64,000 nt of DNA, from the NCBI GenBank assembly GCA_944388175.1, contig CALXHR010000004.1, forward strand, positions 1-64,000, given 5' to 3'. Source of the stretch: an uncultured Gemmiger sp. (GTDB taxonomy: Bacteria > Bacillota > Clostridia > Oscillospirales > Ruminococcaceae). The position numbers and the translations under genes are program-made. Positions 1 to 64,000 of the stretch are shown here, in pieces. The notes beneath the pieces were generated by a model that worked only from the letters and a program-made list of their open reading frames with translations, was not told the origin of the DNA and made no database searches. Position 1 is the stretch's first letter. Each line of letters begins with the position of its first letter.

Positions 1-252
1 GATGCCTCTATTGCTGGCTAACTTCATTTATTCCAGAGACTGCAAACTAAATTTGCGAAAGAATGTTGACACTACCATAAGTTCTTCCGTTAGTTTGAGT
101 TGCGATGAGGCAGCTATATTTCCGACAAGATTCATAAATAAATCGGCCGTCCCGCTTTGTTGGGACGGCCGATTTATTTTAAGCAGACTTTTCCTCTAAA
201 AAGCGAGGTTTAATATTTTTGAAAAACCATGTGCCTTAACTATATTACAAAA
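1..252. other. Left-edge intergenic region downstream of the defence operon
   Basis: This AT-rich stretch lies beyond the stop codon of the large helicase gene. The only recognisable structure is the hairpin at 136-179. A 65-codon plus-strand reading frame runs through the stretch and across the hairpin, but it has no convincing ribosome binding site and no recognisable product, so I do not call it. The left boundary of the island is not visible in the window. Confidence 0.6.
136..179 (-). terminator. Strong bidirectional intrinsic terminator
   Basis: A perfect 18-bp stem pairs 136-153 with 162-179 around an 8-base loop. The stem has a GC-rich core (CGGCCGTCCC) and AT-rich ends, giving U-rich tails in both directions. 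It lies 74 bp beyond the stop of the helicase gene and is the natural end of the 21-kb minus-strand operon. It could equally stop transcription entering from the left. Confidence 0.8.
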
Positions 253-3200
253 TTAGAGGAAATTTGTGATTTGCTGGATGGCATACGGCTTTGCATACTT
301 TAAGCAAGAGTCGCTCACGAAAATGCATTCTGGCTCTTCCGGCTTTTTCCACATGGCTGGATAAACTCTGAGCTCTTTCGCGGAATTGCCCAGCTGAAGA
401 ACGATTTTATCGTCACGTACGGAAACCTGAATGCCTGTTTTCTCAAGTATCTCTTTCAAAGGTATAAGCATCTGCACTTGGTCTGCAATGGGAGCCATAG
501 TAGGACGTGTACCATCCTTTGCCCAGTGAAGAAGCTCCAACGCAGCATGCCGGTCAAGCAAGCCATGCAGATTCTGATTACGGTAATGCTTCAGGCAGTC
601 GCGGCAAGCAGATTTACATGTACAGTTAGAAAGCATTGTATCAACTTGATGAAGAACTTCCGGCATGATTGATGCAACTCCCACGGCATATCCAGCACCG
701 CTGGAGAGGTTGTCATAGATATACACATCAAGGAAAACATCTTGACCTTTCCGACGGACACGATATCCTGTCATCAATTCCGTAAATTCAATATCCATAA
801 TGCGGCTTATAACCAACCGAATTGCCTCGGCCAAAGATGTCCCGGCGCGAGCAAGCCATAGATTGTCTTTTCGCTCGGTTTCTACCTGTTGGGGGTCAAT
901 GTAAATCTCCAAGACAAGCATATCCGTGATAAAGTCGTATCCCAGATTTACTTGTTTGGTATTGGTATGCCGGCACCGATTACTGCGGATATACTTGGAT
1001 ATATACGGACGATTCACTTCGTTTAGCGTATCCACCCCATCACCAGGCATGGCTGCGCCACAATCGCAACAGACCGTGAATCCTTTTCCTTCGATACCCT
1101 TGTTTATCATAATAATTCGTTGATTGGTTCGTGAAGCCATACGGACATTCTTACAGCCTGCAATTTCGGCCATCGTTTCTGATTCAGGCAAAGTGGAATA
1201 AAGCGGCTGCTGAACGACGGTTCTTTCCTCTTCTAACAGCACTTCTGGAATTGCACGGCCATCCTTCGGAGCAAATCCCCAAGGACGCAACATGGGTTTC
1301 GTTTCCATAATGTTTTGGCTGCCACAGAAAGGGCAAGCTTTCATGTGGTCTTCCTTTAGCCCAAACCATCCACAATCCTGACATTCTACAACCTCTTTGC
1401 AATAGTTTTCGTCATCAACGAAAGCTTTTGCAGGGCTGAGTAGACATCCTTTTCTGCGTTCGCTGCCTGGATAGTAAAAACCGCCAATTTGATAGGTGGC
1501 TTTATCAACGACAATCGCACGGCCAGGTGCATATTCACCGATAGCAATATCTAGGCCACGTTCCACTTGGTAAAGTTGTTTGCCCTCTTGGTTCGAAATA
1601 TAGGTACTAACAACATTTTTGGGGAACGAGTATGTCGGTATGATTCCTTCCTCATAGAGCGCGTCTAACAGCGATTTGCTTTTCGTTGTCACGCCATCCG
1701 GAACCTGATAAAGTTCTGGGTGCGCCTCCTTTTTCAGTTTTAGTTTTCGAAGCTCGTCTATCAAGGTTTCCTTGAATTGACAGTTTCCATGGTACGACAC
1801 GGGAATCAAGAAGCGGTCTACCATTTGAAACGACCGCAGGAAACTCTGGAATACTTCCAGTTTCTCGTCCACAAATTCTGCTGCGCCCATAAGTTCGAGA
1901 CTGTTTGCATCTTGTTTCAAGAACTCTTGCAATGCAACCATACTCAGATGACGCTGTATAAGCTTTTCGCTGGAAATATCAATCCAAGGGCGACGCGGGT
2001 CACCTTGGAGCATCGGTTCCGGGTTTTGAAAATAATATGTGTCATGCGGACCATTATCGCAGTAGGTGACAATAGTAGATAGGCTGGCACCCCGCCGTCC
2101 GGCACGGCCGGCACGCTGTTGATAGTTCTCACGCATCGGCGGAATGTTTCTTAGTCCAACAGCAACCAAGGAACCTATATCAATACCAACTTCCATCGTT
2201 GTTGTACTGCTTAAAATGTCAACGGGCGATTCATCTTTTCGAACCATATCCTGGAATCGAAGTTCATATTGCTCGGTTCTTGACCACATATCATTACTTT
2301 GGTCTTTATACGAAAGCTGTGCCGTATGTTCTTCTGTATCAATCACATAGATTGGGTTGTCGCTTATGGCCGAGATGGCAGGAACGCGCCAGAAATCCAA
2401 GGCATGAAGTTCTTCTTCTGTCATAGGATGGTCAATATCAGCTCCACAGTTCGGGCAACCTCCCTTTAATGTGTAAGGGGTTACTGTTGAGCATTTTGGG
2501 CAACGATACCATTTGTGATTCAAGTCAAAGCAGGGTTTAACTTTCGTGAGGTCAATGTACCACTTGCTGAAATCTCCTTTTTCAAGAAAACGGCGTTGCA
2601 ATATTCTTTTCCAAATGCTCTGTGTTTCTCCTTTTTTCTCCCACCCCATTTTCTTGCAAATCGTTGCGGGCATAGTCCAATCTTCTGAAAGACCATATCC
2701 GCTTTCTCCATACCCTTTTCGAACATTACTGCGGATATCATTGGAAATCGTCTGACCCAATGCGACCTCATCGCAGCAGTCATCAATCCACGCATTGAAC
2801 ACTTCCAGAAATTCTTCTTCCGAAACCTCTTGCCCCTCTTCTGCAAGCTCGTCGACAGCGTCAAACATTGCCTCATCTGTAGGGGAAAGCCAGCACAAAG
2901 CGACAGAGGTAAGGGTATCATATGCACCGCAAAACATGCGGAGAAGCTGCTCTTTCATCTGGTCTGGCGCATTATCACCAATAGTCAGAGATGGGTGCCA
3001 GGGGCGCTCTGCACGTTGTCTGCGTTTGTAATCGCGAAGAATTTTTGCACAATCATTCACAACAAATTTGTTTCTGTCATCTCCGCTATACAGTTGCACT
3101 TGATGTAATGCGGCTTCCAGTACGAAGAATCCATAAATATCGTTCAGCGATTGTTCTTCAGTCACTTTTTGCATTCTGGCAATAGCGAGCACAGCCAGCT

Positions 3201-5493
3201 GGCGTGCTGCCGTCATGTCAGAAGCATTCGACATATCACGTGCAAGCCGTGCGGCACGCTGTCGGCTATCTGAAAACAGCAATACCTTCCGCCCTGCATT
3301 CGGCAAACGAGGATTGTCTTCTTTGCCCTTCACTGGTGGCTGAACATCAAATTGTGCCTTAATCAAATTGTAGAAAGACAGATTTCCCCGCGTAGCAAAG
3401 GAAGTCAGTTCAGAGCCAAGCATACGACGTTTGCAATGCGGGCATGTTGGAAATGTAATCGTGTCTGGATGGCCTTTTTCAGAATAGTCTGCATAATACA
3501 GCTTCAGCACACCATCTTTTTCAGCAAGTGAATCATCTCGGAAGTTGATGAATCCGCTACGACTATCCAGATAGCACGGACGGAGGGGATACTTTCCTCT
3601 GTTTTGAGGTACGAATCCTTTTTCGGGAATGTACAAATGGATTTCTTTCAGGGTACTTGTATCAATTACCTGACCAGAATATCTCCACAGATATGCACGG
3701 CCATAAGAATCCATTTCCGATTTCAGAACATACCCTTTTAGGAACAGCGCTCCGCACTTGCGGTCATTGTATAACTCATATACCGTACTGTGGCATATAG
3801 GGCACGTGTCTTCAGCATCCGAAAGGAAAATGTCTCCCAAAGTAATCTTCCCGTCTGTATGCGAATGAGGACACTGCGGGTTCGTACAGGCGTAAACTCC
3901 GTTGATTCCGCGAAACAGCATATGCATCCGGGTTGGGCAAAGAACCATCCCTTTCTTGTTCTTGGCGAGTGGTGCAATTGCCAGCAAAACACTGACGGCG
4001 TTCAACGCTTCCTGATTATCCTGAGCAGGAAAAATTGTTTTTGCCAAATCATGCAGCGACTCTGCATTTCCTCGACATTCCTTCAGGAGCAGTTGGAAAG
4101 GAACGTAATCTACCAAATGGTCATACAACCAGTAAGATACATCTTCTAAAGATGCAAAAGGAGTAGGAGCACCAGGAAGCCCCGACCAAAACCGATTCAG
4201 TGCCGCAACTTTTTGGTCACCATCAGCTTCAATTTCTTCAGGGGTTACTTGTTTGAATTTAATAAATGGAATGTCCGTTCCCTGTCCGGCTGCAATTGTT
4301 TCTCTTTCGCCAGTTAAATAGGTAAACGTATAATTATCTGCGCCGGTCAATGCCTGAGCAAATTCATGAACGGCCATTCTGTCTTCATCGGTCTTGTTTG
4401 GCATACTGGCCGTTGTCAGGATAAACTGCACTCGGTCTCGTCCGATTCCCAAGCGATGAAACAGCCGTCGAATCAAGAGTGCCACTTCGCCTCCGGAAGA
4501 ACCGCGATACATATGCGCTTCATCAATAACAAACAAAAGTTTGTTTTCCGGTGCTGAGTCCAACCACTTTTTCGTATCGTCCCATATTTTCTTTTCTCTC
4601 GGACGAAAAAGCATGTATTCCAACATGGAATAGTTGGTAATAAGAATATCCGGGCAGCATCCCTGCATTTCAAATCGTGTAATCAGCTCGGCATCCTCAC
4701 TGTTGGGGATATGTCTACTTTCCCGCAAGTCATCGATAAAAGAAGCCATATCTTCTTTGGCGGGAATGCGACCTTCTTTGAGAAGGGTCTGGTAGAATTT
4801 TTCTTGGTCTTCCGTATCCGGTTTCGTCATGCGAGATAAAGTTTTTGCCAACTCTTTATCCGTTCCGGAGAAGGTTGTATTCCCAGGATATGGAGTGCGC
4901 CCGGTGTACATACCAAACTGGGGACGCCTTGCGTTATTGCCCGCAGTCTCCCGGAAAATCTGTACAAATTTATGGTTCGGGTCTCCAATCAAACGGCGTA
5001 ATCGGCCGATTTGGTCCGAAACCAATGCATTCATAGGATACATGATAAGAACGCGCACGCCTCTCTGTGACCAAGAGGTGGGGGATTCTTTCGCTTCCCG
5101 AGTCAATTTTGCCAAAATCGGCCACATAAAGCATTCGGTTTTACCGGAACCCGTTCCAGTTGCGACAAACAAATCTTTGCCCTGTACTGCCGTTTCCAGA
5201 GCATCAATCTGGTGTTTGAATGGTGATGTGTATACGCCAAGATTGGCGTCCGCCAATTTCTCGAAAAAGGAGCTCATCCAGGCAGGAATATTGGCAGCCT
5301 GTAAGCCGTGTTCTACCGTAACATAGGCTGGAGAAGATTCGATATAGGGCTGTTGATAGAGAACCCCTTCCTCATCCAAACGAGAAGAAATAGCCGACAG
5401 CAAAAGAGGGGATTTTCCAAAGAACTGTGATTTGATATAATTCTCCAACTCACTTTTTAGATAACTATGAACTTCATATGCACCTTTTGCCAT
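253..5493 (-). CDS. Very large DEAH-box helicase with DUF1998 domain (DruE-like)
   Basis: This is a 1746-residue superfamily 2 helicase. Walker A is ATGTGSGKTE at about residues 111-120 and the DEAH box is at 324-327. Helicase motifs V/VI are in the half containing VGIDIG and QQRAGRAGRRG. Several CxxC zinc pairs are scattered through the middle. The C-terminus has the DUF1998 signature CxCx3Cx2C from about 1624, followed by an H..LDR stretch. Helicases of this size and layout are the E subunit of Druantia; DISARM splits comparable domains between DrmA and DrmB. It probably translocates on nucleic acid as the motor of the module. Its ATG overlaps the stop of the preceding gene (TGATG), so it is translationally coupled to it. 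It is the last gene of the operon. The helicase/DUF1998 call is secure; the DruE relation is inference. Confidence 0.88.
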   Translation of the reverse strand: MAKGAYEVHSYLKSELENYIKSQFFGKSPLLLSAISSRLDEEGVLYQQPYIESSPAYVTVEHGLQAANIPAWMSSFFEKLADANLGVYTSPFKHQIDALETAVQGKDLFVATGTGSGKTECFMWPILAKLTREAKESPTSWSQRGVRVLIMYPMNALVSDQIGRLRRLIGDPNHKFVQIFRETAGNNARRPQFGMYTGRTPYPGNTTFSGTDKELAKTLSRMTKPDTEDQEKFYQTLLKEGRIPAKEDMASFIDDLRESRHIPNSEDAELITRFEMQGCCPDILITNYSMLEYMLFRPREKKIWDDTKKWLDSAPENKLLFVIDEAHMYRGSSGGEVALLIRRLFHRLGIGRDRVQFILTTASMPNKTDEDRMAVHEFAQALTGADNYTFTYLTGERETIAAGQGTDIPFIKFKQVTPEEIEADGDQKVAALNRFWSGLPGAPTPFASLEDVSYWLYDHLVDYVPFQLLLKECRGNAESLHDLAKTIFPAQDNQEALNAVSVLLAIAPLAKNKKGMVLCPTRMHMLFRGINGVYACTNPQCPHSHTDGKITLGDIFLSDAEDTCPICHSTVYELYNDRKCGALFLKGYVLKSEMDSYGRAYLWRYSGQVIDTSTLKEIHLYIPEKGFVPQNRGKYPLRPCYLDSRSGFINFRDDSLAEKDGVLKLYYADYSEKGHPDTITFPTCPHCKRRMLGSELTSFATRGNLSFYNLIKAQFDVQPPVKGKEDNPRLPNAGRKVLLFSDSRQRAARLARDMSNASDMTAARQLAVLAIARMQKVTEEQSLNDIYGFFVLEAALHQVQLYSGDDRNKFVVNDCAKILRDYKRRQRAERPWHPSLTIGDNAPDQMKEQLLRMFCGAYDTLTSVALCWLSPTDEAMFDAVDELAEEGQEVSEEEFLEVFNAWIDDCCDEVALGQTISNDIRSNVRKGYGESGYGLSEDWTMPATICKKMGWEKKGETQSIWKRILQRRFLEKGDFSKWYIDLTKVKPCFDLNHKWYRCPKCSTVTPYTLKGGCPNCGADIDHPMTEEELHALDFWRVPAISAISDNPIYVIDTEEHTAQLSYKDQSNDMWSRTEQYELRFQDMVRKDESPVDILSSTTTMEVGIDIGSLVAVGLRNIPPMRENYQQRAGRAGRRGASLSTIVTYCDNGPHDTYYFQNPEPMLQGDPRRPWIDISSEKLIQRHLSMVALQEFLKQDANSLELMGAAEFVDEKLEVFQSFLRSFQMVDRFLIPVSYHGNCQFKETLIDELRKLKLKKEAHPELYQVPDGVTTKSKSLLDALYEEGIIPTYSFPKNVVSTYISNQEGKQLYQVERGLDIAIGEYAPGRAIVVDKATYQIGGFYYPGSERRKGCLLSPAKAFVDDENYCKEVVECQDCGWFGLKEDHMKACPFCGSQNIMETKPMLRPWGFAPKDGRAIPEVLLEEERTVVQQPLYSTLPESETMAEIAGCKNVRMASRTNQRIIMINKGIEGKGFTVCCDCGAAMPGDGVDTLNEVNRPYISKYIRSNRCRHTNTKQVNLGYDFITDMLVLEIYIDPQQVETERKDNLWLARAGTSLAEAIRLVISRIMDIEFTELMTGYRVRRKGQDVFLDVYIYDNLSSGAGYAVGVASIMPEVLHQVDTMLSNCTCKSACRDCLKHYRNQNLHGLLDRHAALELLHWAKDGTRPTMAPIADQVQMLIPLKEILEKTGIQVSVRDDKIVLQLGNSAKELRVYPAMWKKPEEPECIFVSDSCLKYAKPYAIQQITNFL

Positions 5494-6521
5494 CAGGCTT
5501 CCTCCTCAAAGAAATACCCAAGAGATTCCATGACGGATTTGAACGACCGATATACAGGTGTTGCCATCTGTCGTGTGACACGCTGTGAAAATGCATTTAA
5601 GGTTAAATTCGGCATTGGCCAGGAATATAACTTGAAAAAGTTTTCTTCCATAGGAGGCAGCAAATATGGAAAAGAAACAGTCATCAAGTTTATATCTCCC
5701 GAACAGCGTACTGGTTGCAACAAATGGTTTGACATCAGAATACCATTGGCCAGCGCCAACCATTCAGGAACACTTGTTTGGCCATTATTGGGATTTGTCT
5801 GCCATATCTGGAGCTGGCTCCATTGCCATTCATTGGAAGATTTTCTGTACAGGTAGTAATTGTAGCTGACTGCCTGCGGAACTCGCATTAGTCCAAACGC
5901 TATATCTTCATTTGGCTTTTGCGACCAGTATCCGACTTTTTTCTGGTTCTGCATAGTGAGAAATTCTGAATCTTCCGGGAAGTCCGCGCTTTTCCAATTG
6001 GCATCTGCTTCGCATTCTGTCACAAGAGCTATCAAAGGACGGTGAAGTTGAAACATCTCCTGCACAGAATGGTAATAGCGTTGTGTACTGACTGGATTTA
6101 TCGAATAGTCCCCTAAACCGCTCACAGGGTGCGCAGACAATGGGGTGCATCCCCGAAGAAAAATTGTCTTACCATCGGACGCAGAAGAGCTAACCGCTGG
6201 TGCGAGATGGTTCTTTTTGTGATAGAATGCGCCAGCATTCAAATAGATACTGTACAGCTCATCGCGGAGCAATGCAGAATCGCCAAGGTAATCGGCGGTC
6301 GCTCCGAGAATTTGTAAGTAATATGGTTGCCTCTCGGCTATTGATGCGGAAAAGTGCTGAACAGAAGGCAGGTCATCTTCCTCATCCCAGACAGATGCCA
6401 GCGCCAGCTTGCCCAATGCACTGTAAATCAATCTACGCCGCCAGGCATCAACATCTTCTTTCGTCCCACGTAAAATAGACAAATCTTTTGCCAGGCTGGA
6501 AAAAATATCTTCAAACGGCAC
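5493..6521 (-). CDS. Unrecognised defence-module protein (342 aa)
   Basis: This 342-residue soluble protein has no signal peptide, no membrane segment and no motif I recognise. It is rich in aromatic residues and serines. The gene starts 2 bp after the stop of the coiled-coil gene and its own stop overlaps the helicase ATG, so it is made in step with both. In Druantia type I, proteins of unknown function (DruB-D) precede the helicase in the same way, so it may be a distant counterpart of such a subunit. That is suggested only by position and size, not by similarity I can see. Confidence 0.75.
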   Translation of the reverse strand: MPFEDIFSSLAKDLSILRGTKEDVDAWRRRLIYSALGKLALASVWDEEDDLPSVQHFSASIAERQPYYLQILGATADYLGDSALLRDELYSIYLNAGAFYHKKNHLAPAVSSSASDGKTIFLRGCTPLSAHPVSGLGDYSINPVSTQRYYHSVQEMFQLHRPLIALVTECEADANWKSADFPEDSEFLTMQNQKKVGYWSQKPNEDIAFGLMRVPQAVSYNYYLYRKSSNEWQWSQLQIWQTNPNNGQTSVPEWLALANGILMSNHLLQPVRCSGDINLMTVSFPYLLPPMEENFFKLYSWPMPNLTLNAFSQRVTRQMATPVYRSFKSVMESLGYFFEEEA

Positions 6522-6523
6522 GA

Positions 6524-8638
6524 TTATTCTTCCTCATAGTCAAAAAAGTGGTAAATATGGGATTTGACTTCTGTGGGGACAGAGTTGGACTCTTGAATTC
6601 GTTTGCAAAACTGCTCTCCCTTACGGGTAACCGCAGCATAAGGAAGTAAGGTGTATTCAAAGGCCGCTGTGGCATTATTCATATCATCAGCTTCCGCCAT
6701 CACAGCCACATCCGAAAGGATGCCCTGTATCTTTTTCTGCATCATGGAACTGATTTTCAGAGAATCCAGCCAGTCCCTACGCAGTCCAGGTTTGGTAGAC
6801 GGCTCGAACGCTTTCCCATCAGGAGCCAAGATTGTCCCCGTAGCATCTGCTATTTCAGCCTGATGTTCTACAAAATCCGTTGTGAATACTGGGATAAGAT
6901 ATTGGAAAAGACTTTCCGGTTCAATCGACAAATCTTCCGTATAGGGGTGGCAGAAAATGATTTGTTTGCGACTTGTTGCCATATCCCGAAGCAAATTTTG
7001 AAGCCAATCCCCGCAGAAAGGATTTCGAACAAGAAGAATTCCTTCTCCTCGCATGGCTTCAGTGCTGGCCTTTTCGTTGTAATCTTCTGTGCAAACCAGG
7101 ACGTCTGCATACCGACCATAAATGGTGGCAGAGAGCGTTTGCGCAATTTCTTCTGAATTTAGGCCTGCCAGCAATAGCGATTGGTGTCTCAGGTGCGTTG
7201 CATAAAGAAATCTCGCCATATGTAGATGGTGTGAACGCTCTTTTGTAATTCCTGCGCACGAAGATAGGTTATCCGCAAGTTCAGCGATTACAATATTGTA
7301 ATCATCGACCAAATCTACAACTTCTTCATCCAACCTGTCACCATGAAGGATGGTAGCTGATTTAGGGCTATTGTTTGTTCCATTCGCGGAGATAGGCATA
7401 TACAAAGACATCTCTGCCAAAAACTCAGCTACATTGGCTTTTGTGCTTGCAAGTTTGTCCTGAACAAGACGGTAGCTATCCTGAGCAATACGTTCATTTT
7501 CCTGTATAGTCCCTTGAAGCTCTGCCAGATGTTTTTTTGCTTGTTCAATCTGATGCTTTGTTTCGTCAAGAGTGCGAGTACAGTTTTTCTGGTCCTGCCT
7601 TACTTGTTGAAGTTCTTTATTGGCTTGTTCTATTTTTTCTTTGGCTTCTTGCTTCCATTGCTCCTCTACTTGCTGCGTATATTTGGTACGCAACGTATCA
7701 TTTGCTTCAATAAGCTTTGAAAGAATGTCTGTATCTATTTCAGTCCCGTCCAAGTATTCATTTGCGTTTGCAATAAAGCCTTCAACATATTTTTGTGCCG
7801 TTTCAACTGAACAACCAATATCGTCGGCGATTTCTTGGTATAAATCTTTTCCGGTGACGTTTTGCAGGAACGCCTTGAATAACCTTAACTCGTTATTGGT
7901 ACGTGCCGTAAAATCTCGGAATGAAGACCAGCTCATTTTCTGGTTGGTAAGAATCCGGTTTTTGACAATCTCCAACGCATCCTTGGCCAGAATCGTTCCA
8001 TCGGGAACTCCGGGATTCATCTTTCTCAGGAACGTGTAGCTTGGAAGCTCCGGATATTTGCGGAGCTCTTGGATTGTGACGATATCTTTCTTGCCAAGAT
8101 TGTAATACGGCAGTTTTGAAACAGATAACTTTAGCCGATATGTTCCATTTTGGCACTCCATATCCATAGATTGGCAAAGTAGGCCCAGCCCCATACCCGT
8201 AGCCGATGGAACCAATGTATATATAACATCATAGCTTGTACTTCCGTCCGGAACTCCTTCATGAAGCATGTCTATTGCCTGCTTTGCCGTACTAGCATGA
8301 AGAGGAATTACCAGTATGGGAGTTTGGCTAAGTAAGGTTACGCTTGTCTTGATTTTGTCCGGTCTATCCGGGTCCGGTGCATCAGACCACGCAAATACGG
8401 CAAGCTCGCCTTTTTCAAAATACTGCCTTACCTTATGTGGAAGTGCATATCGCTTTGAAAAAGCATATTTTTGCTCGTTTGCGTTTTCTTGCTCATCATC
8501 ATCAAACTGGCATTCGCATAGTTTTTCGTCGGCTATGTCAGCAACACGTGTCCATTGCCTCCACCATTCTGTACTATCATTTTTTATGCACAAGGAAACC
8601 GCTTCGAAATAGGGCGTGTCCTGATTAAACTCATCCAT
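6524..8638 (-). CDS. Unrecognised coiled-coil defence-module protein (704 aa)
   Basis: I start it at the ATG at 8638 (protein begins MDEFNQ), which has GAGGA eight bases upstream. A longer in-frame opening at 8731 would overlap the previous gene by 77 bases. The N-terminal half looks globular. A long heptad-rich coiled coil, full of Gln, Glu and Lys, spans roughly residues 320-400. A C-terminal alpha/beta-looking domain follows. I see no Walker A motif or nuclease signature. The coiled coil argues for a structural, dimerising or SMC-like bridging role in a complex with the helicase. The gene lies 16 bp after the zinc-cluster gene and 2 bp before the 342-aa gene. Function unknown. Confidence 0.78.
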   Translation of the reverse strand: MDEFNQDTPYFEAVSLCIKNDSTEWWRQWTRVADIADEKLCECQFDDDEQENANEQKYAFSKRYALPHKVRQYFEKGELAVFAWSDAPDPDRPDKIKTSVTLLSQTPILVIPLHASTAKQAIDMLHEGVPDGSTSYDVIYTLVPSATGMGLGLLCQSMDMECQNGTYRLKLSVSKLPYYNLGKKDIVTIQELRKYPELPSYTFLRKMNPGVPDGTILAKDALEIVKNRILTNQKMSWSSFRDFTARTNNELRLFKAFLQNVTGKDLYQEIADDIGCSVETAQKYVEGFIANANEYLDGTEIDTDILSKLIEANDTLRTKYTQQVEEQWKQEAKEKIEQANKELQQVRQDQKNCTRTLDETKHQIEQAKKHLAELQGTIQENERIAQDSYRLVQDKLASTKANVAEFLAEMSLYMPISANGTNNSPKSATILHGDRLDEEVVDLVDDYNIVIAELADNLSSCAGITKERSHHLHMARFLYATHLRHQSLLLAGLNSEEIAQTLSATIYGRYADVLVCTEDYNEKASTEAMRGEGILLVRNPFCGDWLQNLLRDMATSRKQIIFCHPYTEDLSIEPESLFQYLIPVFTTDFVEHQAEIADATGTILAPDGKAFEPSTKPGLRRDWLDSLKISSMMQKKIQGILSDVAVMAEADDMNNATAAFEYTLLPYAAVTRKGEQFCKRIQESNSVPTEVKSHIYHFFDYEEE

Positions 8639-8654
8639 TTCAACATCCTCGCCT

Positions 8655-10211
8655 TCACTTATGATTCGCAAAATAGTCAATAAGATAACGGTATGCCTCT
8701 GTCGGCATTTTGCCATTGCGAACACAAACATACAGCTCTTGTTTGAGTTCCGAGTTCATGGGAATATGATTTATCACATTTCCTATGGTGTGTTTGACCG
8801 GAGTGTACCTCATTGTCGGTTGCCGAAGTAATTGCAAAAATTTGGCGACAAACGGAGTATCTTGCCCTTGATATGGCCGCCTAAAGGAAATGATTCTGAC
8901 TATGTCATTGCCTTGAAAAAGCTTGATGGTTTCGCCGAAAGACACCTCTACGATTTTTAGCTCTTCGGATTTGATGATTTCTATATCACACACTTTACTT
9001 CCACGCGCAATGCTAATCTTGCCATCAAATGGGGCTAAAATCCGGAGAAAGCCTTTTGCAGGTAATTTGGTATAGTCGGATTCAGTCAATGGGGTCCCAT
9101 TGCCATCGGAAATTATTACTACAGGTTCTGTATTATCCTTAGCAATAATACCTTTCCATAGCATAGTATGGTTGCTCTGACTCCGCTGTCCATCATGATA
9201 GTGAACCGCAGCCATTTGCTGAAAGCCGTTTGATGCAACACAGAAATAGCCATTTCGCTGTTGGGGTAACTGTTGACCAGTGGGGAAAAGCAACAATTGG
9301 AGAGTCAAGTTTCCGTTATGTGCTACATATATGGTACTGCTATTGTGGAATTCCGTTCCCTGCACATTAACAGTCGGAGGCCACAAAAGAGTCAATGACA
9401 CCTTCTTTTTTACAAGGTGCATATGTAGCAGTAAAAAATAGCGAACAGTGTCCGAAGAAAAAGTTGTTGCCCTGATTTTGTAGACACGCCAGATTTTTCC
9501 GCTTATTGAGCTTCTCGCCACTTCAGAGCAATAAAGGCTGCCACAATATGGAGGCATGGAATCAGTCAATAGGTAATAGTCGTGCTCCTCGACGACTTCG
9601 TCTCCAGGATATAGCATTTTCCCGCCGATACTATCAAACAAGGCTCCATCAGGGTTGACTCCAGGAAGGTTTTCAGGCCAGTAAGCGGCTCGGAAACCTT
9701 TTGTTCGAATGGTATACTGGTTGTTTATATCTTGGCCTAAATTCAACCAGGTAAGACCCTTATCAGCCATTCGTTCGGCCAGAAAAAATTGATGTGGCTC
9801 TGGCTCTTTTCCGACAATTATCACTTGAACATCCGCATCAGGTGTATCAATTTTAGGAATACCGATAGCGAGCGTAAAACTTTGCCCAAGAGAGCCAAAA
9901 ACGATTTTAAGAGGTAAAAGATAACGGCTTGCTTGCAATAGCGGATACCCGCTTGAACGAAGCACTCGTTCTTTACAATTCTTGTTTTCTTCTCCTCTAC
10001 TGTGCATAAAGTAGCGTTTGCCTCTACTCGGGTTGGCAAACGGCACATATTGCCCACAGAGTTCACACATAAAAACTCGGTCACTCGCGGATACTGTTTG
10101 CCGCGGAAAAAGGTCGGATGCTTCTTCCACAGTAATATGCCGCCATCCTAGTTCCGCATCCCGTATACTTACATGTGTCAAGGAAGCTTCATGTTCTCGC
10201 ACTATATCCAC
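8655..10211 (-). CDS. Unrecognised defence-module protein with N-terminal CoiA-like Cys/His cluster (518 aa)
   Basis: The protein has a putative zinc site near its N-terminus: C49, C52, H70 and C79, arranged CxxC, then RYFMHS, then NKNC. This resembles the zinc-binding head of CoiA-like and other nuclease-associated proteins, where a short HFxH or FMHS-type element precedes a last cysteine. The remaining 430 residues look beta-rich and contain no motif I recognise. The start is a GTG (GTGGATATAG); an internal start cannot be excluded. It sits between the small acidic protein and the coiled-coil protein in the same transcript. A role in DNA or RNA recognition by the helicase complex is plausible but inferred. 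Confidence 0.72.
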   Translation of the reverse strand: MDIVREHEASLTHVSIRDAELGWRHITVEEASDLFPRQTVSASDRVFMCELCGQYVPFANPSRGKRYFMHSRGEENKNCKERVLRSSGYPLLQASRYLLPLKIVFGSLGQSFTLAIGIPKIDTPDADVQVIIVGKEPEPHQFFLAERMADKGLTWLNLGQDINNQYTIRTKGFRAAYWPENLPGVNPDGALFDSIGGKMLYPGDEVVEEHDYYLLTDSMPPYCGSLYCSEVARSSISGKIWRVYKIRATTFSSDTVRYFLLLHMHLVKKKVSLTLLWPPTVNVQGTEFHNSSTIYVAHNGNLTLQLLLFPTGQQLPQQRNGYFCVASNGFQQMAAVHYHDGQRSQSNHTMLWKGIIAKDNTEPVVIISDGNGTPLTESDYTKLPAKGFLRILAPFDGKISIARGSKVCDIEIIKSEELKIVEVSFGETIKLFQGNDIVRIISFRRPYQGQDTPFVAKFLQLLRQPTMRYTPVKHTIGNVINHIPMNSELKQELYVCVRNGKMPTEAYRYLIDYFANHK

Positions 10212-10272
10212 CTTTTTTCCCGCTTTTTATCTTTTACCAGCACAAGGAAGGGAGCAATGGACATCAAATGAC

Positions 10273-10794
10273 TTATAACTCATACTCGTAAAAATGAAGT
10301 CCTTCAACATCTGTTATATCTTCGCCAGGATAGAATACATATTGGCGCCCGTCGGACTGGTAGTGTGGCAGTTTCTCATCTGGAAATTTGTACGAGTAGA
10401 TGGCATGCAGAGTATACCCGTAAAAGCTTTCAACGAATTCTTGAAGCGCCTCCAGGACATCCTCTTGCGAAATGTAACTTGCGATGGCAATGGGTTCGGC
10501 CAGCATAAGGACATTGCGGTTCGTTGGCGAAGTGTATTCCCGTTTCAAAATGGAGCGGGTCATCTCGTCGGTCAATGGGTCGCTTTGTACGCGCCGGATG
10601 ACTTCCGGGCAAAATTCAGATAAGACGTCCGCGAAATAGATTGTGCCGTGAATAAAGCCGACTTCATTTTCCGTTTCTGCGTCGTACATGGTCAAGGAAA
10701 TCTGTTCTTCAAAACGATTTCCTCTGGACAGCTCTACTTGACGTTCCATAGCTTTGTCGCCGGTCGTGCGAGAAATACACAATTCGTTCTTCAT
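10273..10794 (-). CDS. Unrecognised small acidic protein (173 aa)
   Basis: I start it at the ATG at 10794 (MKNELCISR) because GGAGGG lies 9 bases upstream; an earlier TTG in frame would absorb that ribosome binding site. The protein is acidic, has no membrane segment or signal peptide, and matches no family I can name. The gap to the RecB-like nuclease gene is 32 bp and to the next gene 61 bp, so it belongs to the operon. Small acidic partners of this kind often act as adaptors or inhibitors of an adjacent nuclease, but nothing in the sequence proves that here. Confidence 0.7.
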   Translation of the reverse strand: MKNELCISRTTGDKAMERQVELSRGNRFEEQISLTMYDAETENEVGFIHGTIYFADVLSEFCPEVIRRVQSDPLTDEMTRSILKREYTSPTNRNVLMLAEPIAIASYISQEDVLEALQEFVESFYGYTLHAIYSYKFPDEKLPHYQSDGRQYVFYPGEDITDVEGLHFYEYEL

Positions 10795-10826
10795 GGTAAA
10801 TAGCCCTCCATTTGGCAATCCGTGTG

Positions 10827-11588
10827 TCAGTAACCAATCACATCTTTTTCAACCTGCTGAATCACAGCGGCAGGTATCATGCCGGTGTTCAGCAACCAGA
10901 TTTGGTTCAGTCGTGGGTTTGCGATACCAATGTTTTGAATGGTCTGAAAACATTCGTTCCAAGAATGTTTGCCCATGATGTAATACATCAGGACCTGTAA
11001 GGTATCTTTTGGTTTGGGTGGGCTTTTTGACGTCTTGATGTCCCATAAAGTATCTCTGGTCAAAAAGTCACCGTCACCGCAACTGACGATATCGGTATAA
11101 CCTCCTTCCATCGTAAATGCGTCGGCTGTTACAGGTCCGTATTCTGCGAAAAAACGCACCATACGGGTCACCATCAGCCGGATGTTGAAAAGTGTACTAT
11201 GGTTGGGCTCCGGCTCGGATATAGTCGGAGGAACGGCTTGAGATGAACGAGCATACGAGTCATAGCTGGCCAACTTGCAGGCGGCACACAGCGAAACGTC
11301 GTCCAGCCCTTTAATTTGGCCAACGAGTTCTTCGCCGCGCTGCGGTCGCCCGGCCAGAGCAGTGCCAAGCAACGAAACGAGAAAGGCATCTTTTGCCGTT
11401 ATTGGTCCGGAAACAAAACGGCTCATGTAATCGACCGTTTGGCCGACAATGCTGGCATGAACGTTTTCGTCTTCCTTTAGGGCAAAGTTGTCCTGCATGG
11501 CGCGGGGAGTAAACGCCCTCAAGGGCAGATACCCGCCGCGAGGCTGTGCCACCGTTTTAGCTCGTTTAGAAACCGAATATGTGTACAT
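10827..11588 (-). CDS. RecB-type PD-(D/E)XK nuclease (253 aa)
   Basis: The C-terminal half carries the order of motifs typical of RecB/Cas4-family nucleases: GYTDIV (Asp166), a loop, LWDIKTSK (Asp183-x-Lys185), then Q198 and Tyr202/203 in TLQVLMYYIMG. These correspond to GxxD, the D/E-x-K core and the QxxxY motif that positions DNA. The N-terminal half is helical with a CAAC at 101-104. It should be a metal-dependent DNA nuclease. It starts 6 bp after hsdR, yet it is not a known R-M subunit. It is more likely the nuclease of the helicase module that follows. The fold assignment is from motif reading, not a search. Confidence 0.72.
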   Translation of the reverse strand: MYTYSVSKRAKTVAQPRGGYLPLRAFTPRAMQDNFALKEDENVHASIVGQTVDYMSRFVSGPITAKDAFLVSLLGTALAGRPQRGEELVGQIKGLDDVSLCAACKLASYDSYARSSQAVPPTISEPEPNHSTLFNIRLMVTRMVRFFAEYGPVTADAFTMEGGYTDIVSCGDGDFLTRDTLWDIKTSKSPPKPKDTLQVLMYYIMGKHSWNECFQTIQNIGIANPRLNQIWLLNTGMIPAAVIQQVEKDVIGY

Positions 11589-11594
11589 AATTGA

Positions 11595-14500
11595 TTACTC
11601 TTTACGCAAATCGTTGTACAAAACTTCTGCCATCGCGGTCATGATGGCTCTGTACTTTGCAGCATCAGTAAACAAGGACTGATAGGCTTGGTCATTTTCC
11701 ATATAAGAGGTCTGGGCGGTCTCCCCAAAGATTTTGGGGAAAACATTTTTTTCGAAGATTTGCCGTCCATCCTGGCGTGCAGATTTCTTCAGTTTTTGGT
11801 CCTGACTCATTTTCCGGCGCAGAGTATCCATCATCACGCGGTCACCTTCAGTGAATTCGCCCTCGTAATATTCATTGACTTTCTCAATGATTTCTTCCAA
11901 CGGGCTCTTCCGTTCCTGACCACCGCCGGCACCTTTCTTTGAACCCGGCTTCAATTCGCTTGAATGCTCTTCCAGCTCAATGGAACCTTCATACGTTTTC
12001 TCCAACCGATAATACTCCAAGCGTACTCGGTCACCCAATTTCCAAATCTGTTTGGGGTCATCCGGGATGAGATGCGCCAAATAGGAGCAAAGAACATATT
12101 CTTTGTGCAGCTCTTTATCGAAGATGCGCACAATCTGGCTGATATAGTTATACCATTTCACGAATTTTCGAATGGTGCGACGGAACTCATACCGCTGGTC
12201 GGCATTCAAAGTATTATAAACATCGGCCGCCGGTTTAAGGGCATTGGTTACTTGCGCCTGAACACTATCCGTTTTCTTTGCATTAGGGTCAAAGTAAATC
12301 TTTGCCACCAACTCCACATCAGACGAACCATAGACCTTGTAGTTGCGCAGCTCATCTCGGATTTTGTAAATCTGGTCAACATTGATTTCCTCTGCCAAAA
12401 TAGTTTCCTGATAATATGGCTGGAAGGCCGCCTGGATTTCCTCGGCAGTGTTTACGAAATCCAAAATATAGGTATCGGTTTTCCCCGGGCAAGTTCGATT
12501 CAAGCGGCTAAGAGTCTGCACAGCTTTTACATCACGCAATTTTTTATCTACAATCATAGTGTGGAGCAGCGGTTCGTCAAAGCCAGTTTGGAATTTTTCA
12601 GCAACTACCAGAATATTCCCTTCATCATGGAATACGTTCTGCGTCTGGTTGATACTCACATGGTTGCCGTTGCGGTCCACGTTCATGCTATTTTCCGTGT
12701 ACTCAATTCCGGTGGGGTCATCCGGGTCGGTCACAGAACCAGAGAATGCAATCATCACTTCTAAGTCATCGTAATGATTGGATTCAATATACCGGCGAAT
12801 TTCCTGAACGTAACGTACTGCTGCCAAACGGGAGGCGGTAACGACCATCATTTTCCCACGTCCACCAATTTTGTGCCGTGTAATGTCTCGATAAGTCTCT
12901 ACGATGATAGCGGCCTTCTGCTGCAAATTGTAGGGGTGCAGTTCTGAGTACCTGCGAATCAATTTAGTAGCCTGAGCAGAAGGTACATCGGGATTGTCGG
13001 GCGTGTTTTTGGCAATGCGATAGCAGGTCTTGTAGGTCGTGTAATTGGCCAGAACATCCAGAATGAAGCCTTCTTCAATGGCCTGCCGCATGGAATATAC
13101 ATGGAATGGGCGGAAGCGTCCATCCGGCATCGGAGTGCCGAAAATCTCCAAGGTTTTATCTTTGGGGGTAGCAGTGAAGGCAAAGAAGCTCAGGTTTTTG
13201 TGCTGTCCTTGAGCAATCATCTCTTCGACCAGCCTGTCATTCTCTTTTTCCAGTTCGTCTTCGGCCTTGCCTTCCAGTTCGGCATATTCCTTTAATGCGT
13301 CAGAAGTATCAGCCAACGCCGTTTTCAACTTCATGGCACTGGTTCCGGTCTGGGAAGAGTGAGCCTCATCCACGATAACAGCGAAAGATTTCCCCTCAGT
13401 GCTTCCGACTTCTTTGTAAATCACCGGGAACTTTTGCAGAGTGGTGATAATAATACGGCGTCCATCCCGGATTGCCTGCAACAAATCCGTAGAGTTTTTC
13501 TTCTCGTCAATGTTGACGACACTTCCCAACGTGTGGTCAAAACCACTGACCGTGTTTTGCAGCTGAGAATCCAATACGGTACGGTCGGTGACGATAAAAA
13601 CCGAGGTGAAAATCGGTTCGCTATCTTCATTGTGAAGGCTGGCCAACCGATAGGCAGTCCAGGCAATACTGTTGGACTTGCCAGAACCGGCGCTGTGCTG
13701 AATCAGATAATTGTGGCCAGGGCCGTTTTCTTTAACCTCAGCAATCAGCTTTCTTACCACGTCCAGCTGATGATAACGGGGAAAAATGACTTTCCGGGTA
13801 AGAATCTGCCGGGTGCTTCCATCTTTTTGCCGTACCTGCTCGCGGGCAACCTGATAGCTGATAAATTTCTGGATAATATCCAGCAGTTTATCTTTTTGCA
13901 GAACTTCCTTCCACAGATAGGAAGTCACGTAATCGCCATCCGTGGTAGGCGGGTTGCCAGCGCCACCATCTTGACCGGGTCCGTTGCTGCCTTGGTTAAA
14001 TGGCAGGAAAAACGTTTTCTCTCCATCCAGCTTGGTGGTAATCGCGGCATTGTACAGGTCTACGGCAAAGAAAGCAAGGATGCGACGATTCAGTTTGAAA
14101 CAGTCTTCTCGTGGGTCACGGTCGTTCATCCATTGCATCTTGGCATCGTCGATGGTCTGCCCCGTCAATTGATTCTTCAGTTCAAGCGCGATGACGGGAA
14201 TGCCGTTGATGGCCAGCATCATATCCACACTGTTTTTGTTGTTGTGAGAATAGTGCCATTGCCGAATACACTGGCAGATGTTCTGCTGATAGTTCTTGTT
14301 GGCGGTAGCGTTCAGCGCAGATTCAGGCTTGAAATAGCAAACACGGAACTCCATGCCGCGATAACGGAAACCATGCCGCAGCACAGAAATCAAGCCGTCA
14401 GCGTCAACGGCATCCTGAAATGCTTTATAGAATTTTTGCTGAGGCTCACTTTTGCACTGACGCAGAAAGCGCTGCCATGTAATGGGCTGCGTAGTCTGCA

Positions 14501-14648
14501 CAAACTGCAAGAGCGTTTCCAAATCCAAGGCCACGCCTTTGCTGGCCTCGCTGCGATATCCCGCATCGGTCGCTTTCTGCCAACCGCCAGCTGGCGAAAT
14601 CAGGAAGGACTCGATATCGGTTTCAAATTGTTTTTCGTTGTCTGGCAT
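11595..14648 (-). CDS. hsdR: Type I restriction enzyme, R (motor/nuclease) subunit
   Basis: HsdR cuts DNA at a distance after ATP-driven translocation and acts in an R2M2S complex. The PD-(D/E)XK core is visible as [19 protein letters not shown] (D...ExK) in the first 200 residues. It is followed by Walker [11 protein letters not shown], the DEAH box [12 protein letters not shown] and the SF2 motif FAFTATP. At 1017 residues it is full length. I start it at the ATG at 14648 (MPDNEKQ), which has GAGGA eight bases upstream; a longer opening to 14708 would overlap the PIN-like gene. The distance from hsdS is unusual: two non-R-M genes are inserted between them. All key residues look intact. Confidence 0.95.
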
Positions 14649-14682
14649 AACTGTTTTCCTCTCTATGTGGCCGGGCAAAAAG

Positions 14683-16728
14683 TTACTCCGCAATGTGCAA
14701 GTGTTCAAATATACGACTTGTTATCTCTTGTTGGTAAATTTTCTCTTTTGAATTAGCGTGTTTGTCAAAATACTTTATATACATTTGCCTGTCGACAGCC
14801 GCAATCTTTTTTTGGATAAAATCTATATTTCGATTTATGATTTTATCAAGTAACTTATTGATGAAAGGGCTTAAAAAAAGTATAACGGAAATTACATACC
14901 CAAGCCAAGAGGATGCTTTCATAGAAGATATATGATTGACCATCAATGTTAAAATAACAACCACAATAGCAGATGCAGCCCACCAAAAATTTGAAAGTAA
15001 AGCGAGCAGCCGGCAGCCAATAGGAATGTGCTCTAAATAATACCTTTTATACGCATCTATAAGGTCAGTTTCTTGCCTAGTCTTTTCTACAGAGATGTTT
15101 TGTAAGTTCTCATTCAAGGCGGCTATTTCATGGTCCTTGTTCATATTTTCAATTTTCATGAACTCATCAAGGGATTGGGCCAAGACTTCTTCGGTAAAGT
15201 TTTCATATTCACCATCCGAATTGCGGGCAACAATTTCGAATAGTTTGGAACTATAATGTTCAGAAAGATTATCGATGGAAATTCGGCCATATCCATTGTA
15301 GTCCTTAAGGTTTTCTTTGAACTTTTGATAGAAAACGCTATTTTCTTGCTGAGCAGCATATACAATTCTAGAAAGAGATAATCCAGGAACGTCGGCAGAA
15401 ATAGTAGAGGCTTTTGGTAGCCATAAGCGATATGTTAATGCGGAATCTGCAATTATAGGTAAGTGGTTTATTTGAAATTGAACACCTTTTTCTTGGTATT
15501 CATTTGCGAAGAAGCTGCGACAACTGCTAATCAACGCATAGTTTGTTGTTACAAATATTGGAAGGTTATTGCTTCCGCCGTAGGCAGTGTTATAATTGCC
15601 ACGACGCATAATATTTATTTGATTTATTGAGTCGACATCGTTTTCAACTACTTTTCTCTTCCACTTTGGGTGCGCTGTGCAGATATGATTTACAAATGCC
15701 AGGAGGTCGATATTGTAACGCTTATTTTGTGGTTTTGTAACATCCACATTATCTTCAATAGTGATTTTCTCTTCTTCTACAATTCTATGCTCTAAGAATT
15801 CTAAATCTAAGGAAAATTGAGATTTTTTGTATGAATTTAGTCGTCTAAAACATTCCAGCTCCCAATTTTCTCTTACGGTGTTACCAGGGGTAAGAGCAGC
15901 AATTTCGGTTGAAATTGCTGAGCAAATTTCCTGATAAGTATGTTGAAAAATGCATATTTGTCCGCCATATTCTGTTCGCAAAAGATTAACGAGCTCTCTC
16001 GTTCCAGTGACCATTTCAGGCCATGAATAACCTAAATACCTCAGCATTAGTTTTGTATCAAAGAAAAACTTGGTCCTATTAAATTTTTCGTGTTTGTTTG
16101 TGTTGTAGTCGGGGAACTGACACAATCCAATGTAAATCATCAAACCTCGTGTCATATCTATGACATAATTAAAATGGGGGCCTTTCTCCTTTTCGTTTTC
16201 GACTTTTTTCAAATACTGAGAAATATACCAATTGCTACTAATCTTTTTGTCGTCAGGGTCTAATTCCCAGTTGTCAGTTCCTCCGTCTGTAAATAAATAA
16301 TACGCATAGTTTGACTTAATAAAAAAATCCAGGAGATTATTGCGTGTTTCATCAGGAGTCCAATTTACTTTTAGCCCTTTAAGGTATTTACTTAAATCTT
16401 GCAGCAGTTCGTCTTCTTGATGTTTACGATAAGCTACTTGCTCATTGAATTGTTGAACATCAAAGTCTGATTGTATGTATTGAAAGCCCCCACCATCCCG
16501 GAGCTTTTTAATATTCCCCTTGTTAGTTAATACAATTGCGCATGATTTTAATACGTGGATGGGGATTTTTAATCCAAATTCGCTTGAAAAACTGTTTTGC
16601 AATTCATCAATTCTCATACACCCATTGGCAGACTTGGTTTGCAATAAATATATGAAAAGGTTGCAAAACACATGTAATGGATTATCTGTTGTGTTAATGT
16701 AGGCAAGAGTAATTATTGTGTTTTTCAT
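14683..16728 (-). CDS. PIN-like domain protein with two C-terminal membrane helices
   Basis: This 681-residue protein has a helical N-terminal region and a PIN-like nuclease signature. [13 protein letters not shown] (Asp224) is the first acidic strand, QHTYQEIC (Glu267) the second acid, VNHI and ENDVDSINQ further acids, and FVTTNYALI (about 395) the typical T-T/D-N end strand. A helical linker and two hydrophobic segments at about 580-600 and 609-626 follow, then a basic tail. PIN domains are metal-dependent RNases. Membrane-tethered versions occur as abortive-infection effectors. The position between hsdS and hsdR is the one used by the PrrC anticodon nuclease in EcoprrI, although no PrrC motif is present. 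Nuclease activity is inferred. Confidence 0.7.
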
Positions 16729-16786
16729 TTTTTCACACTTCCATGATTGAATAATAACGTATTTTATTGAAAAGCCTTTTTGCTGC

Positions 16787-17425
16787 TTATGGTTTTTCTA
16801 AAAAATCATACTCGCGTTTGCGGTTGACCATCGCTTGAATCAATTTGAAAAAAAGCTTTACATAATGAATATATGCATGTGTGCATTCTAGCAGTGGAGC
16901 ATTTCGTTTTTCAGGAAGAGGTAAGCCGATTAGAAAATCTATCTTACCATCCTCACACTTGTCTATCATTTGGTAAAAAGCTTTTGAAGATAGATGTACA
17001 AATCCACTGGCTTGTTCATATACTTGTGCAAAGCCAGAGTCAATTTCGTCTATTTTTCTCTTTAAGTAACCATCTGAAAATCTGTTACCTTTTTTGTCCC
17101 TAAGTTTATCTATCCGTTCTCCATCCAAGAGATGCTGAACAAGAAGTTCTTTATCCCCTGCCACTAAGGCAGCGTAAGTTCGCATACAATTATCCATTTG
17201 CATACGGAGCAAAACTCCTGCGCAAGTCAAGTTGCGTGATTGGAGCATAGGAATAAAGCCATCAATCAAACGAATACATCTATCCAATGAAGCGCAAAAA
17301 TACAGGTCTTCAGAAAGCAAGGTCTCCCCAATGACACCTTTTGTGAGAGAAACAGCTTCCTTTCGAAGCTCTTGCAATTCCTTGACTGAAGAGACAACGG
17401 CCACATTGTATTCGTCATTTGTCAT
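16787..17425 (-). CDS. Helical protein of unknown function between hsdS and the PIN-like gene
   Basis: The 212-residue protein is predicted almost all helical by its composition, with a conserved-looking GFVHLSS segment near residue 142. Such His-containing helices occur in DUF5677- and HEPN-like proteins, but I do not see a full Rx4-6H motif. Its ATG overlaps the stop of hsdS (TAATG), so it is translated with HsdS. The next gene begins 58 bp downstream. It could be the sensor or antitoxin partner of the PIN-like protein, or an S-subunit accessory. Both roles are guesses from position. Confidence 0.7.
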   Translation of the reverse strand: MTNDEYNVAVVSSVKELQELRKEAVSLTKGVIGETLLSEDLYFCASLDRCIRLIDGFIPMLQSRNLTCAGVLLRMQMDNCMRTYAALVAGDKELLVQHLLDGERIDKLRDKKGNRFSDGYLKRKIDEIDSGFAQVYEQASGFVHLSSKAFYQMIDKCEDGKIDFLIGLPLPEKRNAPLLECTHAYIHYVKLFFKLIQAMVNRKREYDFLEKP

Positions 17426-18762
17426 TAGAAAATCTTCCTTTTTCCTGTCACAACCTCGTAAATGAGGGATTTTTTATAGGCATCAAGGTCTATGACAAGG
17501 GCTTCTTTTTCTTGAATAATCTCATCCAGAATTTTGCATTTGGTATCTAGCATAGCAACGATGTCCCTTTGCTCTGATATCGGTGGAACCGGCACCGTAA
17601 AGCGAAGAATTGTAGACGAATTTGTGCTTGCCAAATTGGTGGTCTTCTTAGCCGTCAAATCGAAATATTCACGACCTACAGGAGACGTTGTAAGGTAATC
17701 AAGATACTTCGTGAGCATATATTTCTCATTTACGTGGACGGCAAAAACATGATTCTGATGTAAACATCCAGGAATTTCTCCATTCCAGATAGTGCCGCGC
17801 CCCAATTTGTCTCGGTCGCCGCCCTCTGTCATAAGCAATTCCCCTGGCACAAGTTCGTATTTTTTTGCTTCTTCGGGGGTAACCATAATGGTTGCTACAT
17901 CATCAAGTGCGAGCCTATCAGCTTTAACATTAGCAACTCGTAAATAGGGGCGTGCAACTAAAGTCTTTTCGGAGTTATACCGTTTGCCTAGTGTAATACC
18001 AGAACGAATACTGACAAAATTACCTATCTTCGTAACGGTCCAATGATAAGGAATTTTTCCAATCCAATCCACACCGCTATCCTTCATCTCGACGTTAGAG
18101 TCAAGTCCCTTACTAACAGCTTCAAAAATAATGCTGGACTTCCACTCCTTGTATTTTGCGATGCTAGATTGGACTTCAAATATTACATCATCAACTTTTT
18201 TGCATACATCATCCAAATAATTGGCTATAGATAATTGTTCATTATATGGGGGAATCGCAACACACCTTTTCAAAATGTTCGAAGATGACACCCGTAGCCG
18301 AATTTCAAGAATGCCATTAGCATATTTTCTCAATTCCTTTTGAAAATTTGTCAAATGAAACAAGTAATTGAAAAAGCGGATATCATTTTCCTCTTTAGCT
18401 GCAAAGACATAATAGACCGGACTTACACATCCGTAATAGTTGCATAGTCCTACAGAACCAATCAGAATGTTCATGCTATTTACGACGATGCAATTCGGAT
18501 ATGCAAGTTTATAATCTGTAAGATTTTCCTTTGCTTTATTTCCTTGGTTGCCTTTTTTCTCATAAGGAATGACACCCAGCTTATTAGTGAGGGACAATAT
18601 ATTAGATGTTTTAATCGGGGAGTTTGGTTGATTGATTTCAAACAAATGCCATTGTAATTTTTCTGTGTTCCAGTGTTCTGGAATCTTCCCAATCCATTCA
18701 ACGCCACTGTCCCGCATATTCTTGTAGTGACGTGCGCCCTTCTGTGCATAATCATTCGCCAT
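17425..18762 (-). CDS. hsdS: Type I restriction-modification specificity subunit
   Basis: HsdS sets the DNA target of both methylation and cleavage. The protein is 445 residues, the usual size. It has two target-recognition domains, each introduced by a near repeat (DSGVEWIGKIPEHW near the N-terminus and DSGVDWIGKIPYHW in the middle), and each ends in a helical spacer with SIANYLDD or QRDIVAMLD type motifs. It overlaps the end of hsdM by 11 bp. No second or partial hsdS copy or inverted repeats are seen in the window, so there is no sign of phase-variable shuffling. Confidence 0.95.
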   Translation of the reverse strand: MANDYAQKGARHYKNMRDSGVEWIGKIPEHWNTEKLQWHLFEINQPNSPIKTSNILSLTNKLGVIPYEKKGNQGNKAKENLTDYKLAYPNCIVVNSMNILIGSVGLCNYYGCVSPVYYVFAAKEENDIRFFNYLFHLTNFQKELRKYANGILEIRLRVSSSNILKRCVAIPPYNEQLSIANYLDDVCKKVDDVIFEVQSSIAKYKEWKSSIIFEAVSKGLDSNVEMKDSGVDWIGKIPYHWTVTKIGNFVSIRSGITLGKRYNSEKTLVARPYLRVANVKADRLALDDVATIMVTPEEAKKYELVPGELLMTEGGDRDKLGRGTIWNGEIPGCLHQNHVFAVHVNEKYMLTKYLDYLTTSPVGREYFDLTAKKTTNLASTNSSTILRFTVPVPPISEQRDIVAMLDTKCKILDEIIQEKEALVIDLDAYKKSLIYEVVTGKRKIF

Positions 18763-20563
18763 CTCTGTTGTTTTCCTCCCTAAACAGGTCGCGCAGCTTC
18801 TGTATCAGAATATGTTCATGCGCCTCGATACGGCGGGCAATTTTATCGGCTGGTTCGATAGGGGTGTACTCATAAAACACGCTAGTAAACGGAAGCGCGT
18901 ACTTCACTTTAGTTTTGCTTGTATCCACCCAAGCATCCGGATTGAAAGGCAAGACTTCCTTCTCCATATATTCGTCAATATCTACATTCAAAGGAACATC
19001 GACTATATCACGTTTGTTCGCATCGGCCACTGGCTTGCCGCGTTTGAGGACCTTTGTACCGTCTTCGTTCAGCAACGGGCTTTCCACCACGACTTTGTTA
19101 CATCCGAAGGTGACACTATCCAACACTTTACTCTTGCAGATGATGTGCTGCCCCCCCGAGGTCTGAATCGTGTATGTCTCGTCATGGTATTCACCATAGG
19201 CACGAACAATCAGTTCCCGGCAGGCATCGGTAATATCAACGCGCTTGTTACCGATTGGTTTGCGACGGGGTTCGTAGCACTTACTGGCATCAATCAATTG
19301 AACTCGGCCAACCCGTTCAACAGGCTTTTCTTTGGTGACAATCCAGATATAGGTGGCAATACCAGTATTGTAGAAGCTGTTAACTGGAAGTTGAATAATA
19401 GCGTCCAACCAATCGTTCTCAATCAGATATTGACGGATTTTGCTCGGCCCGGAACCGGCATCGCCGGTAAACAAGCTGGAACCGTTCTGAATGATGGCCA
19501 TACGGCCGGTATCCTTCAGTTTCTTTACGCCGTTGAGCAGGAAAAGCATCTGGCCATCGCTCTTGCCGGGAAGACCGGGCCCAAAACGACCGGCGTCACC
19601 CTTTTTATATTCAGCCTCCACAATAGGTGCCTCACGCTTCCAGTCGATGCCGAAAGGCGGGTTGGAAATGCAGTAATCAAACTGATATCCCTTAAATTTG
19701 TCATCGGAAAGAGTGTCGCCGAACTGCATATTGTCAGGGTCACCGCCGTGAATCAGCATATCCGCCTTAGCGATGCCGAAGGTAAAGGGATTGATTTCCT
19801 GACCGAAGGTACTGATGTCGGCATTGGAATCCAGCATTTTCAGGCGCTCTTCCATGCAGGTGAGCATCTGGCTGGTGCCCATCGCCATATCATAAACCGT
19901 GCGGTGAATACCGTCCTGCTGTTCCTCAGGAGTCAGCTCCTCTCCAGTGGTCAGCAGGTCACACATCAAATAGATAATATCGCGGCTGGTGAAGTGAGCA
20001 CCAGCCTCTTCGTCATACGATTCGGAAAAACGCTGGACAAGGTTTTCAAAGATGTAGCCCATATCCACGGTAGAAACCTTCTCGGGGCTCATGTCTGCTT
20101 TGTCGGAGGCGAAATCCAAGATGACCTGATACAGCGCCCCCGCTTCTACCATGCGGTCCACGGCAGCACTAAAGTTCATGCGTGTCAGGATGTCCTGCAC
20201 GTTTTCCGAAAAACCATTGATATAGTCTCGGAAGTTGTCCGCGATATTTTCCGGGTCAGCTTGAAGTTTGGCAAAGGTAAAGCGGCTGGTATTGTAGAAC
20301 TCATAGCCGGAAGCCCGCTTTAGGAAACCAGCTTTCAGCTCCGCAGGCATGGTTTTGAGTTTTTCATCTTGCGCCCAAACGGCATCCAATGTGGGAAGCA
20401 GGCAGTCGTGAAAACGTTTGATAATGGCCATAGGGAGAATGACCAAGCCGTACTCATGAGGCTTGAATGCGCCAAACAGGCTGTTGGCGATATTCCAAAT
20501 CAGGGCTTCCTTTTCCCGGGCATTCTTGCCGACCTCGGCAATCTTTGCATTACTTTGTGTCAC
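18752..20563 (-). CDS. hsdM: Type I restriction-modification DNA methyltransferase subunit
   Basis: HsdM is an N6-adenine methyltransferase. The catalytic motif is YCISNPPFG in the middle of the 603-residue protein. The family signature region (MGYIFENLVQRFSE, then AGAHFTSRDII) is upstream and the N-terminal HsdM helical domain is intact. The start is GTG and it overlaps the stop of the ISL3-like gene (GTGA), so the two genes are translationally coupled. The methylase protects host DNA from the HsdR motor encoded 6 kb further on. Confidence 0.96.
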   Translation of the reverse strand: MTQSNAKIAEVGKNAREKEALIWNIANSLFGAFKPHEYGLVILPMAIIKRFHDCLLPTLDAVWAQDEKLKTMPAELKAGFLKRASGYEFYNTSRFTFAKLQADPENIADNFRDYINGFSENVQDILTRMNFSAAVDRMVEAGALYQVILDFASDKADMSPEKVSTVDMGYIFENLVQRFSESYDEEAGAHFTSRDIIYLMCDLLTTGEELTPEEQQDGIHRTVYDMAMGTSQMLTCMEERLKMLDSNADISTFGQEINPFTFGIAKADMLIHGGDPDNMQFGDTLSDDKFKGYQFDYCISNPPFGIDWKREAPIVEAEYKKGDAGRFGPGLPGKSDGQMLFLLNGVKKLKDTGRMAIIQNGSSLFTGDAGSGPSKIRQYLIENDWLDAIIQLPVNSFYNTGIATYIWIVTKEKPVERVGRVQLIDASKCYEPRRKPIGNKRVDITDACRELIVRAYGEYHDETYTIQTSGGQHIICKSKVLDSVTFGCNKVVVESPLLNEDGTKVLKRGKPVADANKRDIVDVPLNVDIDEYMEKEVLPFNPDAWVDTSKTKVKYALPFTSVFYEYTPIEPADKIARRIEAHEHILIQKLRDLFREENNRDGE

Positions 20564-21864
20564 GGTTCATAAATCCTTTCCTGTTCGTTTTTCAGCTCTT
20601 TTAGTGTATCCAACACCTTTTCTATCGGCACGCCAAGACGGCGTATGGAGCCATCTTCCAATTGGACCGTATCAGAGGCGTTTAGATACAGCAGGCGGAC
20701 CTTTTCCAACGCAAAGGAACATGGACGCAGCTGCATATTATAATAAGTTAATTGCTCACTGACAGAGCTGAATTTCATGGCTGGTAGCCCGGCCAGCTCA
20801 TAGTGGCGAATATTTGTGGCATGGTCCAATAGGTTTTGTGCAATCGGTATGAGGAGCTCGGGTCCTTCTTTTTGTATGGACTCTGCCCATTGGGTCAGGC
20901 GCTGTGTGGACCAACCTGTTGACAATATTTCGTATAGCCCATCAGACGCGTCGTATATTTTCGCCAGCTTCGGGCGTTGCTTCAGAATTTGCCGAAGAGT
21001 ATATTGCTGAGTGGCCAAAATCTTTTTACGAGGCGTCATAATAACATCCATTTTATCTTTCATGGATAGCCAATGTGTTTCTTGCTTTGCCGACTCATAC
21101 AACTGTTCCTGTACAAGGCCGTAATATGAGCCCGGGTCAATCAAACGCACTATGTTGGGTAACCTTTCTGCCAGAACTTCCCATACAGATTCGGTAAGGT
21201 CTGTGATAACTTGACGAACCTTGCCCAATTCCAACTTCCGTAACAAGGTCCGTATGCTCTCGGAACCGGTCTCCGAAAGGACATCCGCCAAGTAGATATT
21301 TCCGTTGTCCACAGTGAGGACCGATAACCCCAGGGTCCGGCTATTTTGATAGGCCATCAGGCACAGTGTATCTCCCACATATAAAGGTGGCTGAGAAGCG
21401 GCTTTTTCTTGTTCCCATCTATCAATCGATATTTTGACAGCGGCCGGGGAGATGGCTGAGTTTGTCATTTCTGAAACGCCACTTAGAGAGCGACTTATCG
21501 ACTCACGAACAAGAAAATCTTCAAATCGGCGGGTCAGTCGGGCCTTGGGTAATGCAAATTCATAATTCGGTGTGAATACATTCTTGCATTTGGAGCACTG
21601 ATAGCTTCTATAAGTAATATGTAGTTCAATGAACCGAAGCGGTTCTTGAACATCCGGTAAAATGTCGCGCAGAACACGAGTGCGAACTAGATGTACAGTT
21701 GTCTCAAAGTTCCCGCAACGAGGACACGGGGGAATTCTATTTGTTTTTGGAAAAGCGCAATAAATGTAGTCGTCACCACAATCAGCTTGGACCAACAGTT
21801 CCGGAATTCCCAGCTTTTTGGTACGAATCTCATCTATGGCGGGCTCTTTTATCCTGCGAGACAT
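20560..21864 (-). CDS. ISL3-family transposase-derived protein, probably domesticated
   Basis: The 434-residue protein has the layout of an ISL3 transposase. An N-terminal zinc finger (CPRC at about residue 45, CSKC about 45 residues later) and a helix-turn-helix region precede an RNase H-like core. The second catalytic-type Asp is kept in VITDLTESVWEVL and a further Asp in RLIDPGSYYG. The first motif is GDT instead of IDE, and I cannot find the usual EGxN motif carrying the last Glu. No terminal inverted repeats or second copy are seen. It is the first gene of the operon and its stop overlaps the hsdM start. I chose the ATG at 21864 because GGGAGG precedes it. A DNA-binding regulatory or targeting role is inferred. 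Confidence 0.78.
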   Translation of the reverse strand: MSRRIKEPAIDEIRTKKLGIPELLVQADCGDDYIYCAFPKTNRIPPCPRCGNFETTVHLVRTRVLRDILPDVQEPLRFIELHITYRSYQCSKCKNVFTPNYEFALPKARLTRRFEDFLVRESISRSLSGVSEMTNSAISPAAVKISIDRWEQEKAASQPPLYVGDTLCLMAYQNSRTLGLSVLTVDNGNIYLADVLSETGSESIRTLLRKLELGKVRQVITDLTESVWEVLAERLPNIVRLIDPGSYYGLVQEQLYESAKQETHWLSMKDKMDVIMTPRKKILATQQYTLRQILKQRPKLAKIYDASDGLYEILSTGWSTQRLTQWAESIQKEGPELLIPIAQNLLDHATNIRHYELAGLPAMKFSSVSEQLTYYNMQLRPCSFALEKVRLLYLNASDTVQLEDGSIRRLGVPIEKVLDTLKELKNEQERIYEP

Positions 21865-21915
21865 CTTGCTCCCTCCCATGCCCGCAATATATGGGTCAGC
21901 TGATTTCCTATAAGC

Positions 21916-21944
21916 AGTATAACATACAAACGAGCATTTGTCAG
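21916..21944 (-). promoter_or_regulatory. Promoter of the 21-kb defence operon
   Basis: Read on the minus strand, the -35 box CTGACA (21939-21944) and the -10 box TATACT (21916-21921) are separated by exactly 17 bp. A TGT just upstream of the -10 makes it an extended -10. It lies about 52 bp before the start codon of the ISL3-like gene. No other convincing promoter was seen in the tightly packed downstream junctions, so this may drive the whole operon. Confidence 0.65.
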
Positions 21945-22049
21945 CATATAACCATCTAAAACTTAACGAAGTGTAAAACTATATCAAAAAAATTAGAAAT
22001 AACCATCCTAAATTAAATGAAATGTATTTTATTTAATTGCAAAATAAGA

Positions 22050-22078
22050 TATAATTAAAGTAACAACCAATGGTTGTT
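22050..22078 (+). promoter_or_regulatory. Candidate -10 box and palindromic operator upstream of recombinase operon
   Basis: TATAAT at 22050-22055 has no good -35 partner. The palindrome AACAACCA-A-TGGTTGTT at 22062-22078 begins 7 bp after it, close to where transcription would start. A palindrome at that place is typical of an operator, though as it is followed by TTT it could also be a weak terminator. A short leader frame with a ribosome binding site follows at 22113. Confidence 0.4.
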
Positions 22079-22112
22079 TTTCTTGCATATTTTATTTATC
22101 AAGGAGCCAAGA

Positions 22113-22142
22113 ATGCTTAGAAGTCACGTCCCTATTTTATGA
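22113..22142 (+). CDS. Possible 9-residue leader peptide
   Basis: AAGGAG lies seven bases before ATG and the frame reads MLRSHVPIL then TGA. It sits after the TATAAT box and palindrome and 300 bp before the first recombinase gene. Leader peptides of this size control some mobile-element genes by attenuation. Here the evidence is only the ribosome binding site and position, so the call is tentative. Confidence 0.25.
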   Translation: MLRSHVPIL

Positions 22143-22444
22143 TAAATTTATTATTAGCTTATTTATTTTATTAGATTATCAGGATGCCATTTAATTATTG
22201 TCAGCTTTTGTGTGTATCCACAGAAAAGCAAAAATATTGCAGTATCGTATAGTTAAACAAATAAGTATAACTGCATCTCTGTGAATAGAATAGCTGGCTG
22301 GTTATTTTATGAACATTCTGTTAATTATACAAGTAGGCCAGCATTGTATCAAAATATTGCTCTGCCGAATGTAATTGCGACTTTAAGGCATACCTTCCTG
22401 CCACCATTAGATGCTGCAATGCAAATGGTAACAAGGAGAATTAT

Positions 22445-23722
22445 ATGAAAAAATATAAATTTGGAATATATGAGTATCGTGCTACTGACGCTAATGAAAT
22501 TCTTTTACGGAAGCAATTGATTGTTCTTAAAGATGAGAACGGAAATATTGTTGGCTGGACAGATTTCCATAAATATGCGAGAAGTGGAAAGCGAACGCTT
22601 TCTCGTAGTATATATGCTGGTCAGGACAAACGATGTGTCTATGTGTCACTGCTCCTAAACTATGTTTTTTTCGAAGCGTATCATATCACCAAGCTAACAG
22701 ACATTGAGCCTGTAATGGTCAAAAGCTTTCTTACTGATTATGGGCTTTGCCGCCTTTCTAGTGACGACAAAAATACATACCGTTCCGAAGAAACGGTTAA
22801 TATCTGTATATCCGTTATTATAGATTTCCTTGACCTGATGATTTCGGATAACCCGTCCTGTAAAATGAGGGTTTCCGACTTGTATCACACAGAGAAGGTA
22901 TTTAGCAAAAAATCAAAACGCTATATTGACAAAAAGCTTCCGACCTTTGAAATCAATTACCGACCAAACCCGAAGACAATATTTAGAGATATCCCGGATG
23001 GCGCTTTTCAGATTATCATGAATGAAATTATAACAAACCATCGAAACATTTTGATGTTGGCGGCATGTGGGGCTTTTGCCGGGATGCGCCCGTCTGAATG
23101 TTGTAATGTAAGGAGGGAGGATTCCGCACTCGGGCCGGGCTTACTGTTTGAAATAGTAGATGGCGAAGTAACTAACGTTACTATTGATATCCAAGAAGAA
23201 AAAAATCTTCGCTCGGATATGGTTAGTGTGGGCGGAATAAAGAAACCTAGAAAGCAAAAAGTTTATCATACCTTTTTGAAAACGTTTATCAACTGTTACA
23301 ACATTTACATGAAATATATTGAAGGTCATCCTTATGAAGCACGATATGGAGCTCTCACGAACACCTCTTTCGGTAAGGCTTACACATATCCTGCATATCG
23401 CGTAGAATTCCAGAAAGCAGTAAAAGCGTGCATTCCCAAGATGCTTGCTTCAGATGACCCACAAACGGTCAATTACGGACACATGTTGCAGGAAAACAGC
23501 ATCAGTCCCCATATATTAAGACATTGGTTTTCCGTTAGACTCACTTTATACGGTGAGGATGTTGCGGGTCTGATGTATTGGAGAGGAGATAAGTCTCCGG
23601 AATCAGCGTTAACGTATATTACTAATAAAAGTGAGCTTGAAAAGCAATATAAATTGGTCAACAACAAGGCTTTTGATTATATGCTGTGGAAAGCAAGTAA
23701 AATTGCAGAGGAAGAAAAGTGA
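22445..23722 (+). CDS. Tyrosine recombinase 1 of trio (TnpA-like)
   Basis: This 425-residue site-specific recombinase has the catalytic set of the phage integrase family: GMRPSE (first Arg), HILRHW (H-x-x-R), a Trp in YWRGDKS at the H/W position, and Tyr in ALTYITN. The N-terminal SAM-like DNA-binding domain precedes it. It cuts and rejoins DNA through a 3'-phosphotyrosine. The gene has AAGGAG upstream and its stop overlaps the GTG of the next gene. It is the most canonical of the three recombinases and probably performs strand exchange for the element. Confidence 0.9.
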   Translation: MKKYKFGIYEYRATDANEILLRKQLIVLKDENGNIVGWTDFHKYARSGKRTLSRSIYAGQDKRCVYVSLLLNYVFFEAYHITKLTDIEPVMVKSFLTDYGLCRLSSDDKNTYRSEETVNICISVIIDFLDLMISDNPSCKMRVSDLYHTEKVFSKKSKRYIDKKLPTFEINYRPNPKTIFRDIPDGAFQIIMNEIITNHRNILMLAACGAFAGMRPSECCNVRREDSALGPGLLFEIVDGEVTNVTIDIQEEKNLRSDMVSVGGIKKPRKQKVYHTFLKTFINCYNIYMKYIEGHPYEARYGALTNTSFGKAYTYPAYRVEFQKAVKACIPKMLASDDPQTVNYGHMLQENSISPHILRHWFSVRLTLYGEDVAGLMYWRGDKSPESALTYITNKSELEKQYKLVNNKAFDYMLWKASKIAEEEK

Positions 23723-25581
23723 CGGACGTAAAAGAATACATTCAGTCTATTGGTAATCATTTCGGCATTACAGACCCGGATTTCATGCTCAATGTTTCTC
23801 GGCTCCTTGTAAACAATAACTGGTATGGATGCCAGCCGGTGCAGACAAATGGAAAACTTATGCTTTCCGATGAAGGCATTAAGAAAATCGAGAAAGAAAT
23901 CTCTGTATATTGCAATCTGTACTACTACGATGAACAGGAAAAATCAGAGTACCTCACCGAACAACTTGCTAACATCATGCCCAAGACAGCAAAGCTACTG
24001 TCAAAGTATTTCAAATCCAATAAAATCGATTACAAATCACGACACAATCTTGCAGATTTCTTACTTTCATTTCTTCCAGGCGAACTCGCCGAATCGACAG
24101 ATTTGGAAATAAGTTCTCTAATGGAAAAGGGATACGAAGTCCTTCCAAAGGTCTATGGCGATATACTTGCAGACTTCATTAACTGGACCCATACAAAAGT
24201 AAAGACCATCTATCGGAAACTATACTTTATGGGAAAATACGCTGACCGCACTGAAGAAAGCAGCGCATATGACCCGGACAACTATCTTGCCATCCTCTAC
24301 CATCTCTATAACAGCGAATATATAGCAGAGAATGATATGTATTCCCGGGCCGCTGAGTCAAAAAACTATACCGACACATGGCTTTTCCTCTCGCTGCATT
24401 TTCTATGCGCACTAAGAAACACAGACTTAGAGAGAATTCCACATCCACGACTTATGAAAGCCCCCGACACTGTCCTTGAAGAAATAGGCAATAATACCTT
24501 TTCCCCTGAGTCAGCAAGGTCCATTGTATATTCTATAATGTGGACTTTGGAAACCCTCAGGTTAACCCCCCACAAAACTCAAGGCGTATCCGGAGTTGGC
24601 ACGTTGAAATTCTTCGTTCCAGAAAGTGTTGAAGTTCATATTGGTACGCTTTTTGCCGCAGCAGAAGCACACCATCAAATAGCCAATGAAGATGCTTCAA
24701 AGCCACTTGTACGCAGAATCACTACATATGAGCAGATAGCGAGATATATGGGAGATGAAATCGGAGATTTATTTCTTGAAGCCAATTTCCGGTCAAGGTC
24801 TGCCAACAAGTCATATCTCCAGATGATTTATATTCTAACTGATGAAATCCTTGGAGTTAACGATGACTTTCATGTCAAGGGATATATGCTCGCCGCTCTT
24901 GCAAGAACGCACAAGGGCTCTTATGGTGATTTTGCAAAGACAACAAGTATTTACCTTAAAGATGCCAAGATGAACGGCTATACGCCTGAGTTCATAGCAA
25001 AAGAAATGTTCGAGCGGGGCGTTTTATCTATGACAGTTTCGATGCTGCTCAAAATGCTTATTGGTGAGCAATACAACAAATTGTCGGTGGAAGGTCAGAC
25101 AAAGCTGCTCAAAGAAGTCAATCTTTCTCCAGAAGATGCCGAAAGCTGTGTCGCAATCATGCAAAACAGCATGAAGCAGTCCACAAAGATAGCAACTGAT
25201 ATTTACAGTCATTCTTCAAAAGAAGAAATCACTGAAATACTGCATAGGATTGGAAACGGTGATGCCGTTTCTAAAACTGGTTCTTGTATGTGCTTGATGA
25301 CAGCTATGGGAAAAATATGTCCTCATCCGGAAATCAAGAATTGTCCTAGTTGTGAATATGAGATTAGCACAAAAATGACCATGTTTTTAATGGTTCGGGA
25401 AGTCAAACGACTTCAGGAAATTTATAAAAATACCAAAAGCAATATAGAACGTCAACGTTGCAAAGCAATGGCTAAAGATATTATTTTACCTTGTGCCAAT
25501 GAAGTGTTACACGCTATGGACGAAATATATGGGCCAGAGGCAAAAAGAATTCTCGAAAAGATTATAGAGGAAACAACATGA
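23719..25581 (+). CDS. Tyrosine recombinase-like protein 2 of trio (divergent)
   Basis: The 620-residue size matches TnpB of Tn554 (about 630). CALRNTDLERI gives a plausible first catalytic Arg at mid-protein. The HxxR and Tyr motifs are not clear: ALARTHKGSYG is the nearest candidate. The C-terminus has a cysteine cluster (CMCLMTAMGKICPHP then CPSC) that probably binds zinc. The start is GTG in a GTGA overlap with recombinase 1, and its own end overlaps recombinase 3 (ATGA). It may be a structural partner rather than an active enzyme. Confidence 0.7.
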   Translation: MTDVKEYIQSIGNHFGITDPDFMLNVSRLLVNNNWYGCQPVQTNGKLMLSDEGIKKIEKEISVYCNLYYYDEQEKSEYLTEQLANIMPKTAKLLSKYFKSNKIDYKSRHNLADFLLSFLPGELAESTDLEISSLMEKGYEVLPKVYGDILADFINWTHTKVKTIYRKLYFMGKYADRTEESSAYDPDNYLAILYHLYNSEYIAENDMYSRAAESKNYTDTWLFLSLHFLCALRNTDLERIPHPRLMKAPDTVLEEIGNNTFSPESARSIVYSIMWTLETLRLTPHKTQGVSGVGTLKFFVPESVEVHIGTLFAAAEAHHQIANEDASKPLVRRITTYEQIARYMGDEIGDLFLEANFRSRSANKSYLQMIYILTDEILGVNDDFHVKGYMLAALARTHKGSYGDFAKTTSIYLKDAKMNGYTPEFIAKEMFERGVLSMTVSMLLKMLIGEQYNKLSVEGQTKLLKEVNLSPEDAESCVAIMQNSMKQSTKIATDIYSHSSKEEITEILHRIGNGDAVSKTGSCMCLMTAMGKICPHPEIKNCPSCEYEISTKMTMFLMVREVKRLQEIYKNTKSNIERQRCKAMAKDIILPCANEVLHAMDEIYGPEAKRILEKIIEETT

Positions 25582-27239
25582 GTGAAAGCGAGCATTTTTC
25601 AACCATTATAGCACTATCAGAGATTGACGACCTTTCTGAAGCCGATGCACGAAAAAAATTCTTCGCATACCGGACAGAAAAAATTGTTGAGTCTGGCTTG
25701 TTTGATGATGACAAGTGGATACTGTCTGACGAGAGGAATAGGTGCGGATTTGATTTTTCAATAGACGAAAATGCCTTTAAGAATTTCGGCCTAAGGTTGA
25801 ATATGTCGCTCACAGAATTCAAAAGACTCTTAAAAATCTTTATCGTGAATAATTTAGGCGTTCTCGCTCTTGTCACTTTGCAACATATCATTCTATCTAT
25901 CAAAAGAGCAACCTATGCTACCGATGTAGACTTTGTATCTGATTTATCCAAGGCAGACGTATTATGGCTTCATTACGTCATAGATTTCTTTTCTGTTTTG
26001 CCGTCAGAAGGTCGAGAGGAAAAGATTGATGAGTTGCTCGCGCAGTGCGAAGATGCTGTAGACCAATCATATCTGTCCGGTTCTGGCGCTCAGCGTAGCC
26101 TGGCAACTTTCGAAAGTTATTTTCGCTTTCACGATATTCTCAAAAAGTTTTGGGAAGAAACAAAGGATGAAGAGGAAAAGCTGTTCTATTTCCCTGTATG
26201 GCTTTGGTGGAATATAACCGGGGTGGTTCCAACACGTCCGCACGAATTTATACTTACACCAAGAAATTGTTTGGAAGAGGTTGATGGCAAATATTACTTT
26301 ACCATGCGAAAAAACAAAGTGAAAGGAAGTAAAAAAACAAAGGGGTATAAGCTCAAAGAGGATTATCAAATCGTAAAATATCAAATACCGGAGTCTCTTG
26401 CTAATGAGATAAAGTGGTATATTCACGAAACAGAGTCATGTAGGCATACAGATATCAATACGTTGCTTGTTACACAACCTCATTATCATATGTGGGAACG
26501 AAGTGCTCCATATACCAGTCGTTATTTTACATATACGAATCTCGTAACTTGCCTTCGTTATTTTTATAAAGAAATCGTTCAGAAACGCTATGGATTCCAC
26601 GTCTTAATTGCATACAATCAAACAGTTTTGTCGGACATTAAGGATATTGAATATATTCATCTGGGAGATACCAGACATATAGCTCTTATCAACCTGATAG
26701 CAGAGGGGGCTTCTCCTATAGCGGCAATGATGCTTGCTGGTCATGACAATCCGGAGATGTCTGCCCATTATTATTCCAACATTTCTACACTGATTGAATG
26801 TAGAGTCCATAGGCAATATAAAAAGATGCTGAATGGCGAACAGGTCTATGCATTGAGCTCTTCGAGTAGTAAGTTATGTGTTGGCGAGTCCATTCCTTGC
26901 GAATACGGGGGGTACTGCTATTCAGCAAGAACTCGGAATGGGGATTATTCTGAATGCTATAAGGTGACCGGTCCCGCAGGAGAAATGGGATACTGCCCAA
27001 ACTGCGATTATTATAGGGGTAGCGATAAGGGGTTTTATGATTCAAAGGAACCTTACACCAAAAGAATCGAAATTGAAGGAAAACTGCTCTCCAAAATTGT
27101 TAAGCAAGTACGCCATGGTCGTGGAGATGTTGAAGATATCATAAGTATATTAAACAGACTGAATGGGGCTGCTTATTCTTACGAAAGGTACTTACTGGAA
27201 AAGACGGAGGCTCAAGATGGCAAAAAAGAAGACAGTTGA
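25578..27239 (+). CDS. Tyrosine recombinase 3 of trio with C-terminal Cys-rich region
   Basis: The 553-residue protein has PTRPHE (first Arg), GDTRH at the HxxR position (the His is replaced by Gly), AGHDNPEMS (GH box) and Tyr in SAHYYSNI, so most of the integrase catalytic set is present. Beyond it lies a Cys-rich stretch with CEYGGYC and CPNC that may bind zinc. Translation is coupled to the previous gene by an ATGA overlap. The TnpC-like gene starts inside its 3' end. Three adjacent tyrosine recombinases are the hallmark of RIT and Tn554-type elements. Confidence 0.82.
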   Translation: MSESEHFSTIIALSEIDDLSEADARKKFFAYRTEKIVESGLFDDDKWILSDERNRCGFDFSIDENAFKNFGLRLNMSLTEFKRLLKIFIVNNLGVLALVTLQHIILSIKRATYATDVDFVSDLSKADVLWLHYVIDFFSVLPSEGREEKIDELLAQCEDAVDQSYLSGSGAQRSLATFESYFRFHDILKKFWEETKDEEEKLFYFPVWLWWNITGVVPTRPHEFILTPRNCLEEVDGKYYFTMRKNKVKGSKKTKGYKLKEDYQIVKYQIPESLANEIKWYIHETESCRHTDINTLLVTQPHYHMWERSAPYTSRYFTYTNLVTCLRYFYKEIVQKRYGFHVLIAYNQTVLSDIKDIEYIHLGDTRHIALINLIAEGASPIAAMMLAGHDNPEMSAHYYSNISTLIECRVHRQYKKMLNGEQVYALSSSSSKLCVGESIPCEYGGYCYSARTRNGDYSECYKVTGPAGEMGYCPNCDYYRGSDKGFYDSKEPYTKRIEIEGKLLSKIVKQVRHGRGDVEDIISILNRLNGAAYSYERYLLEKTEAQDGKKEDS

Positions 27240-27897
27240 GGCCGAAGTTCTTATAAAACTTCTCGACGAATACAGATTGGACAATCCAAATGTTAAAGTA
27301 ACAATTCCTCAATTCGGAGTATATATTCGAAATAAGGGATATAATGTACAAGATTATACAATACGACGCAGCACAGAATTTAGGGTATACCTCAAAAAAA
27401 TAAACAATAGCACAGCAGAAGATATCCGTTCTGACCTTGTGACCTATAAAACACTGGATGTTGATGATTTCATTAAAAAGAATCACACCGAAGGAAATCT
27501 TAGAAACGCGCTTGTTAACAGAGATAGATATTATGCAAGAGTTGCGGCTAATGCCGTTGAAGCTATCAATGCTCGAAAGGCGATGGAGCGCAAAGTGTCT
27601 GAGTTGGAAGGCCACGTTGCTGAGCTTGAGAGTCAATTGGCAAATGTGCAGGCAAAAGCAGATAATGCAGAAATACGTAAAAAGGATGCTGCGATATCAA
27701 CGCTGAAAAGAATCCTTGACGGGTATATCTATCCAGAAGCTGCAAATGCCATTTTGGAAAAAGAAGGAATTCTCGAAGTGGTAAACTCCGCCATTCCAGA
27801 AGAGCTCATGAAAGAAAAGGTCGTAGATGCAGACACAGATATAAAATCATTTGATTTTGATTCTGTGAACGAATTATTGGGTGGGTTCAATGACTGA
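27217..27897 (+). CDS. Coiled-coil TnpC-like accessory protein
   Basis: I start it at the ATG at 27217 (MAKKKTVEAE) with GGAGG eight bases upstream, which gives 226 residues and a 23-bp overlap with recombinase 3. An N-terminal region that looks like a small helical DNA-binding domain is followed by a heptad-rich coiled coil at about residues 120-160 and an acidic tail. Position after the recombinases and the coiled coil resemble TnpC of Tn554, which influences orientation and frequency of transposition. The similarity is architectural; I cannot claim sequence homology. Confidence 0.65.
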   Translation: MAKKKTVEAEVLIKLLDEYRLDNPNVKVTIPQFGVYIRNKGYNVQDYTIRRSTEFRVYLKKINNSTAEDIRSDLVTYKTLDVDDFIKKNHTEGNLRNALVNRDRYYARVAANAVEAINARKAMERKVSELEGHVAELESQLANVQAKADNAEIRKKDAAISTLKRILDGYIYPEAANAILEKEGILEVVNSAIPEELMKEKVVDADTDIKSFDFDSVNELLGGFND

Positions 27898-30049
27898 CAA
27901 TAATGTTAAACCCAAATCCAAGTATGTAAAAGCTGGCAGCATTTTAGCTGTGGATGTATGTCCGGAAATCGTCAAATGGTGGGATGCTGAGAAAAACGAA
28001 GGAATCGATATAAATACCCTTACCACAGGGTCAAAGAAAAAGATTCATTTCAAGTGTCCAAAGTGCGGTGAACCGATGTACAGACCTATGTACCGCTTTC
28101 TCGCCAAACAAGAGAACGGGAGCTATCACGTCCCGATTTGTCAAAAGTGTTTCCCTACAGTACGTAAAGATAGAGTATATCTAACAGATGCTGTACCTGA
28201 TATTGAAAAATACTGGGACTACTCATTAAACGAAGGGAAAAATCCTTCTGATTTTTCAGCTTCGGCTAGTGATAAGGTTTGGACTAAATGCCCTATCTGC
28301 GGCACATCTGTGCGAAGAAATGTCAGATATACGTGGGCTCTAGGTGATGATGGCGTAGGGCATGTAATTCACTGCCGTACCTGCGGAAAACGAAATCAAA
28401 GTAATTCTCTTGTAGCTCTTTATCCAAAAATCAAGGATTACTGGTGTTTTGAAAAGAACGATTATCCGCCAGAACAATACACAATATCCTCTGGGAAAAA
28501 AGTATATATTCGTTGCCCTGAATGTGGCCGCGAAAAATATATAGCCATTTGTGATGCTATCCAGCAGGACAAAGATGGAAACTATCGTATGTCTTTATGC
28601 GGAGACTGCGCTAAAGCGGAATCCCTCAAATTGCGCAGACAGAAGGACAGTAATATTGCTAAGGCGTGTCCAGACATCAATCTATATTGGGATAGTAAAA
28701 ACAAATGGAAGCCCGATGAATTGACATTGCACACGACCGAAAAGATATATACGCATTGCCCAACCTGTGGGCGCCTGCTTCATCGGAGAGCCACTAATAC
28801 TTTCCAAGAAATCGACGGCATATGGCATGTTTTGCAATGCCAGAAATGTGCTGCAACAAATGCAAATCGTGAAAAGGCAATGTCCACGAGCGGTTCTGTG
28901 GCATCTGAATGTCCAGAAATCAAGGATTGGTGGGATTACGAGCAAAACCTTATATCTCCCGATAATCTAACACGTGGGTCGCATTACGAAGCATCTCTAA
29001 AGTGTCCAGCCTGCAACGCTAATTTCAAAAGGGATATCCATTCGTTTATTGCTGTACATAAAGATGGAAATTTACGGCCTGTAGCGTGCCCTGAATGTGG
29101 TTATTCATCAAAGGAAAACCCAGAAGATAACCTTGTGAAGATTTGTCCTGACATTGTTAACTGGTGGGACTATGAGGCCAACAAGCCTTTTGTCCCAGAA
29201 CAATTTTCAAGAGGCTCTCAATATAGGGCGCATCTTAAATGCCCTGATTGCGGTTTGGAACTATACACGGGAATACATTCGCTGCTCCATGTAGATGTTG
29301 ATGGCAATATCGTTATTTCTCATGCAGGAAGATGCCGCAAGTACAGGGCAATGGAAAGTTCGAACAATCTCGTTACCTCCTATCCTCAGGTTAAACTTTG
29401 GTGGGATTACGATAAGAACGCTCCTGATTTACCAGAAGAATATACCGTCTTTTCTCCGAAACGGATTCACTTCAAATGCCCTGATTGCGGAGCCGAAACT
29501 TATAGGCGTATAGTAGATGCATTTGCGCCTAATAGTGAGGGCGTTCCGATACTGTTTAAGTGTCCTTTTTGTTCAGGTACAAAGCCTATTCCACAGGTTA
29601 ACTCTTTGGCGGCTCTGTATCCGGAATTGGCAGCAGAATGTATCTCTGTTGCTGATACCGATGCAATCTTCCCAAATGCAAGCTCCAGGGTCGAATGGAA
29701 ATGCCCCAAATGTGGTGGAAAATGGTTTGGACTTGTTGTTAATAGAGTGAACGGACAAGGATGCCCTTATTGTGAGGGTAGGCTTCCGTTACCCGGATAT
29801 AATACAGTCAAAGCAAAGCATCCAGATTTAATAAATGAAGAATGGGCGACCACCGAGAATATTCTTCTTGGCGTTGACCCAGACAACCTGCTTGAGAACA
29901 GTACCGAAAAAGCATGGTGGAAATGCCCAATATGTAAGCATCATTACTTAATGTCCATTAAAGATAGGCTCATGAAAGCGAAACGAAAGCATAATCCCTG
30001 TACGTTTTGCAGTGGCAGACGGATTCCCAGTCCACGCATTATCTTGTAG
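27890..30049 (+). CDS. Nine-repeat zinc-ribbon protein (DUF4379-like)
   Basis: The 719-residue protein is almost entirely built from nine repeats of about 70-80 residues. Each has a P-x-I or P-x-L and W-(W/D) element (for example CPEIVKWWD, VPDIEKYWD, CPDINLYWD), a short linker, then CPxC and a second CxxC about 30-35 residues later. These are treble-clef zinc ribbons of the DUF4379 type, often fused to Vsr-like endonucleases. Here no nuclease domain follows. The last two repeats are more divergent. The start overlaps the TnpC-like gene by 8 bp, so it is the fifth gene of the element. Repeated zinc ribbons suggest sequence-tuned nucleic-acid binding. Confidence 0.78.
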   Translation: MTDNNVKPKSKYVKAGSILAVDVCPEIVKWWDAEKNEGIDINTLTTGSKKKIHFKCPKCGEPMYRPMYRFLAKQENGSYHVPICQKCFPTVRKDRVYLTDAVPDIEKYWDYSLNEGKNPSDFSASASDKVWTKCPICGTSVRRNVRYTWALGDDGVGHVIHCRTCGKRNQSNSLVALYPKIKDYWCFEKNDYPPEQYTISSGKKVYIRCPECGREKYIAICDAIQQDKDGNYRMSLCGDCAKAESLKLRRQKDSNIAKACPDINLYWDSKNKWKPDELTLHTTEKIYTHCPTCGRLLHRRATNTFQEIDGIWHVLQCQKCAATNANREKAMSTSGSVASECPEIKDWWDYEQNLISPDNLTRGSHYEASLKCPACNANFKRDIHSFIAVHKDGNLRPVACPECGYSSKENPEDNLVKICPDIVNWWDYEANKPFVPEQFSRGSQYRAHLKCPDCGLELYTGIHSLLHVDVDGNIVISHAGRCRKYRAMESSNNLVTSYPQVKLWWDYDKNAPDLPEEYTVFSPKRIHFKCPDCGAETYRRIVDAFAPNSEGVPILFKCPFCSGTKPIPQVNSLAALYPELAAECISVADTDAIFPNASSRVEWKCPKCGGKWFGLVVNRVNGQGCPYCEGRLPLPGYNTVKAKHPDLINEEWATTENILLGVDPDNLLENSTEKAWWKCPICKHHYLMSIKDRLMKAKRKHNPCTFCSGRRIPSPRIIL

Positions 30050-30082
30050 CCGAGTTGACATAGCCAAATGCGGGATGTAAAA

Positions 30083-30250
30083 TGAACAAAACAATAGCAA
30101 GACACAAGCACATTACGCAACCAAAAAATGAACAAATAAGTCCCTTATTATATTGTTTATTCACTGTTTATTGTTCAAAACAGAAATCCATGAACATTTC
30201 GATAAAAGCTGATTGTAATGCGGTTTTTCTTGAAGGCGCTTAATTGTTCA
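30083..30250. repeat. Cluster of five TGAACA motifs at the right end of the element
   Basis: TGAACA occurs at 30083-30088, 30129-30134 and 30191-30196, and its complement TGTTCA at 30172-30177 and 30245-30250. The last two inverted copies extend to CATGAACA...TGTTCATG, a perfect 8-bp inverted repeat spanning 30190-30252. Most copies continue as AACAA or AACAT. One further copy lies in the left flank at 22310. Such arrays at an element's end are typical binding sites for recombinases or their accessory proteins. Confidence 0.5.
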
Positions 30251-30267
30251 TGATTTTTAAGTTATAA

Positions 30268-30300
30268 CAGGCTGCCCGCAGCGGGCAGCCTGCTTTTTTT
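30268..30300 (+). terminator. Strong intrinsic terminator at the island-chromosome junction
   Basis: A perfect 12-bp GC-rich stem (CAGGCTGCCCGC, single-base loop A, then its complement) is followed by C and seven T's. It faces plus-strand transcripts coming from the recombinase operon. Its GC-rich stem fits the chromosome better than the island, so it may be the displaced terminator of a gene that once adjoined icd. Confidence 0.85.
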
Positions 30301-30334
30301 GTTGCTTTTTGCCGCGGCGGTCTGCCGTTTTTGC

Positions 30335-30363
30335 TTGCGCAAACGGCGCGCGCGCATTATAAT
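30335..30363 (+). promoter_or_regulatory. Promoter of icd
   Basis: TTGCGC at 30335-30340 and a perfect TATAAT at 30358-30363 are separated by 17 bp. The start codon of icd follows 45 bp later, with TTGGAGGA as its ribosome binding site. Confidence 0.75.
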
Positions 30364-30407
30364 AAAAGGCAGATACGCCCACACCCGAACAGCTTGGAGG
30401 AAACGCG

Positions 30408-31628
30408 ATGGAAAAAATCAAGATGACCACCCCCCTGGTGGAGATGGATGGCGACGAGATGACCCGCATCCTGTGGCAGCAGATCAAGGACGAGGTCATT
30501 CTGCCGTTTGTGGACCTGAAAACCGAATACTATGACCTGGGCCTGCCCCACCGCGAGGAAACGCAGGACCAGGTGACGATCGACGCCGCCAACGCCAACA
30601 AAAAGTACGGCGTGGCCGTCAAGTGCGCCACCATCACCCCCAACGCCCAGCGCGTGGAGGAATACCACCTCTCGCAGATGTGGAAGAGCCCCAACGGCAC
30701 CATCCGCGCCATTTTGGACGGCACGGTGTTCCGCGCGCCCATCATGGTCAAGGGCATCTCGCCGGTGGTGCGCACCTGGAAACAGCCCATCACCATCGCG
30801 CGCCACGCCTTCGGCGACGTCTACCGCGCGACCGAGTACCGCGTGCCCGGCCCCGGCAAGGCCGAACTGGTGTTTACCGGCGACGACCGCCGCCGTACCG
30901 CCCACTGGCAGACCGTGAACAAGTTCGACGGCCCCGGCGTGCTGCAGGCGCAGTTCAACACCGACAAATCCATCAGCTCCTTTGCGCGGTCCTGCTTCCA
31001 GTATGCCATCGACACCAGACAGGACCTGTGGTTTGCGACGAAGGACACCATCTCCAAGCAGTACGACCACACGTTTAAAGATATCTTCCAGGAAATCTAC
31101 GACGCCGAGTACAAGGAGAAGTTCGAGGCCCTGGGCATCGAATACTTCTACACCCTCATTGACGACGCCGTGGCGCGGGTCATCCGCTCCCAGGGCGGGT
31201 TCATCTGGGCCTGCAAGAACTACGACGGCGACGTGATGAGCGACATGGTCTCGACGGCGTTCGGCTCGCTGGCGATGATGACCTCGGTGCTTGTCTCGCC
31301 CGACGGCAACTACGAGTACGAAGCCGCCCACGGCACCGTGACCCGCCACTACTACAAGCACCTGAAAGGCGAGGAAACCTCCACCAACCCGGTGGCGACG
31401 CTGTTTGCGTGGTCGGGCGCGCTGCGCAAGCGCGGCGAGCTGGACGGCATCGATGCGCTGTGCCGCTACGCCGACGCGCTGGAGAAAGCCACCATCGACA
31501 CCATTGAATCCGGCGTGATGACCGGCGACCTGTGCGCCATGTGGGAGGGCGAGACCCCCGCGCGCAAAGTGACCTCGCTGGAATTTCTGCGTGAAATCCG
31601 CGCCCGCATGGAACAGGCGCTGGCGTAA
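30408..31628 (+). CDS. icd: NADP-dependent isocitrate dehydrogenase
   Basis: The enzyme converts isocitrate to 2-oxoglutarate and CO2, supplying NADPH and the carbon skeleton for glutamate. The 406-residue protein belongs to the eukaryote-like subgroup, with MDGDEMTRILW near the N-terminus, ISPVVRTWK and the EAAHGTVTRHY cofactor-binding segment typical of NADP enzymes. The gene stands alone with its own promoter and terminator. In many gut Firmicutes the TCA cycle is incomplete and this enzyme serves glutamate synthesis; that role is inferred here. It is intact and lies directly beside the island boundary. Confidence 0.95.
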   Translation: MEKIKMTTPLVEMDGDEMTRILWQQIKDEVILPFVDLKTEYYDLGLPHREETQDQVTIDAANANKKYGVAVKCATITPNAQRVEEYHLSQMWKSPNGTIRAILDGTVFRAPIMVKGISPVVRTWKQPITIARHAFGDVYRATEYRVPGPGKAELVFTGDDRRRTAHWQTVNKFDGPGVLQAQFNTDKSISSFARSCFQYAIDTRQDLWFATKDTISKQYDHTFKDIFQEIYDAEYKEKFEALGIEYFYTLIDDAVARVIRSQGGFIWACKNYDGDVMSDMVSTAFGSLAMMTSVLVSPDGNYEYEAAHGTVTRHYYKHLKGEETSTNPVATLFAWSGALRKRGELDGIDALCRYADALEKATIDTIESGVMTGDLCAMWEGETPARKVTSLEFLREIRARMEQALA

Positions 31629-31653
31629 CCCCTACCCCACACACAGAAGAAGG

Positions 31654-31697
31654 CCGCTGCGCGCTGCAAACAGCAGCGCGCAGCGGTTTTGTCTTTT
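31654..31697 (+). terminator. Intrinsic terminator of icd
   Basis: A 13-bp perfect stem pairs 31654-31666 with 31674-31686 and is followed by TTTTGTCTTTTT. It lies 25 bp after the icd stop. Confidence 0.85.
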
Positions 31698-31852
31698 TGT
31701 TATAGAATACAGAAAATGTACAGTCTGTAATACATCCCTCTCCCCTGCCGGGAACGGCCGGCATCTGCAAACCACGCCGCCACTGCGGGGACGCCGCTGA
31801 ATAGGCCCCCTTCGCTGCGCAGCATTTGCCAGCCCCGGGCAGGGGCGGCGGG

Positions 31853-32257
31853 TCACTTGCGACCGCGCTGCAGCTCGATCCAGGCGAGGTCGCCGCGCTC
31901 CAGCCCGTGGATGAGCACCTCGGCCGTGGCGATGTTGGTGGCCACCGGGATGGTGTGCATATCGCACAGGCGCAGCAGCGAAGCGTCGTTGGGCTCGCCG
32001 GGTTTGGCGCCGACGGGGTCGCGGAAAAACAGCAGCATATCCACCTCGCCGCAGCCGATCATGGCGGCGACCTGCTCGGCCCCGCCGCGGCCGCCCGGGT
32101 ACAGGCTGCGCACCTGCAGGCCGGTGGCGTCGCGCACGATCTTACCGGTGACGCCGGTGGCGACGAGTTCATGCTCCGACAAAATACGCACATAGGCGGT
32201 GCAGAACTGGGCCATCAATTCCTTGCGGGAATCGTGGGCGATCAAAGCGATCCTCAT
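31853..32257 (-). CDS. mgsA: Methylglyoxal synthase
   Basis: The enzyme turns dihydroxyacetone phosphate into methylglyoxal and phosphate, a glycolytic overflow bypass used when phosphate is limiting. The 134-residue protein begins MRIALIAHDSRK and carries the catalytic GDV-type region as GEVDMLLFFRDP, plus the phosphate-binding ATGVTGK. The longer open frame upstream is spurious: the ATG at 32257 has GAGGGAGAGA before it and matches the family's start. It is divergent from the lectin gene. Confidence 0.93.
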   Translation of the reverse strand: MRIALIAHDSRKELMAQFCTAYVRILSEHELVATGVTGKIVRDATGLQVRSLYPGGRGGAEQVAAMIGCGEVDMLLFFRDPVGAKPGEPNDASLLRLCDMHTIPVATNIATAEVLIHGLERGDLAWIELQRGRK

Positions 32258-32324
32258 AACAATTCTCTCTCCCTCTTGTACTTTGGGCGGCTGCGGGCAT
32301 CCCCCAAAAGCAGCTATCTTATTT

Positions 32325-32353
32325 ATCATATCGGAATTTTGCCCAAATTGCAA
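32325..32353 (-). promoter_or_regulatory. Promoter of mgsA
   Basis: On the minus strand, TTGCAA (32348-32353) and TATGAT (32325-32330) are 17 bp apart and point to mgsA, whose ATG is at 32257. Confidence 0.65.
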
Positions 32354-32461
32354 GGGGCGCGGCAAAAAGCACCAAAAGGCGTGGTTTCGCCCGCCCGCAT
32401 TTTGACACTTTGCCCAAAAGCGTACCGCAAAGTTTGGCAAAACCGCGCGCAGGCGGCATGC

Positions 32462-32467
32462 TATAAT
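32462..32467 (+). promoter_or_regulatory. -10 box upstream of the lectin gene
   Basis: A perfect TATAAT at 32462-32467 precedes the lectin start codon by 78 bp. No good -35 lies at 16-18 bp; the nearest, TTGGCA at 32434, is 22 bp away. A CAAAGTTTGGCAAAACC stretch at 32428-32444 covers the -35 area and resembles one upstream of the phosphatase gene, so this promoter may need an activator. Confidence 0.45.
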
Positions 32468-32545
32468 AAGGGAAACAACAGGACGCGCCGTCATTTTGCA
32501 AGGCGGCCCCGGCCGCCCGCGCCCTGCGCGAAGGAGGAACCCTCT

Positions 32546-33148
32546 ATGAAAAAATCTGCCCAGACGATCCTGCGCCCCGACGCATTTTATACCATCGCCG
32601 CCGCCAACGGCCGCGTGCTGGAAGTTGCCGATTTCAACACCGAGAACGGCGCTTCGGTACGGCTGTGGAGCTATGAGGGCCAGCCCTGGCAGCAATGGCA
32701 GTTTGTGGAAGCGGGCGAGGACGAATACCGCATCAAAAACCGTTTTACCGGTAAGGTGATGGACCTGGCGATGTCCGGCGTGAACAACGGCACCTGGGTG
32801 CACCAGTGGAACCAGACGTCCGGCGCGGGCCAGCGCTGGCAGGTGGTGGAAGCCGGCGGCGGCCGTGTGAAACTGCGCAACGTGCTGGCCGACAAAGTGC
32901 TGGACCTGGTGGATATGCGCGTGGAGAACGGCGCCCAGGCCCAGATCTGGCAGGATGTATCGGGCGAGAACCAGCTGTGGAAGCTGGACCCCGTGCCCGA
33001 GCGCCTGCTGGAAAAGAACATTGCCCCGCCGCCCGCCAAGGCGGCCAAAGCCCCGGCCAAGGGCGCGCGGGCGGCCAAAACCACCCGCACCCAGACCACC
33101 AAAAAGAGCGGCGGCAAATCGGCCCGGCGCACCAGCAAAAACAAATAA
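32546..33148 (+). CDS. Ricin-type beta-trefoil lectin with lysine-rich histone-H1-like tail
   Basis: The 200-residue protein has one beta-trefoil of three QxW-type repeats. The W-x-x-W and Q-x-W elements appear as QPWQQWQF, GQRWQVV and ENQLWKL, so it should bind carbohydrate. From about residue 157 it changes to a low-complexity basic tail rich in Ala, Lys, Pro and Thr (PPPAKAAKAPAKG, then KKSGGKSARR), like histone H1 or Hc1-type proteins. There is no signal peptide. I start at the ATG at 32546 with AAGGAGG upstream; a much longer frame from 31826 is spurious. Combining a sugar-binding domain with a nucleic-acid-type tail is odd; the ligand is unknown. Confidence 0.82.
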   Translation: MKKSAQTILRPDAFYTIAAANGRVLEVADFNTENGASVRLWSYEGQPWQQWQFVEAGEDEYRIKNRFTGKVMDLAMSGVNNGTWVHQWNQTSGAGQRWQVVEAGGGRVKLRNVLADKVLDLVDMRVENGAQAQIWQDVSGENQLWKLDPVPERLLEKNIAPPPAKAAKAPAKGARAAKTTRTQTTKKSGGKSARRTSKNK

Positions 33149-33160
33149 ACACCGCAGCGG

Positions 33161-33192
33161 GCGGGCGGCCCTGGCCGGGCCGCCCGCTTTTT
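33161..33192 (+). terminator. Intrinsic terminator after the lectin gene
   Basis: GCGGGCGGCC pairs with GGCCGCCCGC (33178-33187) and is followed by five T's, 12 bp after the stop codon. Confidence 0.8.
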
Positions 33193-33212
33193 GCGCGCCG
33201 GCGCTTTGGCGC

Positions 33213-33241
33213 TTGCGGCGCGGCGCAAAGGCTGTTATAAT
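33213..33241 (+). promoter_or_regulatory. Extended -10 promoter of the DEAD-box helicase gene
   Basis: TTGCGG (33213-33218) and TATAAT (33236-33241) are 17 bp apart, and TGT precedes the -10 box. The gene begins 41 bp later. Confidence 0.65.
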
Positions 33242-33282
33242 GGAACCCAGGAGACAAAATACAGAAAGGCTGTACAAACGCT

Positions 33283-34470
33283 ATGCAGTTTACCGAACTT
33301 ACCAACGTAGCGCCCGAAATTTTGCGCGCCACCCAGGCCATGGGCTTTACCGAGATGACCGAAATCCAGGAAAAAGCCATCCCCCTGATGCTGGCCGGGC
33401 ATGACATGATCGCCAAAGCCCCCACCGGCACCGGCAAGACGGTGGCGTTCGGCATCCCCATCCTGTCCAAAGTGGACCCCGCCCTGCACAAACCCCAGGC
33501 CGTGATCTTGAGCCCCACGCGGGAACTGGCGCAGCAGATCGCCCAGGACCTGCAGAACCTGGCGCAGTTTTTGCCCCAGATCAAGATCGTATGCGTCTAC
33601 GGCGGCGCCGGCATGGACAAGCAGCAGCGCCAGCTGAAAGCCGGCTGCCAGATTGTGGTGGCGACGCCCGGCCGCCTGATGGACCATTACCGCCACCGCG
33701 CCATCGACGTTTCGGCGGTGGAGACCGTCGTGCTGGACGAAGCCGACGAGATGCTGAACATGGGCTTTTACAAGGACGTGCGGCATATCATTGACCTGAT
33801 GAAGCAGCGCAAGAGCCTTTCGATGTTTTCGGCCACGATCAGCCGCGAGGTGCTGGACATCGGCTGGCTGTACCAGCACAACGCCGCCGAGGTCAGCGTG
33901 CAGCCGGTGGAGGATTCCAGCCCCAAGATCACCCAGTACAAGCTGCTGACGACGGGCCGCGACAAGCTGGCCGACGCCGCGCAGCTGATTATCTCGGAAC
34001 AGTACAAGCGCGTGATGATTTTTTGCAACACCAAATACAACACCGGCATGCTGGCCAACCAGCTGGCGCGCCTGCACTTTAACGTCGACTGCCTGCACGG
34101 CGACCTTTCGCAGGCCGAGCGCAACCGCATCATGACGCGCTTTAAAGCCGGTGAGATTGCGGTGCTGGTGGCCACCGACGTGGCGGCCCGCGGCATCGAC
34201 GTGTCCGACGTGGACGCCGTCATCAACTACGATGTGCCCGAGGAAAACGAGCACTACACCCACCGCATCGGCCGCACCGGCCGCGCGCGCAAGCAGGGCG
34301 CAAGCTACCTGTTCTATACCAAGGACGAGGAAAAGCGCGTGGACCAGCTGCTGCGCCTGACGCGCAACCTTGACGACTGCAAGGCCGTCAAGTTCGACTT
34401 TAACCACGAGCACCTGGTAGTGGCCGACGAAGCCCCGCAGGACCGGTTCCAGATCAAAGCCTATTTCTAA
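33283..34470 (+). CDS. DEAD-box ATP-dependent RNA helicase
   Basis: The 395-residue protein unwinds RNA duplexes, typically in ribosome assembly, mRNA decay or cold adaptation. All core motifs are present in order: APTGTGKT (I), PTRELAQQ (Ia), TPGRLMD (Ib), LDEADEM (II), FSATIS (III), ATDVAARGIDV (V) and HRIGRTGRA (VI). A short C-terminal tail follows the second RecA domain, so it lacks the long extensions of DeaD or DbpA and is closest to minimal CshA-type helicases. It is a single-gene unit between two terminators. Confidence 0.93.
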   Translation: MQFTELTNVAPEILRATQAMGFTEMTEIQEKAIPLMLAGHDMIAKAPTGTGKTVAFGIPILSKVDPALHKPQAVILSPTRELAQQIAQDLQNLAQFLPQIKIVCVYGGAGMDKQQRQLKAGCQIVVATPGRLMDHYRHRAIDVSAVETVVLDEADEMLNMGFYKDVRHIIDLMKQRKSLSMFSATISREVLDIGWLYQHNAAEVSVQPVEDSSPKITQYKLLTTGRDKLADAAQLIISEQYKRVMIFCNTKYNTGMLANQLARLHFNVDCLHGDLSQAERNRIMTRFKAGEIAVLVATDVAARGIDVSDVDAVINYDVPEENEHYTHRIGRTGRARKQGASYLFYTKDEEKRVDQLLRLTRNLDDCKAVKFDFNHEHLVVADEAPQDRFQIKAYF

Positions 34471-34480
34471 GCGCACGCAA

Positions 34481-34514
34481 ACCCGCCGGGGACAACAGTC
34501 CCCGGCGGGTTTTT
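34481..34514 (+). terminator. Intrinsic terminator after the DEAD-box helicase gene
   Basis: ACCCGCCGGGGAC and GTCCCCGGCGGGT form a perfect 13-bp stem with a short loop, followed by TTTTTG. It also lies at the end of the convergent lipoprotein gene. Confidence 0.9.
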
Positions 34515-34535
34515 GTATGCTTTTTCCCGGCGCGG

Positions 34536-35747
34536 TCAGCCAGTGCAGGGCTGCACGGGGGTCCAGGCCGTGGAACCGGCCAGATAGTCCGCCTGGTCGA
34601 TGAGGGCATAGCCGGTGCTGTTTTCCGTCGATACGGTCACCAGCAGCTTCCCGCCGCCGAGGAATGTATAAGGCCAGTTGACAAGATTCCCGTTCAGGTC
34701 CGGGCGGGGGTAGAACGCCGCGTTGGCCAGGTCATACACGCCCAACTCCCCTTCACGCGGGCCGCATATCAGCCAGCGCAGCTGGCCGTCCTGCTCCAGC
34801 TGCGTCCAGGCAAGCGCGTTTTCCGGCAGGTTGGGCAGCGGTTCCCAGCCTTCGCCGCCGGCGTCGCAGCGTTCAAAGCCGCTCTCCAGCGTTGTGTACG
34901 CAGCGTCGATATGATTCCAGAAAAAGACCAGGGTTCCGTCCGCTGCGCCCAGAAGGCGGCGCTGGCGGCGCGTACCGTCGCCTTGCTCGACGCCGTAGTA
35001 CGGCTCCTGCAAAATAGCTTCCAGCGCCCCGGTGGCGGGGTCGTACCAGTCGTACTCATAGGTCGCATTCTGGATGACGACGGCGTAAAATTCGCTCTGG
35101 GTTATGATATCGGGCAGCGGCGTGTCGGTCAGCAGGCGGCAGAGTATAAGGCGGTCGCTGCCTGTGGCGCAGAGCTGCCAGGTCTGCGGCGGCAGGTTCA
35201 GTTCGGTAATCTGCCCGGTCTCCAGGTCCAGCCGGCGCGCGGTGTAATTGCTTTTGCCCTGCCCGTACATAAACTCATACACGCCGTACTCGTCGTAGAA
35301 CCAGGCGGAAAAAGGCTGTTCCAGCGGCAGTGTCTGCGGCGCGCCGCCCGCCTGCGGGAACTTGTACAGCGTTTCGTCACAGATCACAATGACATCGTCC
35401 CCCACCAGAAACGGCGCGTTGCCCTGCTGTACTTCGCCAAAGGTATAGACCACTTCGGCAGCGCCGGTGGCGGTGTCTGTGCGGGTCAGCACCGTTTGCG
35501 CCGGTTCGCCTTCCACCCAGGGGGTATCCAGCTGGTAAAATGCCGTATCGGTCGCCGCGCCCAGGTCGATCTCCTGCAGATGCCCCACCGGGAACGCCGC
35601 TTGTTCCCCCGCCGTTTCGGCGGGGGCTGTCTCGGCCGTCTCGGCGGCGGGGGCGGTTTCCGGCGTGGCGGCGCTTTGCGGCGCGGCGGGCGCGCAGGCT
35701 GTCAGGACCAGGGCCAGCGCCAGCAGGGCGGGCAGGGGGTGTTTCAT
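34536..35747 (-). CDS. Secreted lipoprotein of unknown function (403 aa)
   Basis: The start is the ATG at 35747 (MKHPLPALL), with AAAGGAG upstream; an earlier start at 35774 is unlikely. A lipoprotein signal peptide ends in the lipobox LTAC, followed by a disordered Ala/Glu/Thr/Pro linker. The rest is probably a beta-propeller-like domain with repeated short strands and Trp/Tyr-rich turns, resembling DUF5050-type extracytoplasmic proteins. No catalytic motif is visible. It diverges from the phosphatase gene, sharing a 283-bp regulatory region. It would be anchored to the outer face of the membrane. Confidence 0.75.
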   Translation of the reverse strand: MKHPLPALLALALVLTACAPAAPQSAATPETAPAAETAETAPAETAGEQAAFPVGHLQEIDLGAATDTAFYQLDTPWVEGEPAQTVLTRTDTATGAAEVVYTFGEVQQGNAPFLVGDDVIVICDETLYKFPQAGGAPQTLPLEQPFSAWFYDEYGVYEFMYGQGKSNYTARRLDLETGQITELNLPPQTWQLCATGSDRLILCRLLTDTPLPDIITQSEFYAVVIQNATYEYDWYDPATGALEAILQEPYYGVEQGDGTRRQRRLLGAADGTLVFFWNHIDAAYTTLESGFERCDAGGEGWEPLPNLPENALAWTQLEQDGQLRWLICGPREGELGVYDLANAAFYPRPDLNGNLVNWPYTFLGGGKLLVTVSTENSTGYALIDQADYLAGSTAWTPVQPCTG

Positions 35748-35894
35748 CGCGGGGGCTCCTTTCGTTTGGCGCATAAACCGTTGCTTTTTGGTTTTGAGCG
35801 TACCACGTCCTTGTATCAGAGTTGTACCACATTCCAGGAACTTTGTAAAATTTTGGCGCAGCGCAGGCCCGGTTTCCTACACAAAGTTTTACCA

Positions 35895-35916
35895 AAACCA
35901 TACCGCGGCATGGTTT
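35895..35916 (+). promoter_or_regulatory. 22-bp palindromic operator upstream of the phosphatase gene
   Basis: AAACCAT-A-CCGCGG-C-ATGGTTT is a near-perfect dyad with two mismatched centre-flanking positions. It overlaps the poor -35 box TTTCGC (35914-35919), and the -10 box TATAAT follows at 35937-35942 after a 17-bp spacer. A dyad covering a -35 box is a classic repressor or activator site. The upstream CAAAGTTTTACCAAAACC (35882-35899) resembles a sequence near the lectin promoter. Confidence 0.5.
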
Positions 35917-36030
35917 CGCCGCCCGGACGGCGTGTTTATAATAAGACTTGCCGCAAGGGCGTAGCGCGTTTTCCCCCGCCCTGCGGCGCACGCATACAAA
36001 ACGGATGCAACAACAAGGAGTGGAAACCAG

Positions 36031-37671
36031 ATGAAAAACCTGACCAAACGCGCCGCGGCCCTGCTGGGTGCGGCGGCCCTTTCGCTGAACCTGGCGGCCT
36101 GCGGCGCCACGGCCAACGCTGTCGAAAGTGCGGCCGAAAGCACCGAAGCCAGCAGCACCGCGGCTTCTTCCCCCGCTGTGGAGAACGCCACCGCCGAGCA
36201 AGCCAGCGCCGGCGTGCCCAAGTACATTTTCCTGTTTATTGGCGACGGCATGAGCTACCCCCAGATCCAGAGCACCAACTACTACCTGTCCGCGCTGGGA
36301 AACGGCACCAGCATGGGCGGCGACGGCGCGGTGTTGCAGCATGAGGACGCGTTGAGCTTCGTCGATTTCCCGGTTGCCGGCAGCGCCCAGACCTACGACA
36401 GCACCAGCTTCTGCCCCGACTCGGCTTCCACCGCCACCTCGATCTCCACCGGCCACAAGACCTACAGCGGTACCATCAACATGGACGAGACCGGCAGCGT
36501 GGCCTATGAGACCATTGCCGAAAAGCTCAAAGACCAGCTGGGTTACAAGATCGGCGTCATTTCCAGCGTCAACCTCAACCACGCCACCCCGGCGGCGTTC
36601 TACTGCCACCAGGCCAACCGGAACGAGTACTACAACATCGGCCTGGAACTGATTGAGAGCGGTTTCGACTACTTTGCGGGCGGCGCGCTGCTGGACCCCA
36701 CCGGCGCCGAGGAGGACCAGGACGACCTGTACGGGCTGGCCGCTGACGCCGGGTACACCGTCGTCAAGACCCAAGCCGAAGCTGAAGCGCTGACCCCTGA
36801 TGCCGGCCCCGTTGTGGTGGTGGACGAGCACCTGGCCGACAGCGATTCGATGCCGTACGAACTGGACCGCACCGACGATATGTGGGCGCTCTCCGACTAT
36901 GTGGCCAAGGGCATTGAGATGATTGACAACGACACCGGCTTCTTTATGATGGTCGAGGGCGGCAAGATCGACTGGGCCTGCCACGCCAACGACGCCGCTT
37001 CCACCCTGGGCGACACCAAGGCGCTTTCCGACGCGGTGGAGGAAGCCATTGACTTCTACAATGAGCACCCCGACGAAACGCTGATTCTGGTGACCGGCGA
37101 CCATGAGACCGGCGGCCTGACCATCGGCTACGCCGGCACCAACTACGACACCTTCCTGCAGAATTTGGCCAGCCAGAAAATCAGCTACGCCAAATTTGAC
37201 GAGGATTACGTCGCCGCCTACAAAGAGAACGGCACCAGCTTTGACGAGGTGCTGGCCGATGTGGCCGAACTGTTCGGCCTGGTGACCGAGGAAGCTGCCG
37301 GCCAGGCGGCCGAGGACGGCGTGGTGACCGACAGCGCCGACAGCCACCCCTCGGGCGTGACTTCCGGCAGCCTGGTTATGACCGAGTACGAGTTGGGCCT
37401 GCTGCAGGACGCCTACAACATGACGATGACCAAAACCGACGAGACCGAACTGACCCAGGAGGAATACATCCTCTACGGCAGCTACGAGCCGCTCAGCGTC
37501 ACGATCACCCACATCCTCAACAACAAATCGGGCATCGACTTCAGCAGCTACAGCCACACCGGCCTGCCCGTCGCCGTGTTTGCCCTGGGCGCCGGCCAGG
37601 AACTGTTTGAGGGCTACTACGACAACACCGAAATCTACTTCAACCTCGCCGAACTGACCGGCGTGGCCTGA
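36031..37671 (+). CDS. phoA: Alkaline phosphatase, PhoA family, lipoprotein
   Basis: This extracytoplasmic metal-dependent phosphomonoesterase releases phosphate. The 546-residue protein starts with a lipoprotein signal peptide ending LNLAAC and a Ser/Ala linker. FIGDGM supplies the first metal Asp. The nucleophile Ser lies in DSASTATSISTGHK. VEGGKIDWACHAND and VTGDHETGG give the remaining metal ligands. All catalytic elements look intact. It diverges from the lipoprotein gene and has a palindromic operator in front. Phosphate control would be usual, but no Pho box could be recognised. Confidence 0.93.
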   Translation: MKNLTKRAAALLGAAALSLNLAACGATANAVESAAESTEASSTAASSPAVENATAEQASAGVPKYIFLFIGDGMSYPQIQSTNYYLSALGNGTSMGGDGAVLQHEDALSFVDFPVAGSAQTYDSTSFCPDSASTATSISTGHKTYSGTINMDETGSVAYETIAEKLKDQLGYKIGVISSVNLNHATPAAFYCHQANRNEYYNIGLELIESGFDYFAGGALLDPTGAEEDQDDLYGLAADAGYTVVKTQAEAEALTPDAGPVVVVDEHLADSDSMPYELDRTDDMWALSDYVAKGIEMIDNDTGFFMMVEGGKIDWACHANDAASTLGDTKALSDAVEEAIDFYNEHPDETLILVTGDHETGGLTIGYAGTNYDTFLQNLASQKISYAKFDEDYVAAYKENGTSFDEVLADVAELFGLVTEEAAGQAAEDGVVTDSADSHPSGVTSGSLVMTEYELGLLQDAYNMTMTKTDETELTQEEYILYGSYEPLSVTITHILNNKSGIDFSSYSHTGLPVAVFALGAGQELFEGYYDNTEIYFNLAELTGVA

Positions 37672-37701
37672 CCCCCCGACGCAACTGCACCCCCTAAGCC
37701 G

Positions 37702-37734
37702 GTGGGCGGCGCCCCCTTACGAGACGCCGCCCAC
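37702..37734 (+). terminator. Weak hairpin after the phosphatase gene
   Basis: GTGGGCGGCG (37702-37711) pairs with CGCCGCCCAC (37725-37734), but only a short T stretch follows after GCGGTA. It may be a leaky terminator or processing site between phoA and the YibE/F gene, whose own start lies 50 bp further on. Confidence 0.45.
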
Positions 37735-37783
37735 GCGGTATTTCAAACGACAAAACGTATCCAAAAAAGGAGACCCCTGCCCC

Positions 37784-38983
37784 ATGCGCAATACGATCCT
37801 GACCCTGTTCCAAAAATTGTGGGGCGCACAGACCGCTTCGTGGCGGGTGCTGGCGCCCGGCCTTGCGCTGACGGTGCTGCTTTTGCTGCTGCCCACCGGG
37901 TTTGAGGGCGCGCTGATCTACCAGGAAGCCGAAAAGGTGCGCGCCACGGTGCTGGAAGTGGACAACGATGCCGTCATTCACAACGGCATCATCCAAAGCG
38001 GCGAGCAGTATTGCACCCTGCGCCTTGAGGAAGGCAGCTTTGCCGGGCAGGAGACCGGCGGCGTCAACCTGCTCAGCGGCAGCCTGGAGCAGGACAAGAT
38101 GTTCCTTCCCGGCGACAGCGCGCTGGTCGTCGTCAGCCATGCGGACGGCGCGATCACCGCCGTGACGATGATCGACCATTACCGCATCCACTGGGAGATT
38201 TTCCTGGCCGCTCTTTTCAGCCTGCTGCTGGTGCTGTTTGCCGGGCCGGGCGGGCTGCGGGCGCTGCTGTCCTTTGCCATCACGGTGCTCTCGATCTGGA
38301 AGATCATGGTGCCCGCCACGCTCAAGGGGGCCGACCCCATCGGGGTGGGGCTTCTGCTCGTCGCGCTGCTCACGGTCGTTATCATCGTCTTTGTGTACGG
38401 GTTTGACCGCCGCAGCCTTTCGGCCGTTTTGGGCAGCATGCTGGGCACGCTGACCGCCTGCGTGCTGGGCGTGGCGTTTACCGGGGTGCTGCACATCCAC
38501 GGCGCCGTCATGCAGGACAGCGAATCGCTGCTGTACGCCGGCTACCAGGACCTGAACCTGACGCGGATTTTTATGGCCAGCATCTTTATCGGCGCGGCGG
38601 GCGCGATGATCGACCTTTCAGTCGATATCACCAGCGGCATCTGCGAGGTCGTGCGCAAAAAGCCCGGCATCCGCCCGTGGGAAGCCGTGGGCAGCGGCGT
38701 GCGCATCGGCCAGGCGGCCATGGGCACCATGACCACCACGCTGCTGCTGGCGTACTCGGGCGGGTACATGGCGCAGCTGATGGTGTTTATGGCGCAGGGC
38801 ACGCCGCTGGTCAACATCTTTAACTACAAGTACGTGGCCAGCGAGCTGCTGCAGACGCTGGTGGGCTGCTTTGGTCTGGTGACGGTGGCCCCCTTTACGG
38901 CGCTGGCCGCCGGGTTCCTGCTCACGCGGCCCGGGGCCGTCGCCCCGCCAAGCGGCCCGGCAGACGGGTCCGCCGCCCTGTAA
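37784..38983 (+). CDS. YibE/F family membrane protein
   Basis: This 399-residue integral membrane protein has one N-terminal helix, an extracytoplasmic beta domain (about residues 45-130) and then seven or so hydrophobic helices, the YibE/F layout. VYGFDRRSLSAVLGSMLG and the SVDITSGICEV segment look like the family's conserved region. Its function is not established; some members are reported as transporters or as affecting export. AAAGGAG precedes the ATG. The gene follows phoA by 112 bp and ends before the tRNA on the other strand. Confidence 0.85.
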   Translation: MRNTILTLFQKLWGAQTASWRVLAPGLALTVLLLLLPTGFEGALIYQEAEKVRATVLEVDNDAVIHNGIIQSGEQYCTLRLEEGSFAGQETGGVNLLSGSLEQDKMFLPGDSALVVVSHADGAITAVTMIDHYRIHWEIFLAALFSLLLVLFAGPGGLRALLSFAITVLSIWKIMVPATLKGADPIGVGLLLVALLTVVIIVFVYGFDRRSLSAVLGSMLGTLTACVLGVAFTGVLHIHGAVMQDSESLLYAGYQDLNLTRIFMASIFIGAAGAMIDLSVDITSGICEVVRKKPGIRPWEAVGSGVRIGQAAMGTMTTTLLLAYSGGYMAQLMVFMAQGTPLVNIFNYKYVASELLQTLVGCFGLVTVAPFTALAAGFLLTRPGAVAPPSGPADGSAAL

Positions 38984-38994
38984 AAACCGAAACC

Positions 38995-39023
38995 GCGCCC
39001 CCTGCCTTTGCGGCAGGGGGCGC
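38995..39023 (-). terminator. Terminator of tRNA-Pro (also after the YibE/F gene)
   Basis: A perfect 12-bp stem, GCGCCCCCTGCC with a 5-base loop. On the minus strand it is followed by GGTTTCGGTTTTTA, a usable U-tract, and it begins 14 bp beyond the tRNA 3' end. On the plus strand no U-tract follows. Confidence 0.7.
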
Positions 39024-39036
39024 GGCTCTGTTGCAG

Positions 39037-39112
39037 TCCGGGTGACAGGATTCGAACCTGCGAAATCTCCTGGTCCCAAACCAGGCGCGATACCAAGCTT
39101 CGCCACACCCGG
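39037..39112 (-). tRNA. tRNA-Pro (anticodon TGG)
   Basis: On the minus strand a cloverleaf folds with acceptor stem CCGGGTG/CACCCGG, D-stem GCG/CGC, anticodon stem CCTGG/CCAGG holding loop TTTGGGA (anticodon TGG), and a T-arm GCAGG-TTCGAAT-CCTGT. The discriminator is A and the 3' CCA is not encoded. The variable loop appears slightly long at about seven bases. Confidence 0.95.
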
Positions 39113-39267
39113 GCATGGCGGCACGTCATCATTATAATACGCCGCCCCCGCCGCGTCAAGCGCCGGGCGCGGCAAGGGTTTGACCAGAGATTTTGTGATT
39201 TTGTCACAGACAACCGCGGCAAAACGGTGTATACTATACCCAAACCCAACACAAGGAGGACGAAATT

Positions 39268-39582
39268 ATGTCTGTACTGCATATCACCAAAGCGAACTTT
39301 GCGCAGGAGGTCCTGCAAGCCGACCGCCCCGTTCTGCTGGATTTCTGGGCCAGCTGGTGCGGCCCCTGCCGCATGGTCGGCCCGCTGGTGGAACAGCTGG
39401 CCGCAGAACACCCCGAGATCGCGGTGGGCAAGGTCAACGTTGACGAAGAGCCGGAGCTGGCCGCCCAGTTCCAGATCATGAGCATCCCCACGCTGCTGGT
39501 GTTCAAAAACGGCCAGCTGACCCAGCGCGCCGTCGGCGCGCGCCCCAAAGACCAGATTTTGGCGCTGGTGCAGGGGAACTGA
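39268..39582 (+). CDS. trxA: Thioredoxin
   Basis: This 104-residue cytoplasmic thiol-disulfide reductant has the active site WASWCGPC (Cys31, Cys34) and the cis-Pro segment [18 protein letters not shown] precedes the ATG. It is the first gene of an operon with a single-domain rhodanese and a CoA-disulfide-reductase-type flavoenzyme, separated by 3 bp and 0 bp. The operon therefore handles disulfides or persulfides rather than general reduction alone; the flavoenzyme may even be its reductant. Confidence 0.94.
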
Positions 39583-39585
39583 ACG

Positions 39586-39906
39586 ATGGGCCTGTTTGAC
39601 TTTTTGCGCGGGCCAGACCTGCAAGCCGGCCTGCAGGCGTACCGGGCCACGCCCGGCGCGCTGCTGCTGGACGTGCGCACCGAGGGCGAGTACCGCGGCG
39701 GGCATATCCCCGGCAGCCGCAACCTGCCGCTGGCCGCGCTGGGCGGCGCGGCCGCCGTCGCGCCCGGCAAGGACACCCCGCTGTTTGTCTACTGCCAAAG
39801 CGGCGCGCGCTCGGCCCAGGCAGCCGCGCAGCTGCGGCGCATGGGGTATACCCATGTGCAGAACATCGGCGGTATGGCAGGCTACCACGGAAAGGTGGAA
39901 CGGTAA
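39586..39906 (+). CDS. Rhodanese-like sulfurtransferase
   Basis: The 106-residue single rhodanese domain has the active-site loop FVYCQSGARS with the persulfide-forming Cys and a conserved LLLDVRTEGEYRGGH near the N-terminus. It transfers or reduces sulfane sulfur. The start lies 3 bp after trxA and the stop abuts the start of the reductase gene, which carries a second rhodanese domain, so the operon has two independent sulfur-carrier domains. Confidence 0.9.
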   Translation: MGLFDFLRGPDLQAGLQAYRATPGALLLDVRTEGEYRGGHIPGSRNLPLAALGGAAAVAPGKDTPLFVYCQSGARSAQAAAQLRRMGYTHVQNIGGMAGYHGKVER

Positions 39907-41607
39907 ATGAAAGTTGTCATTGTGGGCGGCGTGGCGGGCGGCGCAACCGCCGCCGCGCGGCTGCGCCGGCTGGACGAAACCGCCGAGATCGTGCTGTTTG
40001 AGCGTTCGGGCTTTATCTCCTACGCCAACTGCGGGCTGCCGTACTATATCGGCGGCGTGATTGAGGACAAAGCCGAGCTGACGCTGCAAACGCCCGAGAG
40101 CTTTGCCCGCCGTTTTGGCGTGCAGGTGCATGTGCGCCACGAGGTCACGGCCATCGACCGCGCGGCCAAGACCGTGACGGTGCGCGACCTGGCCACCGGC
40201 CGCGTGTTTGCCGAACCCTACGACAAACTGCTGCTGGCCCCCGGCGCCAAACCTACCCGGCCCGCGCTGCCCGGCATCGGGCTGGACCGGCTGTTCACGC
40301 TGCGCACCGTCGAGGATACGCTGCGCATCCATGAGTTTGTCGCGGCGCAGCACCCGCGCAGCGTCGTGCTGGCGGGCGGCGGGTTCATCGGACTGGAACT
40401 GGCCGAAAACCTGCGCGAGCGCGGGCTGGAGGTCACCATCGTGCAGCGGCCCGCCCACCTGATGTCGCCGTTTGACGCCGACATGGCGGCGCTGTTGCAC
40501 CGTGAGGTGCGCGCCCACGGCGTGCGCCTCGCGCTGGGCCACAGCGTTGAAGGTTTTGCCGAAACGGAGGGCGGCGTGCAGGTGTTGTTACAGGACGCCC
40601 CGCCGCTGACCGCCGATTTTGTCGTGCTGGCCATCGGCGTCACGCCGGACAGCCACCTGGCCGCCGACGCCGGGCTGGACCTGGGCGTCAAGGGCAGCAT
40701 TGCGGTCAACGACCGCATGCAGACCTCCGACCCCGACATCTACGCCGTGGGCGACGCTGTGCAGGTGCGGCATTTCGTCACCGGGCAGCCGGCGGTCGTC
40801 GCGCTGGCCGGGCCCGCCAACAAGCAGGGGCGCATTGCGGCCGACAACATCTGCGGCGGCGACAGCCGCTACCGCGGCGCGCAGGGCAGCTCGGTGCTGA
40901 AAGTGTTTGACCTGACGGCCGCCGTGACCGGCCTGAGCGAGACCGCCGCCCGCAAAGCCGGGCTGGACGCCGACGCCGTGCTCCTCTCGCCGATGGACCA
41001 CGCCGGGTACTACCCCGGCGGCGCCGTCATGACGATGAAAGTCGTGTTCGCGCGCGGCAGCGGCCGGCTGCTGGGCGCGCAGGTCATCGGGCGCAGCGGC
41101 GTCGACAAGCGCATCGACGTGCTGGCCACGGCGCTGCGCGCCGGCTGGACCGCCGCCGACCTGACCGAGCTGGACCTGGCCTATGCGCCGCCCTACGCTT
41201 CGGCCAAAGACCCCGTGAACATGGCGGGGTATATGATCGAAAACCTGCTAACCGGCAAGGTGCGGCAGTTCCGGCTGGAGGACCTGCCCGCGCTGCCGCG
41301 CGACGGCAGCGTGACGCTGCTGGATGCGCGCACCCCCGGCGAGTACCGCGCCGGCCACGCCGACGGCTTTGCCAACCTGCCGCTGGACGACCTGCGCGGC
41401 CGCCTGGGCGAGCTGGACCCCGCCAAACCGGTGTACGTGATGTGCCAGAGCGGCCTGCGCAGTTACCTGGCCTGCCGGATCCTGACGCAGCACGGGTTTG
41501 CCTGCTACAACTTTGCCGGCGGGTACCGCTACTACGAAGCCGTGACCACCGACCGCCGCCAGCGCGAACAGGCGTTTGCCTGCGGCATGGACCGCCCCGG
41601 CACTTGA
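39907..41607 (+). CDS. CoA-disulfide reductase-type flavoenzyme with C-terminal rhodanese domain
   Basis: This 566-residue FAD/NAD(P)H oxidoreductase has VIVGGVAGGATAAARLRR (FAD site), the single redox Cys42 in SYANCGLPYY and a second nucleotide fold VVLAGGGFIGLELAE. A dimerisation domain and a rhodanese domain with YVMCQSGLRSY follow. Fusions of this type reduce CoA persulfide, CoA disulfide or polysulfide. The catalytic cysteines of both domains are present. Located third in the trx-rhodanese operon, it suggests a role in sulfur-species detoxification or sulfane-sulfur reduction. The Crp/Fnr gene is convergent. Confidence 0.92.
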   Translation: MKVVIVGGVAGGATAAARLRRLDETAEIVLFERSGFISYANCGLPYYIGGVIEDKAELTLQTPESFARRFGVQVHVRHEVTAIDRAAKTVTVRDLATGRVFAEPYDKLLLAPGAKPTRPALPGIGLDRLFTLRTVEDTLRIHEFVAAQHPRSVVLAGGGFIGLELAENLRERGLEVTIVQRPAHLMSPFDADMAALLHREVRAHGVRLALGHSVEGFAETEGGVQVLLQDAPPLTADFVVLAIGVTPDSHLAADAGLDLGVKGSIAVNDRMQTSDPDIYAVGDAVQVRHFVTGQPAVVALAGPANKQGRIAADNICGGDSRYRGAQGSSVLKVFDLTAAVTGLSETAARKAGLDADAVLLSPMDHAGYYPGGAVMTMKVVFARGSGRLLGAQVIGRSGVDKRIDVLATALRAGWTAADLTELDLAYAPPYASAKDPVNMAGYMIENLLTGKVRQFRLEDLPALPRDGSVTLLDARTPGEYRAGHADGFANLPLDDLRGRLGELDPAKPVYVMCQSGLRSYLACRILTQHGFACYNFAGGYRYYEAVTTDRRQREQAFACGMDRPGT

Positions 41608-41652
41608 ACCCCGGACCCGCCACACCATAAAACTGTATTTTGCACAGACGCA

Positions 41653-41685
41653 GCAACGCCCCCGGCTTAAAGCCGGGGGCGTTGC
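41653..41685 (+). terminator. Bidirectional terminator between the thiol operon and the Crp/Fnr gene
   Basis: A 15-bp perfect stem, GCAACGCCCCCGGCT-TAA-AGCCGGGGGCGTTGC. U-tracts are poor on both sides, but its position between two convergent genes makes a terminator the best reading. Confidence 0.7.
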
Positions 41686-41698
41686 CATTGGCAGCCGT

Positions 41699-42358
41699 TC
41701 AGGCGTCGGCCAGCGTTTGCAGGCGGGCGGGGTCGGTCAGCGTCACGGTACCGCGCGCCAGTTCCACCAGGCCCTCGGCCTGGAAATAGCGCAGCATGCG
41801 GGTCACGACCTCCCGCGGGGAACCCAGGTGCCGCCCGATGGCTTCATGCGTCAGGCGCAGCGCGGCGGTGCCTTCCAGCGCGCTTTCCTGCAGCAAAAAC
41901 GCGGCCAGGCGTTTGTCGAACCGCTGCCACAGAATTTGCTCCACCAGCCACATGACGTCGGCAAAGCGGGTGGCCAGAACCTCGTTGGTGTAGTTGGCCA
42001 CCGGGGCGGATTGTTCCATCAGCTGCTGGTACTGCCGGGCGGGCAGCACCCACAGTTCGCTGTCTTTTTCGGCTTCGATGGCCACCGGGAACTGCAGCCC
42101 GCGCAAAATGCAGGCCGCCGAAAGCAGGCAGAGGTCGCGCGGCAGCAGGCGGTAGAGCGTGACCTCGCGCCCATCGCCGGACAAAATATACACCCGCAGC
42201 TGGCCGCTGCGCACCAGCAAAAAGCCCAGGCAGTCCGCCGGGCCGCTGTACAACAGCGTGCCTTTGGGTACGCTGCGCAGCGCGGCGGCCGCCGTTACGG
42301 CCTGCCGCTGGGCCGGTGTCAGCTTGCCCCACGCGGGGAAAATCTCTTCCAGCGTCAT
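41699..42358 (-). CDS. Crp/Fnr-family transcriptional regulator
   Basis: The 219-residue protein has an N-terminal cyclic-nucleotide-type beta-roll (residues about 25-120) and a C-terminal winged helix with the recognition helix in EAIGRHLGSPREVVTRML. I find no N-terminal Cys cluster of Fnr, so it is unlikely to carry an Fe-S cluster. I start at the ATG at 42358 (MTLEEIF), preceded by GGGGAGGG; the upstream start would be out of context. It could control the neighbouring thiol operon, whose genes are convergent; sulfane-sensing Crp-like proteins are known elsewhere, but nothing in this sequence shows it. Confidence 0.88.
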   Translation of the reverse strand: MTLEEIFPAWGKLTPAQRQAVTAAAALRSVPKGTLLYSGPADCLGFLLVRSGQLRVYILSGDGREVTLYRLLPRDLCLLSAACILRGLQFPVAIEAEKDSELWVLPARQYQQLMEQSAPVANYTNEVLATRFADVMWLVEQILWQRFDKRLAAFLLQESALEGTAALRLTHEAIGRHLGSPREVVTRMLRYFQAEGLVELARGTVTLTDPARLQTLADA

Positions 42359-42440
42359 GGTACGCCCCCTCCCCTTTTTTGTTCGTACCCCCAGCATACC
42401 GCAGCGACAGGCGGTTTGTCAAATCTGGCCCGACGCAAAA

Positions 42441-42465
42441 GGGGCGACTGCCAGGCAGCCGCCCC
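42441..42465 (-). terminator. Terminator of lacZ
   Basis: On the minus strand GGGGCGGCTGCC and GGCAGTCGCCCC form a stem with one mismatch around a tiny loop, followed by TTTT. It lies 19 bp after the lacZ stop. Confidence 0.7.
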
Positions 42466-42483
42466 AAAACGGTTTTGAACGGT

Positions 42484-45270
42484 TCAGCGCAACAGGATGC
42501 GGAACGCCGCCGTGTAGTCGGCTTCGCCACACAGGCGGCAGGCGTCCTCGACGTCGGTACTCCAGCTGTCGATGCCGCCGACGCCGCGCGCCGCGCCCAG
42601 CACCGTCACGCTGGTGCGGCCGGTGGCCGGCAACTCGGCAAGGTGCTGCGCGGCTTCGAGCTCCTGCGCGGTGTTGGGCAGCACGCTGAAGGCAAACGGC
42701 GCGCCGCAGGCCTGCAGCGTGAGCGACGCCTGCGTGCAGCCCGCAATCCCGCGCTGCTGCAAAATGGCCTGGCGCGTCTGCATATGCAGGCCGCAGTCCT
42801 GCGGGACAAGGTGCGGCGCGATGTGCGGCGCTTCCTCATGGCAGCCGAACACGCCGCCCTTGTAGCGGTCGGGGTAGGTCTCGCCCGAAAGGCCGGTCCA
42901 GCGCACCGACGCGACGGGCGCGAAAGTCTGGAACTTGACGCCGAAGCAGGGCAGTTCCGGCGCGCCGGGCACGCCGTGGTAGGCGGCCTCGATGGTGAGG
43001 GCACCGCGGTCCTCGACGGTATAGGTCAACACCGCTTCGGCCCCGGCGACGGGCGGCAGCGCATACCGGCAGCGCACGACGACGCGCTGCGGCGTCGCTT
43101 CGACGATTTCCGGCAGGTCGGCCTTGGCCAGCGCGTCGGCGGCCATCCAGGCGGCGGCGCGGCGCTCAAACTTGCAGCCGCGGTCGTTGTCGGTGGAAGC
43201 GCGCCACAGCGCCGGGCGCGGCGTGCGCCAGAGCCACTCGGTCCCCTGCACGCGCAGCGAAGCAAGCCCACACTCACTGTAAGAGAACAGCAGTGCAAAC
43301 CCGTCGCCTTTGACGCCCAGGTTGCCGTCGCCCGGGATCACCGTCAGCGGACGGGCGGGGCGAGCATCCCATTCGGCGGCCAGGGCTGCGTCGGCGCGGG
43401 CGGCCGCCGCGGCGTTGCGCGCGTTTTGCGCGGCGCGGGTTTCGGCGTCGGCGTACCAGTAGCGCACTTCCTGCATGGCGGGCTTGATGCTGCCGTCGGC
43501 ATAGACAATGCCGTTGCCGCTGAAATTATACTCGGTGCTGCGGTCGCCAAAGTCGCCGCCGTAGCCCAGGACCCGGCGGCCCAGCGCGTCGGTGTGCCAC
43601 AGCGCCTGGTCCATGTAGTCCCAGATAAAGCCGCCCTGGTACTGGGGGAATTCCTCGCCCAGGCGGATGTAATGCTCCATGCCGCCCAGGCTGTTGCCCA
43701 TATCGTGCATGTACTCGCAGAGGATAAACGGCTTGGCGGGCTTGCTTTCGAGGTATTCGCGGATTTCCTGCGGTTTGGCGTACATGCGGCTTTCGACGTC
43801 GCTGATGCGGTCAAACGCGCGGTTCTGGAACACGCCCTCGTAGTGCACCAGGCGGCCGGGGTCCTGCGCGTGGAAATACTCGCTCATGGCCAGGATATTC
43901 TCGCCGGCATAGCTCTCGTTGCCGCAGGACCACAGCAGGATGGCGGCATGGTTTTTGTCGCGCTGGAACATGCTGCGCGCACGGTCCACGACGCACGCGC
44001 GCCATTCCGGCTTGCCGCCGGGGACATCCCAGTCCGGGTCAAGGCCCGGGCGGTTCCAGCAGCCGTGGCTTTCGAGGTTGGCCTCGTCGATCATATAGAT
44101 GCCGTTCTGGTCGCACAGGTGGTACCACAGCGTCTGGTTGGGGTAATGGCAGGTGCGCACGGCGTTGATATTGTTGCGGCGGAACACTTCCATGGCGGCG
44201 TACATATCCGCCGGGCCGATGGCGCGGCCGGTCTCGGCGTTCCACTCATGCCGGTTGACGCCGTTGAACACGACGCGCTCGCCGTTTAAGCACATGACGC
44301 CGTCGATGAGTTCAAAGCGGCGGAAGCCGATGTCGTAGGGCACAACCTCCTGCACGGCGCCGTCGGCGTCGGTCAGCGTCAGCTCGGCGTGGTACAGCGT
44401 CGGGGTTGCGTGGCACCAGGGCTGTACGCCGGGCAGTTCCAGCGTGTCGTCGGTGACGGGGCCGTCGTACAGCGCGTAGCCCTCGCGGTCGGTCAGGCGC
44501 AGGGCGACCTGCGCGCCGTCGGTCTCGCCTTCCAGGCGCAGGCGCGGGGTCAGCGTGCCGGTGGTGTTGTCGGTTTCCAGGCCCGCCTGCAGCCACAGGT
44601 CGGCCAGGTGCACGCGCGGCTTGGCATAGAGGTAAACCGGGCGGAAAATGCCCGAAAAGCGGAAAAAGTCCTGGTCCTCAATCCAGGCGGCGCTGCTGCG
44701 CTTGTACACCTCGACGCACAGGCGGTTGACGCCGTCGCGCAGGCAGCCGGTCAGGTCAAATTCCGAGGGGGTGAAACTGTCCTCGGCATAGCCGACGAAC
44801 TGGCCGTTGCACCACAGGTACATTGCCTGCTCGACGCCCTCAAAGCAGATGCAGACGCGCTGGCCGCGCAGCCCTTCGTCGAGAGTGAAGTCGGTGACAT
44901 AGCTGCCCACGGGGTCGTCGTCCCAGTCGATCTGCGGCGGGCGCAGGGCGGCGCGGGCGTCCCACGGGTAGAGCGTGTTGGTGTAGTGGATCTGGCCGTA
45001 GCCCTGCATCTCGATATGCCCGGGCACGCGGATGCTGCCAAAAGCCGAGAGGTCGGCGTCCGGCTGCCAGAAATCTGCCGGGCGGGCGGCCGGGCAGGGG
45101 CTCCAGGCAAAGCGCCAGGCGCCGTCCAGGCTTTGGCGCAGGCTGGTGCGGCCGGACGCCGCTTCCTGCGCGGTGCGGTAACACACATGGTCCGAGTGGG
45201 CATCCAGCCGGTTGACGGCAAAGACCGCAGGGTCTGCCAGCCAGGCAAGATCAGGTCGCGTTGCATTCAT
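42484..45270 (-). CDS. lacZ: Beta-galactosidase, GH2 (LacZ type)
   Basis: The 928-residue cytoplasmic glycosidase cleaves terminal beta-galactosides. The GH2 domains (sugar-binding, two Ig-like, TIM barrel, Bgal_small_N at the C-terminus) are present. The acid/base Glu is in LWSCGNESY and the nucleophile Glu in ILCEYMHDMGN. YMIDEANLESHG is the GH2 barrel signature. I start at the ATG at 45270 (MNATRPDLAW), with AAAGGAA upstream. It has its own promoter at 45366-45394, separate from the preceding esterase gene. It sits in a uronic-acid glycan locus, so it may act on galactose-containing oligosaccharides rather than lactose. Confidence 0.93.
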   Translation of the reverse strand: MNATRPDLAWLADPAVFAVNRLDAHSDHVCYRTAQEAASGRTSLRQSLDGAWRFAWSPCPAARPADFWQPDADLSAFGSIRVPGHIEMQGYGQIHYTNTLYPWDARAALRPPQIDWDDDPVGSYVTDFTLDEGLRGQRVCICFEGVEQAMYLWCNGQFVGYAEDSFTPSEFDLTGCLRDGVNRLCVEVYKRSSAAWIEDQDFFRFSGIFRPVYLYAKPRVHLADLWLQAGLETDNTTGTLTPRLRLEGETDGAQVALRLTDREGYALYDGPVTDDTLELPGVQPWCHATPTLYHAELTLTDADGAVQEVVPYDIGFRRFELIDGVMCLNGERVVFNGVNRHEWNAETGRAIGPADMYAAMEVFRRNNINAVRTCHYPNQTLWYHLCDQNGIYMIDEANLESHGCWNRPGLDPDWDVPGGKPEWRACVVDRARSMFQRDKNHAAILLWSCGNESYAGENILAMSEYFHAQDPGRLVHYEGVFQNRAFDRISDVESRMYAKPQEIREYLESKPAKPFILCEYMHDMGNSLGGMEHYIRLGEEFPQYQGGFIWDYMDQALWHTDALGRRVLGYGGDFGDRSTEYNFSGNGIVYADGSIKPAMQEVRYWYADAETRAAQNARNAAAAARADAALAAEWDARPARPLTVIPGDGNLGVKGDGFALLFSYSECGLASLRVQGTEWLWRTPRPALWRASTDNDRGCKFERRAAAWMAADALAKADLPEIVEATPQRVVVRCRYALPPVAGAEAVLTYTVEDRGALTIEAAYHGVPGAPELPCFGVKFQTFAPVASVRWTGLSGETYPDRYKGGVFGCHEEAPHIAPHLVPQDCGLHMQTRQAILQQRGIAGCTQASLTLQACGAPFAFSVLPNTAQELEAAQHLAELPATGRTSVTVLGAARGVGGIDSWSTDVEDACRLCGEADYTAAFRILLR

Positions 45271-45365
45271 ACAAAAGTTCCTTTCTGCGGTGCCGCCGGG
45301 CACGCGGCGGGCATGGGCGTTGCCAAAGGCAGGGGCAGGCCGGGGCGCCTGCCGTTTCCGGGTTG

Positions 45366-45394
45366 ATTATACGCCCTGCCGCCGCGCCCGGCAA
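45366..45394 (-). promoter_or_regulatory. Promoter of lacZ
   Basis: On the minus strand TTGCCG (45389-45394) and a perfect TATAAT (45366-45371) are 17 bp apart, about 95 bp before the start codon. A GC-rich inverted repeat, GCCGCCGCGCC...GGCGCGGCGGC, overlaps the -35 box and may be the terminator of the preceding esterase gene or an operator. Confidence 0.6.
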
Positions 45395-45456
45395 GGCGCG
45401 GCGGCACAAACAAATGTAAATAAATTATGAATCCCCGGGGCCGGGCCGTGCGGGGC

Positions 45457-47031
45457 TCAACGCCCCGCTGCCGGGGCGGCGCCAACCGCCGCAGGCCGGG
45501 CCGGCAGGCCGGCGCTGTTGTACAAATTGACCTGGTACCAGCCGCTGCAGGCCACCTCTACCCGGGTGGGGATTTGCTGCAGTTCCGGGCCGGAAAGCCA
45601 GACGCAGTCGCCCGCAATGCGCGCTTCCAGCGCTGCGGCGTCCACGCGGCGGCCGCCCTGCAGCACCGTCACGCCGCACAGGCGGCCGGCGGGCAAGCGC
45701 TCCCCGTAAGGGGTGGTATCCGCCAGCGAAAGCCCGGCCCCGGCGTTTTGAAACCGCAGGCACAACAGCCCGGGCGCAATGGTGGCCGCGGCCAGGGTGG
45801 GGGCTTCGCACTGCACCGCTTCGCCGTAGGCCAGTTTGCGCGCCAGCAGCGCCAGCCGCTCCCCCACCGGGCGCTTGGCCTTGGGGTGGATGTCCCACCG
45901 CATACCGGCGTCGGTGATGACCGCCATGCCGGTGCCGGGCACGGTATGGGCCGTGTGCTGCTGCGCGGCGCGGATGGTCGGGTACCCCGCCCCAGTGCAC
46001 TGCATCCAGGCTTCCAGCGGGGCCAGCTGCACGAACAGAAACGGCAGCTGCTCGCCCCAGAGCGCGCGCCAGTCGGCGATGAGCGCCGGGAACAGGCCGG
46101 CGTACAGTTCCGGGTGGCCGTCGCCGTCGGTCTCGCCCTGGTACCACAGGATGCCCCGCACGGCAAAGGGGGCCAGCGGTTTGAGCATGGCCTCGTACAA
46201 GCCGGACGGGCGGCGTTCGTATTTGGGGCCGATGGGCAGGGGGTTCCACTGATAGGCCAGGCCGCGGGCGGCCAATTCCGCCTGCACCACGGGCAGGGGC
46301 TTGCTGTACATGATGAGATCGTTCTGGAGATCGGCCAGCAGGTCGGTGCGGTAGCTGCCTGGGTCGGCGCGGTAGGCGCGGTCATAGGCCGGCCCATCCA
46401 CGCCCTGTACCGCGGCGGCGTATTCATCCAGCAGCACCTGGCCGCCGCCGGCACGGATGGCGTCCCGGCTCATCCAGGCGCAGACCGGCGTGCCGCCCCA
46501 GTTGCAGCCGACGACGCCCACCGGCACATGCAGGCGGCGGCGCAGCTGTTTGGCGAACCAGTACCCCACGGCCGAAAACCGCTCCAGCTGCTGCGGCTGC
46601 GCCTTGCGCCAGACACCGTAGAGCGAGTAGTCGGCTTCCGCATCCTGCCCGGGGTACGAGATTTCCGGCACATCGTAAAAGCGCAGCGCGTCGTCGGCGC
46701 AAAGGGGCTGTTCCTCTGCATACTGCAGGTCGTACCGCATCTGGAACTCCATGTTGGACTGCCCGCCGGCCAACCAGACTTCGCCCACCTGGACGTCGCG
46801 CAGCGTCAGCGTCTCGCCGCCGCAGGCCACGGTCAGCGTTTCGGCAAACGATGCTTCCAACGGCGGGAGTTCTGCCCGCCAGCAGCCGGTTGCATCGGCC
46901 GCAGCGGCCGCTTTGCGGCCCTGGATGCTGACGGTAACGCCCGCGCCGGGCGCCGCCTGCCCCCATACGGGCAGCGGCTTGCCGCGCTGCAGGACCATGG
47001 AATCGCCAAAAATGTTTGCCAGACGAATCAT
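45457..47031 (-). CDS. SGNH-hydrolase esterase (sialate O-acetylesterase-like)
   Basis: The 524-residue protein has the GDSL-type nucleophile block GEVWLAGGQSNM (Ser) and the catalytic GETD element in LWYQGETDG. A beta-sandwich N-terminal region precedes it. There is no signal peptide, so it acts in the cytoplasm. It would remove acetyl groups from sialic acid or from acetylated uronic/hexosyl oligosaccharides. The gene lies in the minus-strand glycan operon after the DUF2264 gene, 68 bp apart. Its exact substrate cannot be read from sequence. Confidence 0.85.
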   Translation of the reverse strand: MIRLANIFGDSMVLQRGKPLPVWGQAAPGAGVTVSIQGRKAAAAADATGCWRAELPPLEASFAETLTVACGGETLTLRDVQVGEVWLAGGQSNMEFQMRYDLQYAEEQPLCADDALRFYDVPEISYPGQDAEADYSLYGVWRKAQPQQLERFSAVGYWFAKQLRRRLHVPVGVVGCNWGGTPVCAWMSRDAIRAGGGQVLLDEYAAAVQGVDGPAYDRAYRADPGSYRTDLLADLQNDLIMYSKPLPVVQAELAARGLAYQWNPLPIGPKYERRPSGLYEAMLKPLAPFAVRGILWYQGETDGDGHPELYAGLFPALIADWRALWGEQLPFLFVQLAPLEAWMQCTGAGYPTIRAAQQHTAHTVPGTGMAVITDAGMRWDIHPKAKRPVGERLALLARKLAYGEAVQCEAPTLAAATIAPGLLCLRFQNAGAGLSLADTTPYGERLPAGRLCGVTVLQGGRRVDAAALEARIAGDCVWLSGPELQQIPTRVEVACSGWYQVNLYNSAGLPARPAAVGAAPAAGR

Positions 47032-47099
47032 AGGGGTTTTCTTCTCCTTTCCGGCGTTTGCGCAGACAGCGCAAGCGGAACCAATAGAATGTGCATGGG

Positions 47100-48806
47100 T
47101 CAGCGGCTGACGCTTTCCACCCGGGTAGCCAGCGTGCAGGCCCCGGCCGGGATTTCATACCGCACCGCCGGGATGACGGTATTGGGCGTGTACAGGCTGG
47201 TGTTGGGCCAGGCGTCGAGCACGACGCCCTGCCCGCCACTTTGGGAGGAAACGGCACACCCCAACCCGGCGTTGTGGGCTTCGGCCTGCGGCCCCTGGGC
47301 CGCGGCGGCAAAGCCCGCGCAGAATTTAGGCACGGCAAAACCGCAGTCGTACGCCGTGCAGGCGATGGCGCTTTGCACGGTATGGCGGCGGATATGCCCC
47401 TGCCCCTGCGGCACGAGTTCCGTTGTGACCGCAATGCCCGGGAACGGCGACCACTGGCTGAGCAGCCGGTCGCCCAGCAGCTGGAACCGCTCGCTGTGGC
47501 GGCGCACAAAGACCTGCCCGCCGATGACGAACGCCAGCATGCTGTCGGGCGCGGCCTGCTCCAACTGGGCATAGCTGCGGCTGGCCGAAAAGCCGAACCG
47601 CGTGTTGTAGACGAACTTGCCGTATTTTTCGGCAAATTGGCCGTGCTCGTTCTCTTCGACTTCGGCCGGGGCGTAGGCGTTGACCTGGCCGTCCGGCAGG
47701 CGCTGGAACAGCAGATCGGCGCTTTGCATGGCGTACAGGGCCGGCAGTTTGGGCAGCGGGGCGGCTTCGGCCGCCCAGAACGGGTGGTCCTGCGGCAGGG
47801 CCAGCACCAGCAGGCTTTTCATGCCCCAGTACGGGCTGCCGGGGGAGTTGTAGCGCTCGCTCATGTACAGCTGCGGGTAGCAGTAGCCGATGGTCAGCAC
47901 GCCGTCGCGGTCGAGGATGGGCTTGGCCAGCCACCACTGGAAATTGCGCACGATGATGCCTTTCATGACCGGCAGCGGCAGCGGTTCCAGCCCGGCGAAC
48001 ACGCAGGCGGCATAAAACGCGCACTGGCCGAACCGGTACCCCAGGCTGCGGCCGTAGGGCAGCGCGGCGCCGTTTTCGTCGAACCAGAACGCAAACGCGC
48101 GCCCGAATTCCAGCGCGCGCTGGCGGAACCGCGCCGCCCGCGCGGGCGAGCGCGCGGCCGCAAAGACGCTGTACAATACGCCGTAGTACTGCATCCCCCA
48201 GGGGATGTAGTAGTCGCGCTGGGGTTTGACGGCGGGGTCGCCGTCGGTGTACCAGCCGTTGCCGATATACCAGCTGTCGATCTCGTCCAGGTCGCGTTCC
48301 ATCAGCGCCAGGTCGCAGGGCATGCCGACCGAATCCAGCGCCAGGTTGACCAGCACGCGGAAAAACAGCCAGTTACAGTGCGGCAGTTCATGGGTGTTGA
48401 TGGTGTGCAGCCAGCGGGCCAGGTTTTGTTTTTCAGTTTCCGTCAGCGGCTGCCAGATCCGTTGCGGCACTTCCAAAATAGCGCAGCCGATGGCCGCCAT
48501 CTCGACAAAAAGCTGGTCGTAGTCGCCGGGGTCGCCCCAGTACTCGGGGTTTTGCGGGTCGGTGCCGGCGGCCAGGCCGCGGCGGTAGAGCGAAGCGAAG
48601 GGTTCCGCCGCGCCGCCGCCCGCCCAGTAGGGTGCCAGCGCCCACAGCGGGCGGGAAAAACCTTCCATGCCGATGGTGCGCGGCGGGTAGCCGGTGCCGG
48701 TGTCACCCAAGTGCAGCAGCGCCCCGCCGGGCGAATACAGCGGCAGCAGCGGGTCCAACAGGCGGCGGGCCAGCGCCGCAAAGTCCTGCCGGGTATGCAG
48801 TTGCAT
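47100..48806 (-). CDS. DUF2264 protein, likely glycan-active
   Basis: The 568-residue protein matches the DUF2264 family by its opening HTRQDFAALARRLLDPLL and central aromatic (alpha/alpha)-barrel-like pattern with YWGDPGDYDQLFVEMAAIG. The gene overlaps the end of the beta-glucuronidase gene. The ATG at 48806 is preferred over the GTG at 48815 because the AGGGGTGA upstream is a near-perfect ribosome binding site at the right spacing. The family is found next to polysaccharide lyases and hydrolases, but its reaction is not established. No signal peptide. Confidence 0.82.
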   Translation of the reverse strand: MQLHTRQDFAALARRLLDPLLPLYSPGGALLHLGDTGTGYPPRTIGMEGFSRPLWALAPYWAGGGAAEPFASLYRRGLAAGTDPQNPEYWGDPGDYDQLFVEMAAIGCAILEVPQRIWQPLTETEKQNLARWLHTINTHELPHCNWLFFRVLVNLALDSVGMPCDLALMERDLDEIDSWYIGNGWYTDGDPAVKPQRDYYIPWGMQYYGVLYSVFAAARSPARAARFRQRALEFGRAFAFWFDENGAALPYGRSLGYRFGQCAFYAACVFAGLEPLPLPVMKGIIVRNFQWWLAKPILDRDGVLTIGYCYPQLYMSERYNSPGSPYWGMKSLLVLALPQDHPFWAAEAAPLPKLPALYAMQSADLLFQRLPDGQVNAYAPAEVEENEHGQFAEKYGKFVYNTRFGFSASRSYAQLEQAAPDSMLAFVIGGQVFVRRHSERFQLLGDRLLSQWSPFPGIAVTTELVPQGQGHIRRHTVQSAIACTAYDCGFAVPKFCAGFAAAAQGPQAEAHNAGLGCAVSSQSGGQGVVLDAWPNTSLYTPNTVIPAVRYEIPAGACTLATRVESVSR

Positions 48807-48811
48807 CACGC

Positions 48812-50605
48812 TCACCCCTTATACCCAAAGTTGGGGATGGCGTTCCAGCGGCGGCGCAGCAGGTGCGCGGCCAGCTTGGGGCGGCGGTCCCGCGTGAAGA
48901 TGCCTTTGCGGTTGCCGCCCACGCGCATGGGGCCCTGGATGGTGGCGAAATCGGCAAAGTTCCACAGCAGCTCGCCCACAAAGAAGGGGTAGTCGTCGCA
49001 GACGGCGTTGAGGCGCTCAAAATATTCGGCCTGGTATTCCTCGCTGAACATGCCGGCGCGGGTGTCGTGCAGGCCCTCGACGGTGTCGGCGCCATACTCG
49101 GTAAACATGACGGGCTTGCCCTGCTGCGCCCAGAAATCCAGCTCCTCACGCCAGGCGCTGCACGCGGCGTCCAAATCGCCCGAAAGGTTGTACCAGCCGT
49201 AGTAGCGGTTCAGGCAGACGACGTCCATCGAGCGGGTGGTGATGTCCCTGGTGTAGTCGTTCTGGCAGCAGACCAGCGTGACCGGGCGGTTTTGCGGGTC
49301 GAGTGCGTGGGCCAGGTCATACAGCGCGCGCCAGTAGTCGTAGGCGGACTGGGGGAAATGCTCGAGGTCCGGCTCATTGCCAAGGCTCCACAAAATGACG
49401 CAGGGGTGGTTTTTGTCGCGGGCGATCATATCGGCCAGCACATCGCGGTGGTGCGCCGCCAGCGGGTAGGTCTTGTAGGGGTCCTGCGCCGCGCCGTTGA
49501 TGCCGACGGCCGGCGTCTCGTCGATGACCAGGATGCCCTCGCGGTCGCACAGGTCGTAGAACTCCTCGCTGTAGGGGTAGTGGCTGGTGCGCACGGCGTT
49601 GGCGCCGATCCAGTGCAGCAGGCCGATGTCCTTGACATTCAGGCATTCGTCGAGGCCGCGGCCATGGAAAGCCGAATCCTCATGCTTGCCGAAGCCTTTG
49701 AAATACAGCGGCTTGCCGTTGAGCAGCACCTTGACGCCGTCGACGCAGATTTCGCGGAAACCGAAGGTCTGGCAATATTCGTCGGCGCCAAAGCGCACCT
49801 GCACAGTGTACAGGTTCGGCGTGCCGGGCCAGGGCTCCCACAGGCGCGGGGCGTCCACGGTCAGCGTGCCTTCGGTGCCCGCCGCCTGCGCGGCGACGGC
49901 GCCGTCGGGGTCCAGGACCGTCAGCGTGACGTCGCCCTCGCCCACGGTGTCGATGCGGTAGTCGACGCGGCCGTCGTTGTGGGGCACCAGCGTGATATCC
50001 CGGATGTAGGCCGCCGGGGTGGTGTACAGCCACACCGGGCGCTGGATGCCCGCGTAGTTGAAGAAGTCGAAGTTGGGGCGGTTTTGCGGCGCGGCCGACG
50101 CCTTGGCGTGCTCGACCGAGGGGATGCCGGCGTTATCGGAGCCAAAAAACGCGATCTCGCCCGGCTCGTTGCCGACGGGCAGCGTGGCGTGGCTGACGCG
50201 GTTGTCGCAGGCGACGGTCAGGCGCGCCGGGACGCCGGGCTGCAACAGGCCGGTCACATCGGCTTCAAACGGCAAAAAACCGCCGGTGTGCTCGGCCACC
50301 AGGCGGCCGTCCAGCCAGACTTTGGCCTTGTGGGTAACCGCGCCGAAGCGCAGCACGGCGCGCTGGCCGGCGCACAGGGCCGGCAGCGTGACCATGCGCT
50401 GGTAGAACGCCCAGCCGTAGTGGTCGCGCAGGGCTTTGTCCTCGCCCTGGTCGTTGTAGCTGGCGGGCACCGCCATGCGCCGCGCGCCGGGCAGCGGCGC
50501 GGCGGGGTCGATGTCATGGGCGGAAAGATCGTGGCTGAGACAGAAATCCCAAAGGCCGCCCTGCGCCGTGCACAGGCGGGCCGAATTTTGCTGCGGATAC
50601 AACAT
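48812..50605 (-). CDS. uidA: Beta-glucuronidase, GH2
   Basis: The 597-residue cytoplasmic enzyme releases glucuronate from beta-glucuronides. The acid/base is Glu411 in WSLGNEPD and the nucleophile is Glu503 in VMFTEYGADT. The NxK motif that recognises the glucuronate carboxylate is N565-R-K567. The active-site loop 1 region after IDETPAVGIN is short, so it is a mini- or no-loop type, which suggests a preference for oligosaccharide or small substrates over large drug conjugates. It sits between the GH88 gene (22 bp upstream) and DUF2264, in a locus for uronic-acid glycans. Confidence 0.95.
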   Translation of the reverse strand: MLYPQQNSARLCTAQGGLWDFCLSHDLSAHDIDPAAPLPGARRMAVPASYNDQGEDKALRDHYGWAFYQRMVTLPALCAGQRAVLRFGAVTHKAKVWLDGRLVAEHTGGFLPFEADVTGLLQPGVPARLTVACDNRVSHATLPVGNEPGEIAFFGSDNAGIPSVEHAKASAAPQNRPNFDFFNYAGIQRPVWLYTTPAAYIRDITLVPHNDGRVDYRIDTVGEGDVTLTVLDPDGAVAAQAAGTEGTLTVDAPRLWEPWPGTPNLYTVQVRFGADEYCQTFGFREICVDGVKVLLNGKPLYFKGFGKHEDSAFHGRGLDECLNVKDIGLLHWIGANAVRTSHYPYSEEFYDLCDREGILVIDETPAVGINGAAQDPYKTYPLAAHHRDVLADMIARDKNHPCVILWSLGNEPDLEHFPQSAYDYWRALYDLAHALDPQNRPVTLVCCQNDYTRDITTRSMDVVCLNRYYGWYNLSGDLDAACSAWREELDFWAQQGKPVMFTEYGADTVEGLHDTRAGMFSEEYQAEYFERLNAVCDDYPFFVGELLWNFADFATIQGPMRVGGNRKGIFTRDRRPKLAAHLLRRRWNAIPNFGYKG

Positions 50606-50627
50606 AGTTTCACCTGCTTTTGTGTTT

Positions 50628-51788
50628 TTACCAGTAAAGTTGCCAATCTTTGGTCAGGCGGGTCAGCGCTTCCATGTAGAAGTAGTCGCCCCAGCTTGTG
50701 CACTCATCGACGCCCTCGGGCGTGCAGGTGTTGTAGGGGCTCTTTTTGCTGTAGGTGCCGTGCAAAAGCTGCCCGGCGCCGGGCTTGTGGCCGGTGACGG
50801 CGTAGTGCGCCGCCAGGCTGCCGAGCATCTGGCGTGCCAGCGTCTCGTAGCCGGCGGCTTCCTCGGCGTCCACCCACTTGCAGGCTTCCAGCAGGCCGCA
50901 GGCCACGATGGCCGCGCTGGAGGAATCGCGCGGTTCCTCACTGCCGGTGGTAAAGATCATATCCCAGTACGGCACCAAATCGGCCGGCAGGCGGGTGCGG
51001 TAGAAGTCCAGCGCTTTGCGGAAGGTATCCAGGTAGGCGGGGTTTTTGGTGTAGCGGTAGCTCAACACGCTGCCGTAGACGCCCCACGCCTGGCCGCGGG
51101 CCCAAAAGCTGTCGTCCCGGTAGCCCTGGCAGGTCGCGCCGTGGCCGGGCGTGCCGTCGGGGTTCATAAAGAAGGTGTGGTAGGTCGAGCCGTCGGGCCG
51201 GAAGGAGTTGGCCAGGCAGGTCGTGATGTGGCGGTGGGCGATGTCGGCGTATGTTTCGTCGCCGGTGACCTCGCTGGCCCAGTACAGCAGCGGCAGGTTG
51301 AGCAGGCAATCGATGATATAGCGGTAGTTTTCCGGCGCGCCCATCGCGCCCCAGGCCTGGATAAACTGCCCCTTGGGCTGGAAGCGGCTGATAAGCTGGT
51401 CGGCGGCCAGGAGGGCGGCGTCGCGGGCGGTCTCGTCGCCGGTAAGCTTGTAGGCCGCCACGCAGGACGGGCTGTACAGAAAGCCCATGTCGTGGTGGTC
51501 GACCTCAATCTTATGGCGGATGCGGTGGTCAAAACTCTGCACCAGCGTCCTGGCGGCAGCCTTAAACGCTTCGTCGCCGGTGCGCTCATAGCTCAGCCAG
51601 ATTTCGCCGGGCCAGAAGCCGCAGGTCCACTGGGTGTTGTCGCACGCGGGGTAGATGCCGCCGACGCTGGAGTGGTTCTGGCAGCGGTCGGTGTACAGCG
51701 GCAGGTTGACGCGCACCTGGGCGACGGCTTCGTCCAGCGCGGCGGCGGCCTGCGCGTTGGTCAGCGCGGGGAGATCACAGGTTTTCAT
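50628..51788 (-). CDS. ugl: Unsaturated glucuronyl hydrolase, GH88
   Basis: The 386-residue (alpha/alpha)6-barrel enzyme removes the 4,5-unsaturated uronate left at the non-reducing end by a polysaccharide lyase. DHHDMGFLY and YRYIIDCLLNLPLLYW contain the acidic residues that hydrate the double bond. There is no signal peptide, so it acts on imported oligosaccharides. Together with the heparinase-type lyase and beta-glucuronidase in this locus it fits breakdown of glycosaminoglycan-like or other uronate-rich chains. It starts at 51788 with GAGGTG upstream, just after a hairpin terminator. Confidence 0.93.
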   Translation of the reverse strand: MKTCDLPALTNAQAAAALDEAVAQVRVNLPLYTDRCQNHSSVGGIYPACDNTQWTCGFWPGEIWLSYERTGDEAFKAAARTLVQSFDHRIRHKIEVDHHDMGFLYSPSCVAAYKLTGDETARDAALLAADQLISRFQPKGQFIQAWGAMGAPENYRYIIDCLLNLPLLYWASEVTGDETYADIAHRHITTCLANSFRPDGSTYHTFFMNPDGTPGHGATCQGYRDDSFWARGQAWGVYGSVLSYRYTKNPAYLDTFRKALDFYRTRLPADLVPYWDMIFTTGSEEPRDSSSAAIVACGLLEACKWVDAEEAAGYETLARQMLGSLAAHYAVTGHKPGAGQLLHGTYSKKSPYNTCTPEGVDECTSWGDYFYMEALTRLTKDWQLYW

Positions 51789-51807
51789 AAAGGCACCTCA
51801 CAGAAAA

Positions 51808-51837
51808 CGGGGGCACGGGCCGTGCGCCGTGCCCCCG
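51808..51837 (-). terminator. Hairpin before the GH88 gene, terminator or attenuator
   Basis: CGGGGGCACGG (minus strand) pairs with CCGTGCCCCCG in a perfect 11-bp stem followed directly by TTTT. It lies 20 bp upstream of the GH88 start and about 235 bp after the permease stop. No new promoter was recognised after it, so it may reduce rather than end read-through from the transport genes. Confidence 0.65.
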
Positions 51838-51864
51838 CGGGGTAAAGTTGGTTGGCGGGGCGGC

Positions 51865-52066
51865 TGCCCCTTTTCATCTTCTAAAATCCGTCTCCACCGG
51901 CGGACATGTGCCGACGGTGGAGACACCACCAGGGAAATTTACCCCAAAATTGTGTGCGAGGAGCCCGCGACGAGTGCGCGGTTTTGGGGTAAATTTTGTC
52001 GAAGGGGATTCCAAAGAGGGGAAACAGGAGCGTTAGGCACCGCCGTGCGCGACTGTTGCCCCTTTT
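51865..52066. repeat. Palindromic intergenic element flanked by direct repeats
   Basis: The 10-bp direct repeat TGCCCCTTTT occurs at 51865-51874 and 52057-52066. Between them are two perfect inverted repeats: GTCTCCACCG (51890-51899) with CGGTGGAGAC (51915-51924), and AAATTTACCCCAAAA (51935-51949) with its complement (51982-51996). The latter are long and AT-tipped. This looks like a small non-coding palindromic element inserted between the permease gene and GH88 gene. No ORF with a ribosome binding site lies in it. Confidence 0.5.
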
Positions 52067-52073
52067 GACATTA

Positions 52074-52937
52074 TCAGCCTTTCAGGCCGGCGGACGCGAC
52101 GCCCTGCACAAAGTACTTTTGCAGGGACAGGAACACGATGAGCACCGGGATCAGCGCCACGACCGAACCGGCCATAATCAGGCCATACTCAGCCGAATAC
52201 TGCGTGATGAACATGCGCAGGCCGATCTGGATGGTCTTGAGCTCGGTCTTGGTCAGGTAGATCAGGGGGCCGAGGAAGTCGTTCCAGGTGTTGACGAAGG
52301 TGAAGATGATCAGCGTCGAGATGGCCGGTTTCGAGAGCGGCAGCATGATGCGCGCCCAGATGCCGTACTCGGACAAACCGTCGATGCGCGCGGCTTCGCA
52401 CAGTTCCGTGGGCACGCCCTCGTAGAACTGTTTCATCAAAAACACGCCGAAGGCCGAGAACGCCTGCAGCAGCACGATGGCCAGGTGGGTGTTGTTGAGC
52501 TCCCAGGAGCGCATCATCATGAACTGCGGCACCATGTACGCCTGCCAGGGCAGCGCGATGGTGGCAATGTAGCCCAGAAACAGCACGTTTTTGCCCTTGA
52601 AGTTCAGTTTGGCGAAGGCGTACGCCGCAAAGGACGAAGTAAACAGCTGCAGCAGCGTGACGATGATTGTGATCTTGGCCGTGTTGCCGATAAAGGTCAG
52701 CAGCGGGATGCGCGTCCAGATATCGGTATAGTTCTGCGGACGCGGGTTGGAGGGGATCCACTCAATGGGGAAGACGAACACGTCCTTGTTCATTTTAAAG
52801 GAAGCCGAGATCATCCACACAAAGGGGATCAGCATCAGGAAGGTAATGGCGATCAGCAGCGCGTAGATCAGCACCATCACGACCGTGTGCTGCCGTTTGG
52901 CGGAATGTTCTTTTACTTTGACAGCAGTCTGCGACAT
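52074..52937 (-). CDS. Carbohydrate ABC transporter permease (MalG/LacG type)
   Basis: This 287-residue membrane protein has six hydrophobic segments and the EAA loop CEAARIDGLSEYGIWARIMLP, which contacts the ATPase. It begins at the ATG at 52937 (MSQTAVK), with AAGGGGTG upstream; a GTG 12 bp earlier would hide that site. It pairs with the next upstream permease and the lipoprotein solute-binding protein. No ATPase gene is nearby, so the complex probably uses a shared MsmX-type ATPase encoded elsewhere. Confidence 0.92.
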   Translation of the reverse strand: MSQTAVKVKEHSAKRQHTVVMVLIYALLIAITFLMLIPFVWMISASFKMNKDVFVFPIEWIPSNPRPQNYTDIWTRIPLLTFIGNTAKITIIVTLLQLFTSSFAAYAFAKLNFKGKNVLFLGYIATIALPWQAYMVPQFMMMRSWELNNTHLAIVLLQAFSAFGVFLMKQFYEGVPTELCEAARIDGLSEYGIWARIMLPLSKPAISTLIIFTFVNTWNDFLGPLIYLTKTELKTIQIGLRMFITQYSAEYGLIMAGSVVALIPVLIVFLSLQKYFVQGVASAGLKG

Positions 52938-52959
52938 TCTTATCTGCACACCCCTTTCG

Positions 52960-53874
52960 TTATTCGTTGGCGGACGAACCGCGGAACTGGATCAGCGTGA
53001 CGATCAGCACCAGAATGAACAGCACCATCGAGATCGCGCTGGCGTAGCCGTAGCGCGGGGTGTTGACGAAGGCCACGTTGTAGATATCGTAGACCAGCGT
53101 CATCGTCGCGTTGCCGGGGCCGCCCTGGGTAATCATGTACATCTGGTCATACACCTTGAAGGAGTTGATCGTGAGCATGATGATGACAAAGAAGGTGGTG
53201 GGGCGCAGCTGCGGCAGCGTGACGTTCCAGAAAATCTGCCACTTGTTGGCGCCGTCGAGTTCGGCGGCCTCGTTGAGTTCGGGGTTGGTGCCCTGCAGGC
53301 CGGCGAGGTAGATGACCATGTAGTAGCCCATGTTCTTCCACACGCTGAACAGGATGACGGTAATCATGGCCGTGTCTTTGCCGGCAGCCCAGCGGGGCAG
53401 GTTTTCCTGCGCGACGCCCAGCGCGGCCAGCAGCTGGTTGATGGGGCCCATGGAGGGCGAGAAGATCATGTTCCACACCGCGGCCACCGCGACGAGCGAA
53501 GCGACGTACGGGAAAAAGGAAACCGTGCGGAAAAGGTTGCGGAACTTGACTTTCTGGTTGAGCAGCAGCGCCAGGCCCAGGCTGCATACCAGCGTGAGCG
53601 GCACCGTGCCGACGGTGTAGACGATGGTGTTGACGAACGACGCCTTGAAGGTGTCGTCGTCCAGCAGGTCGACAAAGTTCTGTATACCGATGAACTCAAT
53701 GGCGTGCGCGCCGTCCCAGTCGCAGAAAGCAAGGCAGATGGCAAACACCATGGGGACAAGGGTAAAGATGCAGAAGCCGATGAAGTTCGGCGCAATAAAG
53801 CTGTAGGCGATCAGGTTTTCGCGCAGCTTTTTGGGCAGGCCCTTTTCGGGGGCCGCCGCAGTCGTGCCAGACAT
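52960..53874 (-). CDS. Carbohydrate ABC transporter permease (MalF/LacF type)
   Basis: The 304-residue protein has six membrane helices and the coupling-loop pattern NEAAELDGANKWQIFWNVTLP, as in sugar importers. GGAGGA precedes the ATG at 53874. It is followed by the second permease with 22 bp between them. A long hairpin separates it from the solute-binding protein gene. With the binding protein it would import uronate-containing oligosaccharides for the hydrolases downstream. Confidence 0.92.
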   Translation of the reverse strand: MSGTTAAAPEKGLPKKLRENLIAYSFIAPNFIGFCIFTLVPMVFAICLAFCDWDGAHAIEFIGIQNFVDLLDDDTFKASFVNTIVYTVGTVPLTLVCSLGLALLLNQKVKFRNLFRTVSFFPYVASLVAVAAVWNMIFSPSMGPINQLLAALGVAQENLPRWAAGKDTAMITVILFSVWKNMGYYMVIYLAGLQGTNPELNEAAELDGANKWQIFWNVTLPQLRPTTFFVIIMLTINSFKVYDQMYMITQGGPGNATMTLVYDIYNVAFVNTPRYGYASAISMVLFILVLIVTLIQFRGSSANE

Positions 53875-53916
53875 AGCGAATTCCTCCGTTCACAAAGATA
53901 TCGGGGACAAACAAAG

Positions 53917-54006
53917 CGGAAGAAAGCCCGCCGGGCGCTGGGAAAAGGGGGCGGCAGCTTTTGCCGGGACGCCCGCCCTTTTCCCGTCCGGCAGGGCTTT
54001 CTTCCG
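53917..54006 (-). promoter_or_regulatory. Long stem-loop between solute-binding protein and permease genes
   Basis: CGGAAGAAAGCC at 53917 and GGCTTTCTTCCG ending at 54006 start an imperfect stem of roughly 35 bp that also pairs GGGAAAAGGG with CCCTTTTCCC around a GC-rich centre. A hairpin here commonly protects the 3' end of the abundant binding-protein mRNA and lowers expression of the permeases. It has no strong U-tract on the minus strand. Confidence 0.7.
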
Positions 54007-54059
54007 TGTTTGGTCTTACAGTATCAGCCTGCAGGGTTCAGCCTGCGCTGTGGCGGGGG

Positions 54060-55403
54060 TTATTCCTCCGCGAGAATCTCGCCTACGCGCTCATTCATGT
54101 CCGCGATGCCTTCTTCCGCCGTCTTGGCGTAGGTCATGATCGCGTCATGCTCCTCGTTCAGCACGCTCTCGATCTCGGAAGCCTTGTCGGACAGCGGCAT
54201 CTCGAGGTAAATCTGGGTGGTGTTCAGCGCTTCCAGGGAAGCCTCGTCCTCGGGGAAGCCTTCGGTCGCAGCGATGATCTGGTTGGTGGTCTCACTGGAA
54301 ACCGCCGGGAAGGCGCCGTCCTGCGCGACGATGGTAGCGCCGGCTTCCGAAGCGACCCAGTTGACGAAGTCGATGGCGACTTCCTTGTTTTCAGAGTTCT
54401 TGTTCACCGCCAGGCTGGTGATCTGGCCCAGGGTGGTGCCGGCTTCGACGCCGTCCGGGTGCGGGTACTTGACCATGCCGAAGTTGACGGGCGCAACGCC
54501 GTTCGATTCCGCATCGCGGTTGTAGTTCAGCAGGGTGGACAGGAACCAGCTGCCCTGGTTGCACATGGCGGCCTGGCCGTTTTCAAACGCGGCGCTGTAG
54601 TGCAGCTGGCTGGTCTTGAGCTCGCCGTAGTCGGGCACAACGCCGTCCTCCTGCTCGGACAGGACCATCTCATAGTACGGCAGCAGGAAGTCGTAGTTGC
54701 CGTCGATGATGGTGTGCTCGCCGTCCATCACGCCGAACAGCGTGTAGTCAGAGCGCCAGGTGTGGTAGTGGTTGCCGTAGATGCCGGTGGCGGCATGGAC
54801 GTCGCGGATCATCTGGTCCCATTCCTCGATGGTCATATCGTTGGTGGGATACTCCATGTTGGCCTGGTCAAAGATGTCCTTGTTGTAGTACAGCACCCAG
54901 AAGCTGGAGATGAAGGGCACCGCGTAGAAGTTGCCGTCAGAAGCGGTGATCTGCTCAATGATGCCGCCGAAATCCTCGGTCGGGATGGTCAGATAGTCGT
55001 TCATCGGCTCAAGGTACCCGAGGTTAATGAGGTTGGAGTACCCGGGGATATCCTTGATGGAGACGACGTCCAGCTCGCTGTTGTTGCCGGACAGCTGGGT
55101 GGCCAGCTGGGTCATGTAGTCGGTGGAGCCCAGGTCGGTCGTCTCGATCTTGACGTTGGGGTGCTCGGCCATGTAGCCGTCGGCCAGGTTCTGCCAGTAG
55201 GCGTTGGCTTCCAGGTCCCACAGCGCCCAGTTGATGGTGACCTGCTCGCCCTCGGCCGCGGCTTCGCCCGCTTCGGACGTAGCCGGCTCGGCGGCGTCGC
55301 CGGCCGTATCTTCCGTGGCGGCGCTGCTGGCTGCGCCACAGGCCGCCAGGTTCAGCGCCATGATGCCCGCCAGCGTGGCGGCCAGAATCTTCTTCATTTT
55401 CAT
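54060..55403 (-). CDS. Sugar ABC transporter solute-binding lipoprotein
   Basis: The 447-residue extracytoplasmic lipoprotein captures oligosaccharides for the two permeases. The signal peptide ends at LNLAAC, followed by an acidic/Ala linker and the two-lobe family 1 solute-binding fold; ENGQAAMCNQGSWF and SLAVNKNSENKEVAIDFVNW are typical. The start is the ATG at 55403 with GGAGGAAAC upstream; the longer frame is spurious. It is divergent from the sensor kinase gene and likely controlled by it. Confidence 0.93.
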   Translation of the reverse strand: MKMKKILAATLAGIMALNLAACGAASSAATEDTAGDAAEPATSEAGEAAAEGEQVTINWALWDLEANAYWQNLADGYMAEHPNVKIETTDLGSTDYMTQLATQLSGNNSELDVVSIKDIPGYSNLINLGYLEPMNDYLTIPTEDFGGIIEQITASDGNFYAVPFISSFWVLYYNKDIFDQANMEYPTNDMTIEEWDQMIRDVHAATGIYGNHYHTWRSDYTLFGVMDGEHTIIDGNYDFLLPYYEMVLSEQEDGVVPDYGELKTSQLHYSAAFENGQAAMCNQGSWFLSTLLNYNRDAESNGVAPVNFGMVKYPHPDGVEAGTTLGQITSLAVNKNSENKEVAIDFVNWVASEAGATIVAQDGAFPAVSSETTNQIIAATEGFPEDEASLEALNTTQIYLEMPLSDKASEIESVLNEEHDAIMTYAKTAEEGIADMNERVGEILAEE

Positions 55404-55460
55404 TGCGTTTCCTCCTTGCATTTTCGGGCCGGTGTTTCCGCGGCCCGTTTTGTTGCTTTT

Positions 55461-55466
55461 ATTATA
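55461..55466 (-). promoter_or_regulatory. -10 box for the solute-binding protein operon
   Basis: A perfect TATAAT on the minus strand, 58 bp before the start codon. No good -35 lies at 17 bp, which would suit activation by the YesN-type regulator encoded on the opposite strand. Confidence 0.45.
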
Positions 55467-55600
55467 CGGGACCCCATGGGCAATGGGCATGGCTTTTTTT
55501 GCGCGCATCCTGCACTTTTGGCAGCACTTCACGGCCGGGCGGCGGCAAAACATGTAATTTTTGTAAAACCGGTAATTTTGCATGCATCTACCGGGAATCT

Positions 55601-55629
55601 TTGCAATTCTTTTCGCCAGTTTGTATAAT
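55601..55629 (+). promoter_or_regulatory. Promoter of the two-component operon
   Basis: TTGCAA (55601-55606) and TATAAT (55624-55629) with a 17-bp spacer. The kinase start follows 31 bp downstream. Confidence 0.75.
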
Positions 55630-55659
55630 TGGTATAGAATTTCTTGGCGGGAGGGTCTC

Positions 55660-57462
55660 ATGCGTCATTCTCATCTGTTGCTGCGCACCCGGATCATCGC
55701 CCTTTCCCTGGGGTTTACTGCGCTGATCGCCCTGGGGGTCATCATCGTCAGCCTGGCGCTGACCCGCGACCGCGCCCTGCGCACTGCGGCGCAGAGCATT
55801 GAATACAACCTGCAGGTGGCCGCCACCGCCATTGCCCGCGATGTGGACGAGCTGGACAACCTGCTTGCCTGGAGTTCGGTGGACCCTTCGCTGCGCAACT
55901 ATATCTTCCACACCGGCGGCCGCAACGCCCTGAGCGCCGCGTACGACACAATGGGCAACAAATATTCCTCGCTGCACACGGCAATGTACCTGCAGCGCTA
56001 CATCGTAACCAACGGGACGGACTGCTTTTTGCAGCGGGGCACCTCGACCACCCATTCCCGCGCGCTCAACGCAGAATCCATCGGCGAACTGCCGGGCTTT
56101 GCCGACGGGGCCGAGGAAATTTCCTGGAGCGGCGTCGTCGACGACCCGCTTATCCTGACCGGGCCGCGGCAGATCATCCCGGTTTTGTCCAGTTTCCGCA
56201 ATACGGCCACCGGCAGGACCGGCTGGGTTTACCTGGCCGTTTCGCCCGCGCTGATTGGCGACACGCTGCGCGATTTTGTCCCGGCCGAGGGCACCGAGCT
56301 TTACCTGATTATGGGCGGCGCGCTGTACAACGCCGCCGCGGGCGGCCTGCAGCCGGCGGACGCCGATTTTTCTGACTACACGCCGCTGGACGATACCACG
56401 CGCTTTGGCGTGCTGGGCCACGGGACCCGCGTCTGCCGCGGGCCGGACGGCTGGCTGATGGTCTACCCCCTGGGCGCGCACGGGCTCTACCTGGCCCAGA
56501 CGCTGTCCTACACCAGCATCGGCAACAGCACGCCCGATGCCTCTGCGCTGCTGCTGTTGGGCACCGCGCTGGCGGCCGTTCTGGTGCTGGGCGTCGTGCT
56601 CAGCCTGCTGCTGCGGCGGTTAATCAGCGAGCCGGTGCAGGCGCTGCAGACCCAGCTGACCGTCATCGGCGGCGGCGACTTCACCCCCAACCCGGCCATC
56701 GAGTGGCCGGACGAGATGGGCGACATCGGCCGCGGCATCAACGGCCTGGCGGTCTCGATCCGCGGCCTGATGGCCCGCAAGCTGGAGGACGAGCGCCAGA
56801 AGCAGGACCTGGAATACCAGATGCTGCAAAACCAGATCAACCCCCACTTTATCTACAACACGCTCAACAGCATCAAGTGGATGGCCACCATCCAGAATGC
56901 GCCGGGCATCGCCGAGATGACCCTGGCGCTGTCCCGCCTGCTCAAGAGCGTATCCAAAGGGGCGGAGCGCCTGGTACCGCTGCAGGAAGAGTTTGCCCTG
57001 CTCAACGATTATTTCACGATCCAGCAATACCGCTACGGCGGCACCATCACGATGGATGTGACGTATATCGAGGATGAACGCCTGTGCCAAAGCTGCCGCA
57101 TCCCCCGCTTTACGCTGCAGCCGCTGGTGGAAAACGCCATTTTCCACGGCATTGAGCCCAAGGGCTGCGCGGGCAGCATCAACGTGACGGTGCGCCACGA
57201 CCCCGAAAACGGCGATGTGCTGATCGCCTTGCAGGACGACGGCGTGGGGATGACGGCCGAACAGATCGCCCGCGCGCTGTGCGCGCCCAGCCCGGAGGAA
57301 GCCGCCGCCAAATACCGCCATGTGGGGCTGTGGAACGTCCACCGCCGCCTGCAGTACAGCTTTGGCGCGGCGTACGGGCTTTCGCTGCAGTCGCAGCCCG
57401 GCTGCGGCACAACCGTGACCGTGCGCCTGCCGCCCGAATTTAAAGAGGAGGAAACCCCATGA
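55660..57462 (+). CDS. YesM-type sensor histidine kinase
   Basis: This 600-residue membrane kinase has an N-terminal helix (about residues 8-37), a large extracytoplasmic domain, a second membrane helix near 300-320, HAMP, the His_kinase domain with the phospho-His in QNQINPHFIYN and an ATPase domain with GVGMTAEQ. It senses extracellular sugar signals and phosphorylates the response regulator. The ATG at 55660 has GGGAGGG upstream; an earlier ATG at 55582 is too far from any site. Its stop overlaps the start of the next gene (ATGA). Confidence 0.92.
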   Translation: MRHSHLLLRTRIIALSLGFTALIALGVIIVSLALTRDRALRTAAQSIEYNLQVAATAIARDVDELDNLLAWSSVDPSLRNYIFHTGGRNALSAAYDTMGNKYSSLHTAMYLQRYIVTNGTDCFLQRGTSTTHSRALNAESIGELPGFADGAEEISWSGVVDDPLILTGPRQIIPVLSSFRNTATGRTGWVYLAVSPALIGDTLRDFVPAEGTELYLIMGGALYNAAAGGLQPADADFSDYTPLDDTTRFGVLGHGTRVCRGPDGWLMVYPLGAHGLYLAQTLSYTSIGNSTPDASALLLLGTALAAVLVLGVVLSLLLRRLISEPVQALQTQLTVIGGGDFTPNPAIEWPDEMGDIGRGINGLAVSIRGLMARKLEDERQKQDLEYQMLQNQINPHFIYNTLNSIKWMATIQNAPGIAEMTLALSRLLKSVSKGAERLVPLQEEFALLNDYFTIQQYRYGGTITMDVTYIEDERLCQSCRIPRFTLQPLVENAIFHGIEPKGCAGSINVTVRHDPENGDVLIALQDDGVGMTAEQIARALCAPSPEEAAAKYRHVGLWNVHRRLQYSFGAAYGLSLQSQPGCGTTVTVRLPPEFKEEETP

Positions 57463-58772
57463 TGCGTGTGCTGCTGGTAGACGACGAACCCCTTGTGCTG
57501 GTAGGGATGCAGAATATGATCGACTGGCAGGCGCTGGGCTTTGAGCTGGCCGGCACCGCCCGCAACGGCCGCGACGCGCTGGTCAAAGTCCGTGAGACCC
57601 GGCCGGAGATCGTGATTTCGGACATCCGCATGCCGGTGATGGACGGGCTGGCCCTGGCGGCCGAATGCCGCCGCGACGACCCTGTGCTGCCGGTGTTCAT
57701 TATGCTGACGAGCTTTGAAGAGTTCGACTACGTGCGCCGCAGCATGGGCGTGGGCGCGGTGGAATACCTGATTAAGCTGGAACTTTCGCCCAAGACGCTG
57801 ACCGAAGCGCTGGGGCGCGCCCGCCAGGCCGTGGAAAAGGAACAGGCGCTGCGCACGCCGGCCGGCGGCCCCACCGGCAGCCTGGAAGATTACCGCGACC
57901 GCTTTTTCCTGCAGCTGTTCAGCGGCATGTTTGGCAGCGAGGAACAGATCCGCACCGCCGCCAAAGAGCTGGAACTGACCCTGGACGCGCCGTATTACAC
58001 CGTCGCCATCGCCAGCATCCGCAACCGCGCCCTGGACCACGAGCAGCAGGTGACCTTGAGCGCCGGCGTCACCCGCATGGCGGCGGATATCCTGCCGCGG
58101 TACCGCCGCGGGTTTGTGGCCGGGATGGATTTGCGCCATTTTTGCGTGCTGTTGCCGCTGCAGGACCCCACCTGCGAAGAGGACGCCCTGCATACTACGC
58201 TGTGCAAAGTGAGCGAGATTCTGTACAAATATTTTTCTGCCGAGCTATGGTGGTCCGTCGGCCGCCCGGTCGAAAGCCTGCTGGCCGTGGGGCAAAGCCA
58301 CCGCACGGCGTTCTCGGCCCTGCCGCTGCTCAGCGCGCAGCAGCCCATCCGCTTTTACGGCGCGCAGGGGCAGGCCGGCGCCGACCACCACGCCAAACTG
58401 GTGGCCGATGTGCAGGACTACATCCGCCGCCACTTGGACAAACGCCTTTCTCTGAACGAAGTGGCGGCCGTGTTCAATTTCAGCCCCGGGTACCTCAGCC
58501 AGCTGTTTTCCCAAAACAGCGAGATGAGTTTTGTGGAATTTGTCACCGAGACGCGCATCTCCGCCGCCAAAGAACTGATGCTGGGCAGCGATTTGAAAAT
58601 TTACGAGATCAGCGAAAAACTTGGTTTTGAAAGCCCGTTCTACTTTTCCAAAGTGTTCAAGAAACTGGAGGGCGTCAGCCCGCGCAGTTACCTGAAAAAA
58701 CTGCGCGGCGCCGCCGAAAGTGAGGAGGACCCCGACGATGACGACCGCAAAGACCCCGATGCCGCTGACTGA
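57459..58772 (+). CDS. YesN-type response regulator, AraC family
   Basis: The 437-residue protein has a receiver domain with VDDEPL and the phospho-Asp in VISDIRMPVMDG. A middle linker leads to a C-terminal double helix-turn-helix of the AraC family (KRLSLNEVAAVFNFSPGY and YEISEKLGFESPFYFSKVFK). It is translated in overlap with the kinase gene. The lyase gene starts inside its 3' end. Its likely targets are the divergent transporter promoter and the glycan genes. Confidence 0.93.
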   Translation: MMRVLLVDDEPLVLVGMQNMIDWQALGFELAGTARNGRDALVKVRETRPEIVISDIRMPVMDGLALAAECRRDDPVLPVFIMLTSFEEFDYVRRSMGVGAVEYLIKLELSPKTLTEALGRARQAVEKEQALRTPAGGPTGSLEDYRDRFFLQLFSGMFGSEEQIRTAAKELELTLDAPYYTVAIASIRNRALDHEQQVTLSAGVTRMAADILPRYRRGFVAGMDLRHFCVLLPLQDPTCEEDALHTTLCKVSEILYKYFSAELWWSVGRPVESLLAVGQSHRTAFSALPLLSAQQPIRFYGAQGQAGADHHAKLVADVQDYIRRHLDKRLSLNEVAAVFNFSPGYLSQLFSQNSEMSFVEFVTETRISAAKELMLGSDLKIYEISEKLGFESPFYFSKVFKKLEGVSPRSYLKKLRGAAESEEDPDDDDRKDPDAAD

Positions 58773-60582
58773 CCTGCTGGCCGCCCGGCCGGACTTTACC
58801 CCTGGCCGCTGGGTCCCCTGCCCCCCGCTGCGCGACCGCGCCGCGTGGGACGCGCTGCCCGGCTTTGACCGCTGGCTGTACGGCGGCGGCGAAGCCGCGC
58901 GCGCGGCCAAACAAATCCCGCCGTTGCCGCTGCATTTGTGGCTGGATTTTACCGCCACCGGCAACCGCGCCCGGTATGAGCACGCCTACTTTGCCCGCCG
59001 CCGCCTTTTGTGCCGCCTGGCCATGGCCGAGTGTATGGGCGCCACCGGCGAGTACCTGCCCCCCATCGCCGACCTGGCCTGGGCCATCTGTGAGGAGAGC
59101 GCCTGGCAGCTGCCGGCGCACAACCAGTATATCCGCGACGCGCCGCAGCTGCCGCTGCCCGACACCTCCCGCCCGGTGGTGGACCTGTTTGCGGCCGAGA
59201 CCGGCGCGCTGCTGGCCATGCTGCATTACCTGCTGGGCCACGCGCTGGACGCCGCCTACCCCGGCCTGGACGCCCGCCTGACGCGCGAGGTGGAGCGGCG
59301 GGTGCTGCGCCCCTGGGGCAGCGCGCATTTCTGGTGGATGGGCAGCGGCGGCGAACCGATGTGCAACTGGACGACCTGGTGCACCCAAAACTGCCTGATT
59401 GCCACGGCGCTACTGCACCCGGGCAGCCCGCGGCGCATCCGCGCCGCCGTGCAGCAGGCGGCCTACAGCATTGACTGCTTTTTAAAAGACTACGGCGACG
59501 ACGGCGCCTGCAGCGAGGGCGCGCAGTATTACCGCCACGCGGCGCTGACGCTGTATAACGCGCTGGAACTGCTGTGCGCGCTGGCCCCCGGCGTGTTTGA
59601 CGCCGTGTGGCAGCAGCCGAAAATTCGCAACATGGCCGAGTACATCGCCCAGATGCATATTGCCGGGCCCTACTACCTGAACTTTGCCGACTGCAGCCCG
59701 CTGGCCGGCGCGCGCGGCGCGCGCGAATACCTGTTTGGTAAGCGCGTGGGCAGCGCGCCGCTGATGGCGCTGGCCGCCGCCGACCTGGCCGCCGACGAGG
59801 ACCCCGACCGCATCACGGCCGCCGACGACAGCGAGGGCATCAACCTGTTTTACATGGTGCAGACCGCCTTTGCCGAGGGCGAGATCCGCGCCTATGCCCG
59901 CGGCGCGCACACCGAAGCCCCGGCCGACGCCTGGTACCCCAGCGTGGGGCTGCGCGTGGTGCGCGCGGGCGCGTATACTGCCGGGCTGAAAGCCGGCCAC
60001 AACGCCGACAGCCACAACCACAACGACACCGGCAGCGTGACGCTGTACAAGGGCGGCCGCCCGCTGCTGATCGACGTCGGCGTCGAGACCTACAGCAAAA
60101 AGACGTTCAGCCCGCAGCGGTATGAAATCTGGACGATGCAGTCCTGCTGGCACAACCTGCCGCAGTTTGTGGGCGAAGGCTGCGTGTACGACCAGCACGA
60201 CGGCGCGCCGTACGCCGCACGCGACGTGCAGCCGCTGCCCGGCGGCCTGGCGATGGACTTAGCGCCCGCCTACGGCGACGTGCCGGGGCTGGGGTATTAC
60301 CGCCGCACCGCCCGGCTGACCGGCGCCGGCCTGACGATTGAGGACGAGACCGACTGGCCCGGCGAGGTGCGCCTGACGCTGATGAGCGAACAGCCGCCCG
60401 CCGTGCAGGACGGCGCCGTGCGCTTTGGCGCGCTGGGCGAAGCGCGGCCCGCCGGGCCGGTGCTGGGCATTGAGACCGAAGCCGTGCCCGTGACCGACGC
60501 GCGGCTGCGCACCGCCTGGCCGGACACGCTGTACCGCACCATTGTGCGCTTTACCGGGCAGCTGCAGCTGACCGTGCGCTGA
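58738..60582 (+). CDS. Heparinase II/III-family lyase or related glycan-active protein
   Basis: The 614-residue protein has an (alpha/alpha)-toroid N-terminal half with repeated Trp/Tyr/His-rich helices and a beta-sheet C-terminal half. The heparinase II/III signature in the latter contains AGHNADSHNHNDTGS, then RPLLIDVGVETYS. Family members cleave uronic-acid polysaccharides by beta-elimination, giving the unsaturated ends that GH88 removes. No signal peptide, so it would act on imported oligosaccharides. The start is ATG at 58738 with GAGGAGG; it overlaps the regulator gene by 35 bp. The exact polysaccharide is unknown. Confidence 0.82.
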   Translation: MTTAKTPMPLTDLLAARPDFTPGRWVPCPPLRDRAAWDALPGFDRWLYGGGEAARAAKQIPPLPLHLWLDFTATGNRARYEHAYFARRRLLCRLAMAECMGATGEYLPPIADLAWAICEESAWQLPAHNQYIRDAPQLPLPDTSRPVVDLFAAETGALLAMLHYLLGHALDAAYPGLDARLTREVERRVLRPWGSAHFWWMGSGGEPMCNWTTWCTQNCLIATALLHPGSPRRIRAAVQQAAYSIDCFLKDYGDDGACSEGAQYYRHAALTLYNALELLCALAPGVFDAVWQQPKIRNMAEYIAQMHIAGPYYLNFADCSPLAGARGAREYLFGKRVGSAPLMALAAADLAADEDPDRITAADDSEGINLFYMVQTAFAEGEIRAYARGAHTEAPADAWYPSVGLRVVRAGAYTAGLKAGHNADSHNHNDTGSVTLYKGGRPLLIDVGVETYSKKTFSPQRYEIWTMQSCWHNLPQFVGEGCVYDQHDGAPYAARDVQPLPGGLAMDLAPAYGDVPGLGYYRRTARLTGAGLTIEDETDWPGEVRLTLMSEQPPAVQDGAVRFGALGEARPAGPVLGIETEAVPVTDARLRTAWPDTLYRTIVRFTGQLQLTVR

Positions 60583-60586
60583 ACAC

Positions 60587-60615
60587 TGGACAAACCGCCC
60601 CCGCCGGGCTATACT
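60587..60615 (+). promoter_or_regulatory. Promoter before the F5/8C-like gene
   Basis: TGGACA (60587-60592) and TATACT (60610-60615) are 17 bp apart. AAAGGAG and the start codon follow 50 bp later, so the next gene has its own transcript. Confidence 0.55.
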
Positions 60616-60666
60616 GGATACAGTATCTGCGGGGGCTGCGCCCCCGCCAAAGGAGACGGTATCATC

Positions 60667-61461
60667 ATGGAACTTATCAAACTGAAAGTGCTGGACGACA
60701 AAGGCACCATTTTGCTGACCTGCCCCGCGGCCGAGCAGCTGAGCCTGGTCTACCGCGCGGCCTACCGCCCGGGGGACCGCATCTCGCTGGAGATCGGCAC
60801 GCCCGGGCAGTACATCGTGGCCCAGTTTGAGGACACGATGGCCCCGGCGCTGATTTATGTGGAAAAGCGCGAGATCAATTTCCACATCCCCTTCGGCGAG
60901 CAGGCCATCACCTACAGCCCCAAATCCTTTGCCGGGGAATGCCACATCCTGCGCGCGCGGTTTGCCACGCCGGAGGAAATCGCCGCGCGCCGCAACCTGG
61001 CGTTCAACCCCTACGACGAGCACGGCGACACCGGTTTTTACCCCCACGCCAGCGCCAATGTCGAGACCCGCGGCGAAGCCGTGTTTGCCGCGCGCAACGC
61101 CGTCGACGGCCTGTATGAGAACGACGGCCACGGCGTGTGGCCCTACCAGAGCTGGGGCATCAACCGCGACCCCAACGCCGCGCTGACGCTGGACTTTGGC
61201 CGCCGCGTGACGGTGGACGAACTGCGCCTGACGCTGCGCGCCGATTTCCCCCACGACAGCTGGTGGACCCAGGCCACCGTGCAGTTTGACGACGGCAGCA
61301 CCGAGGTGCTGGCCCTGGAAAAGACCGCCGCGCCGCAGCGCTTTGCCATTGCCCCGCGCACCGTGACCCGCCTGGTGCTGTGCGAACTGAAAAAGGCCGA
61401 CGACCCCAGCCCCTTCCCCGCGCTGACGCAGATCGAAGCGTGGGGTGTTGAGGCACAGTAA
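60667..61461 (+). CDS. Protein with C-terminal F5/8 type C (discoidin)-like domain
   Basis: The 264-residue protein has an N-terminal beta-rich region and, from about residue 110, a jelly-roll resembling galactose-binding or discoidin domains. LTLDFGRRVTVDELRLTLRA and ATVQFDDGSTEVLAL are the characteristic strands; FNPYDEHGDTGFYPHASAN precedes them. There is no signal peptide. It probably binds carbohydrate in the cytoplasm or is a pathway accessory. It is the last gene of the glycan region. Enzymatic function unlikely. Confidence 0.75.
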   Translation: MELIKLKVLDDKGTILLTCPAAEQLSLVYRAAYRPGDRISLEIGTPGQYIVAQFEDTMAPALIYVEKREINFHIPFGEQAITYSPKSFAGECHILRARFATPEEIAARRNLAFNPYDEHGDTGFYPHASANVETRGEAVFAARNAVDGLYENDGHGVWPYQSWGINRDPNAALTLDFGRRVTVDELRLTLRADFPHDSWWTQATVQFDDGSTEVLALEKTAAPQRFAIAPRTVTRLVLCELKKADDPSPFPALTQIEAWGVEAQ

Positions 61462-61519
61462 AAAGTTTTCGCAATACTTCCTTGTATTTCACAACCAAAA
61501 GTTGTAATATGATAGTGCC

Positions 61520-61557
61520 GCCCGCCGGGTGAAGGGACGTCCCCTTCCCCGGCGGGC
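61520..61557 (+). terminator. Terminator between the F5/8C-like gene and the terminase pair
   Basis: GCCCGCCGGG (61520-61529) pairs with CCCGGCGGGC (61548-61557), extended by GAAGGGA/TCCCCTTC inside; CTTTGTTT follows. Confidence 0.75.
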
Positions 61558-61597
61558 CTTTGTTTACCATTTTGCCAAAAAAGGAGGGATGCTGTGC

Positions 61598-61789
61598 GTG
61601 GAAAGACTGACGCCGGACCATGTACTGGGCGAGCTGGCGGCCATCGCCTTTGCCGAGCCGGGGGCCGAGCGCGGCGGCCAGGCCGTGAAGGTGGCCGACA
61701 AGCTGCGCGCGCTGGAACTGCTGTACAAGCACCTGGGCCTGGGCGACGGCCAGACGGACGAAGGGGTGACCATTATAGACGAAGCATAA
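61598..61789 (+). CDS. Truncated phage terminase small subunit (C-terminal part)
   Basis: Only about 63 residues remain of a normally 140-180 residue protein. The opening LTPDHVLGELAAIAFAEP and the end KLRALELLYKHLGLGDG match the C-terminal half of Terminase_2-type small subunits; the DNA-binding N-terminus is missing. I prefer GTG at 61598 (9 bp from AAGGAGG); an ATG at 61589 sits too close to it. It is followed by the large subunit 13 bp later. The shortening suggests decay or reuse. Confidence 0.7.
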   Translation: MERLTPDHVLGELAAIAFAEPGAERGGQAVKVADKLRALELLYKHLGLGDGQTDEGVTIIDEA

Positions 61790-61802
61790 AAGGAGGGACG
61801 CC

Positions 61803-63047
61803 ATGCGCGTACAACTGAAAACCATCATCCCGCCGGTGTTCTGGCCGGTGCACCAGGCCATCCGCCGCGGCACCGCGCGTGAGCTCGTGGCCAAGGGCGG
61901 GCGCGGGTCGGGCAAGTCGAGCTATCTTTCGGTGGAGCTGGTCTACCAGCTGCTGCGCCACCCGCGCTGCCACGCCGTGGTGCTGCGCAAGGTGGCGGGC
62001 ACGCTGCGCAACAGCGTGTACAACCAGGTGGTATGGGCCATCGGCGCGCTGGGCTGCGCGCGGTATTTCCGCTGCACCGTCAGCCCGATGGAATGCACCT
62101 ACCTGCCCACAGGGCAGAAAATTTTGTTTTTTGGCCTGGACGACGCGGGCAAGCTGAAAAGCATCAAGGTGCCGTTTGGGTCGGTGGGGCTGTGCTGGTT
62201 TGAGGAGTTGGACCAGTTTGACGGGCCGGAGGAGGTGCGCAATGTGGAGCAGAGCATTTTGCGCGGCGGCGACTGGACGCTGACGCTGAAAAGCTTTAAC
62301 CCGCCGGCCATGGCGCGCAGCTGGGTGAACCGCTACGCGCGCGAGGTGCGCCCCGGCAAGCTGGTGCACCATTCGACCTACCGCGACCTGCCGCGCAGCT
62401 TTTTGGGCGAGCGGTTCTGGGCCGACGCCGAGCACCTGCAAAAGACCAACCCCGCCGCCTACCGGCACGAGTACGGCGGCGAGGTGGTGGGCAGCGGCGC
62501 GGCGGTGTTTGAAAACCTTGCCTTGCGCGCCGTGCCGGACGAGGAGATCGCCGCGTTTGACCGGCTGTACCACGGCGTGGACTGGGGCTGGTACCCCGAC
62601 CCCTGGGCCTACAACGCCGTGTACTACGACGCGGCGCGGCGCACGCTGGTGGTGTTTGACGAGCTGACGCGCACCCGCACGCCCAACCGCGACACCGCCC
62701 AGCTGCTGGTGGCGCGTGGCGTGGGCGGCGATGACGGCGGGCTGCTGACCGCCGACGCGGCGGAGCCGAAATCCTGCGCAGATTACCGCGCGGCGGGCCT
62801 GCCCTGCCGCGCCGCGCACAAAGGCCCCGGCAGCGTGCGCGAGAGCATGAAATGGCTGCAGGGGCTGGCGGCCATTGTCATTGACCCGGCGCGCTGCCCT
62901 GCCACGGCGGCCGAGTTCAGCGAGTATGAGTATGCGCGCGACCCCCGCACCGGCGAGGTGCTGCCCGGCTACCCCGATGTGAACAACCACCACATCGACG
63001 CCGTGCGCTACGCGGTGGAAAGCATCTGGCGGCGGCGCGGCGTATAA
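61803..63047 (+). CDS. Phage terminase large subunit (PBSX/XtmB-like)
   Basis: The 414-residue motor-nuclease packages phage DNA. It has Walker A VAKGGRGSGKSSYLS, Walker B LCWFEELDQF and nuclease acids HGVDWGWYPDP and NHHIDAVRY near the C-terminus, so it looks complete. It begins right after the small subunit with AAGGAGG. No portal, capsid or tail genes follow, and the GC-rich codon use matches the host, so the pair is an old prophage remnant or a domesticated or gene-transfer-agent-like gene. Confidence 0.88.
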   Translation: MRVQLKTIIPPVFWPVHQAIRRGTARELVAKGGRGSGKSSYLSVELVYQLLRHPRCHAVVLRKVAGTLRNSVYNQVVWAIGALGCARYFRCTVSPMECTYLPTGQKILFFGLDDAGKLKSIKVPFGSVGLCWFEELDQFDGPEEVRNVEQSILRGGDWTLTLKSFNPPAMARSWVNRYAREVRPGKLVHHSTYRDLPRSFLGERFWADAEHLQKTNPAAYRHEYGGEVVGSGAAVFENLALRAVPDEEIAAFDRLYHGVDWGWYPDPWAYNAVYYDAARRTLVVFDELTRTRTPNRDTAQLLVARGVGGDDGGLLTADAAEPKSCADYRAAGLPCRAAHKGPGSVRESMKWLQGLAAIVIDPARCPATAAEFSEYEYARDPRTGEVLPGYPDVNNHHIDAVRYAVESIWRRRGV

Positions 63048-63057
63048 GCGGTAAAAT

Positions 63058-63087
63058 TTGACAAAACGCGGTTTTTTTTGCTATACT
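63058..63087 (+). promoter_or_regulatory. Promoter of the small membrane protein gene
   Basis: TTGACA (63058-63063) and TATACT (63082-63087) are 18 bp apart, 61 bp before the ATG. It marks the end of the terminase transcript. Confidence 0.7.
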
Positions 63088-63147
63088 GGTGCATCGGTAA
63101 ACCCTGTCAAAAGAAACCCCCTGCCATACATTAGGAGGAAGTATCGA

Positions 63148-63528
63148 ATGAAAACCGCACTCAAGATCGTTTCCGTGCTGCAGATCATCGGCGGCATCCT
63201 GACCGCCGTGCTGGGCCTGTCGCTCACCACGCTGTTCGCCATGGGCGCCGAGGAAGCCGGCGCCGGCGGGCTGGTCGTGCTCACCGTCCTGCTGCTGGTG
63301 GTGTCCGGCGGCGTCGCCATCGTCAGCGGCGTGCTGGGCCTGCGCGCCGCCAAGGACCCCGCCAAGGCCATGCCCGCCGTCGTGCTGGGCGGCATCTCGC
63401 TGGCGCTGTCCGTCGTCTCGCTGGTGACGTCCTTCTCGCTCGAGAGCCTGGCGCAGTGCGTGCTGCCTGCCATCTACTTTGGCTGCGCGCTGGGCCTCAA
63501 GAACAGCGCCAGCCAGGGCAACGAGTGA
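63148..63528 (+). CDS. Small four-helix membrane protein
   Basis: The 126-residue protein starts at the ATG at 63148 after AGGAGG and has four hydrophobic segments, alternating with short loops. The Gly/Ala/Leu/Val-rich composition is typical of DUF4064-like or TMEM proteins of unknown function. No motif suggests a reaction. It has its own promoter and a strong terminator, and no evident partner. Confidence 0.8.
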   Translation: MKTALKIVSVLQIIGGILTAVLGLSLTTLFAMGAEEAGAGGLVVLTVLLLVVSGGVAIVSGVLGLRAAKDPAKAMPAVVLGGISLALSVVSLVTSFSLESLAQCVLPAIYFGCALGLKNSASQGNE

Positions 63529-63559
63529 TCGCCGCCCGCCTGTAAAACGCCGCAAAACG

Positions 63560-63597
63560 CCGCGGGGCGTACCCATTGGGTACGCCCCGCGGTTTTT
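63560..63597 (+). terminator. Strong intrinsic terminator
   Basis: CCGCGGGGCGTACCC and GGGTACGCCCCGCGG form a 15-bp perfect stem followed by five T's. It also lies at the end of the convergent coiled-coil gene. Confidence 0.92.
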
Positions 63598-63612
63598 GTT
63601 TTGGTATCGAGT

Positions 63613-64000
63613 TTATTCGGCGCTCTGGGTTTCGGCCAGCAGGGCGTCCAGCGCGCGCTGCGCTTCTTCCAGCTGGGTGCGGGCATCCTGTGCCTCGGCG
63701 GCGGTCTTGTTTTGGGCGTTCAGTTCGGCGTCGAACGCCTGCGCTTCCAGGCCGGCGCACTGCTCCTGCAGCTGGTCGATCTGCTGGCGGCGCTGCGCGG
63801 CCTGTTCCTGGTTTTGCGCCGCGCCATCGGCTTCCGCCTGAGCCTGCGCTTCTTGCAGTTGGGCGAGCTGCGCCTGCACGCGCGCCAACTCTTCGCGGGC
63901 CTGCTCGGCCGCAAGCTGCAGGTCCGCCTGCGCCTGCTGTGCCTGCGCTTCGGCTTCGGCCAGGCGGGTTTCGATTTCGGCGACGACTTCCGTCGTCAGT
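63613..64000 (-). CDS. C-terminal part of a coiled-coil protein, cut by the window edge
   Basis: The frame is open to the right edge, so the start lies outside. The visible 128 residues are almost all Ala, Gln, Glu, Leu and Arg with a heptad pattern, as in a long coiled coil, and end TQSAE. No domain can be recognised. It could belong to a structural, cell-division or cell-wall hydrolase protein. Confidence 0.6.
   Translation of the reverse strand, partial: LTTEVVAEIETRLAEAEAQAQQAQADLQLAAEQAREELARVQAQLAQLQEAQAQAEADGAAQNQEQAAQRRQQIDQLQEQCAGLEAQAFDAELNAQNKTAAEAQDARTQLEEAQRALDALLAETQSAE

Follow-up and report, generated by a model that had tools for sequence, protein, structure and literature searches.

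A probable DruA-less branch of Druantia type I beside a PDC-S61 nuclease gene and a type I restriction-modification system in an uncultured Gemmiger

DISARM, Dpd, ARMADA and Druantia defence systems have in common a helicase of the YprA-like family, as described in PMC12458937. In E. coli Druantia type I, the genes follow the order druB, druC, druD and druE, with druA directly upstream of druB. For Druantia types I and II, an inactivated Vsr domain has been described in DruE, and DruC has been described as a CnuB homologue without an intact P-loop (Bell et al. 2025, PMC12458937, a view taken from type IV CoCoNuT systems). The literature on the Druantia mechanism that we found concerns type III, where DruE is reported to engage 3′-tailed DNA, with DruH as the likely sensor (PMC13192584), and where the DruH–DruE system of M. 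smegmatis is reported to be activated by a phage tail protein (PMC13316683). We saw no mention of a type I system lacking DruA in PMC12458937, and no report of one was found in the literature searched, which lay mostly outside the subscription journals.

The window analysed here is a stretch of 64,000 nucleotides from an uncultured Gemmiger sp.; its start is the end of the contig, on the druE side. A run of six adjacent minus-strand ORFs was confirmed within positions 253–11588, followed in the list below by the genes of the neighbouring type I restriction-modification (R-M) system.

253–5493, minus strand: druE, DEAH/DUF1998 (MZB) helicase, 1746 aa (PADLOC DruE1)
5493–6521, minus strand: druD, 342 aa (PADLOC DruD1 and hhalign)
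6524–8638, minus strand: druC, coiled-coil protein with a P-loop-like turn (PADLOC DruC1 and hhalign)
8655–10211, minus strand: druB, Cys/His protein, 518 aa (PADLOC DruB1 and hhalign, alignment, model)
10273–10794, minus strand: acidic orphan, 173 aa, pI 4.5 (copy adjoining the nuclease gene in G. formicilis An723)
10827–11588, minus strand: PD-(D/E)XK nuclease, 253 aa, PDC-S61 (PADLOC, E 6.2e-95)
11595–14648, minus strand: hsdR of the neighbouring type I R-M system (PADLOC and Pfam matches)
17425–18762, minus strand: hsdS (Pfam Methylase_S)
18752–20563, minus strand: hsdM (Pfam N6_Mtase, HsdM_N)

The genes are closely packed: 6 bp separate hsdR from the nuclease gene, 32 bp the nuclease gene from the acidic gene and 61 bp the acidic gene from druB, followed by gaps of 16 bp (druB–druC) and 2 bp (druC–druD) and an overlap of 1 base between druD and druE. 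The limits given for druC correspond to the likely ATG start, the longest ORF reaching 8731 (735 aa), and an alternative GTG start of druB is found at 10202. Upstream of the nuclease gene, and on the same strand, lie hsdM, hsdS, two genes without Pfam match and then hsdR. The two genes between hsdS and hsdR (14683–16728, minus strand, 681 aa; 16787–17425, minus strand, 212 aa) have no Pfam match at E <= 0.01.

The window helicase matches the PADLOC DruE1 profile with 1766 bits over profile positions 4–1772 of 1776, compared to 647 bits for the type II and 608 bits for the type IV DruE profile, and is 32% identical to E. coli DruE. Direct PADLOC matches of the three genes before it are weak (DruD1, E 1.9e-5; DruC1, E 3.8e-6; DruB1, E 0.017). 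Alignments of 25–26 chosen family members were therefore compared by hhalign with DruB, DruC and DruD of E. coli and P. putida, giving probabilities of 96.9% across 263 columns for DruB, 95.7% across 239 columns for DruC and 89.5% across 130 columns for DruD. The DruD1 profile was matched by 24 of 25 family members, DruC1 by 7 of 26 at best and DruB1 by 3 of 26. The gene order B-C-D-E is that of E. coli. Homology of the window's DruB, DruC and DruD, weak when single sequences are compared, is thus suggested by partial alignments taken together with gene order, and a system unrelated to Druantia was ruled out on this basis.

A first-pass annotation of this DNA had described six adjacent minus-strand genes of these sizes and spacing, placed behind a type I R-M system, with a Druantia-like DUF1998 helicase; the ORF coordinates and junctions, the same-strand hsdM-hsdS-hsdR genes upstream and the DruE1 match bear out all of this. 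It had also counted four orphan proteins, of which three turn out to be DruB, DruC and DruD homologues in canonical order. Its proposal that the six genes form one new system does not hold, the DruB–DruD profile matches being the very outcome it had set against it; of its wording "new or strongly variant", what stands is a variant of Druantia type I without DruA.

The locus resembles Druantia type I in its type I-profile DruE and in the DruB, DruC and DruD homologues with the same order and spacing. Unlike type I, the window holds no DruA, its DruB–DruD are highly diverged and its DruE falls on a branch of its own. A DruE-like helicase is also common to types II and IV, whose DruF, DruM, DruG and DruL have no match at E <= 1 among the matches listed for the six proteins. 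The helicase core weakly matches DrmA of DISARM and DpdJ of Dpd; however, the partner proteins of DISARM, Dpd and ARMADA do not appear among the six genes in the matches listed, and identity with DISARM or Dpd was ruled out because the matches are confined to the helicase core.

DruB carries a CxxC...FxH...C zinc-type motif followed by a beta-rich region, and its predicted model (pLDDT 81) contains many strands. A fold search of the PDB returned 16 matches for DruB, to immunoglobulin/fibronectin-like and phage-tail chains; all TM-scores were about 0.2 or less, and a function drawn from these matches was set aside. The predicted DruD model (pLDDT 87) has no PDB match at E <= 0.001. The DruC profile matches mainly coiled coils among PDB sequences, and its P-loop-like turn lacks GK[ST] in all 26 aligned rows, in line with the inactivated CnuB homologues described in PMC12458937. 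Likewise, the last ~110 residues of DruE contain no invariant D, E, K or H in 13 sequences aligned and inspected by eye, which agrees with the inactivated Vsr domain of the same article. Among 97 locus pairs with DruE 70–98% identical (drawn from 63 loci and not independent of each other), DruC shows the lowest identity in 87, DruB in 5, DruD in 4 and DruE in 1.

The absence of DruA, noted at first pass, is confirmed by wider searches. PF14236 (DruA) was found in none of the 50 genomes carrying related cassettes and in none of three others (G000, G085 and G194), comprising the window's own genome, which is 69% complete, and two more; the same search was positive for 4 of 4 DruA-holding plasmid records used as a control. 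E. coli DruA had no tblastn match across 89 locus records (L002–L090, some being overlapping pieces of one genome). Sixteen viral contigs with a DruE relative yielded a DruA match in two, L143 and L142, the DruE of which are only 29% identical to that of the window. Within a Pseudomonadota sample, four loci (L130–L133) hold DruA-like genes with no DruE match in the stretch fetched, which is 9.7 kb or less on some sides, and gave no further canonical systems; DruA-like genes may occur apart from Druantia.

When genome contigs were scanned with an alignment of three DruE sequences, at least 547 relatives were obtained; the best 80 were kept, so that DruA-bearing members lying further out on the branch may have escaped. 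All four genes are present in 66 of these 80 loci, in the order BCDE in every case (66/66); the remaining 14 have at least one gene uncalled, several of them at contig ends. For loci with a single copy of each gene, the window and re-fetched pieces included, the gap is 100 bp or less between B and C in 58 of 61, between C and D in 61 of 61 and between D and E in 60 of 61. Where at least 1 kb before druB was available, a same-strand ORF of at least 100 aa ends within the 150 bp preceding druB in 18 of 59 loci. The cassette therefore usually has no close upstream partner, and the lack of a nuclease gene close upstream in most cassettes speaks against a constant need for one there.

A quick tree of 85 DruE sequences is divided by a branch with SH-aLRT support of 100: 80 rows, the window among them, fall to one side, and the five whose records also hold DruA fall to the other; with its long branches and no outgroup, the tree is compatible both with loss of DruA and with DruA never having been present. 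Hosts in the tree include Bacillota, Mycoplasmatota, Pseudomonadota, Planctomycetota, Bacteroidota, Thermodesulfobacteriota and a methanogen, although many are metagenome bins and single cases may be misbinned. The reading frames of the cassette stay open in many phyla, and the DruA-less version of Druantia is common in gut bacteria. Anaerobiospirillum succiniciproducens (L039, L090) carries a full BCDE followed by a second B-C-D and the start of E, with a further DruE on another contig.

The nuclease and the acidic protein show a different distribution. The nuclease matches PDC-S61 over its full length (profile positions 2–250 of 253). The residues first listed for it were D166, D183-x-K185 and Q198; D183-x-K185 and Q198 are indeed conserved among aligned homologues, but D166 varies, and the conserved acid is D174 in a G-D-G-D stretch, kept in 16 of 16. 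A tblastn search for either protein found nothing in the 89 locus records and nothing in the 16 viral DruE loci, and the co-occurrence of six genes that the first-pass annotation expected is limited to the window and Gemmiger formicilis An723. Of the 50 cassette genomes, one has the acidic protein and three have a member of the nuclease family, An723 being the genome with both; in the other two the nuclease gene lies among unrelated genes. A 3984-bp contig of An723 holds the end of hsdR, the nuclease gene, the acidic gene and most of druB; C-D-E are on another contig, and we infer that the two contigs adjoin. In An723 the nuclease is 91%, the acidic protein 92% and HsdR (344 residues) 88% identical to its counterpart in the window, compared to 65% for DruB (469 residues), 69% for DruC and 72% for DruD; DruE is 86% identical across the 1658 residues present. 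Between the acidic gene and druB, the DNA identity of the two genomes steps down from 85% to 69%.

Of 398 genomes of the phylum, 6 matched the nuclease family, two of them strongly (the window's genome included); 31 plasmid records and one phage record matched as well. The phage record and 11 of these 31 plasmids were inspected: type I R-M genes adjoined the homologue in two plasmids, with the nuclease gene after hsdR in Halobacillus and before hsdM in Microbacterium; one plasmid has a DNA methylase gene nearby on the opposite strand, and Druantia lies beside the homologue in none of these records. Viral contigs gave eight nuclease homologues with an alignment query and none with a single-protein query, and none of these eight loci matched HsdR, HsdM, DruE, DruB or the acidic protein of the window. 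For the acidic protein, no relative turned up in plasmids at E <= 1 or, with an insensitive single-protein query, in viral contigs; three matches with E 0.002–0.009 among 295 genomes of the order, its own aside, were judged to be noise. The window member thus differs from other PDC-S61 nucleases in its position between hsdR and druBCDE and in having an acidic partner, which, An723 excepted, was seen beside no other homologue. The nuclease and acidic genes look like a rare, lineage-restricted addition outside the recurring core. Adjacency to hsdR is kept in two strains, and some selection for the link is possible.

Another kind of nuclease gene precedes druB in a sub-branch whose DruE are about 41% identical to that of the window. 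A C5 methylase gene lies upstream of druB in 12 of these related loci, recalling Druantia type II with its cytosine methylase DruM, and a restriction endonuclease gene lies directly before druB, at −3 to 51 bp, also in 12 loci; the two occur together in 10.

Endonuclease gene before druB, genome loci: L055, L057, L061, L063, L064, L066, L068, L072, L073, L076, L077, L078
Endonuclease gene before druB, viral contigs: L141, L146

The endonucleases fall into two clusters without significant similarity to each other, seven with an Eco47II-type and five with an EcoO109I-type representative (Pfam E 5.3e-90 and 4.3e-67, respectively, for one representative each). Mapped on the DruE tree, the two types require at least two changes. 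The methylase and endonuclease of L073 are 79–83% identical to those of L055 and of the viral contig L141, compared to just 37% for DruB (370–386 residues aligned) and 52% for DruE; L066 and L055, with DruE 74% identical, differ in endonuclease type. R-M identity that exceeds DruB and DruE identity, together with the type switches, indicates that R-M pairs moved between cassettes into one and the same position, and the pairs appear, from these comparisons, to have been exchanged between DruBCDE cassettes. Exceptions are L067, with a 268-aa ORF on the opposite strand, and L075, with a methylase and no endonuclease. The window's own branch has no such R-M pair. DruBCDE may use interchangeable partner nucleases.

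We consider it probable that the DruB-C-D-E genes at positions 253–10211 belong to a branch of Druantia type I that lacks DruA and acts through partner nucleases, the nuclease and acidic genes being a lineage-restricted addition. How these two genes relate to their neighbours can be read in several ways. It is quite possible that they form a stand-alone nuclease/inhibitor pair, brought by chance into a defence island: PADLOC lists PDC-S61 on its own, for most of the homologues examined the neighbouring genes include neither R-M nor Druantia, and PDC-S61 is entered for one S. thermophilus strain in a table of PMC11514479. However, the acidic partner is found in two genomes only, so that homologues elsewhere do without it, and both toxicity and inhibition are suppositions. 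That the nuclease, alone or together with the acidic protein, serves as an accessory of the type I R-M system is more doubtful. Its position directly after hsdR in the window, the Halobacillus and Microbacterium arrangements and an identity to An723 close to that of HsdR, not to that of DruB–DruD, all point this way; yet R-M adjacency concerns just 2 of the 11 plasmids inspected, and the high identity of DruE means that the rates do not split the units cleanly.

The remaining readings tie the nuclease, or a missing partner, to the cassette itself. A broader scheme, taken as a whole, is unlikely: DruBCDE would serve as a helicase chassis that has no nuclease of its own but offers, immediately before druB, a slot for exchangeable nucleases, and whichever nuclease occupies the slot would be the effector. 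This slot would classically hold DruA; here it would usually be empty, or filled by an Eco47II/EcoO109I R-M pair or by the PDC-S61 and acidic genes of Gemmiger. Less likely again is one dedicated six-gene system, in which the PDC-S61 effector replaces DruA and is restrained by the acidic protein. Neither added gene recurs in the 89 locus records, no nuclease homologue examined elsewhere adjoins Druantia, and the step in DNA identity to An723 falls between the acidic gene and druB; against this stand the tight spacing, the hsdR-nuclease-acidic-druB neighbours that recur in An723 and the R-M nucleases occupying the same position in another sub-branch. Finally, the upstream position of druA in E. 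coli could mean that DruBCDE is incomplete and needs DruA or another partner in trans, but the 53 genomes searched without finding DruA and the frames kept open in many phyla make this very improbable.

For the preferred DruA-less type I branch, the following scheme may be proposed. Recognition of infection, or of an unusual state of the phage DNA, would fall to DruC, which changes fastest of the subunits, acting with DruB and DruD. The DruE helicase would then load on phage DNA containing single strands and unwind or block it, if the mechanism of type III may be carried over by analogy to this branch. Judged by its sequence, the DruB–DruE cassette seems to contain no active nuclease, in which case DNA destruction would rest on partner nucleases; candidates are host nucleases, R-M enzymes and, in the window, perhaps HsdR and the PDC-S61 nuclease. 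Should DruBCDE prove protective in the absence of DruA, DruA would not count among the core components of Druantia I; a branch spread over several phyla, in gut and other bacteria, would then be overlooked or misassigned by detection rules that require DruA. The exchanged R-M pairs offer a direct way to ask whether a Druantia helicase complex acts on DNA ends made by restriction.

Several further genes lie upstream of hsdM. The gene at 20560–21879 (minus strand), which seems to head the R-M gene run, shares 4 bases with the start of hsdM and encodes 439 aa with an ISL3-type transposase domain. Five plus-strand genes follow at 22445–30049, encoding proteins of 425, 620, 553, 244 and 722 aa. The 425-aa and 553-aa proteins, which flank the 620-aa protein, have sub-threshold integrase matches, and the three genes are possibly a recombinase trio that moved the island. 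This trio has no tblastn match in 84 related locus records, and no relation to the integrase trio of the P. putida Druantia plasmid could be detected. The 722-aa protein contains a DUF4379 zinc finger. Near position 30000, G+C rises from ~0.37–0.48 before to 0.58–0.69 after, which gives the first 30 kb the look of a foreign DNA island.
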